DNA of 58,729 bases, taken from positions 1 through 58,729 of the IMG/VR virus record IMGVR_UViG_3300008108_008089; one strand, 5' to 3'. This DNA comes from a virus. Below the pieces are notes generated by a model. That model ran no database searches. It saw only the letters and a program-made list of their open reading frames with translations, and was not told the origin of the DNA. Numbering within the stretch: the first letter of the stretch is position 1; each line of letters begins with the position of its first letter. Shown here piece after piece: positions 1 to 58,729 of the stretch. A program made the position numbers and the translations under genes.

Positions 1-789
1 TTAGTCTGCATAGATGACCGAAGGGAAGCGATTTACAACCCCTCGAGTTTTGGTGAGGATAGCAAAGATGTTGTCGCCAATCGAGTTGAGTGGGTAGCCA
101 AGTCCTCTGAGGCGGGTGACATCCTCCATTACCCCATCTTCAAAAGAGTCCTCTGTCCACACCTTCCCAGAGAATCCTGCTGCCTTCGTGACTTGGCGTA
201 TTGAGCTTTCGCTGTACTCGTAGTTATGGCGATATAAGGCTGGCTTGTGGCGATACTGCATGTAGAAGTATGGCTCCGTGCCCCTGAGCATTTTATACAA
301 AGCCCTTGAACTGGTGATGTTGGGTGTGGTGAGAATAAGAGTGCCTTGTGGTTTGAGGACTCTGTTGACCTCAGCCAGCATGAACATTGGGTCTAATTCC
401 ATGTGCTCAATAACTTCACAACAAATAACTACATCAAAAGTCTCGTCTTCAACAGGAATGGGTTCTGTCTCTAAATCAATCCTGTAAGTGGTGGCTTCCA
501 ACGTCTTATCTTTAATTGAGACAGTTGACGTGCCGACTGTGGGTAGGTGTTTCTGAAAGTCAGTGACATGGACTTCAAGATCTGGAGCTAGCTGCTGAAG
601 CGACAACGGAATAACTTTTGAAGTTCCTAGCTCTAAGAGCTTGCCCTTTGGCTTTTCTTGTAGAAGTAAGTCAAGAGTGCGAGCCATACGCCGCTTGTGG
701 TTTTGGTGATAAGAATCTTCTTGGGCAATAAGGACTTCTAAGGTATCAACAACCTCTTGTGAAATATCCTTATACGGCTCAGAAATCAA
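1..789 (-). CDS. class I SAM-dependent methyltransferase
   Basis: A 262-residue protein of the Methyltransf_11/23 type. The SAM-binding motif I region is KLLELGTSKVIPLSL (about residues 50-64), followed by the acidic strand DVVICCEVIEHM and the post-motif LKPQGTLILTTPN typical of the fold. The substrate cannot be read from sequence; such phage enzymes often act on glycans or small molecules. The start is TTG at 787-789, which overlaps the TGA of the upstream minus-strand mini-protein (TTGA), so the two are probably translationally coupled. An ATG start is not available in frame before the upstream stop. The stop sits exactly at the window edge, so the gene is complete. Confidence 0.85.
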   Translation of the reverse strand: MISEPYKDISQEVVDTLEVLIAQEDSYHQNHKRRMARTLDLLLQEKPKGKLLELGTSKVIPLSLQQLAPDLEVHVTDFQKHLPTVGTSTVSIKDKTLEATTYRIDLETEPIPVEDETFDVVICCEVIEHMELDPMFMLAEVNRVLKPQGTLILTTPNITSSRALYKMLRGTEPYFYMQYRHKPALYRHNYEYSESSIRQVTKAAGFSGKVWTEDSFEDGVMEDVTRLRGLGYPLNSIGDNIFAILTKTRGVVNRFPSVIYAD

Positions 790-923
790 TTTTCCGGGCT
801 CCCGCTCCGTTCAGAGACCTTTGTGCAATTGATGCAGATGTCATAGTCCTTACCAGTGAAAGGGCAGGAAGATTGGGTGGTGATGAGGTGCTTACAAAAA
901 AGTTGTTTGAGAAAAAGAAGCAT
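786..923 (-). CDS. zinc-ribbon mini-protein (45 aa)
   Basis: A 45-residue protein with a metal-binding pattern: C10-K-H12, C19 and C29-I-N-C32. Small CxH/CxxC proteins of this type are common in actinophages; the function is unknown. Its ATG overlaps the TAA of the preceding C2H2 gene (TAATG) and its TGA overlaps the TTG of the methyltransferase, giving a tightly coupled three-gene unit. Its C-terminal codons are formed by the conserved GGGAGCCCGG repeat. Confidence 0.65.
   Translation of the reverse strand: MLLFLKQLFCKHLITTQSSCPFTGKDYDICINCTKVSERSGSPEN
787..809 (-). repeat. copy 1 of the GGGAACGGGAGCCCGG element
   Basis: On the minus strand this reads CGGAGCGGGAGCCCGGAAAA directly before the TTG start of the methyltransferase. 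It is one of four near-identical copies in the left arm, all in the same orientation and each just upstream of a minus-strand start. The core CGGG-N2-CCCG is palindromic. Confidence 0.7.
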
Positions 924-1063
924 TACTTCCTACTTTCGTGTTTATCTTCGAGGTGCCTTACCAAAGATTGGTATACAAAACGGGTTTTGGCTTCATGCAC
1001 CTCTTTACAGACGGGGCATGTGAAGTTGCGTTTTTCTGTGGGTCTTGTCGTCTTTTTAGTCAT
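923..1063 (-). CDS. C2H2 zinc-finger mini-protein (46 aa)
   Basis: A 46-residue basic protein with a textbook single C2H2 finger: C16-P-V-C19, then hydrophobic spacing and H37-LEDK-H42. A lysine/arginine-rich N-terminus precedes it. It could bind DNA or RNA; the target is unknown. It is first in a coupled unit with the 45-residue zinc protein and the methyltransferase, and lies divergent to the gene at 1140 with a GGGAGCCCGG element between them. Confidence 0.7.
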   Translation of the reverse strand: MTKKTTRPTEKRNFTCPVCKEVHEAKTRFVYQSLVRHLEDKHESRK

Positions 1064-1086
1064 AGAAAGAGACTAGCATAAAAATG

Positions 1087-1110
1087 CAATTTTCCGGGCT
1101 CCCATTCCCT
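1087..1110 (-). repeat. copy 2 of the GGGAACGGGAGCCCGG element
   Basis: Minus-strand GGGAATGGGAGCCCGGAAAA, in the divergent gap between the C2H2 gene (start 1063) and the plus-strand gene at 1140. It differs by one base from copies 3 and 4 in the core. Confidence 0.7.
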
Positions 1111-1139
1111 TTTTCTCCAAAGCAGCGTAGGATGGGGGG

Positions 1140-1370
1140 ATGGAGATTAAAGAGTTTGTGATTAAGGATGAAGGTTGGGCTACCGACCTACAACAGGGCC
1201 TAGAGATGTACATGATGGCTTTGTATGACTCTGTGGATGCTGAAGAGGGTACTCCTGCAGCCGACATAGAAACTGAGAGTGGTTTAATCTTTTGTGGATG
1301 TCACACATGTGAAGCAAGAGAGATTTTAACTTTTATCGTTCTACTGCGTTTGGGTTATATCCTTCTTTAA
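1140..1370 (+). CDS. conserved actinophage Cys protein (76 aa)
   Basis: A 76-residue protein that ends in GLIFCGCHTCEAREIL, resembling the FCGCxTCxxRE C-terminus of a small protein family widespread in actinophages. Its role is unknown. A TAGGAT -10-like hexamer (1128-1133) lies exactly six bases before the ATG and there is no clear ribosome-binding site, so the transcript is probably leaderless. The last 38 bases overlap the convergent membrane mini-protein at 1333-1452. It is a lone plus-strand gene in a minus-strand block. Confidence 0.65.
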   Translation: MEIKEFVIKDEGWATDLQQGLEMYMMALYDSVDAEEGTPAADIETESGLIFCGCHTCEAREILTFIVLLRLGYILL

Positions 1371-1452
1371 TCTTCTTTGCTTTTCTATCGTCTGAAATAG
1401 TAATTAAAGAGATAGCAAGAGCAAGACCAAGATATACAAGTATTGCTTCCAT
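1333..1452 (-). CDS. small one-helix membrane protein (39 aa)
   Basis: A 39-residue protein with one N-terminal transmembrane helix (about residues 3-20) and a basic tail. Its ATG overlaps the TAA of the SNase gene (TAATG), and AAGGA upstream is a good ribosome-binding site. It sits downstream of the SNase and lysis genes, so a lysis or envelope role is possible but unproven. Confidence 0.6.
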   Translation of the reverse strand: MEAILVYLGLALAISLITISDDRKAKKIKEGYNPNAVER

Positions 1453-1862
1453 TAGATGTCCTTCTTTAGTTTACGTTTTGCCAACAAAGCATCAAAGTCT
1501 TTAACTTTGGTGTCACCCATATAAGACCAAGCGTACCCGCCAGCAATTAAAGCTTCGTTGACAGAGACCTCTGCACCATCAAGATATAGCCACCCAAGAA
1601 TACGACCGTACTTCTCTGTGCTGTCTGGCTTCTCGGTTTTAATGACAATATCTCCAGCACTAGCAAGCAGAGCTGCAAGTTTCTTTTTAACTTCAAGACC
1701 AAGTTCTTTTTCATACTTGTCAGTAGTCCTAGACTCAGGTGTGTCTATACCAGCAAGGCGGACTCGTTGGTAAAAAGACACGTTAAACCCTAAATCAATG
1801 TCGACATCGATAGTGTCCCCATCGACTACCTTGTGTACTTTTTTAACTCGGTAGATATACAA
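1452..1862 (-). CDS. thermonuclease (SNase-like)
   Basis: A 136-residue staphylococcal-nuclease fold: VVDGDTIDVDIDLG, RVRLAGIDTPE and EKYGRILGWLYLDG carry the family metal-binding aspartates, the catalytic arginine region and the second arginine. No signal peptide is seen. Such nucleases cut single- or double-stranded nucleic acid with calcium. The position directly after the endolysin suggests a virion or host-DNA role; this is inference. Confidence 0.85.
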   Translation of the reverse strand: MYIYRVKKVHKVVDGDTIDVDIDLGFNVSFYQRVRLAGIDTPESRTTDKYEKELGLEVKKKLAALLASAGDIVIKTEKPDSTEKYGRILGWLYLDGAEVSVNEALIAGGYAWSYMGDTKVKDFDALLAKRKLKKDI

Positions 1863-1868
1863 CTTGAA

Positions 1869-2444
1869 CTACTTAATTGCTTGATTGCAAGTTGGACAGA
1901 CTTTTGTCTCAGTTGCTGCAGTTTTTGGTTTAGCTGCTCCTGCACCTTTGAACTTAGGACGACCAAAGCCAACAATAGAAATCAATACTCCAGCCTTGTT
2001 CTTCTTAAAAGCACGGAGTTGCTTGCACACTTCTCCGCCATTTCGTTGGCTTCCCTTTTTCTTTGAAGAAGTGTTGCCTTCAATACACCAGACAGTTCCA
2101 TCTTCATTGTCTTTTACAACAATTCCAACATGTGAGATTCGATCAACGCCATCTGCCGGGAAATCAAAATACACGATATCGCCTGGTTCTGGATCTGCAA
2201 TGTCTCCATCAATCCAAGAGCCAGCTTTCTTAAATGCTTGCGCTCCACCTGGAGTGTAAACAGTGTTAGGGATTTTTACCCCGGCTTCGTTTGCACACCA
2301 GTTAACGAAACTTCCGCACCAGGGTTGGAAGTTAGCTTTAGTGTAAGCACCGTACTTTGTTTCGTTATCTTTAGGACCTTCAATAACACCAATCTCTGCT
2401 GTAGCAACTTCGATTAAACGAGCCGCTGTGCCTTGCTCTGCCAT
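1869..2444 (-). CDS. CHAP-domain endolysin
   Basis: A 191-residue peptidoglycan amidase or endopeptidase of the CHAP class. The catalytic cysteine is C43 in QPWCGSFVNWC, the histidine H105 in ISHVGIVV, and the acid/Asn partner lies in IEGNTS (122-127). The C-terminus ends in a CPTCNQAIK half zinc ribbon, perhaps for wall binding. No signal peptide is present, consistent with release through the neighbouring holin candidate. Stop and start spacing with the holin gene is 2 bases. Confidence 0.85.
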   Translation of the reverse strand: MAEQGTAARLIEVATAEIGVIEGPKDNETKYGAYTKANFQPWCGSFVNWCANEAGVKIPNTVYTPGGAQAFKKAGSWIDGDIADPEPGDIVYFDFPADGVDRISHVGIVVKDNEDGTVWCIEGNTSSKKKGSQRNGGEVCKQLRAFKKNKAGVLISIVGFGRPKFKGAGAAKPKTAATETKVCPTCNQAIK

Positions 2445-2446
2445 TT

Positions 2447-2857
2447 TTAGTCCTTATCCCAATCTGTATCAACTGGTTGTTCTTCTGGCATTGCGCCATC
2501 TGGCTTTGCTGCTAGACGTGCTGCAGTTGCATCAATCTCTGCTTCAAGCTTCTTATCGGCTTGTGTGTTCTTTGCATCCATTTCTTTATTAGCAAGCTGT
2601 GCTGACATAATGTCTTTAGCACCAGAATTACCAATGAGGATGCCAGCGAGTGTTCCAGTAATAAATGTTGCAATGCTTCCTAAGACGTTAAAGAACATCT
2701 TGTCATTCTCTGACTGAGCATTTACTGGCTGTGTTACAAAAAGCAATCCATACAAAATACCAATTGCTGTGCACAGCAAAATAACCCCAAGAATAATTCC
2801 AAGGGTAAACTTCAAGCGAGAGTCAAGCTCCGCTTGAGAATATCTATATCTAGCCAT
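2447..2857 (-). CDS. two-helix holin-like membrane protein
   Basis: A 136-residue protein with two hydrophobic helices (about residues 17-41 and 55-76), then a charged, Lys/Glu-rich tail. The start used here is the ATG at 2857, which overlaps the lipoprotein stop (ATGGCTAG); a longer 152-residue form from 2905 is less likely. Its place next to the endolysin suggests a holin; the family was not identified by name. Confidence 0.65.
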   Translation of the reverse strand: MARYRYSQAELDSRLKFTLGIILGVILLCTAIGILYGLLFVTQPVNAQSENDKMFFNVLGSIATFITGTLAGILIGNSGAKDIMSAQLANKEMDAKNTQADKKLEAEIDATAARLAAKPDGAMPEEQPVDTDWDKD

Positions 2858-3080
2858 TTGGTGTCGCTCCACTATCTGTTGTTGTTGTCTCGCCGTTAAA
2901 GACATCCTCGCCTACCAAGTCTACTGGACAAGTGCCAGCAACACTGCAAACAGGAGGCTTGCATTCAGCTATTTCCCAATTCTGTGGTTCTTGGCATGGA
3001 TATCGATAATGACCCTGATACCCACATCCTGTTAAAAGAAGACCTAGCGCCAATACGCTTAGGAGCCCTAGTTTTCTCAT
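2850..3080 (-). CDS. small secreted lipoprotein
   Basis: A 76-residue protein with a lipoprotein signal peptide: MRKLG start, hydrophobic stretch and lipobox LLTGC (Cys19). The mature part is Cys- and Pro-rich. It is the first gene of the minus-strand lysis run and overlaps the holin candidate by 8 bases. GGAG lies upstream of the ATG. Role may be in membrane disruption or superinfection control; not known. Confidence 0.75.
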   Translation of the reverse strand: MRKLGLLSVLALGLLLTGCGYQGHYRYPCQEPQNWEIAECKPPVCSVAGTCPVDLVGEDVFNGETTTTDSGATPNG

Positions 3081-3129
3081 TGTTTCTCCAATACCTTGTC
3101 CAAGGTCTATTATCGCTCAAAATAAAGAA

Positions 3130-3168
3130 GGCGACTGGACCGTTGATTATGGGTCCAGCCGCCTTTTT
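3130..3168. terminator. strong bidirectional-looking hairpin
   Basis: A 12-bp stem (3130-3141 with 3152-3163, one mismatch) with a 10-base loop, followed on the plus strand by TTTTT. It lies between the divergent lipoprotein and DUF6065-like genes, where it could block read-through from either side. Confidence 0.75.
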
Positions 3169-3261
3169 CCTTAGCATGTCGGGTAAGGAAATCTATATAT
3201 CTTGATAATTATAGGTAAGTTGTATGTTGTCTTTTGAGGAAAAAGGTGTAGTTTTAGATAT

Positions 3262-3987
3262 ATGACTTCAGTACCAATTACTTTTGTGGACCTTATGGGA
3301 GACCTCCCAGAGGAGACTCGACCTTACCCCGCCAAAAAAGCTGTTCCAGACTGGTATAAAAAACTGCCTTCATACATAGATGGAGAGCAGGGGACTGTCT
3401 ACTGGAGTGACATCGGGTTGAACACGGGCACCGCGACAGGAAAAAAGTGCATGCCAATGCTGGATGCTATGACAGCAGGTTACATAATCCCTTTAACCAC
3501 AGATGTGAAGGTAACAAAAAAAGATGGTCAGCAACTTTTTCAATGGCCTGATTACGATGTTTTAGGGTTTCATCCACCATTACAAATGTCTACTCATCCT
3601 CATGTGCAAAAACATCCTGACAATGCAATTCCAAAATTTCACTCACCTTGGACAGTAATAACTCCAAAAGGTTACTCGTGTTTATTTGTTCCTCCAATGA
3701 ATAGAGATGCAAAAGACCAAATACTTCAATGTATCCCAGCTATCGTTGACACTGATACTTACGCTCATCCAATTAACTTTCCATTTTTAATTGACCCCGA
3801 CTGGGAGGGGATAATCCCTGCAGGGTATCCAATGGCTCAAGTTATTCCATTTAAAAGAGAATCTTATGAAATGAAGTATGGAGAGAGATCAGACATGATA
3901 ACTATCCAAAGAAGCATAAGAAAACTAAAAATGAGTTTTTACAATGCATACAAAGATAAGTTTTGGACTAGAAAAGAATATAACTAG
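3262..3987 (+). CDS. DUF6065-like phage protein
   Basis: A 241-residue protein related to the one at 14976-15680: both share VPDWYKK at the start, a central CxPxxDAMxxGY segment, PxGYSxLxxxPxNR, and an xxPAGxPxxQxxPFKRxxxE end. The family resembles DUF6065, whose biochemical role is not established. TAGTTT/TTAGAT hexamers lie directly before the ATG with no ribosome-binding site, suggesting a leaderless transcript. It overlaps the convergent gene that ends at 3984. Confidence 0.6.
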   Translation: MTSVPITFVDLMGDLPEETRPYPAKKAVPDWYKKLPSYIDGEQGTVYWSDIGLNTGTATGKKCMPMLDAMTAGYIIPLTTDVKVTKKDGQQLFQWPDYDVLGFHPPLQMSTHPHVQKHPDNAIPKFHSPWTVITPKGYSCLFVPPMNRDAKDQILQCIPAIVDTDTYAHPINFPFLIDPDWEGIIPAGYPMAQVIPFKRESYEMKYGERSDMITIQRSIRKLKMSFYNAYKDKFWTRKEYN

Positions 3988-4373
3988 TTACTTAAAAAGC
4001 TTTTAATCTGTCTTCCATCAAGAACAATAGGGCTTTCTCCATCATGCCAGACTATAAAACCTACTGGCATTTTAGCTCTGTTCTCTAAGAAGTGGTCCCA
4101 GTGGTGATGTCTTGTTAGTCCAGCAATTGGATTAACATCGTTATGACCCGTTTCATCTGCTTTTGATGTATTAGGCCATCTGACAAATCGTCCTCGAAGA
4201 GTTCTTGGGCACCCTATCTCGGGGTATTCAACACGAAGAATCACATTAAAAAGAAGTTTACCTGCACCATGAGATATAAAAGATGTTTGTTTCTTTTCAC
4301 CAAAATAAACTAATGTCCACTGTTTTGGTTGTATTACTTGTTTGTCACTACCTGAATCTGTCTTAGCCAACAT
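3984..4373 (-). CDS. hypothetical protein (129 aa)
   Basis: Not recognised. A soluble 129-residue protein with a histidine cluster RHHHWDHF and a preceding GHNDVNP, which could bind a metal. It converges with and overlaps the DUF6065-like gene by 4 bases. Confidence 0.6.
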   Translation of the reverse strand: MLAKTDSGSDKQVIQPKQWTLVYFGEKKQTSFISHGAGKLLFNVILRVEYPEIGCPRTLRGRFVRWPNTSKADETGHNDVNPIAGLTRHHHWDHFLENRAKMPVGFIVWHDGESPIVLDGRQIKSFLSN

Positions 4374-4416
4374 TGTGGCTCCTATATGTACTGCAATAAC
4401 AGAAGACTTTCTACTG

Positions 4417-4635
4417 TTAATTAGATTCTATAGGTTTCCAAAGCATCTGTGAAGGCATATGAGGATTTACTTCATCGGAACCTTGATAAACCTGACCAGT
4501 TTCTCTATCAATAAGTAGCCACTTCTCTGGACACTTTGTAGTTATAGAAAGAGTTACTGGTTCTGAAAGAGTTGGGCTACTAAAATTTCCCCATGCTTGA
4601 AAGATGGAGCCAGCTTGAATATCTCTATAGTTCAT
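4417..4635 (-). CDS. hypothetical protein (72 aa)
   Basis: Not recognised. A 72-residue soluble protein containing CPEKWLLIDRETGQVYQG. The start ATG at 4635 directly follows copy 3 of the GGGAGCCCGG element, whose CCCGGAGAA provides the ribosome-binding site. Confidence 0.6.
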   Translation of the reverse strand: MNYRDIQAGSIFQAWGNFSSPTLSEPVTLSITTKCPEKWLLIDRETGQVYQGSDEVNPHMPSQMLWKPIESN

Positions 4636-4656
4636 TTCTCCGGGCTCCCGTTCCCT
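4633..4656 (-). repeat. copy 3 of the GGGAACGGGAGCCCGG element
   Basis: Minus-strand GGGAACGGGAGCCCGGAGAA running into the ATG of the 72-residue gene, in the 21-base gap behind the nucleotidyltransferase gene. Confidence 0.7.
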
Positions 4657-5108
4657 TATACCTTTCGGATGCGCTCTATCAACTCTGTAGAGGAGTAGGT
4701 GTGTCTGCGACTATTGTAGTAAATATCTATGTTGTGAGTTATGCAGTAGTCCCTACCTGTGAAATCTTTACCTATGTAGTCTTCACCGATAATTCGAACA
4801 TCTATAGGCAAGGTCTTGAGTAGATTAAGTAGGTCATCTTCTGTCTCATAAACAACAATTTCATCTACATACTTAACTGCTTTAAGTTGGATTTGACGCT
4901 CAATTAGAGATTGAATGGGTTTTCTTTTCTGAGGTCTGTCAATGCTTGGGTCTGCCTGAAGTGCCACTATAAGGTGGTCACAAACTGATTTTGCTTCTTC
5001 AAGCATAAGAATGTGTCCTGCGTGTAGAAGGTCAAAACAAGAGGCTGTAAAGCCAACCTTGTTCTGCTTAAACATACGCTCAAGCTCAACCAGTGCTGAA
5101 GATTCCAT
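4656..5108 (-). CDS. HxGH nucleotidyltransferase (TagD/RfaE-like)
   Basis: A 150-residue cytidylyltransferase-like enzyme. The HAGH motif (H29, H32) after GFTASCFDLL binds the nucleotide, and YSSTELIERI near residue 140 corresponds to the family ISSTxIR motif. Relatives make CDP-glycerol, ADP-heptose or similar activated sugars. Its ATG overlaps the stop of the next gene upstream by one base. It probably supplies an activated precursor for glycan or teichoic-acid chemistry in this cluster. Confidence 0.8.
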   Translation of the reverse strand: MESSALVELERMFKQNKVGFTASCFDLLHAGHILMLEEAKSVCDHLIVALQADPSIDRPQKRKPIQSLIERQIQLKAVKYVDEIVVYETEDDLLNLLKTLPIDVRIIGEDYIGKDFTGRDYCITHNIDIYYNSRRHTYSSTELIERIRKV

Positions 5109-5848
5109 TACTCAATCACCGCATCTTTTATCTTTTTAAGCATTATGTCTTTGGTTCTAGTTTTTGAAAAGTAGTTGTATAGCTTTGCAAGAGGGGGTGT
5201 TTTACCAAAAAGAAATTTAGTTTCAACATTAGAAACAGTCTGCTTGTAGATTTCAGGGGTATTAACGTATCTTTTTAAAACAACCTTTTTATCAGTATTA
5301 AATCTTACATAGAAAAAGGGGTCTCCTTCTTTAATTGCAAAGTTGTCAAGACCGCTCCACAACAGATAGTCGGCATGGATAGGTCTATACCAACGTCCAA
5401 TATCAAACCTTCCAGTAGCAATAACCCCGTACTTGGAAGACTCTGTTTGATGAAGGTATGGAGAAATAATCTCCATCTCTAATGGCTCTTCAGAAACAAA
5501 AAGCCAAATCATAGAAAGAACCAAAGGTTTGCGATTTTCCATGTAACTGGTTCGCATGGTTGTAGCAGGGTGTATTTGATACTTATTAGGTATTTCCCAG
5601 CAATTTTGTTGATGGTTGTATGAAAACCTGCTGTCTACAACGCTGCTGAATACAAAAGTATTTTTATAGTTTTCGGTAAAAGCAGGGCAGTAAAGTATGC
5701 TTTGATTTCCTGCTGTCTTATCTTTCATCTTTTTTAAATCAGGAAGAAGCTCTGTAGGGTCGGCATAGAACATATTCCAGTCAATAATGTGGTCTGGACC
5801 AACCTCGTAACAAGGTCCCCAATAAACAACAATCTCGTCTTTACTCAT
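5108..5848 (-). CDS. hypothetical protein, paralogue A of a tandem pair
   Basis: A 246-residue protein paralogous to its neighbour 5841-6584: both begin VYWxPxYxV..DWNMxYxDP, carry FCPA/YCPAxxxxxxNTFVFS and GRFxIxxWYRP, and end KVVLKRF/YxxT..KxRTKxIxLxKIKxAVI. The family is not recognised. The tandem copy with a shared boundary suggests a duplication. Confidence 0.6.
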   Translation of the reverse strand: MSKDEIVVYWGPCYEVGPDHIIDWNMFYADPTELLPDLKKMKDKTAGNQSILYCPAFTENYKNTFVFSSVVDSRFSYNHQQNCWEIPNKYQIHPATTMRTSYMENRKPLVLSMIWLFVSEEPLEMEIISPYLHQTESSKYGVIATGRFDIGRWYRPIHADYLLWSGLDNFAIKEGDPFFYVRFNTDKKVVLKRYVNTPEIYKQTVSNVETKFLFGKTPPLAKLYNYFSKTRTKDIMLKKIKDAVIE

Positions 5849-6584
5849 CTATAACAGCCTCTTTTATTTTACGAAGAACAATCTCTTTGGTTCGAGATTT
5901 AACAAAAGTATCGTATCTGTAAGCTAGGGACTTGAACCTGCCAAGGTTGTTTTTTGTGTCAGCAATGCTTTCAGCTAATTTTTGTAGGTCAGCTGTCATT
6001 TCAAAACGTTTAAGGACAACTTTCTTGTCTGTATGAAATCTTGCGTACATTACTGGTTCTTCAGCAAGATGAAATCTGTTTTGACCTTTCCAAAGAATAA
6101 ACTCTGTTATGCAAGGTCTGTACCACTTAGAGATGTTAAATCGTCCTGGGGTGATACTTCCATAGTGTCTATGAATAGTGTCGTGAAGAATTGGTGGCAT
6201 AAGCTCCATTTCTACGTCCTCTTCGCAGAAGAAAGTCCAACCAAGAGGAATCCAAATTACCCTTCTATCCTGCATAAAAGGTTCCATCGAACGAGATAAT
6301 ACATATTGATGGTCTTGAACAGCAACAAACTGTTTAGTCTCTGGATTAAATTCATATTTACTATCTACAAGATTTGAAAAGACAAATGTATTAGAAAACA
6401 TATTTTTATAAGCAGGGCAAAAAAAGATACTGTTGTTGGGGTCACCATCAACTACTCTTTCAGGCTTTAAAGAATCTGTTAAGGATTTTGGGTCCTGATA
6501 CATCATGTTCCAGTCATAGCGCTCCTCTGCCCTGACAGGGTAGTAAGGAGACCAATAAACCGTAACTTCGTCTTTGCGTGCCAT
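5841..6584 (-). CDS. hypothetical protein, paralogue B of a tandem pair
   Basis: A 247-residue paralogue of 5108-5848. The ATG at 6584 (MARKDEVTVYW) is preferred over an upstream TTG at 6602 because it matches the sister gene start (MSKDEIVVYW). It overlaps the sister gene by 8 bases. Both proteins look soluble and are acidic or aromatic in the N-terminal half. Role unknown; they lie beside sugar-activation genes. Confidence 0.6.
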   Translation of the reverse strand: MARKDEVTVYWSPYYPVRAEERYDWNMMYQDPKSLTDSLKPERVVDGDPNNSIFFCPAYKNMFSNTFVFSNLVDSKYEFNPETKQFVAVQDHQYVLSRSMEPFMQDRRVIWIPLGWTFFCEEDVEMELMPPILHDTIHRHYGSITPGRFNISKWYRPCITEFILWKGQNRFHLAEEPVMYARFHTDKKVVLKRFEMTADLQKLAESIADTKNNLGRFKSLAYRYDTFVKSRTKEIVLRKIKEAVIDE

Positions 6585-6607
6585 GTGTTTATCATAATAC
6601 AAATTTC

Positions 6608-6631
6608 AATTTTCCGGGCTCCCGTTCCCTT
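6608..6631 (-). repeat. copy 4 of the GGGAACGGGAGCCCGG element
   Basis: Minus-strand GGGAACGGGAGCCCGGAAAA located in the divergent gap between paralogue B (start 6584) and the pyruvyl-transferase-like gene (start 6687). Confidence 0.7.
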
Positions 6632-6686
6632 AAAAGCATCGGCGCGTTGAGAAATAAGGAGGGGAGGGGGAAGGTAAGGTTGAGAG

Positions 6687-7418
6687 GTGATTTATGAGTG
6701 GAAGATGGATGGGGTCGTCAGGAACTATGGCGATGCTCTGGCTGAGTTAATTACTCCGCCATCTGTGTATAACGCTTGGTACAACGACACCGAAAATATG
6801 TACTTCCCTCTTGGAAGTGTTATATGTAATGAAATAATAGATGAAACCTTAAGACAAGGTTACAAACCAATATTTATTTCTTGTGGGTGGCGTGGAGAAG
6901 GTTTAGATCCTCAACTTGTAGATGCATGTGAATTTATCGGCGCTCGCGGTCCATATACTCAAATGGAGTTAGAAAAACATGGGGTTGATGTAGAAGTAAG
7001 TAAAGACCCTGCGTACATACTTCCAAACATATTAACTAAAGCTGCACCAAACGCATTAGCAATAGTTGTGCGCCACATAAAAGACCCGTCTGATTATAAT
7101 AAATTTACGCATCATGAGTATGGTGCTGATGCTGTAATAAGCGCTGTTATAGAAACTATCGATGAAACTATTGCAATGGTACATAAGATTTCTGGCGCTA
7201 GGTTTGTTCTAGCAGGGTCTATGCACGCTGCAATCACAGCACACGCTTATGATGTCCCTTTTGCTCTACTAGATGGACCATACATTAACTGCTTGCCTAA
7301 GTGGTATGACTGGTTTGCTTCGGTAGACTTAGGGGAACCAGTTTTTGTCTCGAACGTAGCCGAGGGACGAAAATGGTATAACGATAATGTTAGGAATAGG
7401 AATATAAATGGCATTTGA
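6687..7418 (+). CDS. polysaccharide pyruvyl-transferase-like protein
   Basis: A 243-residue protein with the family-type N-terminus VRNYGDALAELI, a central IGARGPYTQMELEKHG segment and a late MHAAITAHAYDVPFALLD motif; these match the GT-B-like polysaccharide pyruvyl transferases (WcaK/CsaB type), though it is shorter than the usual 300-400 residues. It would transfer pyruvate or a sugar-like group to surface glycans. GTG start with GAGAGG upstream. It overlaps the next gene by 11 bases. Confidence 0.7.
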   Translation: MIYEWKMDGVVRNYGDALAELITPPSVYNAWYNDTENMYFPLGSVICNEIIDETLRQGYKPIFISCGWRGEGLDPQLVDACEFIGARGPYTQMELEKHGVDVEVSKDPAYILPNILTKAAPNALAIVVRHIKDPSDYNKFTHHEYGADAVISAVIETIDETIAMVHKISGARFVLAGSMHAAITAHAYDVPFALLDGPYINCLPKWYDWFASVDLGEPVFVSNVAEGRKWYNDNVRNRNINGI

Positions 7419-7818
7419 ATACAGCAAAGAAGAGTGGATGCGTCATGCTAATTATGAGCTTGATTTATCTGAAGATGACCCTGAACTAAAAGCTTTTTAT
7501 ATAAAGTTAGTAGACTTTTTTACAGATTATCCTCACACCGAAAATACTCTTTACTTTATGCCAGAAGCTTTAGAAAAGCTATTTCGTCACGAGAACTTAA
7601 GGCAGCTAACTGACCACCCAAATGAGTGGGAACAGGTTACAGACGAGCTTTGGAGAAATAAAAGAAATCCAAGAGCCTATTCAAACGATGGAGGACATAC
7701 AACAATTATGTTCCCGCGGTTTGAAGAAAATCACAGCAATAATAATATAAAGCTTACAAACACTCCACCTAAAATTATGGAACTGTTTGAGAAGTTAAAA
7801 GATATTAAAAACTTTTAA
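7408..7818 (+). CDS. hypothetical protein (136 aa)
   Basis: Not recognised. A soluble acidic 136-residue protein, translationally coupled to the pyruvyl-transferase-like gene (11-base overlap) and converging with the gene ending at 7815. Likely works with its upstream partner, by position only. Confidence 0.55.
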   Translation: MAFEYSKEEWMRHANYELDLSEDDPELKAFYIKLVDFFTDYPHTENTLYFMPEALEKLFRHENLRQLTDHPNEWEQVTDELWRNKRNPRAYSNDGGHTTIMFPRFEENHSNNNIKLTNTPPKIMELFEKLKDIKNF

Positions 7819-8051
7819 TTCTTTTTAGAAGGATAGTTTTCAGAGTCATCTGCCCAAAGCTCATCAAAAATTGTTGAAGGCATTTTGTCTCCTTTTTTCT
7901 GATGGGCTTTGAGGTGGTCAACCATTTCTTGGGTTGATTCAGCTAAAAAGCTTGTTTCCAACATGTCACCAAAACTACACATTTGACATGTAAGACCTCT
8001 AGGTGATGCAAATACATAAACATCATCTGCAAAAAATCTGGCGTAAGACAT
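7815..8051 (-). CDS. conserved actinophage Zn-finger-like protein (78 aa)
   Basis: A family common in actinophages: YARFFADDVYVFASPRGLTCQMC, then STQEMVDHLKAHQKKGDKMP. The CxxC and HxxxH spacing suggests one zinc site. Start chosen at the second ATG (8051), 8 bases from GGAG; the first ATG (8057) would leave only 2 bases. Function unknown. Confidence 0.65.
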   Translation of the reverse strand: MSYARFFADDVYVFASPRGLTCQMCSFGDMLETSFLAESTQEMVDHLKAHQKKGDKMPSTIFDELWADDSENYPSKKN

Positions 8052-8074
8052 AGTCATTTCTCCAGTATACGCGT

Positions 8075-8422
8075 TTAAGACAAATCTTCAAGAAAAACCT
8101 CTATAAAGGTTTTATCTTCTTCTGAGAGAGAATCTTTTATTTCTAAGTATTTTCTGTAATTATGTTCTCTAAAGTAGACAGTCTCCCCTTTTGCAGAAAG
8201 ATTGATTTCAACAAGCCCCATTTGCCAAAGCCTGTTTGCTGTCTCTCCAACATGTTGTACTTGCGCTTGCCAAAGCTCGGGGAAAATCTCTTCGCACAAA
8301 TCTGTTATTCGGTAGATAGGCTCCCCTGTGTCACCAGAGACTCCGTAAAACTCGACTGCTCCTATTTCTAGAAGAAGTCCAAAAAGGTAGTCTGACCTGT
8401 CTTGCTCTGGCTCTTCTGACAC
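8075..8422 (-). CDS. hypothetical protein (115 aa)
   Basis: Not recognised. An acidic 115-residue protein with a winged-helix-like arrangement in the middle (RITDLCEEIFPELW...RLWQMGLVEIN), which would fit a small regulatory protein. It is separated by one base from the upstream gene, so the two form an operon. Confidence 0.55.
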   Translation of the reverse strand: MSEEPEQDRSDYLFGLLLEIGAVEFYGVSGDTGEPIYRITDLCEEIFPELWQAQVQHVGETANRLWQMGLVEINLSAKGETVYFREHNYRKYLEIKDSLSEEDKTFIEVFLEDLS

Positions 8423-8423
8423 T

Positions 8424-8717
8424 TTATTCCTCTTCGTCAGGGTCTGATTCTGGTTCTTCTAAATCTTCCATATCATCAGGGTCAAAATTAAAAATAACAG
8501 CTTCTTCTAATACATCATGTTCTGTAATTATCAAAGCTACAAGTCTTAAAGCTTGTTTGTCTTTAAAACCTGCTTTTACTAAAGACTTAAAAAGCTCATA
8601 CATCTGCATTGCATCTTCATCTAAAGATGAGATGCCAAGGTCTACCTCGAGTCGATTGAAATCAAAAGACGAAGGTTCTTTGTCCCGAGGCTCTTCGGGT
8701 GAGTTCGGCTCACTCAT
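8424..8717 (-). CDS. acidic hypothetical protein (97 aa)
   Basis: A very acidic 97-residue protein ending in DPDDMEDLEEPESDPDEEE. No family recognised. It is immediately upstream of the 115-residue gene and downstream of the ABC-GNAT fusion. Confidence 0.55.
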   Translation of the reverse strand: MSEPNSPEEPRDKEPSSFDFNRLEVDLGISSLDEDAMQMYELFKSLVKAGFKDKQALRLVALIITEHDVLEEAVIFNFDPDDMEDLEEPESDPDEEE

Positions 8718-8742
8718 ATCTAAAGTGTAGACCTCAAAAAGA

Positions 8743-9822
8743 TTACTTATTTTCTCCTATATATTCGTGAGAATAAGACCATCGATTTGGATTTAATTGC
8801 CATCTCATATTTGTACGTTCAATATGTCCATCTAAACGTTTCATGTGGTTTTTTGATGTAGGTTTCCACAAATTAGAAGTGTCTCTATATTCGCCTAAGC
8901 GTGGATGAGAAGTCTTTGAAAAATATCTTTTTCCTTGATTTATATAATACTCTGCAACTGCTTCTGAAATTCTTGGGCCAAACCCAAGTCCTTGATAATC
9001 AGGATGAACTACTAAACGATGCTCACGCCAAGCATTTTGCACAGTGCCTGACGGATAAGTCATTGCTGCTACATAACCAACTAACTGTTGTTCCCAGATA
9101 GCCAAGTAGCTGTGTGAGGCCTTATTGAGCTTTTCGGAGAGATAGTGGTGCGAAGCGAAGTATCCCCAAACGCTGTTGTGGGCAGGATATATGTCGAGAA
9201 CCAGTTCAGGTCGTTGAAGATACCTTCCTGAGGTCCATTCGCCACGGTCAGTATCAATAACCCAATCTGGCTCAAGGAACTCAAGGATGTCGCGGTGAAC
9301 AGTTGCCAGCACAACTCCTTTTATGTTGTTACGACGAATGTATTTAGACATTGATGTTGATGCAGCTTTTGCAACATTACGATCTACAACAGATGTGTAT
9401 TCATCAATGACAGCACCACTTTGCAAAGATAGTGCTAAGTCAGCACGAAACTTCTGTCCATTTGATAAAACCTGATAAGGCTTTACCCACTCAGGAACAG
9501 ACATAAGTCCTGCTGCAGATAAGCGCTCACTTGCATCTACTGGATTATCAAAGTGAGATGCAATTGATTTGTTGTAGTCCCAAGTTGGGATTACTGGATT
9601 TCCAAAAGATTGGAGGAGAGTTGACTTACCTGTCCCAGAGGCACCAACGATTACGCCAAGATTAAACTCACTAGGAAGTTTTGGAAGAACAAACGGGTGA
9701 AAGGTTGAAAGACCGTTTGTTTCGTAATCGAAGGGACGAACAAGCTCTTGTGTAAGGCTGTCCATCTTAACTGTTGAGGTCAAAGGGGTAGATGACCTAT
9801 CTAGTTTTTGCCAACTCTCCAT
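8743..9822 (-). CDS. ABC-type ATPase fused to GNAT acetyltransferase (COG2401-like)
   Basis: A 359-residue fusion. The N-terminal half is an ABC-like ATPase: Walker A GASGTGKST (60-68), signature-like VLSNGQKFRADLALSL (118-133) and Walker B AVIDEYTS (137-144). The C-terminal half is a GNAT domain: LAIWEQQLVGYVAAM, HRLVVHPDYQGLGFGPRI (acetyl-CoA loop). This matches COG2401, an ATPase fused to acetyltransferase whose role is still poorly defined. GGAG precedes the ATG by 2-3 bases. Soluble, stand-alone; no transporter partner is nearby. Confidence 0.8.
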   Translation of the reverse strand: MESWQKLDRSSTPLTSTVKMDSLTQELVRPFDYETNGLSTFHPFVLPKLPSEFNLGVIVGASGTGKSTLLQSFGNPVIPTWDYNKSIASHFDNPVDASERLSAAGLMSVPEWVKPYQVLSNGQKFRADLALSLQSGAVIDEYTSVVDRNVAKAASTSMSKYIRRNNIKGVVLATVHRDILEFLEPDWVIDTDRGEWTSGRYLQRPELVLDIYPAHNSVWGYFASHHYLSEKLNKASHSYLAIWEQQLVGYVAAMTYPSGTVQNAWREHRLVVHPDYQGLGFGPRISEAVAEYYINQGKRYFSKTSHPRLGEYRDTSNLWKPTSKNHMKRLDGHIERTNMRWQLNPNRWSYSHEYIGENK

Positions 9823-9860
9823 AGCTCCAGGCTATCAGAGAAAGTTAAAAAAGTCCAGGC

Positions 9861-11117
9861 TTAGAGTAAGTCAAACCAAGAAATTGAGCCGACTACGCTG
9901 CCAGTCGAGGCAATTGTTTTTACTCCCACCACATAGACATCGCTGACTGGTCCACCAACTGATGAAGCGTTGGTTCTTCCTAGTTGAAGAGCAAAGTTGG
10001 CAATACCGTTTACATCAAGTCCAACAGCTGAGCTTTTTCCAGAGTTACCTGGTCCAGAGCCACCAGCCATAAAATACTCTCCTACAACAGTTCCACCAAC
10101 CATTGAAGTGGCTGAATTATTATATTCAATGTTTTGATTTGAATGAGTTGACCAAGTTCCGCCAGTTACTGAGGTTGGATTCTTAATTAAAGCAACAATA
10201 AAATTTTGGTCAGTTGTTGGAAGTGCAGCAAAGTTTGCTGGAACAATCACAGAGTCTTCTCTGCCAGAAGCCATTCTTATAGATACAACTGGATAAAAAG
10301 ATGTTCCTACAGAAATAGGTACATCACGAGAAGCTGTCCAAGAACTAGATTGTTTTTGGTATCCGCCATTAGATATAACTGAAATACAGATTTGCTTAAA
10401 AGTGCTTGAAGAGTTTGTAGTTCCTGTATTTTCTATTTCATATCTACATGGAAGAGATGCAGTTGTTATATAGACACGGTCTATACGATTTGCGTGATTA
10501 AACTGATGAGCAATAATAAATACTCCATCAATTGCAAACCCTAAACGAACTGAGCCAACGCCAAGCCATTCATACTCAGAGAACATAATTTGAGCCTTAG
10601 TCAAATCAAGGACAACATCACTTGGACCGCTACCGTCAAGTTTGTCCATGTTCCATTCAGATTGAGGGACGCGGGTTTCTACGATTTGACCGCTTGTATA
10701 CGAACGTTTAACAAAATTTACTGTTGTGCCATCAAGCTCTAAATAAAAACCATTGTGAGTAGAAAAATACCCAACTCTTTGGCGCAGGTTTGTTTTTGGT
10801 GCAGCAAGGACAAAAGTCTGAAGAACTTGAAGAGACTTACCTGGTTGGTATGAAAAGACCTTTTTTGTCTCTCTGTAAAGCTTGTCCCCCGAGGCTGTGC
10901 CAATAGTTAGTGCAGCCGTGCTTTGCTCTTGAATATGAGTTGCAGAAGCAGTTCCAGAAGTTACATCACTAAAGTCTCCATTTTGACTATATCTATGAGA
11001 AGCATCAAATAAAGTAAAGCCTTCGGATACTTTTGTACGACCGAACATGTCAGTGCGATATGCATTGATTTGGTCACGGGAGGGCTTCGAGACATTATTT
11101 AATGGTGATGAAGACAT
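9861..11117 (-). CDS. virion structural / fibre-like protein
   Basis: A 418-residue Ser/Thr/Gly-rich beta protein without a signal peptide. The segment GFTLFDASHRYS..., KVFSYQPGKSLQVLQTF and QRVGYFSTHNGFYLELDG resembles virion structural proteins known from cyanophages, where a beta-sandwich lectin-like fold is common. The C-terminal half is low in charge and rich in short beta repeats. Probably a decoration or adhesin fibre; it is the only clear virion gene in the left arm besides lysis genes. Confidence 0.6.
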   Translation of the reverse strand: MSSSPLNNVSKPSRDQINAYRTDMFGRTKVSEGFTLFDASHRYSQNGDFSDVTSGTASATHIQEQSTAALTIGTASGDKLYRETKKVFSYQPGKSLQVLQTFVLAAPKTNLRQRVGYFSTHNGFYLELDGTTVNFVKRSYTSGQIVETRVPQSEWNMDKLDGSGPSDVVLDLTKAQIMFSEYEWLGVGSVRLGFAIDGVFIIAHQFNHANRIDRVYITTASLPCRYEIENTGTTNSSSTFKQICISVISNGGYQKQSSSWTASRDVPISVGTSFYPVVSIRMASGREDSVIVPANFAALPTTDQNFIVALIKNPTSVTGGTWSTHSNQNIEYNNSATSMVGGTVVGEYFMAGGSGPGNSGKSSAVGLDVNGIANFALQLGRTNASSVGGPVSDVYVVGVKTIASTGSVVGSISWFDLL

Positions 11118-11189
11118 GTATTATATTGTAAAGCAAAAACAAGACCCGAGAAGGTCCTAAGGCTAAAGAATTGGATGTAGAATAGAACT

Positions 11190-11471
11190 ATGAAATGTCT
11201 ATGCGGATTTGAACAAATGCCTAATAACGGGCGAGTCTTGGCTAACCACGTCCAAGCATGCATGATTGATGGTCCTTGTAAGGACATTCTTCCTCTACCT
11301 GAGGTCGTATGGCGCGATGGTGGTTTCTCTGTTGTACGAGCCGCTGAAGAAGGCGAGCAGGTATATGACATTGGTCTTGTCCGCTATAACGCTCCTGAAG
11401 AGGAAAAAGAAGAGGCAGTTGTTGTCGTAGAAGAAACACCTGCTGAAGAAGCCCCTGCTTCAGAGGAATAA
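11190..11471 (+). CDS. zinc-binding small protein (93 aa)
   Basis: An N-terminal CxC...H...C site (MKCLCGFEQM, NHVQAC) followed by a Glu/Ala-rich tail. Function unknown. The ATG lies exactly six bases after TAGAAT (11178-11183) with no ribosome-binding site: a leaderless start. It is followed 25 bases later by the AdoMet-decarboxylase-like gene. Confidence 0.65.
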   Translation: MKCLCGFEQMPNNGRVLANHVQACMIDGPCKDILPLPEVVWRDGGFSVVRAAEEGEQVYDIGLVRYNAPEEEKEEAVVVVEETPAEEAPASEE

Positions 11472-11496
11472 TTACTTTCTGCTGTAGGCTTTAGTT

Positions 11497-11883
11497 ATGC
11501 CTTTACACAACCATTTACTAGTAAACGGGTGGACACTTAATCCACCGACTGACGAAACACTTGTTATCAATTGGATGCGTGAGCTTGTTGAATCCATTGA
11601 TATGAAGGTCATTCAAGGACCTTACGCCTCATATGTAACTGCTGAAGGAAACCGTGGTTTAACAGCAGTAGTTATGATTGAGACTTCTCATATTGCTATG
11701 CATATTTGGGATGAAGATAAACCTTCAAAAGTCCAGTTTGATTTATATACATGTGGAGAGCTTCCTGTAAAACAGGTGCTAGACAATCTTGAAACTAATC
11801 TCAGTCTTTTTGACTACACCTATGTGGTTCTTGAAAGAACTGATGGATTTACTATCGAAGACTTTACAAAGCCTTCAAAGTAA
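11497..11883 (+). CDS. S-adenosylmethionine decarboxylase-like protein
   Basis: A 128-residue protein close in length to bacterial SpeH. VVMIETSHIAMHIW (57-71) aligns with the family ESHxSIHTW, where the serine (here S64) self-cleaves to give the pyruvoyl group, and DLYTCGELP (C86) matches the conserved FTCG cysteine. The glutamate is shifted by one residue (E-T-S-H instead of E-S-H), so activity should be tested. AdoMetDC feeds spermidine synthesis, useful for DNA condensation. TAGGCT six bases before the ATG indicates a leaderless transcript. Confidence 0.7.
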   Translation: MPLHNHLLVNGWTLNPPTDETLVINWMRELVESIDMKVIQGPYASYVTAEGNRGLTAVVMIETSHIAMHIWDEDKPSKVQFDLYTCGELPVKQVLDNLETNLSLFDYTYVVLERTDGFTIEDFTKPSK

Positions 11884-12087
11884 TTCAGACTCGTCAACGA
11901 TATCTAAAGCTTTCTCAAAGAAAGCATCTTCTTGTTTGATGTAGTGATGTCTGCAAAAGAATAGATGTCCTGCTTCAAAAGTAACACGATAATATGCTTG
12001 ATGACCGCAAGCGTCGCAGCGTTCGCGGGGAGTTATATATTCAAGCGGTGTGTTGTCTAGCTTTATGATTTGAGTAGTCTCACTCAT
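11875..12087 (-). CDS. DUF7455-like zinc-ribbon protein
   Basis: A 70-residue protein with CDACGHQAYYRVTFEAGHLFFCRHH, the signature of the small DUF7455 family of Actinobacteria and their phages: CxxC and CxxH binding one zinc. Function unknown. It overlaps the DUF3039 gene by 8 bases (operon) and the convergent AdoMetDC-like gene by 9 bases. Confidence 0.8.
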   Translation of the reverse strand: MSETTQIIKLDNTPLEYITPRERCDACGHQAYYRVTFEAGHLFFCRHHYIKQEDAFFEKALDIVDESELL

Positions 12088-12316
12088 GGCTCATCTGCTC
12101 ATATATGTCTTTGCACATTGGGCAGATGGGAAATTTTTTTGGATCACGAGAAGGAACCCAAACTTTCCCACACAAAGCCATAATTGGTGTCCCATTGATT
12201 AATGCTTCCATAATCTCATCTTTTGGAGCATAGTGGGAGTAACGCTCGTGGTCGCCGTTTTCGTAGACGGTACGAGTGTCTTCTTGGCTTTGCGTGCCAG
12301 AACCTAACAGGGTCAT
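12080..12316 (-). CDS. DUF3039 protein
   Basis: A 78-residue protein matching DUF3039: GDHERYSHYAPKDEIMEALINGTPIMALCGKVWVPSRDPKKFPICPMCKDIY. The single cysteine plus CPMC form the metal site. This family is nearly restricted to Actinobacteria and their phages, which supports the host assignment. Function unknown. Coupled to the DUF7455-like gene. Confidence 0.85.
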   Translation of the reverse strand: MTLLGSGTQSQEDTRTVYENGDHERYSHYAPKDEIMEALINGTPIMALCGKVWVPSRDPKKFPICPMCKDIYEQMSHE

Positions 12317-12326
12317 ACTGATGATT

Positions 12327-13268
12327 CTAATACTCGATTGGTATGAGTGATTTTAAAACTAGGTCTTTAGGCATCACGGCGATATGACTAGATAAGTCAT
12401 CTCTGCCAAAGCTAATTAAGAAATTGTCCTTGTGGGCAACTAAACCAGCAGCAAATTCAACCCCTGACTTGAAGAACTGAAAGCCTTTAGAAATCTCCAA
12501 AATACTGCCTTCAATATTAAATCTTACAAAGTAATGAATGTAATTTCTGACAGAGGCATTTTGAGTGCTAAATCGTTTTGGCTCCCACCTAGCCTCGTTT
12601 CTTACAAAAGTTCTATGCATAACTCCAAGATATGTTCCATCTTCTAAAAGAAGCAAGTTTGTGTTGCCTCGAAGTTGTGAAAGCTTTCTTACATCTGTAA
12701 AAAGCATTGTCATCATATTATTTTGAACTGTGGAGTTTGGTCCATAAATAAAGTCAAAATGTGGATTTGGTTCGTAAGGCAGCATCCAATTCTTTTCTGG
12801 ACGCTGAGTATCCATACCATTTAAGACTTCAAAACTTACAAGCTTTGTGCACTTTGGGTCAAGACGGGCAATTGCCATACGTGCATATGGGACTTCTTCT
12901 TTATCCATAATTACACAGGTTATGTGCCAAGCACCATCTCGATAAAAAACTTTAGGGTCTTCTAAACCTCGTTTTAAATCCCCTGCAATAGAAGTATCTA
13001 TCTGTCTTAGATTTTCTAACTTCCATTCTTTATTAAACTCGCCCCAGTATATTTTTGAAGTGATGAGATTACCTTCGGTAACGGTATAACTTCCGTTATC
13101 CATAATTACATAATTACTTGAGCGCAAAGCTCCAACATACTTATTTTTGTAGTTTCCAATAGAAAGATTAGTTGCACCCCAATTTTTATTGTTAGGGTCA
13201 ATTAATCGACGGACATCAATTACATGTCCGCCTAAATCTCTAATGTAAGGAAACTTTGAAAAATCCAT
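12327..13268 (-). CDS. GH130/GH43-like beta-propeller glycan enzyme
   Basis: A 313-residue protein with the five-bladed propeller hallmarks of GH130 mannoside phosphorylases and related clan enzymes: GLEDPKVFYRDGAWHITC (conserved E-D-P), GPNSTVQNN, and near the end GVEFAAGLVAHKDNFLISFGRDD. It could cleave or phosphorolyse beta-mannosides or recognise a host glycan. It is last in a four-gene run with the halogenase; its start follows the membrane gene stop directly. Confidence 0.65.
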   Translation of the reverse strand: MDFSKFPYIRDLGGHVIDVRRLIDPNNKNWGATNLSIGNYKNKYVGALRSSNYVIMDNGSYTVTEGNLITSKIYWGEFNKEWKLENLRQIDTSIAGDLKRGLEDPKVFYRDGAWHITCVIMDKEEVPYARMAIARLDPKCTKLVSFEVLNGMDTQRPEKNWMLPYEPNPHFDFIYGPNSTVQNNMMTMLFTDVRKLSQLRGNTNLLLLEDGTYLGVMHRTFVRNEARWEPKRFSTQNASVRNYIHYFVRFNIEGSILEISKGFQFFKSGVEFAAGLVAHKDNFLISFGRDDLSSHIAVMPKDLVLKSLIPIEY

Positions 13269-13640
13269 CTACAGTCCTATAAAGTGCTTTACCAAAAATG
13301 TTGTTGCAAGAATGGTCCAAAGAATGTTAAACCAGATAAGAGTTGGTAGTGTTTTAATAGTTGCTGACCAAATTAGTAGAATACTTGTGATAAATGCAAA
13401 TATATACAGCCACCAAATAGAAATACCAAAGAGCAAACCTGGAATGATGATGAGTGCTTTAGTGGTGAATGCTAGAAACTCAACGGTGTTAGGAACATTC
13501 CAATATTCACGTTGACCCATCGTCTGTAGTGCTTTGACCCACTGGAAATGTTTCTTCACATTCCCATCAAAGACTTCTTGGTTTGTGTAGAAGTTTGGGT
13601 CTTTGTATTGGTAGTTTTTTGGTGTTTTATTGTTTTTCAT
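13269..13640 (-). CDS. multi-helix membrane protein (123 aa)
   Basis: A 123-residue protein with a polar aromatic N-terminus (Tyr/Asn-rich, about 50 residues) and then two to three transmembrane helices (about residues 55-75, 76-95 and 98-120). Not recognised. Its 5' end overlaps the halogenase 3' end by 14 bases, and its stop abuts the propeller gene, so all are co-translated. Confidence 0.65.
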   Translation of the reverse strand: MKNNKTPKNYQYKDPNFYTNQEVFDGNVKKHFQWVKALQTMGQREYWNVPNTVEFLAFTTKALIIIPGLLFGISIWWLYIFAFITSILLIWSATIKTLPTLIWFNILWTILATTFLVKHFIGL

Positions 13641-14976
13641 TCATCTTCTCCAAGAACTCGTCGTGGGTAATTGCTTCATTGTCTGCTACATATTGAATAA
13701 GTTTTTTAAAGCTTGTATATCTTTGTTCCATAAAAGTTCTTGTAAAATTATAGAACTCAAATAGCTTGTGGTGTTCTATAAACTTTTTATTTTTAAGCCC
13801 GAGAAGAATATAAGACCATGAATCAATTTCAAAGAAATTGTGGTCTATAAAATCATTAAGGATAAAGGCTCTTTTATTATTTATATCTAAATAACGTTTT
13901 GATGAAGCAGGTGCATTTTCGTAGGTGTAGTGCTCCCAAAACTCTGTATCGGTTCTTCCACTCATGTAATGAGCATAAATAAAGCCAATGACTTCTTCTT
14001 GATTCTTACGCCAGAAGTTATTGAAATCATCAATAATACTTTGGTCTTTTGTATACATAAGTTCTACATTGCCAAGTAATGCACTAGACCAATCAATAAC
14101 AGTTGACCATATAGAAGTAGCTTCTAGCGGTTCAACAAAACCTGCAGAAAGACCAATCGTAAATACATTCTTTTTCCAAGGTTCTGATAAATAACCTGGT
14201 TCCCAACTAAATGATTTTTCCCTAGGCCATTCAGGTTCATAGCCAAGATAATCAATAATCTCTTCTCTTGCTTGAGCATCATCAATCATGTTGCTATTAA
14301 AAACATAACCGCAACCATAACGAGATTGAAGAGGAATCTTCCACATCCACCCATACTTCATTGCTACTGCTTCTGTGTATGGAGGGATAGGACTTTCTAT
14401 ATCAAGGAAGAAAGGCATAGCAGCATTGACAGTTAAATGGTCTTTAGCAGACACCCAACTAGCTCCCATCTTTTCGTATTGAAAAATTGGATCTGATGCT
14501 GGATAAAATTCTTCTCTATGTGGTTTGAAGGCAACCTTGTTCTGCTCACATAAGCGGGTCATAAAACACCACTCTTCTTGAGGTTCTTGTAGTTTTGCTA
14601 CCTGTGTAAAAAGAGCTGGTGTACCAGAGACATATCTTTCTAAAGAAACCTCTGTAGCAGCAACATTACCAAAACCAACAAATGGGTGATAGAACCAATC
14701 AGAATCTCCACCTTTATGCCAATTTGTAAACTTAATACCCTGCTTAAGTGTTACATCTGCTTCTTGAATTAATTTAGAAACAGGTATTTGTAGTACGTCT
14801 AAAAAGCTAATTAGTTGAGGAGTTGCTCCCTCACCAGCACCAAGAATACCGATTTTGTCTGACTCGATTAAGGTTATTCTTTTTGTTGGAAGAACTGTCT
14901 TTGCATAAAGAGCAACGAGCCACCCTGCTGTACCACCACCAATGATGGTCACATTCTTTATGTCTCTAAGCTCCAT
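13627..14976 (-). CDS. flavin-dependent halogenase (tryptophan halogenase family)
   Basis: A 449-residue protein. The FAD motif GGGTAGW is at 13-19. K78 in TLKQGIKFTNW aligns with the catalytic lysine that carries the hypohalous intermediate. W211-M-W213-K-I-P is the halogenase WxWxIP signature. SAGFVEPLEATS (279-289) matches the late FAD/substrate segment with the catalytic glutamate. So it is expected to halogenate an aromatic or other electron-rich substrate using FADH2, O2 and halide. A viral member, VirX1 of a cyanophage, is known. No flavin reductase gene is seen nearby. Confidence 0.88.
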   Translation of the reverse strand: MELRDIKNVTIIGGGTAGWLVALYAKTVLPTKRITLIESDKIGILGAGEGATPQLISFLDVLQIPVSKLIQEADVTLKQGIKFTNWHKGGDSDWFYHPFVGFGNVAATEVSLERYVSGTPALFTQVAKLQEPQEEWCFMTRLCEQNKVAFKPHREEFYPASDPIFQYEKMGASWVSAKDHLTVNAAMPFFLDIESPIPPYTEAVAMKYGWMWKIPLQSRYGCGYVFNSNMIDDAQAREEIIDYLGYEPEWPREKSFSWEPGYLSEPWKKNVFTIGLSAGFVEPLEATSIWSTVIDWSSALLGNVELMYTKDQSIIDDFNNFWRKNQEEVIGFIYAHYMSGRTDTEFWEHYTYENAPASSKRYLDINNKRAFILNDFIDHNFFEIDSWSYILLGLKNKKFIEHHKLFEFYNFTRTFMEQRYTSFKKLIQYVADNEAITHDEFLEKMNEKQ

Positions 14977-15680
14977 CAGTTGTACTCTTTCTTATTCCAT
15001 ATGTTATTTCGGTAATGTCCAAACATTTTGGTCATACCGTCCCACATTCTCTTTTCTGCTTTTTTACCAAGGGTCTCGTCAAACTCTGATTCCCAAGCAT
15101 CGCGCTTAAATGGGAAGATTTGATAAATAGGAGTTCCTGCTGGAATTACTCCTTCAAAATTATCTTTCATATAAAAAGGTAAGTGCCCGTGAGGCATTAT
15201 TGAATCAGAATCGTGGATACCGTTCAAAGTTGTAAACGGGAGGTCATAACGATTAAACGGATGAGTTATAAGAACACTATAACCTGGAGGAGTTTGAATT
15301 GAGAAAGGTGTTACCCAAGCGTATTGCTGAGGATAGTGTCCTGCAGGAATAGGAAGAAGTTCCATACCATGACTACTTCTGTCATTGATTGGGGTAGGGT
15401 CTACAAGCCAATCTAGTTTTAAACCATCTGGTCGTCTTGTTACTTGAACATCTTGCCAAAGAGTTGCTGTATATCCGCAAATCATCGCGTCAAAAAATGG
15501 AACGCACATCTTCATACCAATATTAGAACGAGCACCTCGTTCGGTATAAATAATAGAAGCTTCCTTGCCATCTATAAATCTAGGAGATTTTTTATACCAA
15601 TCTGGAACTACATTTCTAACGGGTACAGGAAGTTCAGGGTAGTCGTGACTTCTTCCAAACTTGATTATCTTTTTTCCCAT
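14976..15680 (-). CDS. DUF6065-like phage protein, halogenase partner
   Basis: A 234-residue relative of 3262-3987 (shared VPDWYKKxPxxIDG, MxxCxPxxDAMxxGY, TPPGYSVLxxxPxNRYDLP, EGVIPAGTPIYQIFPFKRDAWE). Its stop overlaps the halogenase start by one base, so it is made with the halogenase and may prepare or bind its substrate. DUF6065 has no established reaction; the link to halogenation is by neighbourhood only. Confidence 0.65.
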   Translation of the reverse strand: MGKKIIKFGRSHDYPELPVPVRNVVPDWYKKSPRFIDGKEASIIYTERGARSNIGMKMCVPFFDAMICGYTATLWQDVQVTRRPDGLKLDWLVDPTPINDRSSHGMELLPIPAGHYPQQYAWVTPFSIQTPPGYSVLITHPFNRYDLPFTTLNGIHDSDSIMPHGHLPFYMKDNFEGVIPAGTPIYQIFPFKRDAWESEFDETLGKKAEKRMWDGMTKMFGHYRNNIWNKKEYN

Positions 15681-15694
15681 GATGAGAGCCTATC

Positions 15695-15877
15695 CTACTT
15701 AGACTCAAAACCATCGAGAACATCCACTTCATTTACAAATGTAATTACACAATTCCAAGAGCAGAAATGTTTATCTTCGCCGTTGTGGCTGAGGATGATG
15801 TACTTCTGCTTATTTGTGTAGTTATTTTCAATCCAAGCTTCGCAGGTGGGTGCGTCGCAGTGTAGGGCTAGTGCCAT
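15695..15877 (-). CDS. zinc-binding conserved actinophage protein (60 aa)
   Basis: MALALHCDAPTCEAW, then HFCSWNCVITFVNE: two CxxxxC/CxxxC pairs typical of a small actinophage family that likely binds one zinc. Role unknown. It precedes the halogenase run by 14 bases on the minus strand and may share its transcript. Confidence 0.65.
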   Translation of the reverse strand: MALALHCDAPTCEAWIENNYTNKQKYIILSHNGEDKHFCSWNCVITFVNEVDVLDGFESK

Positions 15878-15935
15878 GTCATTTCGTCTCTCTTGTCGTT
15901 ATTGTTGCTTCTACCTGCAGTCTATGTGTTAGACC

Positions 15936-16610
15936 TTAGGGTGTCAACCTACCCTTGCTTTTGGGTTTAGCAGTTCCCGCAGGAGCACGAGTGGAAGACT
16001 GCTTTACTTTCGCAGGAGCAGAGGCTGATGGCTTCGTGACGGGAGCTTTCCCGTGCGTCGGACTTGGCGCTACAGGTGCAGTCTCTGGTGTTGCTAACGG
16101 TGCATCTGCAAGTGCCTTCTGTTTCGCAATTACAGTTTTCCAAAACGCGATTGGATCCAAAAACCCTGAGCCATCTGCTGACCATAGGTGTTTCTTCCCT
16201 TCATGTATTTCCCAGTGGAGATGCTTTCCCGTGGAAGCACCAGTGGTGCCCATTTTACCAATAACAGTGCCAGCTTCAATCTTTTGACCCTTTTTAACTT
16301 TCAGCGAGTCTTTAACCATATGAGCGTATGTGTGAGTCATCCACACGCCATCAACCTCAGACAACACTCTTACGTAATAACCATAACCATCTGGTTCACC
16401 ATTTGCTTTCTTCTTCTCGGAAGGACCTGCATAGAGCACAGTGCCGTCAGAGGCTGATTCTATATAGCATGGTTCTTGAGAAGACCAAATGTCTATTCCA
16501 TTGTGGTGCTTTTTACGCTTTTCAATCGGATGAATTCTCCAACCAAAGGGAGATGTTATTTTCCAGTTCTTTCCCTGAACTCCATCAATAGGAAATTGTG
16601 CTTTTGCCAT
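15936..16610 (-). CDS. M23-family metallopeptidase (peptidoglycan endopeptidase)
   Basis: A 224-residue LytM/M23 peptidase: H36-NGI-D40 and H130-L-H132 are the zinc ligands and H97 in YAHM the usual catalytic histidine, with SPFGWRIHP at the start of the fold. The last 60 residues are a Pro/Ala/Ser/Lys-rich disordered tail. No signal peptide, so it is either virion-associated or a second endolysin beside the CHAP enzyme. Confidence 0.85.
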   Translation of the reverse strand: MAKAQFPIDGVQGKNWKITSPFGWRIHPIEKRKKHHNGIDIWSSQEPCYIESASDGTVLYAGPSEKKKANGEPDGYGYYVRVLSEVDGVWMTHTYAHMVKDSLKVKKGQKIEAGTVIGKMGTTGASTGKHLHWEIHEGKKHLWSADGSGFLDPIAFWKTVIAKQKALADAPLATPETAPVAPSPTHGKAPVTKPSASAPAKVKQSSTRAPAGTAKPKSKGRLTP

Positions 16611-16647
16611 TACTACCTACCTTAAATAAAAATACAATATTTTTAGT

Positions 16648-17157
16648 TTAAGAGAGGTAGTCGCGCTCTATTCTGTATACACAGTGTTCGATGCCTGTAC
16701 CTACGGGGTTTATATAGGTAAAAACTGCTTCTGTCTTAATAAAACCAGATTTTTCTAATACACGGTGGCTTTTTACATTATCTGGTTGAACATAAGCCTC
16801 TAGATAATCTAAATTAAAAATATCAAAAGAGTATTGTTTTATAAGAATAACTGCGTTAGTTGCTATGTTTCTATTAGAGAGTTGAGAGTCAACCCAGTAA
16901 CTAATAAGTCCGCTGTTTGTTATTTTGTCGATTTGTATAATAATTTGACCGCAGATGTGGTTTTGCCAAAAAATATTAAAAACTTTTGGAATCGAACCTT
17001 CTTTAAGAGGAATTCGATATTTTTCTATAAGTTCTAAATTTCTATTGTAAATCTCTTCAAGAGCTGTTGAATTAAAAGTTGTTGCATTAGATACAGAAAC
17101 CAGACCCTGCGATAAGTTCACAAGGTCTGGTTCTATGAATTCTTTGGTGCGCTCCAA
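16648..17157 (-). CDS. GNAT acetyltransferase (RimJ/RimL-like)
   Basis: A 169-residue acetyltransferase: ISYWVDSQLSNRNIATNAV is the acetyl-CoA-binding motif A region and LEAYVQPDNVKSHRVLEKSGF the motif B end that marks RimJ/RimL-type enzymes. Substrate unknown (protein N-terminus or amino sugar). Its ATG follows the upstream gene stop directly, forming an operon. Confidence 0.75.
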   Translation of the reverse strand: MERTKEFIEPDLVNLSQGLVSVSNATTFNSTALEEIYNRNLELIEKYRIPLKEGSIPKVFNIFWQNHICGQIIIQIDKITNSGLISYWVDSQLSNRNIATNAVILIKQYSFDIFNLDYLEAYVQPDNVKSHRVLEKSGFIKTEAVFTYINPVGTGIEHCVYRIERDYLS

Positions 17158-17418
17158 CTACTCTGCTGGTTCTTCAGCTGGAGGTGCAAGAACTTCGGTA
17201 ACAAAAACATCTGTATCCTCTGGACGATTCAAGTTTTCGTTAGGCACCCAATCTTTCATACCTGCTGCTTCTAGTGCAGCGAAGTATGGAGCTTCAAGAC
17301 TTGCTCTATCTGCTTCAATAGCAGGATTGTCATGGTCTGTTGATAGCTCAATCATTTTGGCGCGAAGCCAAGCAACCTTTTCTTTAGGGTCTTCAAAATC
17401 AGGGATTTGAATTGCCAT
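17158..17418 (-). CDS. hypothetical protein (86 aa)
   Basis: Not recognised. Helical and acidic, with IPDFEDPKEKVAWLRAKM near the N-terminus. ATG at 17418 is chosen over an upstream in-frame start because AAGGAAGG precedes it at good spacing. Confidence 0.6.
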   Translation of the reverse strand: MAIQIPDFEDPKEKVAWLRAKMIELSTDHDNPAIEADRASLEAPYFAALEAAGMKDWVPNENLNRPEDTDVFVTEVLAPPAEEPAE

Positions 17419-17459
17419 TGTGGTCCTTCCTTGTGCTTTGGTATTCAATCATAGCATTA

Positions 17460-17624
17460 TTACTTATGAAGAATGCTTTTAACTTCTTGTTCGACTAGAC
17501 GCTTTCTAAGCGCAGTGTTCTCTCTTTGCAAGGCAATATTCTGTTTCCAGAATAAGCCCATAACTGTTAAACAACCGAGTAGTGCAATTATTGTCGCGAT
17601 TACATCGCCTTGGGTAAACATCAT
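17460..17624 (-). CDS. one-helix membrane protein with coiled coil (54 aa)
   Basis: The likely start is MMFTQGDVIAT; one helix (about residues 8-27) is followed by a Gln/Glu/Leu-rich coiled-coil ALQRENTALRKRLVEQEV. It looks like a small spanin-like or membrane-anchored factor, but the family is unknown. A longer version starting at 17660 is possible. Confidence 0.5.
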   Translation of the reverse strand: MMFTQGDVIATIIALLGCLTVMGLFWKQNIALQRENTALRKRLVEQEVKSILHK

Positions 17625-17675
17625 GAGACTATTATGTGGGAGAGTCTGCTGGCACGTCAACAGACTCGCCCAACG

Positions 17676-17849
17676 TTAACCCCTACTTGAGTAGAACCCT
17701 TTAGCCTTGAACATGACAGGTGGGGATGAAAAGACTCTCATCATCTCTTCCCCGCACTCCGTGCAGGTCACCAGTTCTTCGGCAGCAGTCATGGAACGAA
17801 CGACTTCTCTGTGGTGCTCGTTAGAACACTTATAGTCGTAAGTTGCCAT
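17676..17849 (-). CDS. FmdB-family zinc-ribbon protein (57 aa)
   Basis: A 57-residue FmdB-type zinc ribbon: YDYKCSNEH at the start and CTECGEEMMRVFSSPPVMFKAKGFY, which matches the family pattern CxxCG...R..SxP.....G.GFY. Its ATG overlaps the nrdJ stop (TAATG). FmdB relatives are putative regulators of unknown partner; here the coupling to nrdJ is noteworthy. Confidence 0.8.
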   Translation of the reverse strand: MATYDYKCSNEHHREVVRSMTAAEELVTCTECGEEMMRVFSSPPVMFKAKGFYSSRG

Positions 17850-19897
17850 TACTTATCTTTTTGGTTCTCCACAATAAGCTTAATCTCGCATGCGTCTGTG
17901 GTGCAGTAAGCATCGCCAATAGCATCAGCTGCTAGTCCTGCATACACGCCAGAGAAATCAATAGGGAAGAGTTTCATTATAGAATCTTCATACTCTTCTT
18001 CAGTGATTTGGGTGTAAGGCATTTGTGGGTATGTGAAGTTTCCTGAAGGTAGGAATGAGACAGTTTTAAGCTGTCCGTCATACATGTGAAGGACTGTGCC
18101 TACATGCTCTGATTCCTTTTCAGGATCGAATGAAACTGTGACAGATACAGAGTTATCAGACCAATAGTGTTGTGCAGTTGCAGCAAGGCTCATCTTCTCA
18201 AAGATGGTTACATCTTTCTCTGCACGAGATGCGCCAGATTTAATTGGAAAGAAAACAACACTAGTTGTATCTGGAGATTCAGATGCTGGTTCTACTGTGT
18301 AGTTAGCCATCTTAAAAAGTGGGAGCATTGGGTCTGTGTTTCCAAAACGAATTGCTCGCTTGAAGAACTTACCACCTGGAGTCCAGTGAACTCCTGGTGA
18401 TTCACCTGCAAGGATTGAAACAGTTCCTGATGGTTTTACAGTAGTTGTTTTGATTGATTCACGGATACCAAGCCACTCAGAGTAAGTAACATCATAGCTT
18501 TTAATTGTTGCGTATCCATCGTCCATCCACTTTCGTAGGACTGGGAGTCCGTGGAGGTCTGCAAAGTTTGCAACTCCCGACATAGACGTTCCAATTCTTC
18601 GGTTACGTTGCATAATTGCATTTGTCTCTTCCCAGTGTGTTGGAAGGAGAGTGACAGTTTTTGCGTAGAGATATGCGAATTTAAGTGTTCGCTTGTAATC
18701 TTCGATTGAGTCGTGACGGTTGAGGTAAGTTTCAACGAGAGTGCAGCACTCATAGGATTCAAGTGACTGCTCTGCACACGGGTTGTAACCTGCAACTCGG
18801 TGGTCTTTGTTGTTGATTGGGTCTGCAAGTCTTCCGTATTGTTTAGAAACATCCAGCCAAATTACACCAGGCTCACCGTTTCTGGCAATACCCTCAACAA
18901 TGTTTGAAAGGTCTTGTCCTACTTCAACAGAGACAGAGTTGTTAGACATCCAAGCCCAACCGGGTGCATCTGCATCATAAGAGTTACGCTGTGGGAACTT
19001 CTCTGCATTCTTCAAGTTCAAGAAGTTATCATCATCTAGACGACCAATTAAAAGCTCTGCTGAACGACGAACGTTTCCTGAGACAACACAAACGCCAATA
19101 AGATTTCCAATATCTGCAATGTCTACACGTGTGAGCTTCTCACCTCCACGTCCAGCAAACATTTTGCGGATGTGGTTGTGTAATTTAATTAGTGGGTCGG
19201 GTCCTGCTGCTGTTCCACCAAAAGTTTTGATTGGCTCTCCGAGCGGGCGGATTTCTTTGTAATCAAATACTGGAGCCGCCGTATCTGGTCGTAGGAAAGC
19301 ATCGAGGAGGGCTGTGGTTGATTCCACCCATCCTTCTCTGGTGTCTGGGATGACATAGGTCTCTCCTTCTTCTGGTGTGTAGATTGTAAAGTCTTTGTCA
19401 GCACCTTTGTCATCAAAACCAACACCAACGCCAAGCATTGATGCTTCCATAAGAAATCCAAAAGGTTTTGATGGATTGTTCTTTGTCATCTCTGCAGTTG
19501 AAACAAATGCGCAGTTTTGAAGTGCTGCTGAGTTTCTCTGGACATTAACAATGTTAGTTCCCATTACCCAAAGTCCACGTCCTGGTGGAGTCCACTTCAA
19601 GTTGAATAAACGGTCAAATGCTTCTTTTGCAGATGCTTGTGCGCGAGAGTCATTCCAAGGAAGACGCTGTGATTTGCAATGGTCTTTTTGAATTGAGTAC
19701 ATACCATTAACAACTCGTTCGCAAACATCTGACCAAGATTCTTTAGTTCCATCTTCTTTTAATCGTGAGTATGTGCGAAGAAATGTAATCTCACCTACGG
19801 AGTTACCTGCTGCATCTGTATAACCAAATGGCGCTTTCTTATCCTTATATGTTGCAACAAAGTCTTTTGACAAGGAAAAAGAGAAAGCGATACTCAC
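17849..19897 (-). CDS. nrdJ: adenosylcobalamin-dependent ribonucleotide reductase (class II, RTPR-like)
   Basis: A 682-residue class II reductase that makes deoxynucleotides using B12. C374 and E376 in NPCAEQ are the thiyl-radical cysteine and the acid; C129 (QNCAF) and C384/C385 (ECC) supply the redox pair; C665 and C670 near the end are the shuttle thiols. Length and motifs (VSGNVRRSAE, TVKPSGTVSILAGESPG) fit monomeric RTPR-type enzymes. GTG start with AGGAG upstream. No phage thioredoxin gene is seen, so host thioredoxin and host B12 would be needed. Confidence 0.9.
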   Translation of the reverse strand: MSIAFSFSLSKDFVATYKDKKAPFGYTDAAGNSVGEITFLRTYSRLKEDGTKESWSDVCERVVNGMYSIQKDHCKSQRLPWNDSRAQASAKEAFDRLFNLKWTPPGRGLWVMGTNIVNVQRNSAALQNCAFVSTAEMTKNNPSKPFGFLMEASMLGVGVGFDDKGADKDFTIYTPEEGETYVIPDTREGWVESTTALLDAFLRPDTAAPVFDYKEIRPLGEPIKTFGGTAAGPDPLIKLHNHIRKMFAGRGGEKLTRVDIADIGNLIGVCVVSGNVRRSAELLIGRLDDDNFLNLKNAEKFPQRNSYDADAPGWAWMSNNSVSVEVGQDLSNIVEGIARNGEPGVIWLDVSKQYGRLADPINNKDHRVAGYNPCAEQSLESYECCTLVETYLNRHDSIEDYKRTLKFAYLYAKTVTLLPTHWEETNAIMQRNRRIGTSMSGVANFADLHGLPVLRKWMDDGYATIKSYDVTYSEWLGIRESIKTTTVKPSGTVSILAGESPGVHWTPGGKFFKRAIRFGNTDPMLPLFKMANYTVEPASESPDTTSVVFFPIKSGASRAEKDVTIFEKMSLAATAQHYWSDNSVSVTVSFDPEKESEHVGTVLHMYDGQLKTVSFLPSGNFTYPQMPYTQITEEEYEDSIMKLFPIDFSGVYAGLAADAIGDAYCTTDACEIKLIVENQKDK

Positions 19898-19976
19898 GGT
19901 GGCTCCTAAAGGTAAAAGGGGTTTAAAAAATTTAAGGTGAGTCTATAGTTTATCGCGAAAAAGTAAAGGCGATGAA

Positions 19977-20129
19977 TTACTTGACTTTATTCCAGCCAGA
20001 GTGTTGTCCTGCGCATCCTTGTTTAGGACAACGAGGACGACCATGGCCGTCATCATACTCACGAGGACGTCCACAATATGGACACTTGTCACGCAGATTT
20101 TCAGGAAGCTTCTCAGGGGTTGGTCTCAT
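19977..20129 (-). CDS. zinc-ribbon mini-protein (50 aa)
   Basis: C16-PYC19-G and C34-PKQGC39 form a four-cysteine ribbon. GAGGAG precedes the ATG. It overlaps the DUF4406 gene by 17 bases and lies 80 bases upstream of nrdJ, so it is likely in the nucleotide-metabolism operon. Function unknown. Confidence 0.7.
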   Translation of the reverse strand: MRPTPEKLPENLRDKCPYCGRPREYDDGHGRPRCPKQGCAGQHSGWNKVK

Positions 20130-20496
20130 TGTGGCTCCTCTCAAGATTATTATCCCCTAGAAAAAATATGTTCATTTCTAATTCCTTGGCTATTTCAAGC
20201 TCTAAACAGGCACCAGCTGATTTCTCCCAACCGTGAAGCATTACTATAGATTCACACTTTAAAAGTGCTTCAATGTCTCGACGCATATAGAACTTGCGTG
20301 GGTATATGTAATTTGAGTCAAATTCCTCTGCTGGGTTCCATACATTAAAACCTTGATTTCTAAGCCATTCTGCTGCTTTATTGAATGTCGGACGGTTGTA
20401 GTCAGGTAGCCCTGTCATTGGTCCAGATAGATAATAAATGTTTGTTGGTTGTTGTTGTTGTTTGCCAAGATTGGCTAATACTCGTGGATTCAGCAT
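20113..20496 (-). CDS. DUF4406 / nucleoside-deoxyribosyltransferase-like protein
   Basis: A 127-residue protein with YLSGPMTGLPDYNRPTFNKAAEWL, the nucleotide-binding start of DUF4406 and the nucleoside 2-deoxyribosyltransferase superfamily, and later MRRDIEALLKCESIVMLHGWEKSAGACLELEIA. It may act on nucleotide salvage, in line with nrdJ next door. Stop and start overlap the upstream gene by one base. Confidence 0.75.
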   Translation of the reverse strand: MLNPRVLANLGKQQQQPTNIYYLSGPMTGLPDYNRPTFNKAAEWLRNQGFNVWNPAEEFDSNYIYPRKFYMRRDIEALLKCESIVMLHGWEKSAGACLELEIAKELEMNIFFLGDNNLERSHNETNP

Positions 20497-20999
20497 CAGT
20501 GATTGTGACTTGAGATGAGGGTATCTTCATAACCACACTCACCACATTCAATAGTTTCTATTGAACCTTCAATGTCATAACTTAAATATAACTGTCCCTC
20601 GATTTCAGTGTCATCTGGGATACCTGCTTTATCAACATTTGCAAGCCACTGCCGAACATCTGAAACATAACGTGGATTACCATTACCTGCATCCATAAAA
20701 ATAAAAAGAGCTGCAGAAGTTGTGTTTGTCTTTTTACTATCAAGAGGATTATCTTCATATTCAAAATCTAGATAATCTTCATTCTCTACATCTTCTTGTG
20801 CTTCAGGAGATGGAATAGACATTATTTGAGTAAGAACAAAATCTACATGGGAATCTGCAATATCTTTACAAATTGAGTATTGACTGTCTTTAGTGTTCAA
20901 GTCCCATTCAAGAGGTGACTCTTCTCGGTTGTTAGGATCAAAACCGCCAGCCATCATCATCTGAAGGGTGAGAGCCTCTTTTAATTCGTCAATTTGCAC
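20496..20999 (-). CDS. hypothetical acidic protein with C-terminal CxxC
   Basis: A 167-residue acidic protein ending in ETIECGECGYEDTLIS, a half zinc ribbon. No family recognised. It overlaps the upstream gene by 11 bases and the DUF4406 gene by one base; together they form the minus-strand operon that leads into nrdJ. Confidence 0.6.
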   Translation of the reverse strand: MQIDELKEALTLQMMMAGGFDPNNREESPLEWDLNTKDSQYSICKDIADSHVDFVLTQIMSIPSPEAQEDVENEDYLDFEYEDNPLDSKKTNTTSAALFIFMDAGNGNPRYVSDVRQWLANVDKAGIPDDTEIEGQLYLSYDIEGSIETIECGECGYEDTLISSHNH

Positions 21000-21309
21000 T
21001 GCCCTGTTTCCTTAAGTCTTTTCGAACAATAAGCTTTCTTATTGGGGTACAACATCCATCACATCCGTGAATTGAATTGTAGATGTCCTTACTAAGCATA
21101 AACTCGTCAGGGTCTGGATGTCCGACGCCATGCTCGCAGATTCTCTCCATAATTCCAAGGTCTTCCCGCCAGTTCTGTGGCAGGTGGCGCATATGGTGTT
21201 TAGAGCGGTTGTGGATGGTGCAAAACTCTTTTAAGCACTGGTCTTCAGGATGGACGTCCTTTAGCCTTACCGAGGAGTGCTCTAATTTAAATGTCTTTGG
21301 TTTTGCCAT
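20989..21309 (-). CDS. conserved actinophage Cys/His protein (106 aa)
   Basis: A 106-residue protein with HNRSKHHMRHLPQNWREDLGIMERICEHGVGHPDPD and SIHGCDGCC, recognisable from many actinophage genomes and likely zinc-binding. Function unknown. It is the first gene of the minus-strand run that begins at the divergence point. Confidence 0.7.
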   Translation of the reverse strand: MAKPKTFKLEHSSVRLKDVHPEDQCLKEFCTIHNRSKHHMRHLPQNWREDLGIMERICEHGVGHPDPDEFMLSKDIYNSIHGCDGCCTPIRKLIVRKDLRKQGSAN

Positions 21310-21339
21310 AAAACAATCCTACAGGTGTAGGGTGTGGTT

Positions 21340-21993
21340 ATGGAACACTACAACGTAGTAATTGCAACGCCTGGTTCTGATATGAAGGCGGATTTTGTAA
21401 AGAGCCTGATAGAGACTACAAAATGGCTTAATCACAAAGGTTTGAAGTATCACTTTGTATCTCAATATTCGAGCTTTGTTCCAAGCGCCAGAGAGAACAC
21501 TGCAACCGACTCTTACGGGGCGGATTGGCAAGCGGTGGCTTTTGGGGGTGGAGCCTTTACCTATGAAAAGATTATTTGGATAGATTCAGACATCTCTTGG
21601 TCTGTGAAAGATTTTGAGTTAATTTTGAAAAGCGATAAGGACATCATCTCTGGAATGATGGCTATAGGTCGAGATGGTCGTATAGGGGCTATGAGGGTTA
21701 ATGAAGCAGGACATCCTGTCTCTCTAAACGCTGTGGAGTTTCTAGTAGAGGGTGAGCCTGTCAGGGTTGATGGGGTAGGTTTTGGATTCTTGGGGGTCAA
21801 GTCTGGGGTCTTTGAGAAGATGGCTAGGCCATGGTTCAAGATTCGAGAGATTGGGGTTGAAGGGGCAGACTTTCCTGTCATGTTGGGGGAGGACTACTCT
21901 TGGTGTGTTGGGGCTAAAGAGGCTGGGTTCCAGATTTGGCTACATCCCTTGGTCAGGGTTGAGCATCATAAGGCAGTCATTTTTACTGTCTAA
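21340..21993 (+). CDS. GT-A-type glycosyltransferase
   Basis: A 217-residue enzyme of the phage GT2-like group. IIWIDSDISW holds the metal-binding DxD; VDGVGFGFLGVKSGVFEKMARPWF and GEDYSWCVGAKEAGFQIWLHPLVRVEHH are the acceptor-side motifs with the conserved E-D and the last histidine. It may glycosylate DNA, capsid or cell surface. The ATG at 21340 is chosen because TAGGGT (21328-21333) lies exactly six bases upstream, a leaderless start; a GTG at 21334 is also in frame. Confidence 0.75.
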   Translation: MEHYNVVIATPGSDMKADFVKSLIETTKWLNHKGLKYHFVSQYSSFVPSARENTATDSYGADWQAVAFGGGAFTYEKIIWIDSDISWSVKDFELILKSDKDIISGMMAIGRDGRIGAMRVNEAGHPVSLNAVEFLVEGEPVRVDGVGFGFLGVKSGVFEKMARPWFKIREIGVEGADFPVMLGEDYSWCVGAKEAGFQIWLHPLVRVEHHKAVIFTV

Positions 21994-22070
21994 ATGTCGA
22001 CATTTGAGGCAGATTTCTCTGCATGGTCGATTATTCAAAATCTAGTGTTTGGTGTATAGTTTTTAGAGTT

Positions 22071-22313
22071 ACTATCATCAAAAAAGTTCAGCCTTTTTTG
22101 TAAAATCCTGATAGTAGTTTATTTGGGCTGTAAAAATAACTATCAAGAAAAAAGCTAAAAAACTTTACAAACTGCGATAGTTATTTTTTTCATTGTAAAA
22201 CATACTATCAAGAAAAATAAAAAGTTTTTTAAAAAATCGTGATAGTACAGTTTTTTGCAGGAAGGTCTCTACTATCAAAGAAAATTCAAAAACTTTTTAA
22301 AAATCGTGATAGT
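22071..22313. repeat. four-unit inverted-repeat array (candidate origin or operator cluster)
   Basis: Four units, 22071-22115, 22139-22181, 22204-22246 and 22271-22313, each open with ACTATCA and close with TGATAGT (CGATAGT in unit 2). The inside is A/T tracts such as AAAAACTTTTTAAAAA. Starts are 65-68 bp apart. It lies in a gene-free AT-rich stretch (21994-22541) just right of the divergence point. The rest of the gap holds ATACGCGTAT and other short palindromes, then a promoter. Confidence 0.75.
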
Positions 22314-22505
22314 AAAAATAAAAACTATACTTAATATTTTAATATTCAACCTATTTCCTATACGCGTATGAGAAAAAAGTTTCACCCCCTAAGAAAATGG
22401 GTTGAGAATTCGAATATTTAAAACTAGTATTAGGTTGTATTTAAAAATAGTGTATGGTAGTATCTAAGTCCCAGATTGGGGTGGAAATTGGTGGAAGGAT
22501 TTAGG

Positions 22506-22534
22506 TTGACAAGTTCTCTAGTGTTAGGTAATAA
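22506..22534 (+). promoter_or_regulatory. consensus promoter for a leaderless gene
   Basis: TTGACA (22506-22511), 17-base spacer, TAATAA (22529-22534). The start site would fall at or next to the ATG at 22542, so the mRNA has no leader. Confidence 0.75.
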
Positions 22535-22541
22535 TACTTTT

Positions 22542-22733
22542 ATGAATGACAAAATGACAGTGACTCCTGAGAGAGTCAAGTATGTGATTGCTGGTCGTTT
22601 GATGAAAGATTGGTTTCCTACAAGGATTCCACTAGATGCAGACGAGTGGTTAAAAATCGCAACCAGAGATGCTGAGGCAGTGGTTGACGAATTGATGGCT
22701 CATGGACTTTTGAAAGTTGAAGGTGCCAAATGA
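22542..22733 (+). CDS. hypothetical protein (63 aa), leaderless
   Basis: A 63-residue helical protein, TPERVKYVIAGRLMKDWFPTRIPLDADEWLKIATRDAEAVVDELMAHGLLKVEG, possibly a small winged-helix domain. The upstream in-frame extension to 22476 is rejected because the promoter sits inside it. TGA overlaps the next ATG. Confidence 0.6.
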   Translation: MNDKMTVTPERVKYVIAGRLMKDWFPTRIPLDADEWLKIATRDAEAVVDELMAHGLLKVEGAK

Positions 22734-22960
22734 GTTGGGAACAAGTAGCAGTTATTGGGGTAGTAAATTTCTTTAGTGTTTTTATGGCGATGTTTATTAT
22801 TTCTGCCATAAACGCATTTAGAGAAGCACGACGCAAAAATGAGTTCCTCGAGAGAATGCTTGGGGGCTTGATTGAAAAAGCTGAGACGGATACTCAGTTC
22901 AGAAACATCATGGGGTGGAACTTCATGGGAAACGAGAGAGACAACAATGACGAACGCTAG
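22730..22960 (+). CDS. one-helix membrane protein (76 aa)
   Basis: One N-terminal transmembrane helix (about residues 6-28) and a charged helical tail. Not recognised. ATGA overlap with the gene before it and 14-base overlap with the gene after it show a coupled operon. Confidence 0.6.
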   Translation: MSWEQVAVIGVVNFFSVFMAMFIISAINAFREARRKNEFLERMLGGLIEKAETDTQFRNIMGWNFMGNERDNNDER

Positions 22961-23426
22961 AGATGCACTAGCCATGCTAGGACTTAGTGCAGAAGAAGCA
23001 GTTGAGGCAGATGAAAGTCTGACTCGCAAACCAAGTCGTGACAAGAGGATTTGCCTCTGTGGTCACGCTATAAACAAACACTCAACCGACGCTGGTTTGG
23101 TTATATGTGTACCAAGCAGATACAACTGCCCTTGTAAAAATCTTCGTCCAGTAGTTGAGGTTGAAGACACCAGACTGTTCCTGAGAAAGACCAGTGGTCC
23201 TGGAGTAGAACACGCTTTGACTCGTGGACTTGCTGCATCCTTCAGTGCAGACAAAAATGTTGAGTGGATTGAAAATCCTAAATGTGACAAGTGCTCGATT
23301 GAAGCAACTCCAGCAGGAGATGTGAGAATTGTGCCAACAGCAGTCACTGAGTATAAAACCGTCTCTTATGAAGCGACTGGTTACGATGCTCTTCTTTGCG
23401 AGAATTGTCTTGAGGCGATACGATGA
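22947..23426 (+). CDS. conserved actinophage zinc protein (159 aa)
   Basis: A 159-residue protein with ICLCGHAINKHS, CVPSRYNCPCKNLRPVVEVEDTRLFLRKTSGPGVEHALTRGLAAS and later PKCDKC and LCENC. The pattern of CxCxH plus CPCxxLRPV and RxTxGPGxxHALxRG is a frequently seen actinophage family. At least two zinc sites; function unknown. ATG at 22947 chosen by overlap with the upstream gene. Confidence 0.7.
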   Translation: MTNARDALAMLGLSAEEAVEADESLTRKPSRDKRICLCGHAINKHSTDAGLVICVPSRYNCPCKNLRPVVEVEDTRLFLRKTSGPGVEHALTRGLAASFSADKNVEWIENPKCDKCSIEATPAGDVRIVPTAVTEYKTVSYEATGYDALLCENCLEAIR

Positions 23427-23719
23427 AAAAACAACTAATACCCATCCTTTGGGATATGACTGTTAATCGTGAAATCTCCCCAGAGGCTTATTAAAAAATT
23501 ATTCAGCAGGTCGGGGATATTTCTGATGGTGCCATTTTGGATAAAGTCGGAAAGCTTGAACAAATGGTTAAAGATTGGGAAGCCTCGATGGGTGAGGAAG
23601 ATAAGACTTTCTATACCCTCGGGATTCGTCGAGCCATCGATGTCCTTGTGGACAACGACCCTGACATCTTGAAGCAACTGCCTATCCTTGAAAAGGAAGA
23701 CACCCCAGATGAGCGGTAA
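23423..23719 (+). pseudogene. gene interrupted by an in-frame TAA
   Basis: ATG at 23423 overlaps the TGA of the previous gene. The frame gives 23 residues, meets TAA at 23492-23494, then stays open in the same frame for 74 codons (KIIQQVGDISDGAILDKV...) to the TAA at 23717-23719. A single CAA-to-TAA change would explain it. Alternatives are read-through, or separate use of the downstream part from TTG 23537. The next gene overlaps its end, as in an intact operon. Confidence 0.6.
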
Positions 23720-23900
23720 AGAAAAAATCACCTTGACTAAAGAGGAAGCCGTAACCGCTCTACGGATTGCTCGAGCAGGTGGATGGCACCGACACCGAGA
23801 ACTCAATGAGAGTGCTTGGCCCAAAGGCAAAAACCAATTTGTAGATGACTCAAGTCGTCTTATAAAAAAGCTTGAAGAATTTTTAGACGTTGACGTCTAA
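23709..23900 (+). CDS. hypothetical protein (63 aa)
   Basis: A 63-residue Lys/Glu-rich helical protein with LTKEEAVTALRIARAGGWHRHRELNESAWPKGK. Not recognised. ATG overlaps the end of the interrupted gene by 11 bases. Confidence 0.55.
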   Translation: MSGKEKITLTKEEAVTALRIARAGGWHRHRELNESAWPKGKNQFVDDSSRLIKKLEEFLDVDV

Positions 23901-23966
23901 CTAGCAGGTTCTTGCTTTTACACCTCCCCCAAGGTAGTCTTCGGAAAACCAGAACGGAGGTTTACT

Positions 23967-24041
23967 GTGATCGAATTCTTCCTTCTTGCTTGGTCCGAGT
24001 TGATGCAAGTCTTGCTTTTGCTTTTGGCAGTTATGGCTTAA
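23967..24041 (+). CDS. hydrophobic 24-residue membrane peptide
   Basis: GTG start 6 bases after a strong CGGAGG ribosome-binding site. The peptide IEFFLLAWSELMQVLLLLLA is nearly all hydrophobic and would span the membrane. Between 23901 and 24216 nothing else convincing is seen. Role unknown; could be a toxin-like or lysis-related micro-protein. Confidence 0.45.
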   Translation: MIEFFLLAWSELMQVLLLLLAVMA

Positions 24042-24216
24042 TTTTCGACTCGACACGCCGACCAGAATCACTTTTTATTCACCCATTTTGTGCTGCCGTC
24101 CAACACTTTGAAACCCATTGATTTACGCTCATTTCAGAGTTTTGGCCCAAACTTTTGTTTATAAAGGACTCTTTTCTTGCAGCATTTTTGAAAAAATACT
24201 TAGAAGGAACTTGTTC

Positions 24217-24513
24217 ATGAACAAAGCAGCACTCGAGTCCTACCTACGGAACCTCCTTGGTCAGGTCATCGGCGCAGTAATGATTGTTAGTCAGACCAGT
24301 GGCGTGGGCTCTCCACTCGACTTCGGTTCTGGCGAATGGCTACTTGTAGCCAACGCACTATGGGCATCTGTTATCCCAACGGCACTCCGCTGGATTAACA
24401 AGAAGGACCCAGCATTTGGCCGCATCGCAGTAGCCGCTGCTGCCGAAGTTACTAAGAAACTTGCCACCGAGGCTGCAAAGCCAAAGAAGGCTCCAGCAAA
24501 GAAGAAGTCCTAA
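24217..24513 (+). CDS. holin-like membrane protein (98 aa)
   Basis: A 98-residue protein with two hydrophobic segments (LGQVIGAVMIVSQ and WLLVANALWASVIPTALRW), then DPAFGRIAVAAAAEV and a lysine-rich tail KPKKAPAKKKS. Length, two helices and basic tail fit class II holins. It is far from the endolysin gene, so a different membrane role is also possible. AGAAGGAA precedes the ATG. Confidence 0.55.
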   Translation: MNKAALESYLRNLLGQVIGAVMIVSQTSGVGSPLDFGSGEWLLVANALWASVIPTALRWINKKDPAFGRIAVAAAAEVTKKLATEAAKPKKAPAKKKS

Positions 24514-24531
24514 CAAAGGAATAACTTTAAG

Positions 24532-24720
24532 ATGCCAATGACCCCAGAGGAGCTGAACGCTCACGTTGAGAAGGAGCTCAGCCTTAAAGCTGACATTGAG
24601 AGTTTGGTTACTCTCATGCGTAACGCTGAGTATCGAACCAAAACCGAAAAGATGTATTACGCCGACCAACTCGTTGAGAAGCGTGCAGAACTCAGGAGAC
24701 ATCTCGGCATTGACGAATAG
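24532..24720 (+). CDS. coiled-coil hypothetical protein (62 aa)
   Basis: An all-helical charged 62-residue protein (LNAHVEKELSLKADIESLV..., KRAELRRHLGIDE). Not recognised. Start ATG with AAGGAATAAC upstream; next gene 15 bases away. Confidence 0.55.
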   Translation: MPMTPEELNAHVEKELSLKADIESLVTLMRNAEYRTKTEKMYYADQLVEKRAELRRHLGIDE

Positions 24721-24735
24721 CTGGGGGTAAAAATT

Positions 24736-25728
24736 TTGACCGACCTCCAGATTTTTGACGGCAAGGGTGACGATGAGCCAAATGAACCGCTCATCGACAC
24801 CCCTGTCGACATGCGGCCCGATTTGTCTGAATTGGGTTTTATCGAGCATGACCGCGGCATAGTTGAAGATACCTATGAGAACCGCTTGCTTTTACGCCAA
24901 CATAACTTTCAATGGGTTCCCGTCTATACAGAGAACGGACACCCGACTGGGCTAATTGAGGCCCGCTCCCTTGAGCAGATGAAGGAACGGCGACTCATGT
25001 CGCTCTCCAGCAAAAGGGCCCTATTAAGCGAACCACTTCAGAATAACTCCGATTACTTGACGGGTCTGGATCTGGTTGTTGATTCAGAGGCGTGCAAACT
25101 CGTACCGCCTTGGGTACTCGGCGCGACCCGCGCCTACCTAAAAGAGCAGGAAGATGGCGGACCGCCAACGGCTCGGCGAGCGCCAAAAGCATTACCTATG
25201 CGTTGCCGTGCCCACACATCCGAGGGCATCCGCTGCATGCTGTGGTCATCGGGGCGTATGAAAGATGACGGCTTGTGTCGCCTACACCTTGGCGCGAACA
25301 AGAAGACGGGCGCGGACATCGAACGGGCTCGCAAGAAGCTGATGCAGTCTGCACCCTACGCGGTGGACAAACTTGAAGAACTTATGGAGAACGCCATCTC
25401 CGAGCCAGTCAAACTCAAAGCGGCGACAGAGATTCTTGACCGTGCTGGTATCCGTGCTGGTATGGAGATTGACCTCGGCGTGGAACTTAAAGATTCCCGA
25501 ACACCCGCTGAGATTATTGCTGAACGGCTTGCCCGCTTAAAAGCAGGAGCCACCATTATTCAAGGCGAGCTTGTTGATCACACGGACCAGAAAGAAGCAG
25601 AAGTTGTTTTGGAGTTAACGGAAGAAGACCCCAAAATTTTTACCCCCCAAAGCTCTGATCCGAGCTCGACATCGGAACAACTTTCCCAACCAGCAATCTC
25701 TGAAGAGGAGCTCGACGAGCTACGATGA
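24736..25728 (+). CDS. terminase-small-subunit-like protein (tentative)
   Basis: A 330-residue protein. A middle Cys/His patch (RCRAHTSEGIRCMLWSSGRMKDDGLCRLHLG) may bind zinc. AVDKLEELMENAISEPVKLKAATEILDRAGIRAGMEIDLGV resembles the helical region before the oligomerisation part of small terminase subunits. TTG start directly after a GGGGGTAAAAATTT word. The TGA overlaps the next ATG. The large terminase was not found in this window, so the call stays tentative. Confidence 0.45.
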   Translation: MTDLQIFDGKGDDEPNEPLIDTPVDMRPDLSELGFIEHDRGIVEDTYENRLLLRQHNFQWVPVYTENGHPTGLIEARSLEQMKERRLMSLSSKRALLSEPLQNNSDYLTGLDLVVDSEACKLVPPWVLGATRAYLKEQEDGGPPTARRAPKALPMRCRAHTSEGIRCMLWSSGRMKDDGLCRLHLGANKKTGADIERARKKLMQSAPYAVDKLEELMENAISEPVKLKAATEILDRAGIRAGMEIDLGVELKDSRTPAEIIAERLARLKAGATIIQGELVDHTDQKEAEVVLELTEEDPKIFTPQSSDPSSTSEQLSQPAISEEELDELR

Positions 25729-25931
25729 CAACCGAACAACTTTTGGAATTAGCACAGCTGCACGCAGAGCGGCTCGAGAACGACATCAAGCTGGCCCGCA
25801 CAAGGGACGAACATATTCGAGTAACGGCTCGCGCTAATGAAGCAGCGGAGATGGTTAACGGATTGTTGAAACTTCAATCAAATGAGCCGCAGCCTGTTCG
25901 CAACATCAGCGGCATGGGATTTATAGATTAA
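25725..25931 (+). CDS. helical protein coupled to the terminase-like gene (68 aa)
   Basis: A 68-residue helical protein (LAQLHAERLENDIKLARTRDEHIRVTARANEAAEMVNGLLKL). ATGA overlap with the gene before. A small partner at this position is common in phages; function unknown. Its stop codon is inside a large palindrome. Confidence 0.6.
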   Translation: MTTEQLLELAQLHAERLENDIKLARTRDEHIRVTARANEAAEMVNGLLKLQSNEPQPVRNISGMGFID

Positions 25932-25971
25932 TTACTAAACTATGCTAGGTGCTAGCATAGTTAGTAATTAA
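25928..25971. repeat. long near-perfect palindrome
   Basis: TTAATTACTAAACTATGCTA pairs with TAGCATAGTTAGTAATTAA around a 5-base centre, about 19 bp with one bulged A. It overlaps the stop of the 68-residue gene. There is no T-run, so it may be an operator, an RNA stability element or a weak terminator. Confidence 0.7.
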
Positions 25972-25994
25972 CGGTTTGTCAAGAGGAGAACGGC

Positions 25995-26072
25995 ATGGGA
26001 CGGCTAGAGGGTGACTGCACAAAAGAACCTGCGCCAAAAGACGGCGCGAGCGATATGGACGATTTGCTGTGA
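25995..26072 (+). CDS. 25-residue acidic peptide
   Basis: GAGGAG with 5-base spacing before the ATG and a TGA that overlaps the next GTG (CTGTGA). The peptide is acidic and ends DMDDLL. No family known; the good ribosome-binding site and coupling support translation. Confidence 0.45.
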   Translation: MGRLEGDCTKEPAPKDGASDMDDLL

Positions 26073-26206
26073 GCACCTTCAGTAATTTTTACCCACCGAA
26101 GGCGGCGAGCAAAACGGATTGCTTCTGGTGCGGCGAGGAACTTAATCCAGACGGCGTGTGTAAAAGCTGCGCCACAACTCAACGGCCCGCCTCAACCACT
26201 TCCTAA
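26069..26206 (+). CDS. zinc-ribbon mini-protein (45 aa)
   Basis: C18-FWC21-GEELNPDGVC31-KSC34 is a complete four-cysteine zinc ribbon. The GTG overlaps the stop of the 25-residue peptide. Function unknown; one of many such proteins in this genome. Confidence 0.6.
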   Translation: MSTFSNFYPPKAASKTDCFWCGEELNPDGVCKSCATTQRPASTTS

Positions 26207-26802
26207 TAACGGCGTGCGCCTGAGCGCATACATATATACAAAGGTATGTCGCGTAGTAATTTACACCTAAATTACAACGGTAATAATGCAGGAAGATTTG
26301 ACGGCCAGCTCTGATTAGATCTACACATCCAAATAACTTTTCCAAGCTGTAGCTGAACGTCGGATTTTGTGTGCACGCACAAATATGCAGGAAGGTCACC
26401 AGCACGTAGCTGCAGATCACCGTCAACATCCAAACAACTTGAGACAGCGGCCCGCCGCCAGATCAAGAATTTTTACCCCCTGAAGATGGCCAGCTCCAGA
26501 TCCCTGAACAACTTATGAACAACTTTGGCTGCCAGGTTGACAGAGCTTGACAAGCCAGGTAGGATTAGGTTTTGCAACCTAGCGGCCGCAAAACTAAAAA
26601 GGGCCCTTCAGCTTCCAACTTCCAAATAACTTTTACCATCCCAAGCTGCAGCACCAGGTGCCAGGTTTTTGCAGGGGTAAAAATTTCTGATCGTTTCGGG
26701 CCCGAGCTGTGGAACTTCCAAATAACTTTGTAACTAGATGACAGCTGTAGGTTGCAAACCAAACACTTGCGCAGATAAAAAATTTATAATAGAATCGATG
26801 GC
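26207..26802. other. gene-free region with interspersed repeats
   Basis: No convincing gene. It holds several CCAAATAACTT copies (26330, 26432 as CCAAACAACTT, 26620, 26719), two GGGTAAAAA words, two GCAGGAAGRT blocks (about 26288 and 26384), CACCAGGTGCC and a GATCGTTTCGGGCCCG segment. Parts of this set recur at 36.2-36.7 kb. It ends with TATAAT (26785-26790), a -10 for the next gene. Confidence 0.6.
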
Positions 26803-27099
26803 GTGATAGAGACATTAATACTTTGGCAGTTGACTCGCATTCGAGACGACATAGACAACGACCCTTATGGTGAACAAGACTGGATTGTTGGGATGTTGGT
26901 CTTGGGATCCACACTGTGGCCAGTCGGAGTTTTTCTGGTGGCGAGGCATCACACAGGTCTGAACATCTTTCGTTCCTTACTAGCAGCTGCAGCCTTGGCC
27001 AGCGTTACTCTCTTCATCAACCCGCTTATCTATGTTGTGGTAGCAGTTGTTTTCTTTGTCGGAGCGATTTGCTATTTTGACAGGGAGAACATAGAATAG
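26803..27099 (+). CDS. multi-helix membrane protein (98 aa)
   Basis: A 98-residue protein with a charged N-terminus (RIRDDIDNDPYGEQD) and three hydrophobic segments (about 28-46, 55-72 and 73-90). Not recognised. GTG start 12 bases after a perfect TATAAT, so the leader is very short and has no ribosome-binding site. Confidence 0.6.
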   Translation: MIETLILWQLTRIRDDIDNDPYGEQDWIVGMLVLGSTLWPVGVFLVARHHTGLNIFRSLLAAAALASVTLFINPLIYVVVAVVFFVGAICYFDRENIE

Positions 27100-27141
27100 T
27101 TTCTGAAGCACCTGCTTCAACAAAATGACGGAAGGACAACC

Positions 27142-27447
27142 GTGTCAACAATTACAAAAGTAGCGGCATTACCTCAATGCGACTTCTGCACAGATAAAGC
27201 AAGATTTGACGGCATGACAACATACGGCCCGTGGGGCAATATGTGTGAACCACACTTCGATACATACGGCGTCGGCTTAGGAACAGGCAAGGGCCAGCGG
27301 CTCGTCGAAGAAGGAGAAGATGTTGTGATGTCGTGGGGCGAGCTCGCGGATCTCAATCACGGCAAGCAAGTAGAACTATTCGGTTTCTGCAGTTGCGAAG
27401 ACTTAGAACCGCACGAATACCCGTATGAAGATTGCGGGCGTGCATGA
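27142..27447 (+). CDS. conserved actinophage zinc protein (101 aa)
   Basis: LPQCDFCTDKARFDGMTTYGPWGNMCEPHFDTYGVGLGTGKGQRLV matches a family often seen in actinophages; the CxxC and CxxH probably bind zinc, with more cysteines near the end (FCSCEDLEPHEYPYEDC). Function unknown. GTG with GGAAGGA upstream; TGA overlaps the next ATG. Confidence 0.7.
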   Translation: MSTITKVAALPQCDFCTDKARFDGMTTYGPWGNMCEPHFDTYGVGLGTGKGQRLVEEGEDVVMSWGELADLNHGKQVELFGFCSCEDLEPHEYPYEDCGRA

Positions 27448-27857
27448 GAGTGCCGAGCAAGTTGTATCACGCAGCACCAGAGTGCGTGTTCACGGACATC
27501 AACGGCGAGGGATTAAAGTCCCACTTCGGAGAAATTTACGCGGCGTGTACTCCTGCGGATGCAATGAATTTTATGTGGTTCAGACTTCTAGACCACCCGC
27601 ACTACAAGTTCGAGAACGGCAAGGTAGTCGGCATGGACTTAGAACGGCATGACCGCATCTACGTATTTGAAATTTCAACTAACGGCACGTCCAAACAACG
27701 GTGGCGTGCTGGGACTGACCACTCCGCTGCATTCTTTGGCGGCGCGGAGAGTTGGGTGTACGCGGGTAAAAAGATTGAACGGCACGCCCTAACGGGAGTC
27801 TCGTACTTCACCCGTGAGATGGTGGAGTCAGCAAGATCCGCTGCAGCGTCGAAGTAA
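27444..27857 (+). CDS. hypothetical protein (137 aa)
   Basis: A soluble 137-residue protein (SKLYHAAPECVFTDINGEGLKSHFGEIYAACTPADAMNFMWFRLLDH...). The early YHAxP...I...GL resembles folds of small ADP-ribosyl-type or RES-like proteins, but catalytic residues cannot be assigned, so it stays unassigned. ATGA coupling with the gene before. Confidence 0.55.
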   Translation: MRVPSKLYHAAPECVFTDINGEGLKSHFGEIYAACTPADAMNFMWFRLLDHPHYKFENGKVVGMDLERHDRIYVFEISTNGTSKQRWRAGTDHSAAFFGGAESWVYAGKKIERHALTGVSYFTREMVESARSAAASK

Positions 27858-27871
27858 CATCCAAATAACTT

Positions 27872-27910
27872 AAACCCGTGGAGCTCACTGCGAGCCCACG
27901 GGTTTATTAT
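27872..27910 (+). terminator. rho-independent terminator
   Basis: AAACCCGTGG(A)GCTC pairs with GAGCCCACGGGTTT (27872-27905), 14 bp with one bulge, followed by ATTATTTT. The same TATTAT may serve as -10 for the gene at 27917. Confidence 0.75.
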
Positions 27911-27916
27911 TTTGCT

Positions 27917-28096
27917 ATGGGTAAAAAAGAACGGGATGAACTGCGTCGTTTAACACGGGGCGTGCCTGGAAATTATGTGCAGAACCAGAAGTCCCAAGTC
28001 TTTGAAGACCGACGCACGAAGCGTCGTAGAACCCGCGGGGTAAAAAACTCAGAGGCCATCAGTGAATCGGCCGATCACGATTCAACTTCCAAATAA
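27917..28096 (+). CDS. basic hypothetical protein (59 aa)
   Basis: A 59-residue Arg/Lys-rich protein (GKKERDELRRLTRGVPGNYVQNQKSQVFEDRRTKRRRTRG), possibly nucleic-acid-binding. ATG exactly six bases after TATTAT, a leaderless start. The longer form from 27878 would be inside the terminator and is rejected. Confidence 0.5.
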   Translation: MGKKERDELRRLTRGVPGNYVQNQKSQVFEDRRTKRRRTRGVKNSEAISESADHDSTSK

Positions 28097-28232
28097 CTCA
28101 AAACCACAGAACCACAGCAAAAACCCAACTCCTCAGATTTTTACTCACGCTCAAATCGCCAGGGCCCCAGGCCAGTCCAAACTTCCAAATAACTTTTTGA
28201 TTACCAAGATGTCTAGTCAGGTGTGGCGAGAT

Positions 28233-28261
28233 TTGCTTTTATCAGGTAGATGATGTAATGT
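28233..28261 (+). promoter_or_regulatory. promoter of the GCAGGAAGRTG family (variant)
   Basis: TTGCTT, 17-base spacer containing CAGGTAGATG, TAATGT. It feeds a leader with AACGACGAAGGG before the ATG at 28296. The gap 28097-28232 holds two CCAAATAACTT copies and no gene. Confidence 0.6.
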
Positions 28262-28295
28262 TTGTTATGCCAAGTAAAACGACGAAGGGATACAA

Positions 28296-28493
28296 ATGGC
28301 AAAGGTAGTGAACATAAGCACCATCTCGAAAGATGATTTCGAGGGAATGATTTCTGCGTTCATCACAGATGAGCAGTGGGAAAAAGTTGCTGACGAACTA
28401 GAAGGTCGTGCCGAAAACTTTCTTGATGGTTTGCTCAGCGACATCATTGAAGATTACAAAGAAGGCGTAGGTGTCTTTGATGATGAACTGTAA
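28296..28493 (+). CDS. acidic hypothetical protein (65 aa)
   Basis: A 65-residue acidic helical protein (ISKDDFEGMISAFITDEQWEKVADELEG). Not recognised. It follows the typical ACGACGAAGGG leader and its end overlaps the next zinc mini-gene by 11 bases. Confidence 0.6.
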   Translation: MAKVVNISTISKDDFEGMISAFITDEQWEKVADELEGRAENFLDGLLSDIIEDYKEGVGVFDDEL

Positions 28494-28566
28494 TTGGTGC
28501 GGAGATGAAATAAAGTCAGGCTTATACGAAAATCACAAATGCATAGAAGAAAACGAGGAGAACTAA
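28483..28566 (+). CDS. 27-residue zinc knuckle peptide
   Basis: C3-NWC6-GDEIKSGLYENH18-KC20: a minimal CxxC...HxC site. It overlaps the gene before and ends directly at the next ATG (TAAATG), all signs of a coupled operon. Confidence 0.5.
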   Translation: MNCNWCGDEIKSGLYENHKCIEENEEN

Positions 28567-28812
28567 ATGGCGACCTATAAAATCTATGCGACCCTCACCA
28601 AAGAGTATGTGGTTGAGGTGGGCGAGGCAGAGAGTGAAGACGACGCCATCAACAAACTTGATGACTGGATTTCAGATGACTTCGAGGATTATGAAATCAA
28701 CGCCAAGTGGGATTTTGTTGCTGTCAATACTGACTGCTGTTCCCACGACTCTCACGAAAACTATTGCGATTGTTGTATGAGCACTTGCGAAAAGTGCGGA
28801 GATGTGAAATAA
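28567..28812 (+). CDS. hypothetical protein with Cys-rich tail (81 aa)
   Basis: The N-terminal 50 residues look like a small alpha/beta domain (KIYATLTKEYVVEVGEAESEDDAINKLDDW), the tail is Cys/His-rich (DCCSHDSHENYCDCCMSTCEKCGD) and likely binds zinc. GGAG precedes the ATG. Function unknown. Confidence 0.6.
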   Translation: MATYKIYATLTKEYVVEVGEAESEDDAINKLDDWISDDFEDYEINAKWDFVAVNTDCCSHDSHENYCDCCMSTCEKCGDVK

Positions 28813-28858
28813 TAAACCTGTTCCAAATGGAACTATCCAAAACGACGAAAGGATAAAA

Positions 28859-29581
28859 ATGCCAAACTGGGTATTCAACAACCTGACTATTACAGGTGAA
28901 GAGCAAGACCTCAAGAAGTTTGCTGAGAAGGCAAGCAAGCCACACCAGTCCTACTGGATGGATTGGACAACAAATGAACAGAAAGAAGAAACTGAAAGCA
29001 GAGTTATTTCTTTCTGGAACTTCAAAGAGCCAGAGAACAAGCAACTTTACTTTGCTAACTCTGACTACAAGCCTGAAGGCTATGACCAACTAAGTGTTGA
29101 AGAGAAGATGGCTATCTCTATGCAATTCAAGTCAGATGGTTGGTATGACTGGAACTGCCGTGAGTGGGGCACGAAGTGGGATGCAAGCGACCCATACCTT
29201 GAAGACAACAGCGAGAAGGGCGAACTCCGTTATTCCTTTAGCACGGCTTGGTCTCCTGCGGAGGGTGCATACCAAGCAATGGTTGAACAGCACCCAGAAC
29301 TGTCCTTTGAGTTTGATTGCGAAGAGGAGCAAGGCTGGGGTGTGAAGTTTGCCAGCGAGAACGGCGAGTTGATTGTGGTGGAGGAGTGGGACATCCCAAA
29401 TAGCCACGCTGATTATGTGGCGAGGGATAACGCAGACGGATGTTCCTGTGCCCACTATTCGGATGAACCCGAGGAGTGGTATGAGGACTGCCCTGACCGA
29501 GAAGAACGGCTCGCCCAAGAAGCCAAAAAGACGGAAGAAGTAGTTCAGAAGTTTGAAGACATCAGCGAGATGATTGTCTAA
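28859..29581 (+). CDS. Api92/DUF1281 (YubB ferredoxin-like) protein
   Basis: A 240-residue protein with the family start MPNWVFNNLTITGEEQDL, a WYDWNCREWGTKWDASDP core and FSTAWSPAEGAYQAMVEQHPELSFEFDCEEEQGWG. These match the YubB ferredoxin-like family found in plasmids and phages, which has no assigned activity. Leader AACGACGAAAGGA. Confidence 0.75.
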   Translation: MPNWVFNNLTITGEEQDLKKFAEKASKPHQSYWMDWTTNEQKEETESRVISFWNFKEPENKQLYFANSDYKPEGYDQLSVEEKMAISMQFKSDGWYDWNCREWGTKWDASDPYLEDNSEKGELRYSFSTAWSPAEGAYQAMVEQHPELSFEFDCEEEQGWGVKFASENGELIVVEEWDIPNSHADYVARDNADGCSCAHYSDEPEEWYEDCPDREERLAQEAKKTEEVVQKFEDISEMIV

Positions 29582-29595
29582 GAACGGCACGGCGT

Positions 29596-29619
29596 GGGTG
29601 GGGTAAAAAAGCCCCACCC
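29596..29619 (+). terminator. GC-rich hairpin
   Basis: GGGTGGGG (29596-29603) pairs with CCCCACCC (29612-29619) around TAAAAAAG. No T-run follows, so termination would be weak. A GGGTAAAAA word lies in the stem-loop junction. Confidence 0.6.
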
Positions 29620-29672
29620 ATACCAAACGGCAGGGTAGTATTAGTTTATTGAAACGGAAGGGTAAAAACGGG

Positions 29673-30014
29673 ATGGAAGAGAACGAGATTCTAGACGCGG
29701 AGCTTGTAGAAGACGGCTCGCCTATAGAGGTAAAAATAGTAGACCCGCAGCCTGTAGAGCGCTCGCTAGGTTACTTCGCGCTTGACGGGAACTACGGAGA
29801 CGCTAGCGGTCTGCTCGTATTGGAAACTACATTTTGGAGAGAAGTAGATTGGGAAATCCTCGAGTCAGCATCGGATAGCCAGCGTGCAAATGTCGCACGG
29901 TTAATAACGGAGTCCTACGAGAAGCCTGAGGAGATGTCGGTGTTGTATGACAAGTTCGAGCAATACGGTATTGACCTCGATAACTTTATGCCGCGGGACC
30001 AGCTTGACAGTTAG
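29673..30014 (+). CDS. acidic hypothetical protein (113 aa)
   Basis: A 113-residue acidic protein (ENEILDAELVEDGSPIEVKIVDPQPVERSLGYFALDGNYGDASG). Not recognised. ATG at 29673 follows ACGGGTAAAAACGGG; an in-frame TTG at 29649 would lengthen it by 8 residues. Confidence 0.55.
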   Translation: MEENEILDAELVEDGSPIEVKIVDPQPVERSLGYFALDGNYGDASGLLVLETTFWREVDWEILESASDSQRANVARLITESYEKPEEMSVLYDKFEQYGIDLDNFMPRDQLDS

Positions 30015-30071
30015 GCCCTTGATAGGGTAAAAATCTTACGTGGGTTTCTTCGTCGTTATCCCACGTAGACC

Positions 30072-30104
30072 TGAGCAAGTCACAAAACTGCTCACCTTTT
30101 TTTT
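30072..30104 (+). terminator. rho-independent terminator
   Basis: TGAGCAAGT pairs with ACTGCTCA with one bulge, then CC and eight T (30097-30104). A second hairpin TACGTGGG/CCCACGTA (30037-30067) precedes it. Confidence 0.85.
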
Positions 30105-30166
30105 GGCGCTCGCCATTTTTATCCCCACAGGGTCAGGAAATAAATCAAAAAGTTTTGGTGTTCTAC

Positions 30167-30195
30167 TTGACAATGGCAGGAAGATGAAATAATCT
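30167..30195 (+). promoter_or_regulatory. promoter with GCAGGAAGATG spacer element
   Basis: TTGACA (30167-30172), GCAGGAAGATG (30176-30186) within a 17-base spacer, TAATCT (30190-30195). It drives the gene at 30226 through the AACGACGAAAGGA leader. Confidence 0.8.
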
Positions 30196-30225
30196 TTTCC
30201 TGTCAAACGACGAAAGGACACCCAA

Positions 30226-30717
30226 ATGGGATACACCCATTATCTAAAAAGAAGTCTCGATAGTAACGAGCCTGAACTTTATGAAAAGGTTCGTAAAGGT
30301 TTTATCGAGTTAGTAAAAAAAGCTGACCTCAATGGCATAACAGTTGCAGATGCTTTTGGAGAAAAAGCAGGTGCGTGGCAAGCAGATGGCGAGCGCATCG
30401 CTTTCAATGGCATTGAACCACAAGCGTGTGAAACTTTTCATTTCTCTCAGATAGTGCCACCTGCACCTGATTGGGATAAAGATGCAAAAACTTCTTTCAA
30501 CTTTTGCAAAACACAAATGCACCCTTACGACACTTTAGTTTGTGCAACCCTAATACTCATCAAAGATGTTTTTGGGAAGCAAGTTGAAGTTTCCTCAGAT
30601 GGGGGGTGGGAAGAGTGGTCTGAGGGTCTAGCCCTCTACACCTCAGTTTTCGGAAAGACCACGACACCTGAAAATCTTTTTGCTGAAGAGTTTGCACATT
30701 TAGCAGAGAGATGGTAG
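30226..30717 (+). CDS. conserved phage protein (163 aa)
   Basis: A 163-residue protein with MGYTHYLKRS, FNGIEPQACETFHFSQ, FNFCKTQMHPYDTLVCATLILIKDVFG and a following VSSDGGWEEWSEG. This arrangement is known from many uncharacterised phage proteins; no activity assigned. Confidence 0.65.
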   Translation: MGYTHYLKRSLDSNEPELYEKVRKGFIELVKKADLNGITVADAFGEKAGAWQADGERIAFNGIEPQACETFHFSQIVPPAPDWDKDAKTSFNFCKTQMHPYDTLVCATLILIKDVFGKQVEVSSDGGWEEWSEGLALYTSVFGKTTTPENLFAEEFAHLAERW

Positions 30718-30758
30718 ATTAGTTTTCACTAGCACCAACAACGACGAAAGGACACCCA

Positions 30759-31214
30759 ATGCTAGATAACACGAAAGAAGTTCAGGGCGTAGGAGTTTAT
30801 GCAGAGTTCCGTAAGCCCGGAGCAACAATGCAAATAATCATCACCCCTGATGGTTACACAACAGATGGCAAAGATGTTCCTGCCAATTTGTTTCGCAGAG
30901 TGGTAACACCTGCTTCCCCAAAGAAACAATGGCGTAACTCTCCAATACCTAATCACGCAATAACTGAATTAGGTGGAGTAATGCTTGATGATGAAAAGAA
31001 AGAAGCGTTTGCTACTCAAAGATTGTTTTTCGCTATGGATTTGTTTGATGCGATAAACAATGGTGGTTGGCAGATTGTAAAAGATGCTTTCCTTGTGGAA
31101 GTATCAAAAAAGGATTTAGAAGAAATCCGAACAGGTAAGACACCCAACAAGTTGCTTTATCGCATTGGTTTAGTGCGTGAAGCAAGCGAGTTCCCTGAAG
31201 AACTCATAGCGTAG
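30759..31214 (+). CDS. hypothetical protein (151 aa)
   Basis: A soluble 151-residue protein, not recognised. Leader AACGACGAAAGGACACCCA before ATG is nearly identical to that of the gene at 30226. It lies directly before the MoxR gene and may belong to that system. Confidence 0.6.
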   Translation: MLDNTKEVQGVGVYAEFRKPGATMQIIITPDGYTTDGKDVPANLFRRVVTPASPKKQWRNSPIPNHAITELGGVMLDDEKKEAFATQRLFFAMDLFDAINNGGWQIVKDAFLVEVSKKDLEEIRTGKTPNKLLYRIGLVREASEFPEELIA

Positions 31215-31234
31215 AGAGAAAAGGACATAGGGAA

Positions 31235-32278
31235 ATGGAAAATGTAAATCTTAGAGAAAAATACTCTTCACTAGGTGGGAGTAGCACACTATGGCAATTC
31301 GCTGAAGAAGTTGTTGCACAGGCAGTATCTGAGAGTTCAACAAAAACTCTTTCAGCAGTAGTGAACCCTGCGGGGCGTTATGTTGCTCGCGCAAGTGGTT
31401 CTGACAGAGCGCCACGCAAGTCAAAGCAAGTTATTAGTGTCGAGAGTATGGAAGGCGCTGAGTCTTATGCTCGACCAAATGGCGATTTGTATTTTGGTCG
31501 CAAGTGGGGCGAACACTCAGATGTTATGGCACTTCGCAAAGCGAGAGAAATGACAATGAAGTCTTTCGCAGGTGAAGGTGGTTCTCCAATGTTCGCACTT
31601 ATTTATGGCGCTCCGGGTTGCGGAAAAACTGCGATGGTCGAAGCAGCGTTTGGTGAAGATGTTGTCACACTTATGGGAACAGGTGACACAGAAGTCGCTG
31701 ACTTAGTTGGTGGCTATGTCCAAACTCCAAGTGGTGGTTTCGATTGGGTTGATGGTGGTTTGATAGATGCCGCCGTCAATGGCAAAGTTTATTTCATTGA
31801 CGAAATTGGTTTGATTGACCCAAAGGTTTTGTCACTTGCTTATGGTTTGATGGACGGACGACGCGAGTTAGTTGTCACCGCAAATCCTGAGCGTGGCACT
31901 ATCAAGGCTCACGAAAACTTTTTCGTAGTCGCTGCGACAAATCCAAATGCTCCGGGAGTTAGACTTTCTGAAGCGTTGTTATCTCGTTTCACTATTCAAG
32001 TTGAAATGACTACTGATTGGGCGCTCGCAAAAAAGCTTGGAGTTCCAACTGCGATGGTTACTGCTTCACAAAATCTTGCTAAGAAGCAAGTATCAAATGA
32101 AGTTTCTTGGTCTCCACAAATGCGAGAACTTATTGCTTTCCGAGATGTTGCGAAAACTTTTGGCAATACTTTCGCTATCTCGAACCTTCTTGCCTCTGCC
32201 CCCGAAATAGACAGACCTGTCGTTGCCGATGTGCTGACAAGGGCTTATGGGGAAGAGGTCAAGCCAGCGAAAATCTAA
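31235..32278 (+). CDS. MoxR/CbbQ-type AAA+ ATPase
   Basis: A 347-residue AAA+ protein: Walker A GAPGCGKT (125-132), Walker B VYFIDE (D189, E190), sensor-1 AATNPN (234-239) and arginine finger LLSRF (R251). The extended IGLIDPKVLSLAYGLMDGRR after Walker B is typical of the MoxR/CbbQ/dynein-like (AAA_5) group. Such ATPases act as chaperones with a vWA partner; the vWA gene follows. GGAAA leader; N-terminal 90 residues are not conserved. Confidence 0.85.
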   Translation: MENVNLREKYSSLGGSSTLWQFAEEVVAQAVSESSTKTLSAVVNPAGRYVARASGSDRAPRKSKQVISVESMEGAESYARPNGDLYFGRKWGEHSDVMALRKAREMTMKSFAGEGGSPMFALIYGAPGCGKTAMVEAAFGEDVVTLMGTGDTEVADLVGGYVQTPSGGFDWVDGGLIDAAVNGKVYFIDEIGLIDPKVLSLAYGLMDGRRELVVTANPERGTIKAHENFFVVAATNPNAPGVRLSEALLSRFTIQVEMTTDWALAKKLGVPTAMVTASQNLAKKQVSNEVSWSPQMRELIAFRDVAKTFGNTFAISNLLASAPEIDRPVVADVLTRAYGEEVKPAKI

Positions 32279-32308
32279 CCCCTATGTCGGATTTTCGTTG
32301 AACAGGTG

Positions 32309-32337
32309 GGGGGCGCTTCATTGGGTGTCGCGCCCCC
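32309..32337 (+). terminator. GC-rich hairpin between MoxR and vWA genes
   Basis: GGGGGCGC (32309-32316) with GCGCCCCC (32330-32337), 8 bp. It follows a smaller GCGAAAATC/GATTTTCG(T) hairpin just after the MoxR stop. Together they probably end or attenuate the MoxR transcript before the new promoter. Confidence 0.6.
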
Positions 32338-32349
32338 TACTCTCCCTAC

Positions 32350-32377
32350 TTGACACCCAAAGCATTTTCATTATAGT
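32350..32377 (+). promoter_or_regulatory. strong promoter for the vWA gene
   Basis: TTGACA (32350-32355), 16-base spacer, TATAGT (32372-32377). The spacer lacks the GCAGGAAG element. GGAACGACGAA precedes the ATG. Confidence 0.75.
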
Positions 32378-32421
32378 ATTTACCTGTCTCGGACAAAGAC
32401 ATAAATGGAAGGAACGACGAA

Positions 32422-34191
32422 ATGGCACACATAAAGATTTCTGCCACTAGAGCAGAGTCCACTCCGAAAGAGTGGTTAGGCGTAGGCGCACAGATAGGCG
32501 AACTTGTAAATACTTGGTCTGATAGGTCAGACCTAATCGCTTATGTAGGTGAAGGTGCAGGTGGTAGCGCACCAGCGTGTTACAACCCTGCGCTCGCAGA
32601 GGTTGAAGTAAATACAGAGATTGCGTTTGGCAAAGTAACAACTCCAATGATGGTTGGAGATTTACGCGAGCGCACTCAGCAGTATGAGTTTCCTAAAGCA
32701 ACAGGCGCAATACTTCACGAAGCGTTTCACGCAAAGTTTTCTATTTTTGACATACCAAAGGCTCACAAAGATTTAGAAAAAGATGAAGTTGAAGCTTTGA
32801 TGTTACTTGAAGAAGGTCGCATTGAAACTCAGGGTGTTTGGCACAAACCTGACTCTCTAAACTTTCTACGCTCTTGCGCGATGGAAATAGTTATCGCAGA
32901 TGCAAAAGAAATGGAAGCAAGCACTTCAACTACTCAAAGTTGCGCTAGTGCGATTGGTTTAGTGTTGGCTCGCGTTGATGCGGGCATCATAGATGCTGAT
33001 GAAGTTGCAGGTATCGAAAAGCAGGTTTTAGATTTCTTAGGTGAAGAAGTTGTTTCTAAGTTGCGAGAGATTTCTAAAACTTTCCGCGAAACTATTATTG
33101 ACTTCCCAACTCAGGGAGAAACTCTTCTCTATCCATTAGCAAAAGAGTGGGCGAAGATTATTCGCGATGTGAAAGAAGAGAAGGGCGAGAAAGATGAGCA
33201 GATGGCTCAGGCTTTCGCTCAGGCTCTTATGGAAGCATTAGAAGAGGCTTCAGATGAAATGTCAGTTTCAACAAGTATGGCGCTATCAGACCAACAAATG
33301 TCTGAGGAAATGGCAGAGGAAGCAAAAGCAAAAGCAGACCAAGCCAAAGAAGAAAATGACAACAAAGATGTGGCAAAAAAAGTTTTCAATAAATCCACAA
33401 CAGAAACAGGTGGAAACACAAACTCGACTCTTGTAGAAGTTCGTAAGCCAACTAGCGCAGAGCGCATCGCGGCAGTTACGATTTCTAAGATGCTAGAAAA
33501 AGCAAAGTATCGTGACAGAGATGCGACAGAGATTACTTCAATTATTCCTCCCGGAAGATTGCGCTCTCGCGCACTCGTCCAAAATGCCGCGATGAAGTCA
33601 CGCGGAATTGTGCAACAAACAGAAGCGTGGCGTCGCACAGTTCGTAAGCAGACAGAAGAAACAACTCTTACAGTTGGCGTGATGGTGGACATTTCAGGTT
33701 CTATGGGAGATGCGATGAAGCCAATGGCTACAACTGCGTGGGTTATGTCTGAAGCAACTCGCAGAGTTCAAGGAAGATGTGCGATGGTTTATTATGGTTC
33801 AGATGTTTTTCCTACCTTGAAGGCAGGACAACACCTTGAAGAAGTTCGTGTCTATTCTGCGAGCGACTCAACTGAAAAGTTTGACAAAGCATTTCGCGCA
33901 CTTGATGGCGCACTAAATCTTCTCAATGGAAGTGGCGCTCGCTTACTTGTAATTGTTTCAGATGGACAATACACACACGAAGAAAAAATAAAGGCTCGTC
34001 ATTGGACAAAGCGTTGCGCCGAGTCAGGCGTTGCGGTTCTATGGCTTCCTTTTGATGGCGGTCATTACGCCAAGTCTTTACTCGATAATAAATCGGGCGT
34101 GGTAATGTCAGGTGTGCTTGACCCTGTATCGGCTTCCGTAGAAATCGGAAGGACGGCAGAGCGAGTTCTAACAAATGTGGGAACGCGGTAG
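32422..34191 (+). CDS. vWA-domain protein with HExxH motif (MoxR partner)
   Basis: A 589-residue protein. Near the N-terminus, AILHEAFHAKF gives a zincin-type H99-E100-x-x-H103. The middle is helical and very charged (about 240-330). The C-terminus is a vWA domain with MIDAS D423-I-S425-G-S427 and later LVIVSDGQYTHEE. The layout resembles CobT/VWA-peptidase proteins that work with MoxR-type ATPases. It may remodel or cut a target protein in a metal- and ATP-dependent way; the target is unknown. Confidence 0.8.
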   Translation: MAHIKISATRAESTPKEWLGVGAQIGELVNTWSDRSDLIAYVGEGAGGSAPACYNPALAEVEVNTEIAFGKVTTPMMVGDLRERTQQYEFPKATGAILHEAFHAKFSIFDIPKAHKDLEKDEVEALMLLEEGRIETQGVWHKPDSLNFLRSCAMEIVIADAKEMEASTSTTQSCASAIGLVLARVDAGIIDADEVAGIEKQVLDFLGEEVVSKLREISKTFRETIIDFPTQGETLLYPLAKEWAKIIRDVKEEKGEKDEQMAQAFAQALMEALEEASDEMSVSTSMALSDQQMSEEMAEEAKAKADQAKEENDNKDVAKKVFNKSTTETGGNTNSTLVEVRKPTSAERIAAVTISKMLEKAKYRDRDATEITSIIPPGRLRSRALVQNAAMKSRGIVQQTEAWRRTVRKQTEETTLTVGVMVDISGSMGDAMKPMATTAWVMSEATRRVQGRCAMVYYGSDVFPTLKAGQHLEEVRVYSASDSTEKFDKAFRALDGALNLLNGSGARLLVIVSDGQYTHEEKIKARHWTKRCAESGVAVLWLPFDGGHYAKSLLDNKSGVVMSGVLDPVSASVEIGRTAERVLTNVGTR

Positions 34192-34268
34192 CAATACGGC
34201 GAACTCTCAACCTGAGTCTTGTTATGCGTCCTTCCAGCGCGTTGTCCAAACAAGATGAAGGTAAAAGT

Positions 34269-34298
34269 GGAAGCCCCGTCGGTCACGGCGGGGTTTCC
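34269..34298 (+). terminator. hairpin after the vWA gene
   Basis: GGAAGCCCCG pairs with CGGGGTTTCC (one mismatch), no T-run. It sits between the vWA stop and the next AACGACGAAAGG leader. Confidence 0.5.
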
Positions 34299-34324
34299 CA
34301 CCAAACGACGAAAGGCGGGTAAAA

Positions 34325-34777
34325 ATGGACGGCATACAACCACTACTTGACAATGTAGGTGCAACAGTTGAGTGGGATAGCGGTTTGCCGATGCACGAAG
34401 ATAAACGGGACGCGATGTTTTATTGCGACGGCAACTCTTCACGATTTGTGGCAGGGGTAAAAATAGCTGAGTTCTCGGTAGACATTTATTGCGACGGCAT
34501 CACCGATGTTCGTGATAGAACAAATGGCCAGCGTTATACATACGGCGGGGATTTAATAATGCACGACTACACGACGGACGAGTTGTTAAATCAGGCAACC
34601 GAAAGCGGTGACTTAGAGATTGTCAATAACAGTTGGTTCGATTTGTATTGTGATGGCGAGCATCTTGATACGGTGACGCACGATGTGTGGGACGCAATAC
34701 GGAGTGCTATTTCTTGGTTACAAGAAGAGAAGCAAAACGCACAAGCCATTGAAAATGTTGGCTTGGAGATGGTGTAA
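34325..34777 (+). CDS. hypothetical protein (150 aa)
   Basis: A soluble acidic 150-residue protein with three CDG motifs (FYCDGNSS, IYCDGITD, LYCDGEHL) in beta-strand surroundings, which suggests an internal repeat. Not recognised. The leader runs GGCGGGTAAAAATGG, the start ATG being formed by the GGGTAAAAA word plus TG. Confidence 0.6.
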   Translation: MDGIQPLLDNVGATVEWDSGLPMHEDKRDAMFYCDGNSSRFVAGVKIAEFSVDIYCDGITDVRDRTNGQRYTYGGDLIMHDYTTDELLNQATESGDLEIVNNSWFDLYCDGEHLDTVTHDVWDAIRSAISWLQEEKQNAQAIENVGLEMV

Positions 34778-34809
34778 CGGGTAAAAATAACGGGTAGGAG
34801 AAAACGACG

Positions 34810-35295
34810 ATGGCAAGAGTTATTCAGTTGATGTTGGTAGAAGCAGAAAGCGCAGAAGACGCAAAGCGGTCTGTTCTTGGTTTGCTTGAAGGTGATGGTT
34901 CGCCTACACCTGATTGGTCGGATTATCACGATGTAGTTGAGTTCTTCGACAAGGAAGAAGCGGTTCCCTACTCAACAACCATTGGCAAGATGATGTTTAA
35001 CGAGATGGTTGCAGAACGGGAAGCTGAACTGAAGAGGTATTACGACCGGGTAAAAAATTTCGATTTGAAAAAATCTGTTGAAAATTACGACCCGTTCAAG
35101 TCAGGTGGTTACACAGAAGATGACTTCCGTATCTATGAGATTAGAAAGATAGCCAGCATCTTGGAAGATAGATGGACTATGGATAGTGCCGTCTATGACC
35201 TAGAAACTTGGTCAGCAAATCTCAAAGCCTTTAGAGAGCGTTGCGAACTTGCCCCTGAGATGCAATACCTAGTTGCGGTGAGTTTCCACCACTAA
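34810..35295 (+). CDS. hypothetical protein (161 aa)
   Basis: A 161-residue protein (ARVIQLMLVEAESAEDAKRSVLGLLEGDGSPTPDWSDYHDVVEFFDKEEAVPYS). Looks like a conserved phage protein without known role. GGAG and AACGACG precede the ATG. Confidence 0.6.
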   Translation: MARVIQLMLVEAESAEDAKRSVLGLLEGDGSPTPDWSDYHDVVEFFDKEEAVPYSTTIGKMMFNEMVAEREAELKRYYDRVKNFDLKKSVENYDPFKSGGYTEDDFRIYEIRKIASILEDRWTMDSAVYDLETWSANLKAFRERCELAPEMQYLVAVSFHH

Positions 35296-35318
35296 GCGAC
35301 ACGCCCAGCAAAATGTGT

Positions 35319-35347
35319 TTGACAAGAGTGCAGGGAAGTGCAAGAAT
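35319..35347 (+). promoter_or_regulatory. promoter with GCAGGGAAGTG spacer element
   Basis: TTGACA (35319-35324), GCAGGGAAGTG in a 17-base spacer, AAGAAT (35342-35347), leader AACGACGAAAGGAG. Confidence 0.7.
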
Positions 35348-35372
35348 ACTTCCAACGACGAAAGGAGTAGAA

Positions 35373-35480
35373 ATGGCGAAAAAACCCGTCATTATTTACA
35401 TACATTGTTGGAGATGCGGAAGCCCGTTCTCCATCAAGGAAAGTGATTACACACATCACGCAGGGTGCGGTAAATGCTAA
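35373..35480 (+). CDS. zinc-ribbon mini-protein (35 aa)
   Basis: H11-C12-WRC15-G and H28-H29, C32-GKC35 give a compact zinc site. AAAGGAG precedes the ATG and the stop overlaps the next start (ATGCTAA). Function unknown. Confidence 0.6.
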   Translation: MAKKPVIIYIHCWRCGSPFSIKESDYTHHAGCGKC

Positions 35481-35626
35481 GCGTTTGCGTTAGATGCGGT
35501 TGGGAACTCCATCAAGACTTTGGGTGGGTAGATGCCTTTGGCGAACTCACTTGTTCAGATGGTATAGCCCATCAACCATCAAAAGTATCAAAACTTGTTA
35601 CCAAATCGTTACCAAAAAGTGCTTGA
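35474..35626 (+). CDS. zinc-binding mini-protein (50 aa)
   Basis: C5-VRC8-GWELH13 and later TC27-SDGIAH33. The ATG overlaps the end of the previous mini-gene by 7 bases. Basic C-terminus. Function unknown. Confidence 0.55.
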   Translation: MLSVCVRCGWELHQDFGWVDAFGELTCSDGIAHQPSKVSKLVTKSLPKSA

Positions 35627-35632
35627 CTTGAC

Positions 35633-35662
35633 TTGACAGATGTCAGGAAGGTCGTGTAATGT
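35633..35662 (+). promoter_or_regulatory. promoter with TCAGGAAGGTCG spacer element
   Basis: TTGACA (35633-35638), TCAGGAAGGT in the spacer, TAATGT (35657-35662). Confidence 0.65.
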
Positions 35663-35670
35663 TCTATCTA

Positions 35671-35712
35671 TCAGGGAAACCTGAGAACCTCTCTGAGGAA
35701 GTCTCTGAGAGA
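35671..35712 (+). promoter_or_regulatory. leader with three consecutive hairpins
   Basis: TCAGG-GAAA-CCTGA (35671-35684, GNRA loop), CCTC-TCT-GAGG (35688-35698) and TCTC-TGA-GAGA (35702-35712) follow the start site directly. Such a structured leader may stabilise or control the mRNA of the gene at 35741. Confidence 0.55.
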
Positions 35713-35740
35713 AATGACGAAATGAAAAGGAGTCTTAGTT

Positions 35741-36103
35741 ATGTCTAAGGCAACAGTTACAAAGACAGTAGCAACACCAGCAGTAGTAGAAGTAACAACC
35801 ACAGTTGAGACAAAAGCAAATGCCGTTTATCTCGACAAAGCAACCCAGATTGTGATTGAGCAGTTCATTGAAAAGCGTGACCTCATTACAAAGATGGAAA
35901 AAGAAAAGAAGGAACTAGAGGCACAAATCAAGACTTATCTTGGTGAGGCTACACAGGGACTTCTACCAGATGGAACTCTCCGTCTTGAAGTATCACACCG
36001 CGAGCGTCGCGGTATTGACACCGAAGCCCTAAAGACCGCCTTTCCAGAGGCATACGAAGCAACACAAACCCTTAGCAAGTATGTGGTGCTAGTCGCTAAG
36101 TAA
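35741..36103 (+). CDS. coiled-coil hypothetical protein (120 aa)
   Basis: A 120-residue protein: Thr/Val-rich start, coiled coil LITKMEKEKKELEAQIKTYLGE, then LPDGTLRLEVSHRERRGIDTEALKTAFPEAYEA. The end resembles the C-terminal part found with YqaJ/RecB-like phage recombination proteins, but no nuclease motif is present. GGAG leader; terminator follows. Confidence 0.6.
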   Translation: MSKATVTKTVATPAVVEVTTTVETKANAVYLDKATQIVIEQFIEKRDLITKMEKEKKELEAQIKTYLGEATQGLLPDGTLRLEVSHRERRGIDTEALKTAFPEAYEATQTLSKYVVLVAK

Positions 36104-36120
36104 AAAGCAGTAACGAGAAG

Positions 36121-36150
36121 CCCCCGCAGAGATGCGGGGGTTTTTCTTTT
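36121..36150 (+). terminator. rho-independent terminator
   Basis: CCCCCGCA (36121-36128), loop GAGA, TGCGGGGG (36133-36140), then TTTTTCTTTT. Confidence 0.9.
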
Positions 36151-36288
36151 GTCCAGATGCGTGCGGAATTGCGGGGTAAAAATTCCGGGAGCTGAAGCAA
36201 AAAATCCAGGTCAGCAGCAAATTCCTGCACCAGGTGCGAATAACTTTTCAATGATGCACGGATTATTTGGTGACTTTCTTGCAAATGA

Positions 36289-36317
36289 TTGACAAAGATG
36301 CAGGAAGGTGTTAGATT
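36289..36317 (+). promoter_or_regulatory. promoter with GCAGGAAGGTG spacer element
   Basis: TTGACA (36289-36294), GCAGGAAGGTG, TAGATT (36312-36317), 17-base spacer; leader AACGACGAAAGGA. Confidence 0.8.
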
Positions 36318-36344
36318 ACTTCCAACAACGACGAAAGGATTGTT

Positions 36345-36563
36345 ATGGCAAAGCCAAGTGTTACCAAAGTAAAGAACTGGGAAGTTGTCTATGACAGCGA
36401 CTTAGTATCAGTTGCAGTTGGGACAGCAGAGTTTCACCAAGACTATTGGGCAGTTACAAACAAAGTAACAAAGAAAAAGAAGTATTACTACGGAGAGATG
36501 GCTTGGGCAGACTCCCGTCGTGAAGCAAGTGACATTGACTTCGGAGCGTGGAGTATTAACTAA
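36345..36563 (+). CDS. hypothetical protein (72 aa)
   Basis: A 72-residue beta-rich basic protein (VTKVKNWEVVYDSDLVSVAVGTAEFHQDYWAVTNKVTKKKKYYYGEMAW). Not recognised. It is a single-gene unit with its own promoter and terminator. Confidence 0.6.
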   Translation: MAKPSVTKVKNWEVVYDSDLVSVAVGTAEFHQDYWAVTNKVTKKKKYYYGEMAWADSRREASDIDFGAWSIN

Positions 36564-36578
36564 GCGTCGAAGAACAAG

Positions 36579-36610
36579 AACTCCCGTGTCGAAAGATGCG
36601 GGAGTTTTTC
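36579..36610 (+). terminator. rho-independent terminator
   Basis: AACTCCCG (36579-36586) pairs with CGGGAGTT (36599-36606), then TTTC TTTT. Confidence 0.75.
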
Positions 36611-36779
36611 TTTTGTTGGAAAGCTGCCGCTGCCGCTGGGGTAAAAATTTTTGATCGGCCCGGTTTATGTAATGGTGAACAACCAAACAACTTCACAATG
36701 ATGCACCTGCGGCGGAGATGGTGGGTGCGGTGGTGGTGGCGCTCGCAAAAGAAATGTTTGCGACACGCTAGAAATGAGT

Positions 36780-36808
36780 TTGACAAAGTTGCAGGTAAAT
36801 GAAATGAT
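36780..36808 (+). promoter_or_regulatory. promoter with GCAGGTAAATG spacer element
   Basis: TTGACA (36780-36785), GCAGGTAAATG, AATGAT (36803-36808). Transcription would start about 36815, at the foot of the structured leader. The stretch 36611-36779 has repeats but no gene. Confidence 0.65.
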
Positions 36809-36815
36809 TACTTTC

Positions 36816-36891
36816 ATACACGGAGTCCAGCAGTGGTCACCTGAACGACTTGAACTCTAGAGGGTCGGAAACAAGATGTTGCTCCGTGTAT
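36816..36891 (+). ncRNA. candidate structured leader RNA (76 nt)
   Basis: ATACACGGAG (36816-36825) pairs perfectly with CTCCGTGTAT (36882-36891). Inside are a GGTCACC dyad and a CGAC...GTCG helix with CTCTAGAG. The segment begins at the predicted start site and ends 28 bases before the ATG at 36920. It is not a tRNA: no T-arm or acceptor layout. It may be a regulatory leader or processed small RNA. Confidence 0.55.
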
Positions 36892-36919
36892 ACCTAAAAA
36901 TGACGAGAGGACAACTCAG

Positions 36920-37162
36920 ATGGCACAGATTGAATTAACTGAAAAAGAAGCAGAACTATCTGCGATGGGTATGGCACTACTGCTTACCTTTATGCAAGAA
37001 CAACTCAACAAGCATAAAAATCATAAAGATTACTCAATGGATAAGTTGTTTGCGTTAATGGAAATGTATGCAACAACAGGTGATTTGTGGGTGCGGTATC
37101 AAATGACTACAGGACTCACAAGAGAAGAGATTTCTCAATATATCTCAGAGCAGGAAGGATAA
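36920..37162 (+). CDS. hypothetical helical protein (80 aa)
   Basis: An 80-residue helical protein (IELTEKEAELSAMGMALLLTFMQEQLNKHKNHKDYSM). Not recognised. First gene behind the structured leader; GAGAGGA before the ATG. Confidence 0.6.
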   Translation: MAQIELTEKEAELSAMGMALLLTFMQEQLNKHKNHKDYSMDKLFALMEMYATTGDLWVRYQMTTGLTREEISQYISEQEG

Positions 37163-37164
37163 AA

Positions 37165-37452
37165 ATGGCGACAGTAAAAAAGCAGATTAGACCTGAAAAT
37201 GGTTTAGTAGCACCACTACCATCTAGTGCGGACAAGTTGGAGTTTATGAATTCTACTTATCCAATAGGTTTTGGTTTCTCTGAAAAAGGAAATCTACTTA
37301 TGTTTGTTCACGACCACCCAGTTGAGGGCGAAGCACCAGTTGTTCTAGAACACCTTATTGCACCGAGAGAGTTGCAAAAAATTATTGAAGCAGCACAAGA
37401 CACTTTAGATAATCTGGGTCGTCACTTGATGGGTGTAAAGCCCCGTGGGTAG
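37165..37452 (+). CDS. hypothetical protein (95 aa)
   Basis: A 95-residue protein with YPIGFGFSEKGNLLMFVHDHPVEGEAPVVLEHLIAPRELQKI. Not recognised. Starts 2 bases after the previous stop with GGAAGGA; overlaps the next GTG by 8 bases. Confidence 0.6.
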   Translation: MATVKKQIRPENGLVAPLPSSADKLEFMNSTYPIGFGFSEKGNLLMFVHDHPVEGEAPVVLEHLIAPRELQKIIEAAQDTLDNLGRHLMGVKPRG

Positions 37453-37678
37453 AAGATTTAAGAAAGTAGATGAAATAGATTTACAAATACTTTCGGATTT
37501 AGAAGTGTTCTATAAAGAGTTTTCTATCTCAAAAAAGAGAGTAGATAGACTAATGAACTCTGCTCTAAAAAATAAAATACCTTGCAAATATATATCTGAA
37601 GTTACGGGACTTTCTCTCTACACAGTAAAAAATCTTGCGGAGAAGAAAAGAAAAGCTGAAGGGTTAAAAACAAAATGA
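37445..37678 (+). CDS. HTH-type small protein (77 aa)
   Basis: A 77-residue basic protein whose second half (RVDRLMNSALKNKIPCKYISEVTGLSLYTVKNLAEKKRK) has the spacing of a helix-turn-helix. Probably a DNA-binding regulator. GTG start overlapping the previous gene; stop overlaps the next ATG (ATGA). Confidence 0.6.
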   Translation: MGRRFKKVDEIDLQILSDLEVFYKEFSISKKRVDRLMNSALKNKIPCKYISEVTGLSLYTVKNLAEKKRKAEGLKTK

Positions 37679-37869
37679 CAAATAAAAAAGATGCGGTAGA
37701 GCAAAACTTTGCGTTTGTAATAAAACTTTCTGGAATTGTTTCTGCTAAAAATGAGGCAGAAGCAAATAAAAAAATAAACTCGCACCTAGACGACCTAGGG
37801 GCAATAGACTCCGATAAACACGACCTGCATTGGCCTGATGTTTCTTGGGAAATGGAGTATGCACTATGA
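37675..37869 (+). CDS. hypothetical protein (64 aa)
   Basis: A 64-residue small alpha/beta protein (FAFVIKLSGIVSAKNEAEANKKINSHLDDLGAI) similar in layout to the small domain at 28567. Not recognised. ATGA overlaps on both sides. Confidence 0.55.
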   Translation: MTNKKDAVEQNFAFVIKLSGIVSAKNEAEANKKINSHLDDLGAIDSDKHDLHWPDVSWEMEYAL

Positions 37870-38168
37870 GCAAGGAAGTAGAAGAACTAGAAGAACTAGA
37901 AGAAGAAGATAGCGAGTTTCTAACTGCGGGGTTAGTTGGCGAGTATCTTGAACAAGAGTTTGATGAGAACGAAATTGTTTCTTACAATATCTACAGTAAA
38001 TCAGATGTTGAGTCAGACCTTGGTGTTGAAATCACAGACGAACAATGGATAAAGTTCCTTAGACTCTGGGAGAACGATGAAGTCCTCAATGAAGTCCGTG
38101 CGCAAGTGTGGCTAGAAGCAGTGGATACTATTCGTGAAGAACTCGGAATAGAAGAAGAAGAAGAGTGA
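37866..38168 (+). CDS. very acidic hypothetical protein (100 aa)
   Basis: A 100-residue Glu-rich protein (EVEELEELEEEDSEF...IEEEEE). Could be a DNA mimic; no family known. Its ATG overlaps the previous stop. Confidence 0.55.
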   Translation: MSKEVEELEELEEEDSEFLTAGLVGEYLEQEFDENEIVSYNIYSKSDVESDLGVEITDEQWIKFLRLWENDEVLNEVRAQVWLEAVDTIREELGIEEEEE

Positions 38169-38178
38169 AGGGGTAAAA

Positions 38179-38355
38179 ATGTCGGCAACTGAAGACAGAA
38201 AACACTTACGGGATATGTCTATCCAAGAGTTAGAAAAGATTATTTGCGAAGAGTGCAAAGAACCTGAGAAGACACTAGACCAATACTTGTGTCCGAACTG
38301 CTCCAAAGATGATGACAGACTCTGTGTTGATTGTTGCGGTTGTTACGATGACTGA
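38179..38355 (+). CDS. zinc-ribbon mini-protein (58 aa)
   Basis: C23-EEC26 and C38-PNC41, then DDDRLC49-VDC52-C53-GC55. It begins within GGGGTAAAAATG, so the dispersed word supplies the start context. It overlaps the next gene by 8 bases. Confidence 0.6.
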   Translation: MSATEDRKHLRDMSIQELEKIICEECKEPEKTLDQYLCPNCSKDDDRLCVDCCGCYDD

Positions 38356-38707
38356 ACCTTTTTATGGTTACCAAACTTGCGATGCGTGCGGTGTTCCCAA
38401 AGAGTGCCAGAGTCAAGAAGAAGTTGTTGATAATGGCATCGCATTTAATTTTCAAGAGTTAGGTTACTACGGGGGTTTCATAGACAATGCTCCAGCGATG
38501 GGGGATAAAAATCTGGAGTGGAACCTATGTCACGAGTGCATACTTAAGATGTTACAAACTTTCCCGATGCTTGCGGCTAAGTTACCGAGAGGTCTTCACC
38601 CAACTGACGATAAAACCAAGCCCTGCTGTGATTGGGCTTGGAAGCACGAAGGAGATGCTATGACAGGAAGAACTTACTTTGCTGATGGTTTGGGGGGCTG
38701 GAAATAA
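38348..38707 (+). CDS. zinc-binding hypothetical protein (119 aa)
   Basis: A 119-residue protein with TCDACGVPKEC, NLCHECILKML and CCDWAWKHEGD. The first pair looks like a rubredoxin-type knuckle. Not recognised. Its last base is shared with the next ATG. Confidence 0.6.
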   Translation: MTEPFYGYQTCDACGVPKECQSQEEVVDNGIAFNFQELGYYGGFIDNAPAMGDKNLEWNLCHECILKMLQTFPMLAAKLPRGLHPTDDKTKPCCDWAWKHEGDAMTGRTYFADGLGGWK

Positions 38708-38925
38708 TGAGTGAGAGCATAGACAAGATAAATCTTTCGCGGACAGTTTTATTTGTGGGTGACTACTTCAGCCTGATGACCACAGTTGTCCTTGAGGAGA
38801 GCAAGCGTGCGGAAGGCGAAGATGATGATGATTTCGCTATTCGCTTGGCAAAACAGTTTATGTTGGGCTACTACGGGTGGGACTTAGAGGCAGTAGCCAA
38901 TGAGATTGGGATTGTCGAGGAGTGA
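38707..38925 (+). CDS. hypothetical protein (72 aa)
   Basis: An acidic helical 72-residue protein (DYFSLMTTVVLEESKRAEGEDDDDFAIRLAKQFMLGYYGWDLEAVANEIG). Not recognised. TAATGA overlap with the previous gene. Confidence 0.55.
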   Translation: MSESIDKINLSRTVLFVGDYFSLMTTVVLEESKRAEGEDDDDFAIRLAKQFMLGYYGWDLEAVANEIGIVEE

Positions 38926-38967
38926 GCTCCTGAAGGAAATCAGGGTAAAAATTTTGTTTTATTCTAG

Positions 38968-38992
38968 AGCTCCAGCACACGCAGCTGGAGCT
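38968..38992 (+). terminator. hairpin without T-run
   Basis: AGCTCCAGC pairs with GCTGGAGCT (9 bp, loop 7). A GGGTAAAAA word lies just before and GCGCTCGC just after. Confidence 0.5.
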
Positions 38993-39121
38993 TCGCGCTC
39001 GCGGTGTGTTGATGAGGCGGGACTGCTACCCCCTGCCGCACCCTCCGCCCGCAACCCCTAGCGGGGGAGAGGTGTCGAGTCTTTTCCTATCACTTCCCTG
39101 TATGCGGTTTAGTATGTATCT

Positions 39122-39367
39122 ATGGCTGATGTAGAAATCCTTGACTCCTCTGTTCACCCAAACCCTGAAGGTGAGAGGTTTGTTGCTGCGTTGATTGACG
39201 ATGCTAATGATGGTCGCGTCAAGTTAGTAATTATGTTCGAAGAAGAAGGCTATACGGCTGTTCTTGATTTAGATACTTTAATAGAAGAAGAAGATATCTC
39301 TGCAAAAAAGCACACCCAAGATGGTGGAAGATACGACTTTCTACTTCGTGATTTGCTCTGGGAGTAG
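39122..39367 (+). CDS. acidic hypothetical protein (81 aa)
   Basis: An 81-residue acidic protein (VEILDSSVHPNPEGERFVAALIDDANDGRVKLVIMFEEEGYTAVLDLDTL). Not recognised. TAGTAT (39110-39115) six bases before the ATG and no ribosome-binding site: leaderless. Stop TAGTAATG is 2 bases from the next start. Confidence 0.6.
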   Translation: MADVEILDSSVHPNPEGERFVAALIDDANDGRVKLVIMFEEEGYTAVLDLDTLIEEEDISAKKHTQDGGRYDFLLRDLLWE

Positions 39368-39369
39368 TA

Positions 39370-39951
39370 ATGACAACGATGGTAGCAGTGCAAGGACCTA
39401 CTTGGGCAGTCGTTGGCTGCGACAGCCAAGTTACTGAAGACAATAAAATTTTTATCCTTCCTAAAGATAATCCGAAGATAATGAGAAATGGTCCTTTCTT
39501 GTTTGGTGCTGCGGGCGATATGCGTGCTATCAACTTACTTGCTTATCAGTTCAAGCCACCCGTTCCACCCGTGAACTGTTCTGGAAGCAGACTAGACAAA
39601 TTCGTTTCAAGTAAATTCATACCTGAGTTGAAATCATTGTTTGATGAAGTTCAATACGGGGAAAAGGGAAACCAAGAGTCAGAAATCCTCTGCGTTGTGC
39701 ACGGACGCATCTACGAGATTGGCTCTGGTTACGATTGGTGCCGTGACCAAAGCGGAATTTATGCGTTTGGTTCTGGAGGAGAATACGCTCTGGGTTCGCT
39801 GCATAGTCAGCTTGAGGGTAAAAAATTTACGCTAACTGCTGTGCGTGCTGCGGTTCGGCGCTCGCTAGAGGTTGCAACAAGGCTTGACCCTAATACTGGT
39901 GGTCAGTTGCTCATCTCTGTTCAGCAAGATGAGTGCCGTCAGCCAGGCTAA
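39370..39951 (+). CDS. proteasome beta-like Ntn hydrolase
   Basis: A 193-residue protein with MTTMVAVQGPTWAVVGCDSQVTEDNK, then PKIMRNGPFLFGAAGDMRAINLL and a late YAFGSGGEYALG. This is the HslV/20S-beta N-terminal nucleophile pattern: after Met removal a threonine (T2 or T3) would be the nucleophile, with D18 and a lysine in DNPKI. It may cut peptides or process phage proteins; no HslU partner is seen, though the MoxR ATPase is upstream. Confidence 0.75.
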   Translation: MTTMVAVQGPTWAVVGCDSQVTEDNKIFILPKDNPKIMRNGPFLFGAAGDMRAINLLAYQFKPPVPPVNCSGSRLDKFVSSKFIPELKSLFDEVQYGEKGNQESEILCVVHGRIYEIGSGYDWCRDQSGIYAFGSGGEYALGSLHSQLEGKKFTLTAVRAAVRRSLEVATRLDPNTGGQLLISVQQDECRQPG

Positions 39952-40082
39952 CCATCTACAAAAAGTTATTTGGAAGTTGAAAAGCCCCTCTCCGCCCTGA
40001 CCTCAAAAGTGTTAAGACAATTCGGACATTTTGACTGTGGTCTTTATCACAAAAAATTATTTCATTTTCCTGCCATTTCGAC

Positions 40083-40110
40083 TTGACTTTCCTGCATTTC
40101 TGAGTAAAGT
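40083..40110 (+). promoter_or_regulatory. promoter (TTGACT/TAAAGT)
   Basis: TTGACT (40083-40088), 16-base spacer with CCTGCATTTC, TAAAGT (40105-40110). A GTTCT/AGAAC hairpin (40109-40125) begins the leader, followed by AACGACGAAAGGA. Confidence 0.65.
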
Positions 40111-40146
40111 TCTCTATGTAAGAACAAAACGACGAAAGGAAAGACA

Positions 40147-40305
40147 ATGCGAGGACTACCTGATAGTGCGATTTACGGAACTTACAAGCGTCTAAAGCCA
40201 CGCCGTAGCCGTAGAAGCCGACAGGAACTTACCTTCCTAGAGATAGTGCAGGAACTCCTACACGCTCTCTATGTCTGGAACTTGCGCCGAAAGGCTCGCC
40301 GATAG
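40147..40305 (+). CDS. Arg-rich basic protein (52 aa)
   Basis: A 52-residue protein with RLKPRRSRRSRQELTF and NLRRKARR; likely binds nucleic acid. The leader AACGACGAAAGGAAAGACA fits. A new promoter starts 3 bases after its stop. Confidence 0.6.
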   Translation: MRGLPDSAIYGTYKRLKPRRSRRSRQELTFLEIVQELLHALYVWNLRRKARR

Positions 40306-40307
40306 AT

Positions 40308-40337
40308 TTGACAAAATGCAGGAAGATGTAATAAACT
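40308..40337 (+). promoter_or_regulatory. promoter with GCAGGAAGATG spacer element
   Basis: TTGACA (40308-40313), GCAGGAAGATG, TAAACT (40332-40337); leader ATGACGAAAGGAAAC. Confidence 0.75.
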
Positions 40338-40371
40338 TATCCAGTAAGACAAAATGACGAAAGGAAACAAA

Positions 40372-40581
40372 ATGTTCGACAAAGTGCTAGAGGCAGTATT
40401 TATGTTCGACACTTCCAAGTGGAAGCAAGAGCGCAAGTATGTAGTGCGCCGTAATGTTGTATTCACTCTAATCGCAATAATCGCGCTCGCCGTGATTTGG
40501 ACAGTTGCAAAGAACTTGTGGTGGACAGAAAATGGTTATTGCTGGGGCGACATCATTGAGTGTCAGTTTGGGGGCAAGTAA
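40372..40581 (+). CDS. one-helix membrane protein (69 aa)
   Basis: A 69-residue protein with basic KWKQERKYVVRR followed by a helix VVFTLIAIIALAVIWTVAKNLWW. Not recognised. Stop TAATG overlaps the next start. Confidence 0.6.
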   Translation: MFDKVLEAVFMFDTSKWKQERKYVVRRNVVFTLIAIIALAVIWTVAKNLWWTENGYCWGDIIECQFGGK

Positions 40582-40760
40582 TGCGTAAGGGAAGATTTGG
40601 TCAAGACCTATCTGAGATTTCAGATAGCGACTTCGCGGACTTCCTATTGAAGTTTGCCTTTATGACAGACGCACAATTAGCAGAGCGTGACGCACTACCA
40701 ACAAAAGAAGCACGGAAGGCGTATGTAAGAAACCTTCCTCTCCCGAAGATTGGGGGCTGA
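40581..40760 (+). CDS. hypothetical protein (59 aa)
   Basis: A 59-residue protein (RKGRFGQDLSEISDSDFADFLLKFAFMTDAQLAERD). Not recognised. TAATG coupling with the membrane gene. Confidence 0.55.
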   Translation: MRKGRFGQDLSEISDSDFADFLLKFAFMTDAQLAERDALPTKEARKAYVRNLPLPKIGG

Positions 40761-40762
40761 AG

Positions 40763-41251
40763 ATGTCAGGGGGTAAAAAAGCTGGCACAACAGCGCCGAC
40801 TTGGGACGAGTTTGTTGAGTGCACGCCGTATGTTGATGGGAAACCTAGACCTGATTTACTAAGTGACCAAGAAACAATGTGGCAGAACAAGTTTTATGTG
40901 GTGTTTAGGAAATACCTAACAGCACACGGAGCAGATGGTCCGATGCACCTCAGCATTAGACATCAACAGCGCAAGGCTATTCGAGATTGGCGTCATTTCC
41001 AACGCATCAAGAACGAACTTGCGGGTGCTCAACGAGAAGCAATAGAGATTTTCCCACCTGAAGCATTGTTAGTTGATGGTGCTAATCAGTATCACTTGTT
41101 TGTTTTAGCGATGGGAGATACAACGCCTTTTACTTGGAAGACGGGTCGTGCCGTTTCAGGTGAAGATGGTGGAGAAGAGATGGAACGCAAAATGCGTGAT
41201 ATGGGTTTCGACCCAAAGCACACAGTCCAACGACCGAGAGATGGAGAGTAA
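40763..41251 (+). CDS. DUF7694-like protein
   Basis: A 162-residue protein. IRDWRHFQRIKNELAGAQREAIEIFPPEALLVDGANQYHLFVLAMGDTTPFTW matches DUF7694, a domain common in phages (W..hQ.IKN..aG....AvEi.P....lvd.aNqyHl.vl). No activity is established. The gene starts in AGGGGGTAAAAAAG territory and is 2 bases after the preceding stop. Confidence 0.7.
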   Translation: MSGGKKAGTTAPTWDEFVECTPYVDGKPRPDLLSDQETMWQNKFYVVFRKYLTAHGADGPMHLSIRHQQRKAIRDWRHFQRIKNELAGAQREAIEIFPPEALLVDGANQYHLFVLAMGDTTPFTWKTGRAVSGEDGGEEMERKMRDMGFDPKHTVQRPRDGE

Positions 41252-41253
41252 AA

Positions 41254-41451
41254 ATGAAGAGCCAGCGTTTGGCTGAAGAAGCAGCAAAGATGTATGTAGA
41301 TGGTTTGGCAGTCGAGGCAGTAGCCCAGAAGTTGGGAGTTGCCTACAGGACAGCACGCAAAGCCATTAGAGCAGGTGGGGTGGAGTTTAGAGACCCATCT
41401 CAAAGATTAGTTGGGCGAACTCGCCCAGATAGGAGCGTAGTCAATGCCTAA
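41254..41451 (+). CDS. helix-turn-helix protein (65 aa)
   Basis: A 65-residue protein with MYVDGLAVEAVAQKLGVAYRTARKAIRAGGVEFRDPSQ, a Hin/sigma-4-like helix-turn-helix with a resolvase-type tail. Probably a small DNA-binding regulator. ATG after GAGTAAAA; end overlaps the next gene by 8 bases. Confidence 0.7.
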   Translation: MKSQRLAEEAAKMYVDGLAVEAVAQKLGVAYRTARKAIRAGGVEFRDPSQRLVGRTRPDRSVVNA

Positions 41452-41590
41452 GAACATTGTTTGGACAGCGTTGATTTCTGCGCTCGCCGTTGTAGGTTCA
41501 ATAATCTCTGCGGTATTTGGTGCATCTGATTTAGTGATGGCGTTTGGTGCAACAGCAATTTCGTTTGCCATCTTGAGTGGGAGAGAATAA
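41444..41590 (+). CDS. two-helix membrane protein (48 aa)
   Basis: Two short helices (IVWTALISALAVVGSIISAVFGA and LVMAFGATAISFAIL) fill most of the 48 residues. The ATG overlaps the stop before it and the next ATG follows directly. Possibly a small holin-type protein. Confidence 0.55.
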   Translation: MPKNIVWTALISALAVVGSIISAVFGASDLVMAFGATAISFAILSGRE

Positions 41591-41986
41591 ATGTGGTTAT
41601 TTACTGATACAGGTTTTGTTAGTGCGGTTGTTTCAAAGGAAGACCGAACTAAGATTTCTGTTCGCGCTCGCGATAAGAAGTCGTTAGAAGGTTTTGTGAA
41701 GATGTTCAGGGTAAAAATTGTAGAACTCGAGCATCGTGATTATGAATATCGCATCTACCTGACAAAAGAACAACTGACTCAATGGCTTGCAACCCGAGTT
41801 GAGGAGTTGAACTATGACAATTTCAAGACTCAGGTGACAAAGACACGCGGTTATGATTTCGCGGAGCCTCTGCACGGAGTCTGGTATGAGATGTTAGAAG
41901 TGTCTGACAAGCGTAAAAAGACCAAAAAGGCAAGCACTTTAGGTTCACGCTGGTATGAGGAAGAATACAGTTACCCTCAGGCGTAG
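41591..41986 (+). CDS. conserved hypothetical protein (131 aa)
   Basis: MWLFTDTGFVSAVVSKEDRTKISVRARDKKSLEGF is a start seen in a broadly spread family in actinobacteria and phages; the remainder has EHRDYEYRIYLTKEQLTQWL. Activity unknown. Continues the operon directly after the membrane gene. Confidence 0.65.
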   Translation: MWLFTDTGFVSAVVSKEDRTKISVRARDKKSLEGFVKMFRVKIVELEHRDYEYRIYLTKEQLTQWLATRVEELNYDNFKTQVTKTRGYDFAEPLHGVWYEMLEVSDKRKKTKKASTLGSRWYEEEYSYPQA

Positions 41987-42000
41987 GTGCGTGTCTTGGT

Positions 42001-42031
42001 TTGACAGCCTTTTCTGCATCTGTGCTATGGT
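42001..42031 (+). promoter_or_regulatory. promoter for the transglycosylase operon
   Basis: TTGACA (42001-42006) and TATGGT (42026-42031) or GCTATG at 17-base spacing. The spacer lacks the GCAGGAAG element. Confidence 0.6.
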
Positions 42032-42065
42032 TTTATAGATGAAACGACACATTAGACAAAACGAA

Positions 42066-42103
42066 GGGCGTCCTAGCCCATTGGTTGCGAGTAACTAGCA
42101 ACC
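42066..42103 (+). promoter_or_regulatory. structured leader of the transglycosylase gene
   Basis: Two hairpins, GGGC-GTCCTA-GCCC (42066-42079) and GGTTGC...GCAACC (42083-42088 with 42098-42103), lie in a leader of about 100 bases before AAAGGAGAAGCAAATG. They may control expression. Confidence 0.5.
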
Positions 42104-42133
42104 TGCCCATGTCCCCTAACAAAGGAGAAGCAA

Positions 42134-42781
42134 ATGCGAAACCCTTTATTTCGCCATGCCGAAACTACTACGTTTGGTGTGATAGCAGCAGTGCTAGCAG
42201 GAGCAGTCGTATGGAGTGCGGCAGCAAGTGCAGAAACTAATGAAACGAACGCAGGAGCAGCAGCACCCGCTGTTGTATTGGAAGAAGTGCGGCTCATCAA
42301 TATGGCAGCAGCACGGATAGCTGGAGCTGAGTCCAAAGAGGAGAAGCTCCAAGAGGTAAAAAATCTAAGAACCCAGATGCAGCTTGAGCTGTTCGAAGAC
42401 CGAACTGTTCCCCTTGCTCCTCTGGAACTGAAGACCTTACTCAGACTCGTTGGGTTTGAGGGTCAAGGCTTGAAGACCGCTTGGGCAGTTGTAATGACTG
42501 AGTCCAATGCTCGTCCTAAAGCCCATAACTCAAATACTCGAACAGGCGATAACTCTTACGGGTTGTTCCAAATCAATATGATTGGAGCACTTGGAGATGC
42601 ACGCATTGAGAAGTTTGAACTCAAGAAGAACGAAGACCTACTCAACCCTGTGACTAACGCGGAGGTTGCTTTCCATATGAGTGGTGCAGGAACTAACTTC
42701 TCAGCGTGGAAGGTTACTGGATATAATAATGGCAGTGAAAGGTTTGAATCTTTCCTTGCTGAATACCCGACCAAAGGATAG
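42134..42781 (+). CDS. secreted lytic transglycosylase (SLT-like)
   Basis: A 215-residue protein. An N-terminal signal or anchor (TTFGVIAAVLAGAVVWSAAASA) is followed by a coiled linker and a lysozyme-like domain: TAWAVVMTESNARPKAHN (catalytic Glu in TESN) and NSYGLFQINMIGALGDAR, the SLT consensus. It would cut peptidoglycan outside the membrane, perhaps early in infection or for release. AAAGGAG ribosome-binding site. Confidence 0.75.
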   Translation: MRNPLFRHAETTTFGVIAAVLAGAVVWSAAASAETNETNAGAAAPAVVLEEVRLINMAAARIAGAESKEEKLQEVKNLRTQMQLELFEDRTVPLAPLELKTLLRLVGFEGQGLKTAWAVVMTESNARPKAHNSNTRTGDNSYGLFQINMIGALGDARIEKFELKKNEDLLNPVTNAEVAFHMSGAGTNFSAWKVTGYNNGSERFESFLAEYPTKG

Positions 42782-42783
42782 TT

Positions 42784-43272
42784 ATGAGTCAAGAACCAGA
42801 GCGTTTGTATGAGATGGAAGAGCCTAAGGCGCTCGCAGTTGAGCCTGAAACTCTCCCTGTTGTGATGGCTGAGCCAGCACCTGAGATGGTAAAGGTTGAA
42901 GAACCAGTTGCCATCGTAGTTGAGCCTGAAGTTGTTGCGGTTGAAGAACAGATCGCGCCAACTGACAAGAAGACCAGGGGTAAAAAATCCGTGGTCGGAT
43001 CGCAGATCGCCGATGGAACTTCTGTTTATCTTTCTAAAGTTGTCTTTGAATCTGAGTATGCAAGGAACAGTAACTCTGTTGCTGTGCTTCAGATACGCCT
43101 AATCGAACTTGGTTATGCGACTGCTGGAGATGACAAGCAAGGTTGGATTAGTGCGGGAACTGCAAAAGCCCTTGAAGACTTCAAGAGTGATAACGCGGTT
43201 GCTTCAGACATCTACTCACAAGAGATGATTGAGGCTGTATTCGCTGGAACTTCAGTTGAGGTTCTCCCATAG
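42784..43272 (+). CDS. peptidoglycan-binding-like protein
   Basis: A 162-residue protein: about 65 residues of Pro/Glu/Val-rich linker, then a PG_binding_1-like domain (NSVAVLQIRLIELGYATAGDDKQGWISAGTAKALEDFKSDN). No catalytic domain. It lies 2 bases after the transglycosylase and ends at a terminator, so the two probably act together at the wall. Confidence 0.65.
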   Translation: MSQEPERLYEMEEPKALAVEPETLPVVMAEPAPEMVKVEEPVAIVVEPEVVAVEEQIAPTDKKTRGKKSVVGSQIADGTSVYLSKVVFESEYARNSNSVAVLQIRLIELGYATAGDDKQGWISAGTAKALEDFKSDNAVASDIYSQEMIEAVFAGTSVEVLP

Positions 43273-43290
43273 TTTAGTTTTTACAACATC

Positions 43291-43335
43291 AACGCCCAGT
43301 GCATCTGAGAAAATCAGAACGCTGGGCGTTTTTGT
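43291..43335 (+). terminator. rho-independent terminator
   Basis: AACGCCCAG (43291-43299) pairs with CTGGGCGTT (43322-43330), then TTTGTTT. Confidence 0.85.
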
Positions 43336-43461
43336 TTGGACAACGCAAGGTGCGGGAGAGCTTGGCTGCCTAAATTTTTACCCCGTCAAGCTCTCCTGTG
43401 TCTCTGCTGCAAAAGAAAAACCCCCCAGTTTCCTAGAGGGTCTTCTTAAATCTATTAAGTT

Positions 43462-43626
43462 TTATGCTGTTGCTTGAATTAGAGCGTCTACATCTTGCTT
43501 GATTATGTAATACGCTACGGCACAGCCACGGCAATACTTCTCTGTTGCTGGGAGCCCTAGTTGAAAAGCATCTGTGCCTGAGAATACTAGGTCTGTGCTC
43601 TCACAGTTTGGAACTTTGCACTTCAT
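43462..43626 (-). CDS. zinc-ribbon mini-protein (54 aa)
   Basis: C3-KVPNC8 and C32-RGC35 in a 54-residue protein whose C-terminus is helical (YYIIKQDVDALIQATA). GAAAGGG leader on the minus strand. Function unknown. It is the last gene of a minus-strand block with three separate promoters. Confidence 0.65.
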   Translation of the reverse strand: MKCKVPNCESTDLVFSGTDAFQLGLPATEKYCRGCAVAYYIIKQDVDALIQATA

Positions 43627-43650
43627 TTGTTTCCCTTTCGTCGTTTGTTT

Positions 43651-43672
43651 CTATAAGGCGTTTGCCTTATAG
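43651..43672 (-). promoter_or_regulatory. perfect 9-bp leader hairpin
   Basis: CTATAAGGC-AAAC-GCCTTATAG lies at the very start of the leader of the 54-residue gene, 25 bases before its ATG. Confidence 0.65.
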
Positions 43673-43677
43673 GTAGA

Positions 43678-43705
43678 ACTTTAACACCTTCCTGCACTTT
43701 GTCAA
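43678..43705 (-). promoter_or_regulatory. minus-strand promoter with GCAGGAAGGTG element
   Basis: Minus strand: TTGACA (43705-43700), GCAGGAAGGTG, TAAAGT (43683-43678). It is identical in plan to plus-strand copies. Confidence 0.8.
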
Positions 43706-43714
43706 GCGACACGC

Positions 43715-43948
43715 CTACTCGACATTTCTTTCAATGTCTCTAGTTGCCCCACAAGTTGGACACTTCCACTCGTAGTATTCGGTGTCGTGTGACAATTCGA
43801 TTTCGACATCTGCTTCGACATCTTCAACCTCAAACATCTTGCACTCTTCGTTATAGCAAGCCTCTGCACGAACATCACTCCACTCGTGCTGAGCCCCTGA
43901 GATTTGGTATTCGTTTCCTGTAACACCTGCGGGATAGTTGCTTGACAT
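43715..43948 (-). CDS. zinc-ribbon protein (77 aa)
   Basis: A 77-residue acidic protein with ACYNEEC and YEWKCPTCGATRD, one probable zinc ribbon. Function unknown. Own promoter; leader AACGACGAAAGGA on the minus strand. Confidence 0.65.
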   Translation of the reverse strand: MSSNYPAGVTGNEYQISGAQHEWSDVRAEACYNEECKMFEVEDVEADVEIELSHDTEYYEWKCPTCGATRDIERNVE

Positions 43949-43981
43949 TTGTTTTCCTTTCGTCGTTTGCCTCTAAGTAGA

Positions 43982-44009
43982 ACAATAGCACCTTCCTGCA
44001 CTATTGCAA
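43982..44009 (-). promoter_or_regulatory. minus-strand promoter with GCAGGAAGGTG element
   Basis: Minus strand: TTGCAA (44009-44004), GCAGGAAGGTG, TATTGT (43987-43982), 16-base spacer. Confidence 0.75.
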
Positions 44010-44045
44010 GTCGAATCGCTGTTTATTACATCACATTTTGATAAC

Positions 44046-44076
44046 AAAAAACCCCCCCTAGAAAGGGAGGGAGGGT
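44046..44076 (-). terminator. probable minus-strand terminator
   Basis: On the minus strand, ACCCTCCC is followed by GGGGGGGT and TTTTTG, a GC-rich hairpin with a T-run behind the DUF3846 gene. Confidence 0.6.
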
Positions 44077-44092
44077 CTTTCGTTCGAGTTAT

Positions 44093-44422
44093 CTAGGAGG
44101 CAACCAGTAACTCGCGGACTCGTTGTTCGGTGTCTTTAGCCAGAGCCAGAGTCTCACCCTCTTCCCCTGTGCCACCTGTGAGGACGACATCGCCAACGAT
44201 AAAGTCAGAGCCTACCCAGAAAGTCTTGTCCCAGAGTTTCTGTGCGGTTTGATTGTGCGGTAGCCCAATGAGTTTGCCTTCCTCATTGACCCAGATAGTT
44301 AGGTCGTTTGCTAAGTCAATAGCCTGAACCCAACCACCTACTGCGGATTGTAAAGCTTGCAACCCTGTATTGTCCAGAGTTTTAATCTCACCTTCTGCGG
44401 TGATTACTAGAGCGTTTGTCAT
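44093..44422 (-). CDS. DUF3846 protein
   Basis: A 109-residue protein matching DUF3846: ALVITAEGEIKTLDNTGLQALQSAVGGWVQAIDLANDLTIWVNEEGKLIGLPHN and a late SDFIVGDVVLTGG. This domain is common in actinophages and plasmids; no activity assigned. Its start overlaps the small membrane gene stop by one base. Confidence 0.8.
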   Translation of the reverse strand: MTNALVITAEGEIKTLDNTGLQALQSAVGGWVQAIDLANDLTIWVNEEGKLIGLPHNQTAQKLWDKTFWVGSDFIVGDVVLTGGTGEEGETLALAKDTEQRVRELLVAS

Positions 44423-44538
44423 TAGTTGAATACCCCCAATACTCCAAGTGTTGCAATAATAACTACGGTTAGTATTGCCCCTCCTATACCTGCCATTTGT
44501 GCATCTAGGTTTTCATCTATCCAGTCAAGAATAAACAT
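44422..44538 (-). CDS. one-helix membrane peptide (38 aa)
   Basis: A 38-residue protein with an acidic N-terminus (DWIDENLDA) and a helix GIGGAILTVVIIATLGVLGV. It overlaps genes on both sides (TAATG), consistent with a coupled operon. Function unknown. Confidence 0.6.
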   Translation of the reverse strand: MFILDWIDENLDAQMAGIGGAILTVVIIATLGVLGVFN

Positions 44539-44747
44539 TAGGCAACCCTTCCCCAGATAATGTCCTGCACCTCTGCATCAGACATAGTGCGGTAAGTCAT
44601 TGCTGTGCCTGTGTGTGTTTGCTCGTATACGGTGAACTCTGTAATAGAGTGAGAGCCAGTAAATAACTCTCTAACCTTTTGAACTGTATCAACGTGAAAG
44701 TTGTATTGACTTCCACCTGCGGTGATTGCAATTCCATAAGTCTTCAT
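44538..44747 (-). CDS. hypothetical protein (69 aa)
   Basis: A 69-residue beta-rich protein (YGIAITAGGSQYNFHVDTVQKVRELFTGSHSITEFTVYEQT). Not recognised. First gene of the operon with the membrane peptide and DUF3846. Confidence 0.6.
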   Translation of the reverse strand: MKTYGIAITAGGSQYNFHVDTVQKVRELFTGSHSITEFTVYEQTHTGTAMTYRTMSDAEVQDIIWGRVA

Positions 44748-44799
44748 TGTGTGCCTCTTTCGTTTTGTCGTTATGCGGTGAGCCTCTCACCACACGCTT

Positions 44800-44827
44800 A
44801 ATCTATCACCTTCCTGCACTATGTCAA
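44800..44827 (-). promoter_or_regulatory. minus-strand promoter with GCAGGAAGGTG element
   Basis: Minus strand: TTGACA (44827-44822), GCAGGAAGGTG, TAGATT (44805-44800), 16-base spacer. It drives the DUF3846 operon. Confidence 0.8.
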
Positions 44828-44829
44828 GT

Positions 44830-45420
44830 CATAACCCCCCATATTTGATAACGATTTGGTAACAAAGTTTTAGCCTCTAACATCACAATAACCCCTACAC
44901 ACCTGACCAGACCTGACCACCTATAGCCCCCAGCCAGACTAACCAGCCAAGCACTAGGCACACCAGGCACACCTGGTCAGACTTACACAAGTTGTTTGTA
45001 TCTCTAGCCAAAACATTTGCTACTCGTCAGTAGCTTCCTCCACCTCCTCCACCACCAGACCCACCACCTACTAACCCACCTACCTCTACTCACAAGCACC
45101 TAGCCCAAGCACTAGCCCCAAGCCTTGACCACCTTGACCACCTAGCCCAAGCACCAACACCTAAACAACACAAGACACACTCAACATTGACAAGCACAAG
45201 CACATAGACACAAAAAAGTAAGAGCCTCTCAACAAAGCAAGCACATAAACACAAAAAAATAACAAGATAATGACAACCTGCCTACTTTTTATAAAACAAA
45301 AACTAAAAAGCACACAACAAAGCACAAGAAAAAACAATCCTGGCAGCAAAACAAAAACCAACAAAACAACGAAAAAAAGCCCGGAACGATTTGGCAAAAA
45401 GCCAAATATAAGCAGAGCCG
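44830..45420. other. A/C-rich, G-poor gene-free region
   Basis: No credible gene. The plus strand is very poor in G (for example 45061-45120 has four G in 60 bases) and rich in CCACC, CCTAGCCC and ACAAAGCACA words; CACCTAGCCCAAGCAC and CTTGACCACC each occur twice. It lies where the minus-strand operon and the plus-strand structural operon diverge. It could be a packaging site, an origin or an R-loop-forming region. Confidence 0.6.
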
Positions 45421-45496
45421 GCTCACAGGCCAAAAGAAGAAATCGTTAAGGTTCATAAAATCGCTGCTGCCGTACAATGAAGTGGCTCCGTACGGC
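45389..45496 (+). promoter_or_regulatory. two hairpins before the structural operon
   Basis: ATTTGGC/GCCAAAT (45389-45395 and 45401-45407) and GCCGTAC/GTACGGC (45469-45475 and 45490-45496). TACACT (45512-45517) then lies six bases before the GTG at 45524. Confidence 0.5.
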
Positions 45497-45523
45497 TCCT
45501 TTAAAAGCCTGTACACTAGGTAA

Positions 45524-46018
45524 GTGGAAATCCCAACTCTCCCTTTAGATGAAGTCACCTTCATCCAATCCTTACCGCGCCCGCAAGCTGAGTCTCGCAT
45601 GCGAGCTTTGTGGGAGGTTGGCTGGTCCCTGCAATCAATCGGGTCCTCTCTCATCCCTCAACGCCCTAAGACCACAATCCACTTCTGGGTCAAACGAGCC
45701 ACCCCTGAGCAACAACATAGGCAGGTCCCCTCACCGCCACCCCGCTCTCTAACAACTAGCGTTCCAACTAAGACTGCCCCTCGAGTCAGGACTATCTCTC
45801 CTGGCGTTCCTGAGCACCTTAAGAACGAGATTAAACAGTTATCTCTACAGGCACGTCTCTACAGGGCTAAGACTCCTGCAGGGCATCCTGTGGCTCTTGC
45901 CAATGACCAACTGACTGTTATGGTTAAAACCCTCTACACAATGGGCGTTCCTGCTCAGGCGTTGGCTGATTCCGCTGGTGTCTCTTACAGAGCTATGATT
46001 CGAAGGATTAGTAGATGA
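45524..46018 (+). CDS. helix-turn-helix protein at the head of the structural operon
   Basis: A 164-residue basic protein. Two helical DNA-binding-like parts (MRALWEVGWSLQSIGSSL... near the N-terminus and TLYTMGVPAQALADSAGVSYRAMIRRI at the C-terminus) flank a Pro/Thr-rich linker. It could be a small terminase-type or late-gene regulator. GTG start with TACACT six bases upstream suggests a leaderless transcript. Overlaps the next gene by 4 bases. Confidence 0.6.
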   Translation: MEIPTLPLDEVTFIQSLPRPQAESRMRALWEVGWSLQSIGSSLIPQRPKTTIHFWVKRATPEQQHRQVPSPPPRSLTTSVPTKTAPRVRTISPGVPEHLKNEIKQLSLQARLYRAKTPAGHPVALANDQLTVMVKTLYTMGVPAQALADSAGVSYRAMIRRISR

Positions 46019-46341
46019 ATACAACCTTCAAGAATAAAACTGGCTCCTACGCTCCCTCTGAATTGGCAATTGTTGTTTGGTCTAACCCAAAAGGTAGAGG
46101 CAGAGCCCTTGAGACTATGACTACAGAGGATTCAACCCTACCGATTGTTTTTCCTGCTACCTATTTAAAGAAAAACAGGGAGTGGAGTAATGCAACTTTT
46201 GTTTCTAGCGTTCAAGAGGTTTTTGACTTTATCTCCCAAAGCACTCGAAGCCACCCTTTAATAGTTCCAATGCCTATTGCTAAATCAGCTTTAGGCTGGG
46301 AAAACTTTTATGTACCAACCGAATATGTTGAGGAACAATGA
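46015..46341 (+). CDS. hypothetical protein (108 aa)
   Basis: A soluble 108-residue protein (GSYAPSELAIVVWSNPKGRGRALETMTTED). Not recognised. ATGA overlaps on both sides in the structural operon. Confidence 0.55.
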   Translation: MNTTFKNKTGSYAPSELAIVVWSNPKGRGRALETMTTEDSTLPIVFPATYLKKNREWSNATFVSSVQEVFDFISQSTRSHPLIVPMPIAKSALGWENFYVPTEYVEEQ

Positions 46342-46709
46342 AAAAGCAGTTAGATGTCTTTCCAGCAATCGTAAAACTCATTTCTCCGGGCGCCCTTTCC
46401 GAACTAAGCATGACCAGTGTCAAGGGAGATATGCCCCAAGGGACTAGGAAGTTGGACCGTTGCAGGGTTGTAGTTTTGAATGAGACAGTTTTGATAGCTG
46501 TGGATTCTCCAGAAGGTCCGCAACTTGTGTTTCGGGAAAAGATAGTTGAAATGATTAATGAAAAAGGCTTGGACAGGGTAAAAACCGAATCAGGCAAGAT
46601 GCTGGCCTTCATAAAGGACACCAATTGCGGTTGTGGTTCTCGGTTGAGGGGTTGGAACCCATTCAACGGTATTGTTGCTTCTACGGAGGACCCAAGTGGA
46701 ATTATTTGA
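46338..46709 (+). CDS. conserved phage protein (123 aa)
   Basis: A 123-residue protein with a C-terminal DTNCGCGSRLRGWNPF, similar to a small family often found near actinophage structural genes. A variant of the CATTTCTCCGGGC...CCC element lies inside its 5' part (46378-46402). Function unknown. Confidence 0.55.
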   Translation: MKKQLDVFPAIVKLISPGALSELSMTSVKGDMPQGTRKLDRCRVVVLNETVLIAVDSPEGPQLVFREKIVEMINEKGLDRVKTESGKMLAFIKDTNCGCGSRLRGWNPFNGIVASTEDPSGII

Positions 46710-46980
46710 GTTTACAGTTCTTGCTCTTGCGACCTTCCGAATTACCAGACTAATAACGCGGGACGTTATTACCGAGCCTATTAGGGCTAGAGTCTGGAAA
46801 AAGCGTCCTCCAGAGTCATCAAAGCTAGGTTACCTGTTTACCTGCGAGTGGTGTATGTCGATTTGGACAGCATCACTTATCTACGGATGCTTTATGATTA
46901 CATCAGTAACTGTTATCCTTTTAGTGCCATTCGCACTGTCAGCGGTAGCAGGACTGTTGACTGCGTATGAGGACAAATAG
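46696..46980 (+). CDS. DUF1360 membrane protein (94 aa)
   Basis: A 94-residue protein with VLALATFRITRLITRDVITEPIR, LGYLFTCEWCMSIWTASLIYG and two to three helices. This matches DUF1360, present in many actinobacterial phages. GTG at 46696 is chosen because GGAGGA precedes it by 5 bases; it overlaps the gene before by 14 bases. Confidence 0.75.
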   Translation: MELFEFTVLALATFRITRLITRDVITEPIRARVWKKRPPESSKLGYLFTCEWCMSIWTASLIYGCFMITSVTVILLVPFALSAVAGLLTAYEDK

Positions 46981-47013
46981 CTCATGCTCCGTAACAAAGT
47001 GAAGGGTTAGACA

Positions 47014-48798
47014 GTGGCGGTATTCAAAAAAGAAGAACCAGCACAAGAACCAGTCGTCTCTGAAATTAAGAAACCACGTTCTAGTCGCCGTACGCGTACC
47101 ACTCGTTCCCGTCAAGTTGTTGCGCCAAAAACTACTCCGCAATCAACAGGAATTCTTTCAGTCTTTAGTTCACCGAATTCTCCAGCTCCACTTTCATACA
47201 ACACTCCTCGCTCTATGACTGCAGCAGCAGTCCAAGTCAAAGTAAATGACAAAGGCGAGTTCGAGCAATTTAAAAATCGTCGTTCCGCTTCTTCCTCTGC
47301 ATGGCAAGCAGAAGCTTGGGAATATTACGATGCAATTGGAGAAATCAAATACGCATTTAACTTAGTTGCCTCTGTTGTATCTCGTATTCGTATTTATGCA
47401 GCAGCAATTGATGATCCTTCACAAGCTCCAGTTTCTGTAAATGAATCTCGAGTAGTTGAAGAACGTCTTGCATCTGCAGCAGAGCGTGCTCTAGATCGTC
47501 TAAACTCTGCATATGGCGGTCAAGCAGGTCTTCTTAAAGATGCAGCTCTCAATCTTTCAGTCGCTGGCGAGTGCTACTTGGTACAAATGCCAGCTCGCAC
47601 AGGAAGTGGTGTTCCTGAGTCTTGGGACATTCGTTCTGTTGACGAAGTAGTAACAGATGCTCGTGGTGGATTTAATGTTATTGGTCGCCGCGAACAAGGT
47701 GCAGGACAAGGTGGCGGTTCTGCTTTTGGAGTAAGCAAACTTAATAAGAATGCATTCGTAGGACGCATCTGGCGTTCACATCCTCGTTATTCCGACGAAG
47801 CTGATTCATCACTTCGTGGTTTGCTTGATATGTGTGCTGAACTTCTTCTCCTCAACAGAACATTCCGTGCAACTGCACGTTCTCGTCTCAATGCAGGAGC
47901 ACTTTATCTTCCAGACGGACTTTCTGTTGCTGCACAAGCAGACCCTAACTATCCATACGATTCTGAAGACGGAATGGGAGCGGGCTTCACAGCTGAAGAA
48001 GCAGAAGACGAATTCGAAGAACAACTTATCGATGCGATGACAACTCCGATTCGCGATGAAGAATCTGCGAGCGCTGTTGTTCCTCTCATCATTCGTGGTC
48101 CTGCAGAACTTGGCGACAAGATTAAGCAGTTCAAGTTTGAGCGTTCCTTTGACCCATCACTTGCAGAACGTTCTGACCGTGTACTAGAGCGCATCCTTCA
48201 GGGACTAGATGTTCCAAAGGACATCGTTACAGGTCTTGCAAATGTTAAGTATTCAAATGCAATGCAAATTGATGAATCACTTTACAAGGCACACATTGAG
48301 CCATTGATGCTTTTGATTTCAGATGCTCTAACAGTTGTTTACCTACGTCCATATTTGATGGCTAATGGTTTCACTGAGTCTGAAGTAAATCGAATTGTTG
48401 TTTGGTATGACCCATCAGCAGTTTCTACACGCAATGACCGTGCAGCAGATGCTGATTCAGGATTTGACCGTATGGCAATCTCAGGAGACACATGGCGTCG
48501 TGCTCATGGCTTCTCAGACCAAGATGCACCTACTCCAACAGAAGTTGCACTTCGACTTCTACAAGAGCGTGGAGCAATTACTCCAGAACTTACAGAAGCA
48601 ATGCTCAAAGCAGTAGCGCCTGAAGTTATGCAAGCAGTTCAGCAAGTAAGTCAAGAAAATTCCGTTGCACCAATGTCTCCAGAGTTACAAACTCTTCTTG
48701 ACGGTGCAATTGGTCAAGCTCAACCAACCGAAACGACACCAGCGACTGAAACACCCACCGAGGAGGCAGTACCCCCAACTGAGGAGGTTCAGCAATAA
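47014..48798 (+). CDS. portal protein
   Basis: A 594-residue portal. SASSSAWQAEAWEYYDAIGEIKYAFNLVASVVSRIRIYAA, a long middle with LLLLNRTFRATARSRLNAGALYLPDG, LQGLDVPKDIVTGLANVKYSNAMQIDESLYKAHIEPLM and a Glu/Thr/Pro tail fit actinophage portals. It forms the dodecameric head gate for DNA. Length is normal. GTG start with GAAGGG upstream; TAATG overlap with the next gene. Confidence 0.85.
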   Translation: MAVFKKEEPAQEPVVSEIKKPRSSRRTRTTRSRQVVAPKTTPQSTGILSVFSSPNSPAPLSYNTPRSMTAAAVQVKVNDKGEFEQFKNRRSASSSAWQAEAWEYYDAIGEIKYAFNLVASVVSRIRIYAAAIDDPSQAPVSVNESRVVEERLASAAERALDRLNSAYGGQAGLLKDAALNLSVAGECYLVQMPARTGSGVPESWDIRSVDEVVTDARGGFNVIGRREQGAGQGGGSAFGVSKLNKNAFVGRIWRSHPRYSDEADSSLRGLLDMCAELLLLNRTFRATARSRLNAGALYLPDGLSVAAQADPNYPYDSEDGMGAGFTAEEAEDEFEEQLIDAMTTPIRDEESASAVVPLIIRGPAELGDKIKQFKFERSFDPSLAERSDRVLERILQGLDVPKDIVTGLANVKYSNAMQIDESLYKAHIEPLMLLISDALTVVYLRPYLMANGFTESEVNRIVVWYDPSAVSTRNDRAADADSGFDRMAISGDTWRRAHGFSDQDAPTPTEVALRLLQERGAITPELTEAMLKAVAPEVMQAVQQVSQENSVAPMSPELQTLLDGAIGQAQPTETTPATETPTEEAVPPTEEVQQ

Positions 48799-50135
48799 TG
48801 GCTGAAGAAACTTGCCCCCCTGCAACACAAGATGTTGCTCTTAATCTTGATAACCGTAAAAAAGCAATTGATACTGCAATGTACGGTCCACTTAATCCAA
48901 CAGAACCAAACGATGAGTATTGGCAAGCACTTGCTGACGAATGGCAAGTAGACGCTGAGACAGCAAAGAAACAACGTTGTGGTAACTGTGCTGTCTTTAT
49001 TCAGACTCCAGAGATGCTGGACTGTATTGCTAACGGACTAACAGGGGAGCAGAATGATGAATATGATTCAATTCAAGAAGCTGGTGACCTCGGATATTGC
49101 GAAGCGTTTGATTTTAAGTGCGCTAGTGCTAGGACTTGCCGCGCTTGGGTTTCTGGTGGTCCTGTAACAGCTGCTGCTAAAAAGAAGATTGCACAAACAC
49201 CTGCACCAAAGAAAGACCGTGTCAAAGGTTCTGACAAGAATTCAAAAGGCTCAGCTTCAGGTGGAAAGAAAATCACTTTTACTCCAGCAATTGAATCGTC
49301 TCTTCGCAAGAAGGTAGAAGAGCACAATGAGAAAGCTCCAAAGGGTCGCAAGACTTCTGTCTCAACCCTAAAAGCTGTATATCGCCGTGGTGCTGGTGCC
49401 TACTCTGTTTCACATCGTCCAGGTATGACTCGTAACCAATGGGCAATGGGTCGTGTAAATGCATTCTTGCGCCTACTTAAGTCTGGCAAGCCAAAGAACT
49501 CTGCATACAAAGCAGATAACGATTTACTACCAGCAGCACACCCACGTTCTTCAAAGAAGAACGCTTCTACAATTATCGCTTCAGGTTTAATTCCAGAAGA
49601 ACAAGATTTAGCAGATGCGCTTATTGCAATTACTCGAAAGCATGGACCATTTGATCAAGATGGTGATGGAGTGTGGGCTGGTTACACACCTGCTTATGAG
49701 AACGAAGTTAAAGACATCGGAGTTAAGTGTTCAAACTGCGTATTCTTCCAAGGCCCAAATAAGTGCCAGATTATCTCCCTTGAGGTTGAAGCAGATGGCA
49801 AATGCCGCTTTGCTGTTCTACCAGAGGGTGCAGTGTCAGGTTATGACGTTCCTGTTCGCGATGAAGAAGACCTTGAGCTTTTACTTGCATCCGCTGAAGC
49901 AGATGCAGAACTTAATGTTGAGTTGAAGTCCGAGTTAGATTATGAAACTCCAGAACAAGCAATCTTTGCTATGACAGAATTTGCAGGTCTAGGTTATGAA
50001 GCAGAGTCTGCATTCCGTGCATCTTGGCTTCGTGCAGTTCGCAACAATGAAAACCCATTTAAGCGAGCAGCTGTTCTTGCAACAATGACATACGACAGCA
50101 TGGATTCCGACCTTCTGCCGAAAAGGAAGAGCTAG
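48798..50135 (+). CDS. Cys-rich head protein with DUF5872 domain
   Basis: A 445-residue protein. An N-terminal cysteine cluster (RCGNCAVF, DCIANGL, LGYCEAFDFKCASARTCRAWVSGGP) resembles a HiPIP-like fold. KITFTPAIESSLRKKVEEHNEKAPKGRKTSVSTLKAVYRRGAGAYS...PGMTRNQWAMGRVNAFLRLLKSGK is DUF5872/5824. A second CSNCVFFQGPNKCQI...GKCRF cluster follows. Its place after the portal suggests a head-maturation or internal protein. The end repeats SDLLPKR like NDLLPAAHPRS earlier. Confidence 0.7.
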   Translation: MAEETCPPATQDVALNLDNRKKAIDTAMYGPLNPTEPNDEYWQALADEWQVDAETAKKQRCGNCAVFIQTPEMLDCIANGLTGEQNDEYDSIQEAGDLGYCEAFDFKCASARTCRAWVSGGPVTAAAKKKIAQTPAPKKDRVKGSDKNSKGSASGGKKITFTPAIESSLRKKVEEHNEKAPKGRKTSVSTLKAVYRRGAGAYSVSHRPGMTRNQWAMGRVNAFLRLLKSGKPKNSAYKADNDLLPAAHPRSSKKNASTIIASGLIPEEQDLADALIAITRKHGPFDQDGDGVWAGYTPAYENEVKDIGVKCSNCVFFQGPNKCQIISLEVEADGKCRFAVLPEGAVSGYDVPVRDEEDLELLLASAEADAELNVELKSELDYETPEQAIFAMTEFAGLGYEAESAFRASWLRAVRNNENPFKRAAVLATMTYDSMDSDLLPKRKS

Positions 50136-50137
50136 CA

Positions 50138-53100
50138 ATGGCCAAGTATTCAAAGACACCTAAGCAGCAAGCTGCTATTGCTATTGCAAAGAAGAAAGTT
50201 AAGACTCTTTCTCTAGAACAACAGAATGAAAGAATCCTAGAAGCAGGTTTTGACATAGTTAAATCTGCAAACACTAAATTCTCTGGTTCAAGACTTATTA
50301 CTCGTAGAGCCGCTAAGTCTGTTATGACTCGTTGCTTATCTAAGTATGAGAACGAAACTTATTCGCTGCGCCGTATGCGCACTTTAAAAGAGCTTAATGG
50401 TTATATTCAACTTGCTCAGTACAACAAGGTTTTTTCCGTCTCTCCTGAAAATACAGACTTACTTCCTATTTCACACCCACGTTCAACTCGCAAGCATGAG
50501 CTCAGCACTGCAGAGGTAATGAAGCACCGTGCTCGTTGGATTATTGATGACCCAAATATTCAAGACGACACTGTTCGTTCAATTCTTTCTTCTGCTTTAA
50601 CAGCACATCCAGCTTCACCTGAGTATGAATACTCTATTGCCCTCTTGCAATCAATGCCTCAAGGCTCTGTGCCTCAGTATGCACTTCTTGCTGCTCTAGG
50701 AGATGGAAACTCTCCTGCAGCCCGTCGTGCTCGTGCTATGCGTCAGCGCCGTGACCGTAAGGGTCGCTTTGCTGAAATGGGTGGCGGTCTACGTGCACTT
50801 ATTCGTCGTATTAGTGGAGCAGTTCAATCTCTTAGTGGTCGTGCTGTAGCAACTGATGAAGGTAGCGATACCTTCGATATGGAATTACCAAATGGTGATT
50901 TAGTTCGCGTCCCTGCAAAGTCTGCTGAAGGTGTTAAGGCAATTCTTAAGTCTGCTCAGGGTCCAGATGGATACAGCAAGACTGCAGCAAAGGTAAAAAC
51001 TGGTGACCCAGTTATCGAAGAAGCTGATCTTGTAAAGATTGATGCACCTGCTGGATTTAGTAAAGATGAGAGCTGGTCTCCAAGTGACGTTGATAAAGAG
51101 TATTACGGAACCAAGATTGACCTTGGAACTAAGTACACAGATGATGCATACGATGTTATTAAAATTTCTACACCTAATGCTGCTGCAAAAGATAAGTTTG
51201 AAGCAGCGCAGCAACGCGAGGGTGAAGGACAGAATGTTGTTACTGAAGGAGCAGGAAAGAATGGTTCATTAGACCCAAATCTTCCTGTTTACTTTGTATC
51301 TCGTCGTGGTGAAGATGACAGCAAGCCTTTTGCTGTTGCACAGCGTTGGTCTGATGTTCAAGATTACATTTCACAAGACGAACCTAATTTTGAGAAGGGC
51401 GAACTTCCAAATCCAGCAAAGATGCTAGATGAAGGAGGAGAAGAACCAACTCCAGATACTCCAGAAGAAACTCCTGCATCAGAAGTTCAGGGTGAATTAA
51501 TTCCTAAGGTTTCAAAGAAGAACCTTAAGAAGAATATGAAAGAGTATAAGAAGAATCTAAAGGACTATGAAGAAAACGGTGGGCTATTCCCACTTGACCC
51601 AAGTAAGGACCACATTCTTCTTCCTGATGGTTCTGTAGTTGACGCTGAAACTGGAGAGTTAGAACGCGATGCGTCTGGACAAGCTCCTACAGAAGAGCCA
51701 GCAGTAAAAGCAAAATTAGATGTAGGACCAAAATTAAATCTTCCTGAACAAATAAAAGATAGCGGTAAAAAACCAGCTGAGCCAACTCCTGGTTACTACA
51801 ACGTAGACCGCGGTGAATACACACCTGAAGGCCCTATTGACGGACAAGAAGCTTCTGACTTTACAGATGACCCAGCGGAGCTTGCACAGAAGTTTGATAC
51901 TCCAACTCTTGAGAAATCTCTAGAAGATGGTGTTAAGGGAACAGAAAAATCTCCTGCAACTGGTTATGGAACTTTGCCATTTGAAGATGGAGATGAAATT
52001 GTTCCAGCAGAAGCAATTTACAACGCTCTTAAAGAGCAGGGTGAAGATGCTGATGCAATTCTTGATGGTATTTATGGAAAGAAAGATGCAACTCCAGAAG
52101 TTTCTGATGAAGTTAAAGATGAACTTGGTAAAGACTTACCAGAAGTGCCAGAAATGGAAGGCGGAGACCCAACAGAGCTTCCTACACTTCTTGAAGGTTT
52201 GTCTGACGATGAGAAGGATAACTACGCCAAGACTGGTGAGTATAAGCAATATCTTCCAAAGAATGACACCTTTGATGTTCCAGAAGATTACGCAGAGCTT
52301 TCTCCAGAAGCATTTGATAAAGACCAATACGTAATTCCTGAAGATGCACCTGAAGGATTTAATTACGACCCTGTTGATATTGCTAATTACTACGACACGG
52401 AAGATTTGAAGGGCGAGTTGCGTCGTGCTCTTGAGCCAGGAAATGAAATGCCTGGTTATGGAATGCTTGGCACACAAACCGACGATGGTGAAGAGTATTC
52501 AGCGTATGTTCCAGGCGAAGCAATTCGTGATGCGCTGCAATTACAAGGTGAAGACACCAATGCTTTGACCAAAGAAATCTATGATGAAGGTTTCGCTGGT
52601 CAAGAAGAAGACGCACTGACTCCTGAGCAAATTAATGACGCTCTAGAAGGAGAAGCACCTGATACAGAAGAAATCACACCAGAACCTGCCCAAGAAGCGC
52701 CTACCGAAACCACGGAACAAGCTCCGTCGGATGAAAAGGGACCCGAAGCCGTTGACGGAGTTGCAGTTGGAGAACCAACAGGACCAGCAAAGTTAAAGGC
52801 TAAAACTACTGAACTTAAAGCAGGAGATGTCACAACAAATGACTTCTTCACAATTGAGTCTATAGAACCTTCTGAGTTCCCAGGTAAGTCATGGGTTACT
52901 GGTTACTATCCAGGTCACGTCTCACAAAAAACTAAGTTGTGGAACAACGACACTGATATCTCTGTATATAGAAATATTGATGCTCCTACAAAGGGTGACT
53001 TGCCTGTGCTTTCAAAGCCAAAGGCAAAAGAGTATGACCCTGAAGGAAAGGTTTACAAGAACCCTGAAGGAGTTTGGGTTCCTAAAGATGCTGCTGCACA

Positions 53101-56100
53101 AAAACAATATTTAGCAGATTTTGAAAAATACAACGAAGAACTTGCTCAAGCTAAAGAAATGTGGTCTGCTCCTGAAGGATTAGAAGAGTGGGTTTCTGAA
53201 TCTGAAGCTCCTGTTTACACACCAAGCAAACCTGTCGGTGTTGTTGGGGTTGGAGCAACTGAAGTAAAACCAGGAGACATTGCCTTCAAGAAAGAAGGAA
53301 AGAATGACTTCTACGAGTATTTCATTGTCCAAGATGTAACAACTGATGAAACTGGTAATGCTGTCGTTACAGGTTACTATCCAGGTCATCAGTCTCAAAC
53401 AAAGACTTGGAAGGGCACCACTCCTATCGAAGTAATTCGTGGTGCATCTGATTTACCAGAACCAGGCAAGAAGCCAGCACTCGAGCGTCCAAAGAAGGAT
53501 GACCCTGCATACAAAGAGAAGTATGCAGAGTTCAATGCAGCAAAGAAAGAGTCTGCTGCAACATTTACTCCTCCAATTGATGTAGATGCACTTCCACCTA
53601 AGCCAAAGAAGGTCTCACGCCCAACACCTCCTGCATTTATGGGAGATAAGCTCAAGGCAATTGCTGCTGAAGCAAATGGTGACCCAGTTAAATTTAAAGA
53701 ACTTCTTGCTAATGAAGAAGTAGTTCATCTTGACTTTGAGAGCACTGGAGGATTTACATCTCCAAGCCCAATTCAAGTTTCAATGACCAAGGTTAAAAAT
53801 GGTGAAATCATTGAAGAGAAGACTCTCTTCATGAACCCAGAACAACCACTTGACTCTTTCTATACTGACAAAGACCCTTCAGAAGTTCTTAAAGACTCAG
53901 ATGGAAACCCAATCTCTGATGAGTTCTTGTCTAAGCAGATGTCGCAAGCAGATGCATTTAAAGAAATCTCTGACTTCCTTGGTGCAGACCCAATTGTTTC
54001 TGCACACAACATGCCATTTGATGGAGAAATCCTTCGTCGCAAGATGGCCGAGTATGGACTTGATTACAAGCCAGCTGGCGAGATTGACACACTCTCACTT
54101 GCTCGCAAGGTTATTAATGGAAGCGCAGGAGACCACAAGCTCGAGGCTGTAGCAAATCGTTATGGACTTGCTGAGCCAAACACTGATTGGCACGATGCTT
54201 CTGTTGACGTTGCTGTATTGCCTGGAATTCTTAACAATCTCTTGGATGAGATGGCTGTTACTAAGTCTGGTATCGATGTTCTTGACCTTGAGAAGTCTTC
54301 TGCAGATTATGACAAGGCAAAAGCAGAGTACGACGCATACAAGTCTGGAAAGAGCAAAGCAGACTCCGAACTTGTTATGGCAAAGACTTTTGCAGATGGT
54401 ATGGCTGGAAAAGATGTTCCAGAAACCGATGCTCTTGTCAAGGCTATGCCAAAAGACAAGCCAACTTCAGACGAAGTTTCACCATCTACTTCTGCAAAGC
54501 CAACCGAACTTTCAGATGGAGATTTCCAAGTCGAATCAGTCTTGGGCGGAAACGTATCCAACAACTGGGTATCTGACCCAGAGAACACAACAAATGTTGG
54601 AGCAATTGCTGTTGAAGAGTGGCAACCAGGCGACTTCATCAAGGCAAAGCATGATGGATTCCACGAAATTATTTCTATTACCCCAATTGAAGGCGACGAC
54701 AAGCGTGTGCTTGTTAAGCGCAGACTTCTTGCAAATGGAAAAGAGTATGAATCTGCTTGGGTTAAGTATCAAGCTTACGAAGTATGGCGTCGCAACGGTG
54801 AGCCAGAAGCTGTTCCTGCACCAGAGCCAGAATTAGAACAACCACAACTTGAGATTGATGAAGCTCCTGAAAAGGAAGCAAACGCTGGTAAGTGGAATGA
54901 TTACAACATTGCAGAAGGTACAGATGGTGTCTTCTACGCAGAAAATATTTCTGCTGCAGATGTTCAAGCTCTAAAGGCTGGAACTCTTACTCCTCCTAAG
55001 CTTCCATTCTTTGCACCTCTTGGTGGTGGAAACAATCAGGAAACTGGAGAAGGTTACTTCTTTACTTCAGATGGAAAGCGTTTCTGGGGCAAGTACGGTG
55101 CTGGTGGTGCTCTTATCCGTCGTAAGAATGCAGATGGAGAGTATGAATACTTCCTTGCAAAGCGTTCTAGTTCTTTGTCACAAGGTGGCGGTAAGTGGGG
55201 AATCCCTGGAGGAGCCCATAAAGACCAAACAATTGCTAAGGCTCCTAATGCAACTGCAAAAGAAGAGTTTATGGAAGAAGTTGGCGGAGACATCTCTGCA
55301 CTCGAGCCAATCTACGTTGACACAAACAAAGTCGGCGCTGAATGGGCATACGAAACTTCTGTCTTTGAAGTAGGACCAGATCAGTACAACGATCTTTCAT
55401 CAAAGGATGGAGAGAACACTGCAACTGGTTGGTTCACTGGAGACCAAATTAAGAAAATGGCTGATGCAGAAATGCTTCATCCAGACTTTGCTGATTCTTT
55501 CTCAAATATTGTTAGCAACTTAGAAGATGAAGATGCTAAAACAGATAAGCCAATCCCAGAGCCTGAAGTTAACGTTGAAGATGTACAAGCAACATTTGAT
55601 ACTTCAAACTGGAAAAAGACGGGGTCTCAAGCTGGCTCTAATCAAGGTGCTTTCTATACAGACCCAGACACTGGTAACCAGTATTACGTTAAGAAGCCAA
55701 AGTCTGACAAGCATTTTGCTAATGAGGTTCTTGGTGGAGCACTCTATGAAGAAGCTGGAGTTAAGTTTGGTCGTGCATACAAAGGCATAGACAAAAATGG
55801 AAACTCCGTTCTTGTTTCTCCACTAGTTGAAGGTTCAGATGCAGACTTTGGAAGCAAGAAGAGTGATTCAGATGTAAAGAAAAACGCTCAAGACGATTTT
55901 GCTGTAGATGCTTGGTTAGGTAACTATGATGTTATCGGACTTGAGTATGACAATGTTCTAACCGACAAAGATGGCAATGTAACTCGTATTGATGCTGGAG
56001 GCTCTCTTCTATTCCGTGCACAAGGCGGAACTGATAAGGAGTTTGGTCCAGAGGCAACTCAAGTTGATTCGATGCGTAATCCAAAAGAAAACCCACAAGC

Positions 56101-58729
56101 TTCAGAAATCTTTGGAGATATGACAGATGAGCAAATTGCAGAGTCTGTAAAGAAGGTTCAAGCTGTAAGTGAAGAAAAAATTGATGAACTTGTTGATGCA
56201 GCGTTCCCAGATGATGCAGAAACTGCTGAACAGCTTAAGACAACTCTTAAAGCACGTCGTCAATATCTTATTGACCGTTTCTTAGGTGGACAACCAGCTG
56301 AAGAAACATCAGAGACACCAGAGAAGCCATCTGTTGATTCAAACACAACGGTTCTCGACACTTCAGGTGACTTAGAAGCACAGTTAGCTGATGCTCAAGC
56401 TGCTGGAAAGAAAGTAGCTTTTAAGTACAACGGAAAAGAAAGAGTTGTAACTCCAAAAGGAGTGTGGAAGAACCCACAGAATGGCAACATCAACCTTTCA
56501 GCCATTGATGAAGAGGGTGTAAAGAAGAATTACACACTTTCTAAGTTTGAGCAGAGCGGTTCTACTGCTTCAGAAGCACCAGAGGCTGCTCCAACACCTG
56601 AGAAGGAACTTCCACAAGCTCCAGAGGCTGCTCAGATTGATCCAGCAGAGAAGCAAAAGGTTCTTGATGAAGTCTCTGCTCTTGCAGAAAAACTTTTTGG
56701 TAATAAGGGTAAGACAAAAGACTTACTTGAATCTTTAAAGGGTCAAGATGGTGCTAACACAGACCTGATTGATTCAATTCTTGAAGATATAAACACTCCA
56801 TCTGCTCCTGCAGATGCAACTCCAGAAGAAAAGATTCAATCTGACCTTTCGCAAGCTCTAACTCCAGATGAAGACGCTGCTCCAGAAGATGAAGTAGCGC
56901 CAATTGACCCTGTAGCACTTGCAGAAGAATTAAAGAAGCCTTTAGACCCAGATTTGATTTGGGCAAAGGTAAAAGATGAAAAGGGAATTTCTGTACTTGA
57001 AAACGGTGACATTGTTGTTGCTGAGAATGTAACTCCAGCTGGCTCAACTATTTACACAATGGTTAAGCGCAACGCTGATAATACATTTAGTGTCTATCAC
57101 CGAATCAAAGGTAATGACGGAACTTCTAGAGTTAAAACTCTTGCAGGACGTTGGCACTCATACACTGCTCTCTCTAGCCGTATCGAGAACGAGAAGTGGA
57201 AAGCAAAGATAACTCCAAGTAAAGTTATCTCAAAATCTAAGCCAGAAACTCCAGGAACTATTGCACCTTCTGCAATCCCTACAAAGAAGGGTGCTTACGT
57301 ATCTGCTGATGGCAAGACTCCAATTAAGGTTGGAATGATTGTCAAAGATACCAAGACTGGAAAGATTGGAAAGGTTGTATCTCTTAAGGATGAGCTTGTT
57401 ACATCTAAGAGCAAATCAAACCCACAGGGTTACACCTATACAGATGTTGCAAAAGTCCAATGGGAAGATGGAAAGAAGAATTGGAAGGTTTCAACCTACC
57501 TAGATATTCAAGATACTTCAGGAGTAAAGCCAGATAAACCAGAAGATGATGGACCTACTGGTGGCGGTGGAGGAACACCTACAACCCCTAAGACTCCATC
57601 CAGTCCTGCGCCAGTAAACAGCACAGAGCCTAAAGTTGAGTTGCCTAAATACGAAGGCGCGGATTTAGCAGGTGCTACTTCAATTAAAGATGTAGAAGCA
57701 AAAGCAGTAGATAAAAATTCTATTGGTCATTTAGCTTCATATGGTGCAAACGATTACAGCGATTACAAGCAGTTCTTGCAAGGTGAACTTATTAAAGACC
57801 CTAACTCTAAGAACATGGCTCCTGGCATTTTGGTTCAAAACGCTAACCCAAATGATTCAGACCAAGATTTAACTAGCTATGGAGTTATCTCAAAGCAAGA
57901 TGCAAAGACTGGTGACATTGAGGTTTCATACTTTGATGGTCCTTTAGCTGGACAGACAAAATCTACAAAGTCAGACAAAATCTGGTCCCGTGAAAAGTTT
58001 ATTACTCCAGAGCAAGCAAAAGAATTAGACATTGAAATTGACCAAACTCTATTTGATAAGTCAAAGGCTGCTGCAAAAGCTAAAGGTGAGTTATACGCTA
58101 AACAACAAGCCGAAAAGCTAAAGAAAGCTCAGCAAGCTGCTGAAGCAAAAGCTTTAAAAGATAAGTTCACAGTTAATGGTCCAGGTTTTGCTATTCAAAC
58201 TTTAGATGCAGCCCCTGACTACTCTGTATCTCCTCACCCAAGTGTTCCTTCTTTAGTAGATGCTCTTAAAATGGCAAATAATGACAACCCAGCGGAAGCT
58301 GCTAACGGTTCAACTACTTTGCTTGACTCGGATTCAATTGAGGATTTAGAAGTTCACGTTGGTATGGTTACTGACAAAGATGGTCAAAAGAAAATTCGTC
58401 TGCAATTTACTCTAACAAGCTGGGCTGGAAAGCAAGTAACAGCTAAAGCAGACTCAGACCCAAATATTACAAAGACCAAAGCTTTAAGACTTGATAAATG
58501 GAAAAAGCAACCAGACGGTTCTGTTGTTTGGCAAGACACTTGGGATACCAGCACTGTTGATTCAAACAAGAACGGTGTGACTTTCGAAGGACCTGCTGGA
58601 AAGGGAACTTTCCTTCTTCACCGTGCATCTAAGTCAATAGATGACACCGAAGTCGATTTCTTTAAGTATCACAGTAGTAGTCCATACGCTGTTTCATTTC
58701 ACAACAAAGCAGAGATTTATCTGCCAGCA
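50138..58729 (+). CDS. giant multi-enzyme virion-type protein (partial, at least 2864 aa)
   Basis: An uninterrupted frame from ATG 50138 past the window end. Residues 1-230 end in RRDRKGRFAEMGGGLR, seen in actinophage head proteins. About 350-880 is an acidic linker. Two SH3-like repeats with TGYYPGHxSQxxxxW follow (about 889-945 and 1043-1110). Residues 1190-1370 are a complete DEDDh exonuclease (D1199, E1201, D1295, H1352, D1357). About 1630-1790 is a Nudix domain with box GGAH...EEFMEEVG (1691-1716). About 1820-2050 looks HipA/PI-kinase-like (GSNQGAFY, K1852, RIDAGG). Then more linkers and SH3-like parts. Confidence 0.8.
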   Translation, partial: MAKYSKTPKQQAAIAIAKKKVKTLSLEQQNERILEAGFDIVKSANTKFSGSRLITRRAAKSVMTRCLSKYENETYSLRRMRTLKELNGYIQLAQYNKVFSVSPENTDLLPISHPRSTRKHELSTAEVMKHRARWIIDDPNIQDDTVRSILSSALTAHPASPEYEYSIALLQSMPQGSVPQYALLAALGDGNSPAARRARAMRQRRDRKGRFAEMGGGLRALIRRISGAVQSLSGRAVATDEGSDTFDMELPNGDLVRVPAKSAEGVKAILKSAQGPDGYSKTAAKVKTGDPVIEEADLVKIDAPAGFSKDESWSPSDVDKEYYGTKIDLGTKYTDDAYDVIKISTPNAAAKDKFEAAQQREGEGQNVVTEGAGKNGSLDPNLPVYFVSRRGEDDSKPFAVAQRWSDVQDYISQDEPNFEKGELPNPAKMLDEGGEEPTPDTPEETPASEVQGELIPKVSKKNLKKNMKEYKKNLKDYEENGGLFPLDPSKDHILLPDGSVVDAETGELERDASGQAPTEEPAVKAKLDVGPKLNLPEQIKDSGKKPAEPTPGYYNVDRGEYTPEGPIDGQEASDFTDDPAELAQKFDTPTLEKSLEDGVKGTEKSPATGYGTLPFEDGDEIVPAEAIYNALKEQGEDADAILDGIYGKKDATPEVSDEVKDELGKDLPEVPEMEGGDPTELPTLLEGLSDDEKDNYAKTGEYKQYLPKNDTFDVPEDYAELSPEAFDKDQYVIPEDAPEGFNYDPVDIANYYDTEDLKGELRRALEPGNEMPGYGMLGTQTDDGEEYSAYVPGEAIRDALQLQGEDTNALTKEIYDEGFAGQEEDALTPEQINDALEGEAPDTEEITPEPAQEAPTETTEQAPSDEKGPEAVDGVAVGEPTGPAKLKAKTTELKAGDVTTNDFFTIESIEPSEFPGKSWVTGYYPGHVSQKTKLWNNDTDISVYRNIDAPTKGDLPVLSKPKAKEYDPEGKVYKNPEGVWVPKDAAAQKQYLADFEKYNEELAQAKEMWSAPEGLEEWVSESEAPVYTPSKPVGVVGVGATEVKPGDIAFKKEGKNDFYEYFIVQDVTTDETGNAVVTGYYPGHQSQTKTWKGTTPIEVIRGASDLPEPGKKPALERPKKDDPAYKEKYAEFNAAKKESAATFTPPIDVDALPPKPKKVSRPTPPAFMGDKLKAIAAEANGDPVKFKELLANEEVVHLDFESTGGFTSPSPIQVSMTKVKNGEIIEEKTLFMNPEQPLDSFYTDKDPSEVLKDSDGNPISDEFLSKQMSQADAFKEISDFLGADPIVSAHNMPFDGEILRRKMAEYGLDYKPAGEIDTLSLARKVINGSAGDHKLEAVANRYGLAEPNTDWHDASVDVAVLPGILNNLLDEMAVTKSGIDVLDLEKSSADYDKAKAEYDAYKSGKSKADSELVMAKTFADGMAGKDVPETDALVKAMPKDKPTSDEVSPSTSAKPTELSDGDFQVESVLGGNVSNNWVSDPENTTNVGAIAVEEWQPGDFIKAKHDGFHEIISITPIEGDDKRVLVKRRLLANGKEYESAWVKYQAYEVWRRNGEPEAVPAPEPELEQPQLEIDEAPEKEANAGKWNDYNIAEGTDGVFYAENISAADVQALKAGTLTPPKLPFFAPLGGGNNQETGEGYFFTSDGKRFWGKYGAGGALIRRKNADGEYEYFLAKRSSSLSQGGGKWGIPGGAHKDQTIAKAPNATAKEEFMEEVGGDISALEPIYVDTNKVGAEWAYETSVFEVGPDQYNDLSSKDGENTATGWFTGDQIKKMADAEMLHPDFADSFSNIVSNLEDEDAKTDKPIPEPEVNVEDVQATFDTSNWKKTGSQAGSNQGAFYTDPDTGNQYYVKKPKSDKHFANEVLGGALYEEAGVKFGRAYKGIDKNGNSVLVSPLVEGSDADFGSKKSDSDVKKNAQDDFAVDAWLGNYDVIGLEYDNVLTDKDGNVTRIDAGGSLLFRAQGGTDKEFGPEATQVDSMRNPKENPQASEIFGDMTDEQIAESVKKVQAVSEEKIDELVDAAFPDDAETAEQLKTTLKARRQYLIDRFLGGQPAEETSETPEKPSVDSNTTVLDTSGDLEAQLADAQAAGKKVAFKYNGKERVVTPKGVWKNPQNGNINLSAIDEEGVKKNYTLSKFEQSGSTASEAPEAAPTPEKELPQAPEAAQIDPAEKQKVLDEVSALAEKLFGNKGKTKDLLESLKGQDGANTDLIDSILEDINTPSAPADATPEEKIQSDLSQALTPDEDAAPEDEVAPIDPVALAEELKKPLDPDLIWAKVKDEKGISVLENGDIVVAENVTPAGSTIYTMVKRNADNTFSVYHRIKGNDGTSRVKTLAGRWHSYTALSSRIENEKWKAKITPSKVISKSKPETPGTIAPSAIPTKKGAYVSADGKTPIKVGMIVKDTKTGKIGKVVSLKDELVTSKSKSNPQGYTYTDVAKVQWEDGKKNWKVSTYLDIQDTSGVKPDKPEDDGPTGGGGGTPTTPKTPSSPAPVNSTEPKVELPKYEGADLAGATSIKDVEAKAVDKNSIGHLASYGANDYSDYKQFLQGELIKDPNSKNMAPGILVQNANPNDSDQDLTSYGVISKQDAKTGDIEVSYFDGPLAGQTKSTKSDKIWSREKFITPEQAKELDIEIDQTLFDKSKAAAKAKGELYAKQQAEKLKKAQQAAEAKALKDKFTVNGPGFAIQTLDAAPDYSVSPHPSVPSLVDALKMANNDNPAEAANGSTTLLDSDSIEDLEVHVGMVTDKDGQKKIRLQFTLTSWAGKQVTAKADSDPNITKTKALRLDKWKKQPDGSVVWQDTWDTSTVDSNKNGVTFEGPAGKGTFLLHRASKSIDDTEVDFFKYHSSSPYAVSFHNKAEIYLPA

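What the first reader, a model, noticed from the sequence alone, without database searches (positions are those of the whole stretch)
50138..58729. Giant polyvalent protein combining exonuclease, Nudix and kinase-like domains next to the portal
Seen: one frame of at least 2864 codons without a stop. It contains a full DEDDh exonuclease set, a Nudix-type box, and a segment GSNQGAFYTD...YYVKKPKSDKHFANEVLGGALYEEAGV...NYDVIGLEYDNVL...RIDAGGSL that resembles HipA/PI-kinase-like folds. Known: polyvalent phage proteins that travel with the virion and act on entry have been described in other phages. Inference: the exonuclease, nucleotide hydrolase and kinase-like parts may be injected to disarm nucleic-acid or nucleotide-based defences.
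Basis: partly seen in the sequence, partly recalled or inferred. Interest (0 to 1): 0.88.

Follow-up and report, generated by a model that had tools for sequence, protein, structure and literature searches.

The report
Giant phage effector: kinase plus ADP-ribosyltransferase
Close to the DNA-gate (portal) gene of a virus that probably infects actinobacteria lies a gene for a 3136-residue protein that strings together a nuclease, a nucleotide-cutting domain, a protein-kinase-like domain and a DarT-like ADP-ribosylating domain, most likely carried in the virus particle to take over or disarm the host cell.

Summary
The frame 50138-58729 is open for 2864 codons; a contig almost identical to the window shows the whole protein is 3136 residues. 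The DEDDh exonuclease and the Nudix domain are confirmed by sequence. The kinase-like segment is confirmed by structure prediction (pLDDT 93.5): it has the CtkA/PI4K/CotH fold with conserved catalytic residues.

About 270 bases right of the window begins a domain predicted to be a DarT-like ADP-ribosyltransferase (ART). Comparison changes what is central: 36 of 41 distinct complete frames share one scaffold, DUF5824-like tag / kinase-like / DarT-like ART, while exonuclease and Nudix are optional. The kinase-like domain also meets ARTs in Proteobacteria phages, a Gordonia phage, MuF-type proteins in bacterial genomes and a Nonomuraea protein.

In two independent pairs of otherwise near-identical phages, the main divergent stretch is a part or all of the kinase-like domain, replaced by an allele about 70% identical, as an arms race could produce.

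Most likely this is a head-packaged, injected 'polyvalent' effector whose core pair modifies host targets. Packaging, injection, activity and target are inferred. I rate it a new variant of a known kind.

The parts
50138..58729 (+). Giant gene, ATG start, 2864 codons in the window; the whole protein is 3136 residues in the near-identical contig L005
50240..50503 (+). N-terminal ~90-residue tag (residues 35-122), shared with the gene between portal and giant; related to DUF5824
   Evidence: iterated HMM seeded from 48798-50135, E 6.6e-28; Pfam itself finds DUF5824 only in the neighbour
50750..50773 (+). RDRKGRFA motif (residues 205-212), also present in downstream frames of relatives, one of them annotated capsid maturation protease in DSL-LC01
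53723..54217 (+). DEDDh 3'-5' exonuclease, PolC/DnaQ type (residues 1196-1360); D1199, E1201, D1295, H1352, D1357
   Evidence: Pfam RNase_T E 9e-12; PHROG_192 E 2e-23; NCBIfam PolC-type E 2e-21, below that model's own cut-off; conservation 29-30 of 30
55043..55507 (+). RenU-like Nudix domain (residues 1636-1790); E1710, E1713, E1714, E1759
   Evidence: PDB RenU E 3e-11; Pfam 20.9 bits vs cut-off 21.1; conservation 25 of 25
55580..56335 (+). Kinase-like domain (residues 1815-2066), CtkA/PI4K/CotH fold; GSNxG loop, K1852, E1863, D1924, N1929, D1931, N1939, D1952
   Evidence: AlphaFold2 pLDDT 93.5; CtkA Foldseek E 2.5e-7, VIA Z 16.4, rmsd 4.3, 222 residues; conservation
58145..58729 (+). Start of the C-terminal unit (residues 2670-2864). 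Its DarT-like ART domain (residues 2956-3128) lies right of the window, in L005 12249-12767
   Evidence: model pLDDT 88.9; DarT best matches
48798..50135 (+). 445-residue gene between portal and giant: DUF5824 domain at residues 157-243, flanked by Cys-rich stretches (weak HIPIP match)
   Evidence: Pfam PF19141 E 5e-9, HIPIP E 0.015
47014..48798 (+). Portal protein
   Evidence: PHROG_776 E 1e-108

Best explanation
The gene encodes a multidomain effector of a phage that probably infects actinobacteria. Its N-terminal tag and its place beside the portal suggest that it is made late, packaged in the head and delivered with the DNA. In the new host the conserved core pair acts on host macromolecules: a CtkA/HipA-type kinase domain phosphorylates, and a DarT-like domain ADP-ribosylates. 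The Nudix domain clears NAD- or ADP-ribose-type nucleotides, and the exonuclease trims nucleic acid, as optional additions. Shown here by computation: the domains, their conserved active sites, the constant scaffold, the recurring kinase-ART partnership and the allele replacement in the kinase-like domain. Inferred: packaging, injection, enzyme activities and targets.
For: Domain folds and active sites. Tag-Kin-DarT scaffold in 36 of 41 distinct complete frames, among 66 distinct kinase-bearing frames. Kinase-like domain with an ART elsewhere: PF03496 in 16 of 36 scanned proteins; PF03496 in 5 of 6 related Proteobacteria phage giants and a Nudix gene second downstream in 6 of 6 (six of seven such records fetched); Forza gp78 beside the portal, ART gp80. 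Head link: MuF in 6 of 36 and Phage_min_cap2 in 3 of 36; the Yersinia phage relative is annotated 'phage particle associated protein'. Allele replacement: L005 (the window's near-twin) vs L012 has 60-87% DNA identity over residues 1771-2100 against 97-100% in most other bins (window itself); L017 vs L019 is 98.8% over 20.1 kb, and the gene's only 90-base bins under 90% are four (57-81%) in the kinase-like domain. Actinobacterial host: WhiB in 9 of 9 related records.
Against: No proteomics or biochemistry was found for this protein. The 'particle associated' label is a depositor's note on a distant relative; a search for that phage's name found no paper. The window protein has no MuF domain by Pfam. 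The DarT match is by fold only: best Foldseek E 0.007, none at 0.001; 3 of 998 chains reach Z 8, near the level the tool calls middling; no sequence match. L014 and L039 have Gln at the conserved Glu. Of the 36 proteins, 20 show no PF03496. In L017/L019 only about 120 codons of the kinase-like domain differ, and L017 also lacks about 11 codons in the Nudix domain. A 3136-residue protein may be hard to pass through a tail (inference). The window fragment has no WhiB match.
Confidence: 0.55

Rival explanations
1. A head or ejection structural protein (internal scaffold or core) whose enzymatic domains are decayed passengers; its main role is assembly or DNA ejection.
For: Position beside the portal, length, low-complexity linkers, the tag shared with a neighbouring head-region gene.
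Against: Catalytic residues of exonuclease, Nudix and kinase-like domains are kept across divergent relatives; exonuclease and Nudix come and go.
Confidence: 0.15
2. The protein is made in the infected cell and acts late, or against superinfecting phages, rather than being injected.
For: No direct evidence of packaging in this lineage. DarT itself is a bacterial anti-phage toxin (DarTG, as stated in a passage of PMC9503650).
Against: Portal neighbourhood, MuF and minor-capsid fusions in relatives, particle-associated annotation of a relative.
Confidence: 0.2
3. The kinase-like domain does not phosphorylate proteins: it is a regulator of the adjoining ART or uses ATP for another transfer, as kinase folds such as SidJ do (SidJ recalled).
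For: It pairs with ARTs of different classes, which fits a helper of ART chemistry.
Against: The nearest folds include kinases such as CtkA and PI4K, and the catalytic Lys, Glu, Asp and Asn are kept. The domain is replaced while its own ART region stays 100% identical (L005 vs L012), which a dedicated regulator would tolerate poorly (inference).
Confidence: 0.2

Closest known systems
Phage polyvalent proteins (Iyer et al. 2017, PMC5512222; passages and the ART section seen)
   Same: Very long multidomain phage protein coded among head genes, with ART and other conflict enzymes; predicted to be packaged and injected
   Different: The kinases described there lack the C-terminal subdomain; this one has a full kinase fold of CtkA/PI4K type. 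The polyvalent ART described there has an H-Y-D site; this one matches DarT by fold. The tag-kinase-DarT scaffold was not in the passages seen
Giants of Proteobacteria phages (Yersinia fHe-Yen8-01, Pseudomonas Dolphis, Morganella Mecenats66)
   Same: Share the kinase-like domain at 37-40% identity, an ART at the C-terminus, and a Nudix gene close by
   Different: PF03496-type ART instead of DarT-like; Nudix in a separate gene and not recovered by a profile of the giants' Nudix; no DUF5824-like tag found
Actinomycetia phage DSL-LC01 WJZ48510 (3289 residues; PMC10611076, passages seen)
   Same: Lies after the portal with three genes between; same tag, kinase-like and DarT-like domains
   Different: No exonuclease or Nudix found in it; annotated 'hypothetical protein' in the record
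CtkA, Helicobacter pylori proinflammatory kinase
   Same: Fold (Z 16.4, rmsd 4.3, 222 residues) and order of motifs
   Different: Solved chain of 325 residues, not a giant; sequence match only E 0.25
DarT of DarTG toxin-antitoxin systems
   Same: Fold of the C-terminal domain (the best seven rows; Z 9.4 to 7.1)
   Different: No sequence match; sits in a phage head-region giant
MuF polymorphic toxins of temperate phages (PMC5576092, word search of the main text only)
   Same: Three bacterial-genome proteins join MuF to the kinase-like and DarT-like domains (L116, L122, L126)
   Different: The window protein has no MuF domain; 'kinase', 'HipA' and 'nudix' do not occur in that paper's main text

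Membership tests
Phage polyvalent proteins | Two or more conflict-type enzyme domains in one polypeptide | tested here: met
Phage polyvalent proteins | Coded among virion structural genes | tested here: met
   portal at 47014-48798; capsid genes downstream in DSL-LC01
Phage polyvalent proteins | Packaged and injected | not testable with these tools
   needs proteomics; only a depositor's note for a relative
Truncated kinases of polyvalent proteins (PMC5512222) | Loss of the whole C-terminal kinase subdomain | tested here: not met
   the model has a helical C-terminal part and aligns to CtkA over residues 4-244
CtkA/HipA/PI3-4K-like kinases | Fold | tested here: met
   CtkA Z 16.4, CotH 14.7, PI4KIIalpha 13.6; 3dnv, titled 'MDT Protein' and recalled to be HipA, 10.5
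CtkA/HipA/PI3-4K-like kinases | Catalytic Lys, Glu, Asp/Asn and metal Asp conserved | tested here: met
   invariant or at least 90% in 77 sequences and in 36 proteins; roles of the residues are recalled
CtkA/HipA/PI3-4K-like kinases | Curated family profile (Pfam HipA_2) | tested here: inconclusive
   weak: 2 of 19 members, best E 0.009; 1 of 36, E 2e-4; none listed for the window protein
DEDDh exonuclease | Profile match and D, E, D, H, D residues | tested here: met
Nudix hydrolase | Curated profile cut-off | tested here: inconclusive
   20.9 bits against 21.1; not listed in the whole-protein scan; RenU E 3e-11
Nudix hydrolase | Full canonical box GX5EX7REUXEEXGU (recalled) | tested here: not met
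   first Glu and the Arg are replaced; three box Glu and a later Glu kept in 25 of 25
DarT ADP-ribosyltransferase | Fold | tested here: met
   DarT1 Z 9.4, rmsd 3.4, 147 residues; rows 1-7 are DarT, row 8 a tRNA 2'-phosphotransferase (Z 5.6), row 9 Z 4.0. A modest Z from a 467-residue model
DarT ADP-ribosyltransferase | Sequence family membership | tested here: inconclusive
   no DarT chain at E up to 10, no NCBIfam family at E up to 0.01, no Pfam family at E up to 1 for residues 2920-3136
DarT ADP-ribosyltransferase | Modifies DNA | not testable with these tools
   needs an assay
MuF polymorphic toxins | N-terminal MuF domain | tested here: not met
   no PF04233 in the window protein at E up to 1

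The most novel reading that the evidence does not exclude
The kinase and the ART are a two-step pair: the ART attaches ADP-ribose to a host target and the kinase phosphorylates either the same target or the attached ADP-ribose itself, so that host hydrolases (DarG or ARG type) can no longer remove the mark. That would explain why one kinase-like domain accompanies ARTs of at least two classes, in phages of different hosts, in MuF-type proteins and in a WXG100-like Nonomuraea protein.
Probability: 0.08. Interest if true: 0.95.

Novelty: new variant of a known kind. Interest (0 to 1): 0.62.

Why it matters
If right, a kinase-ART pair is a widespread effector unit delivered by phages, for which I found no name in the held papers. 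It occurs in uncultured actinobacterial viruses, where few host-takeover factors are known (recalled). The replaced kinase alleles hint at which domain is under pressure from the host and give ready-made pairs for testing specificity. The DUF5824-like tag, if it directs packaging, would be a handle for finding other head-borne cargo.

Tried and rejected
Sequence artefact or chance frame: rejected. Membership in the truncated polyvalent kinases: rejected on the C-terminal part. MuF in the window protein: not found. Sequence-level link of the C-terminus to DarT: not found; the only PDB profile hit was a short stretch of an E3 SUMO ligase NSE2 chain, E 0.006, read as chance. A Pfam pAdhesive_10 match in residues 2401-3136 (E 0.009, under its cut-off) was not followed. 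Two kinase-bearing giants in one phage (160.7-kb record G001): two portals and two giants are there, and the scores of the second pair equal those of record G002, so I read it as a chimeric contig and do not claim two copies. L012's allele comes from that record, but L013, a separate 25.6-kb contig, carries it too. A Nudix HMM built from the giants' Nudix domains recovered neither the Nudix genes beside the Proteobacteria giants nor the NUDIX domain of L135; PHROG and Pfam profiles did, so those are not close relatives. Rows L007, L016 and L020 picked a wrong frame and are not used. The six phage hits that match only the exonuclease were not followed. The output was cut; architecture counts come. 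The BFVD library was not searched. No model was made for the exonuclease, the Nudix domain, the tag or the linkers; nothing is claimed about their folds beyond sequence.

Literature: in ten searches I saw listings, and passages or word searches of five papers; none that I saw names this kinase-ART unit, and no held paper contains 'DUF5824'. The library is incomplete and most listed papers were not opened.

Full report
Observation. The frame 50138-58729 is real: ATG start, 2864 codons, open to the window's end. At its base composition an open run that long has a log10 chance of about -80. The window is the whole of a virus record of 58,729 bases. Contig L005 differs from the window at 2 of 2864 residues and shows the stop: the protein is 3136 residues. 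Upstream lie the portal (47014-48798, PHROG_776 E 1e-108) and a 445-residue gene (48798-50135).

Domains by sequence. Pfam finds RNase_T at residues 1196-1360 (E 9e-12), and the best NCBIfam matches are PolC/DnaQ-type models, all below their own whole-protein cut-offs. The five DEDDh residues are kept in 29 or 30 of 30 sequences. The Nudix segment matches RenU (E 3e-11) and falls just short of the Pfam cut-off (20.9 against 21.1 bits); the whole-protein scan did not list it. Its box is not canonical, but E1710, E1713, E1714 and E1759 are kept in 25 of 25. Both sets include the window and were thinned only of identical sequences.

Kinase-like domain. A tblastn search of 50,697 phage records gave 25 records: 18 match the kinase-like part alone, DSL-LC01 has a longer match, and six match only the exonuclease. 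A profile scan of IMG/VR gave 464 relatives, of which the best 80 were returned; a scan of genomes gave 60 of 98 pattern matches. Nineteen aligned sequences keep a GSNxG loop, K1852, E1863, D1924, N1929, D1931, N1939 and D1952 without exception; in 77 more diverse ones the seven named residues stay invariant or at 90% or more. The model is confident (pLDDT 93.5, pTM 0.89). Best folds are CtkA (Foldseek E 2.5e-7; VIA Z 16.4, rmsd 4.3, 222 residues), CotH 14.7, PI4KIIalpha 13.6, LepB 12.2 and 3dnv 10.5, titled 'MDT Protein' and recalled to be HipA. By sequence alone CtkA is the best PDB chain, but only at E 0.25. So 'HipA/PI-kinase-like' is right, with CtkA as the nearest solved structure.

Residues 2670-3136 were modelled from L005 and 31 relatives (pLDDT 88.9). 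The last ~170 residues match DarT: Foldseek's first three rows are DarT (E 0.007 to 0.02; no match reaches 0.001). In the second look rows 1-7 are DarT (Z 9.4 to 7.1), row 8 is a tRNA 2'-phosphotransferase (Z 5.6), and row 9 has Z 4.0; 3 of 998 chains reach Z 8. There is no sequence match. H2973, Y3025 and K3088 are invariant in 32 sequences, and R3002 and E3084 are kept in at least 90%; L014 and L039 have Gln at the Glu.

The scaffold. In 98 loci (17 and 80 from two scans, many of them the same contigs, plus the window) I found 66 distinct kinase-bearing frames, 41 complete. Of these 41, 19 are tag-kinase-DarT and 17 tag-exonuclease-Nudix-kinase-DarT, so 36 of 41 share the core; the other five are L006 (broken frame), L064, L086, L105 and L107. 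The 41 include L005, the window's near-twin. Some incomplete frames have another order (kinase before exonuclease and Nudix in L092), so the optional domains move. The sample leans to close relatives.

The tag. A ~90-residue domain in the gene between portal and giant (Pfam DUF5824, E 5e-9) is also at the giant's N-terminus (iterated profile, E 6.6e-28); Pfam itself does not find it in the giant. In the phage collection tblastn with it finds 197 records, 183 of them Salinibacter phages and one DSL-LC01. In Roseobacter phage CRP-823 it lies in a gene right after the portal that is annotated 'major capsid protein', as is the next gene. I read it as a possible packaging tag; nothing here shows that. 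The motif RDxxGRFA is shared by giants and downstream frames.

Kinase with ART. In six Proteobacteria phages (six of the seven records found), the giant with the kinase-like domain has a C-terminal PF03496 ART in 5 of 6 (L003; L022, L023, L024 and L028; L025 has no Pfam match but is annotated ADP-ribosyltransferase), and the second gene downstream matches a Nudix PHROG in 6 of 6. In Gordonia phage Forza the kinase-like gp78 follows the portal and gp80 is an ART (E 7e-18). Phendrix gp66, the kinase-like giant of another Gordonia phage, has no Pfam ART. Of 36 kinase-bearing proteins scanned (31 of 60 genome loci and 5 of 10 phage loci), 16 have PF03496, 3 PF01129 ART, 1 Scabin-like, 6 MuF, 3 Phage_min_cap2, 4 NUDIX and 1 each HD and 2'-5' RNA ligase. 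In the rest an ART is absent or below detection. Three MuF proteins carry the DarT-like domain (L116, L122, L126). A Nonomuraea protein joins NUDIX, kinase-like and ART domains behind a WXG100-like stretch that scores under Pfam's cut-off (23.3 against 27 bits).

Allele replacement. L005 vs L012 is 97-100% identical in DNA in most 30-codon bins (two dips to 89-90% at residues 931 and 1621) but 60-87% between residues 1771 and 2100, with many synonymous changes, so it is a replaced stretch and not a burst of point mutations; the window gives the same segment. L017 vs L019 is 98.8% over 20.1 kb; in the gene four 90-base bins at 57-81%, all in the kinase-like domain, are the only ones under 90%, and L017 lacks about 11 codons in the Nudix domain. 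Among 19 pairs with median DNA identity of at least 97.5%, I set aside L041-L060, where one contig is truncated. Three independent long divergent stretches remain: two in the kinase-like domain and one in a linker (L058-L063, which also has two short ones); L015-L045 has one 30-codon bin at 84% in the exonuclease. The number is small. At protein level L044 and L015 are 93-100% alike in five regions compared but 65% in the C-terminal one.

Host. All 9 related records tested carry WhiB; among 14 control genomes it rings only in Corynebacterium glutamicum. DSL-LC01 is predicted to infect Actinomycetia (PMC10611076, passages seen). The window fragment has no WhiB match.

Reading. The known kind is the phage polyvalent protein (PMC5512222; passages and one section seen), and head-borne ARTs and Nudix domains have been proposed to act on entry (PMC9503650; passages). 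New against what I saw in print are a full CtkA-type kinase domain as the constant partner of an ART, a DarT-like ART in this place, the DUF5824-like tag, and natural allele replacement in the kinase-like domain. I put 0.55 on a packaged, injected host-modifying effector. The targets are unknown.

Noticed in passing
window 48798-50135: The 445-residue gene carries DUF5824 and Cys-rich stretches with a weak HIPIP match (E 0.015); DSL-LC01 has a gene annotated 'high potential iron-sulfur protein' downstream of its giant.
   Followed up: partly
   Followed up: no
window 13627-14976, minus strand: Tryptophan halogenase gene (Pfam E 2e-73); a passage of the DSL-LC01 paper mentions a tryptophan 7-halogenase homologue too.
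   Followed up: no
window 17849-19897, minus strand: B12-dependent ribonucleotide reductase.
   Followed up: no
window 43477-45524: No plus-strand frame of 60 or more codons, with a C-rich, A-rich low-complexity stretch at about 44870-45250. The DSL-LC01 terminase finds no tblastn match in the window.
   Followed up: partly
record G007 (L075): A related giant frame of 5184 codons.
   Followed up: no
L135, L137, L141, L146, L168: Pseudomonas genomes, several of plant-associated species, hold the kinase-like domain; in L135 it is followed by a NUDIX domain.
   Followed up: no
record G001 (L012, L039): 160.7-kb contig with two portals and two giants, probably a chimera of two phages.
   Followed up: partly
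L014, L039: The conserved Glu of the DarT-like domain is Gln, so these copies may lack transferase activity.
   Followed up: no
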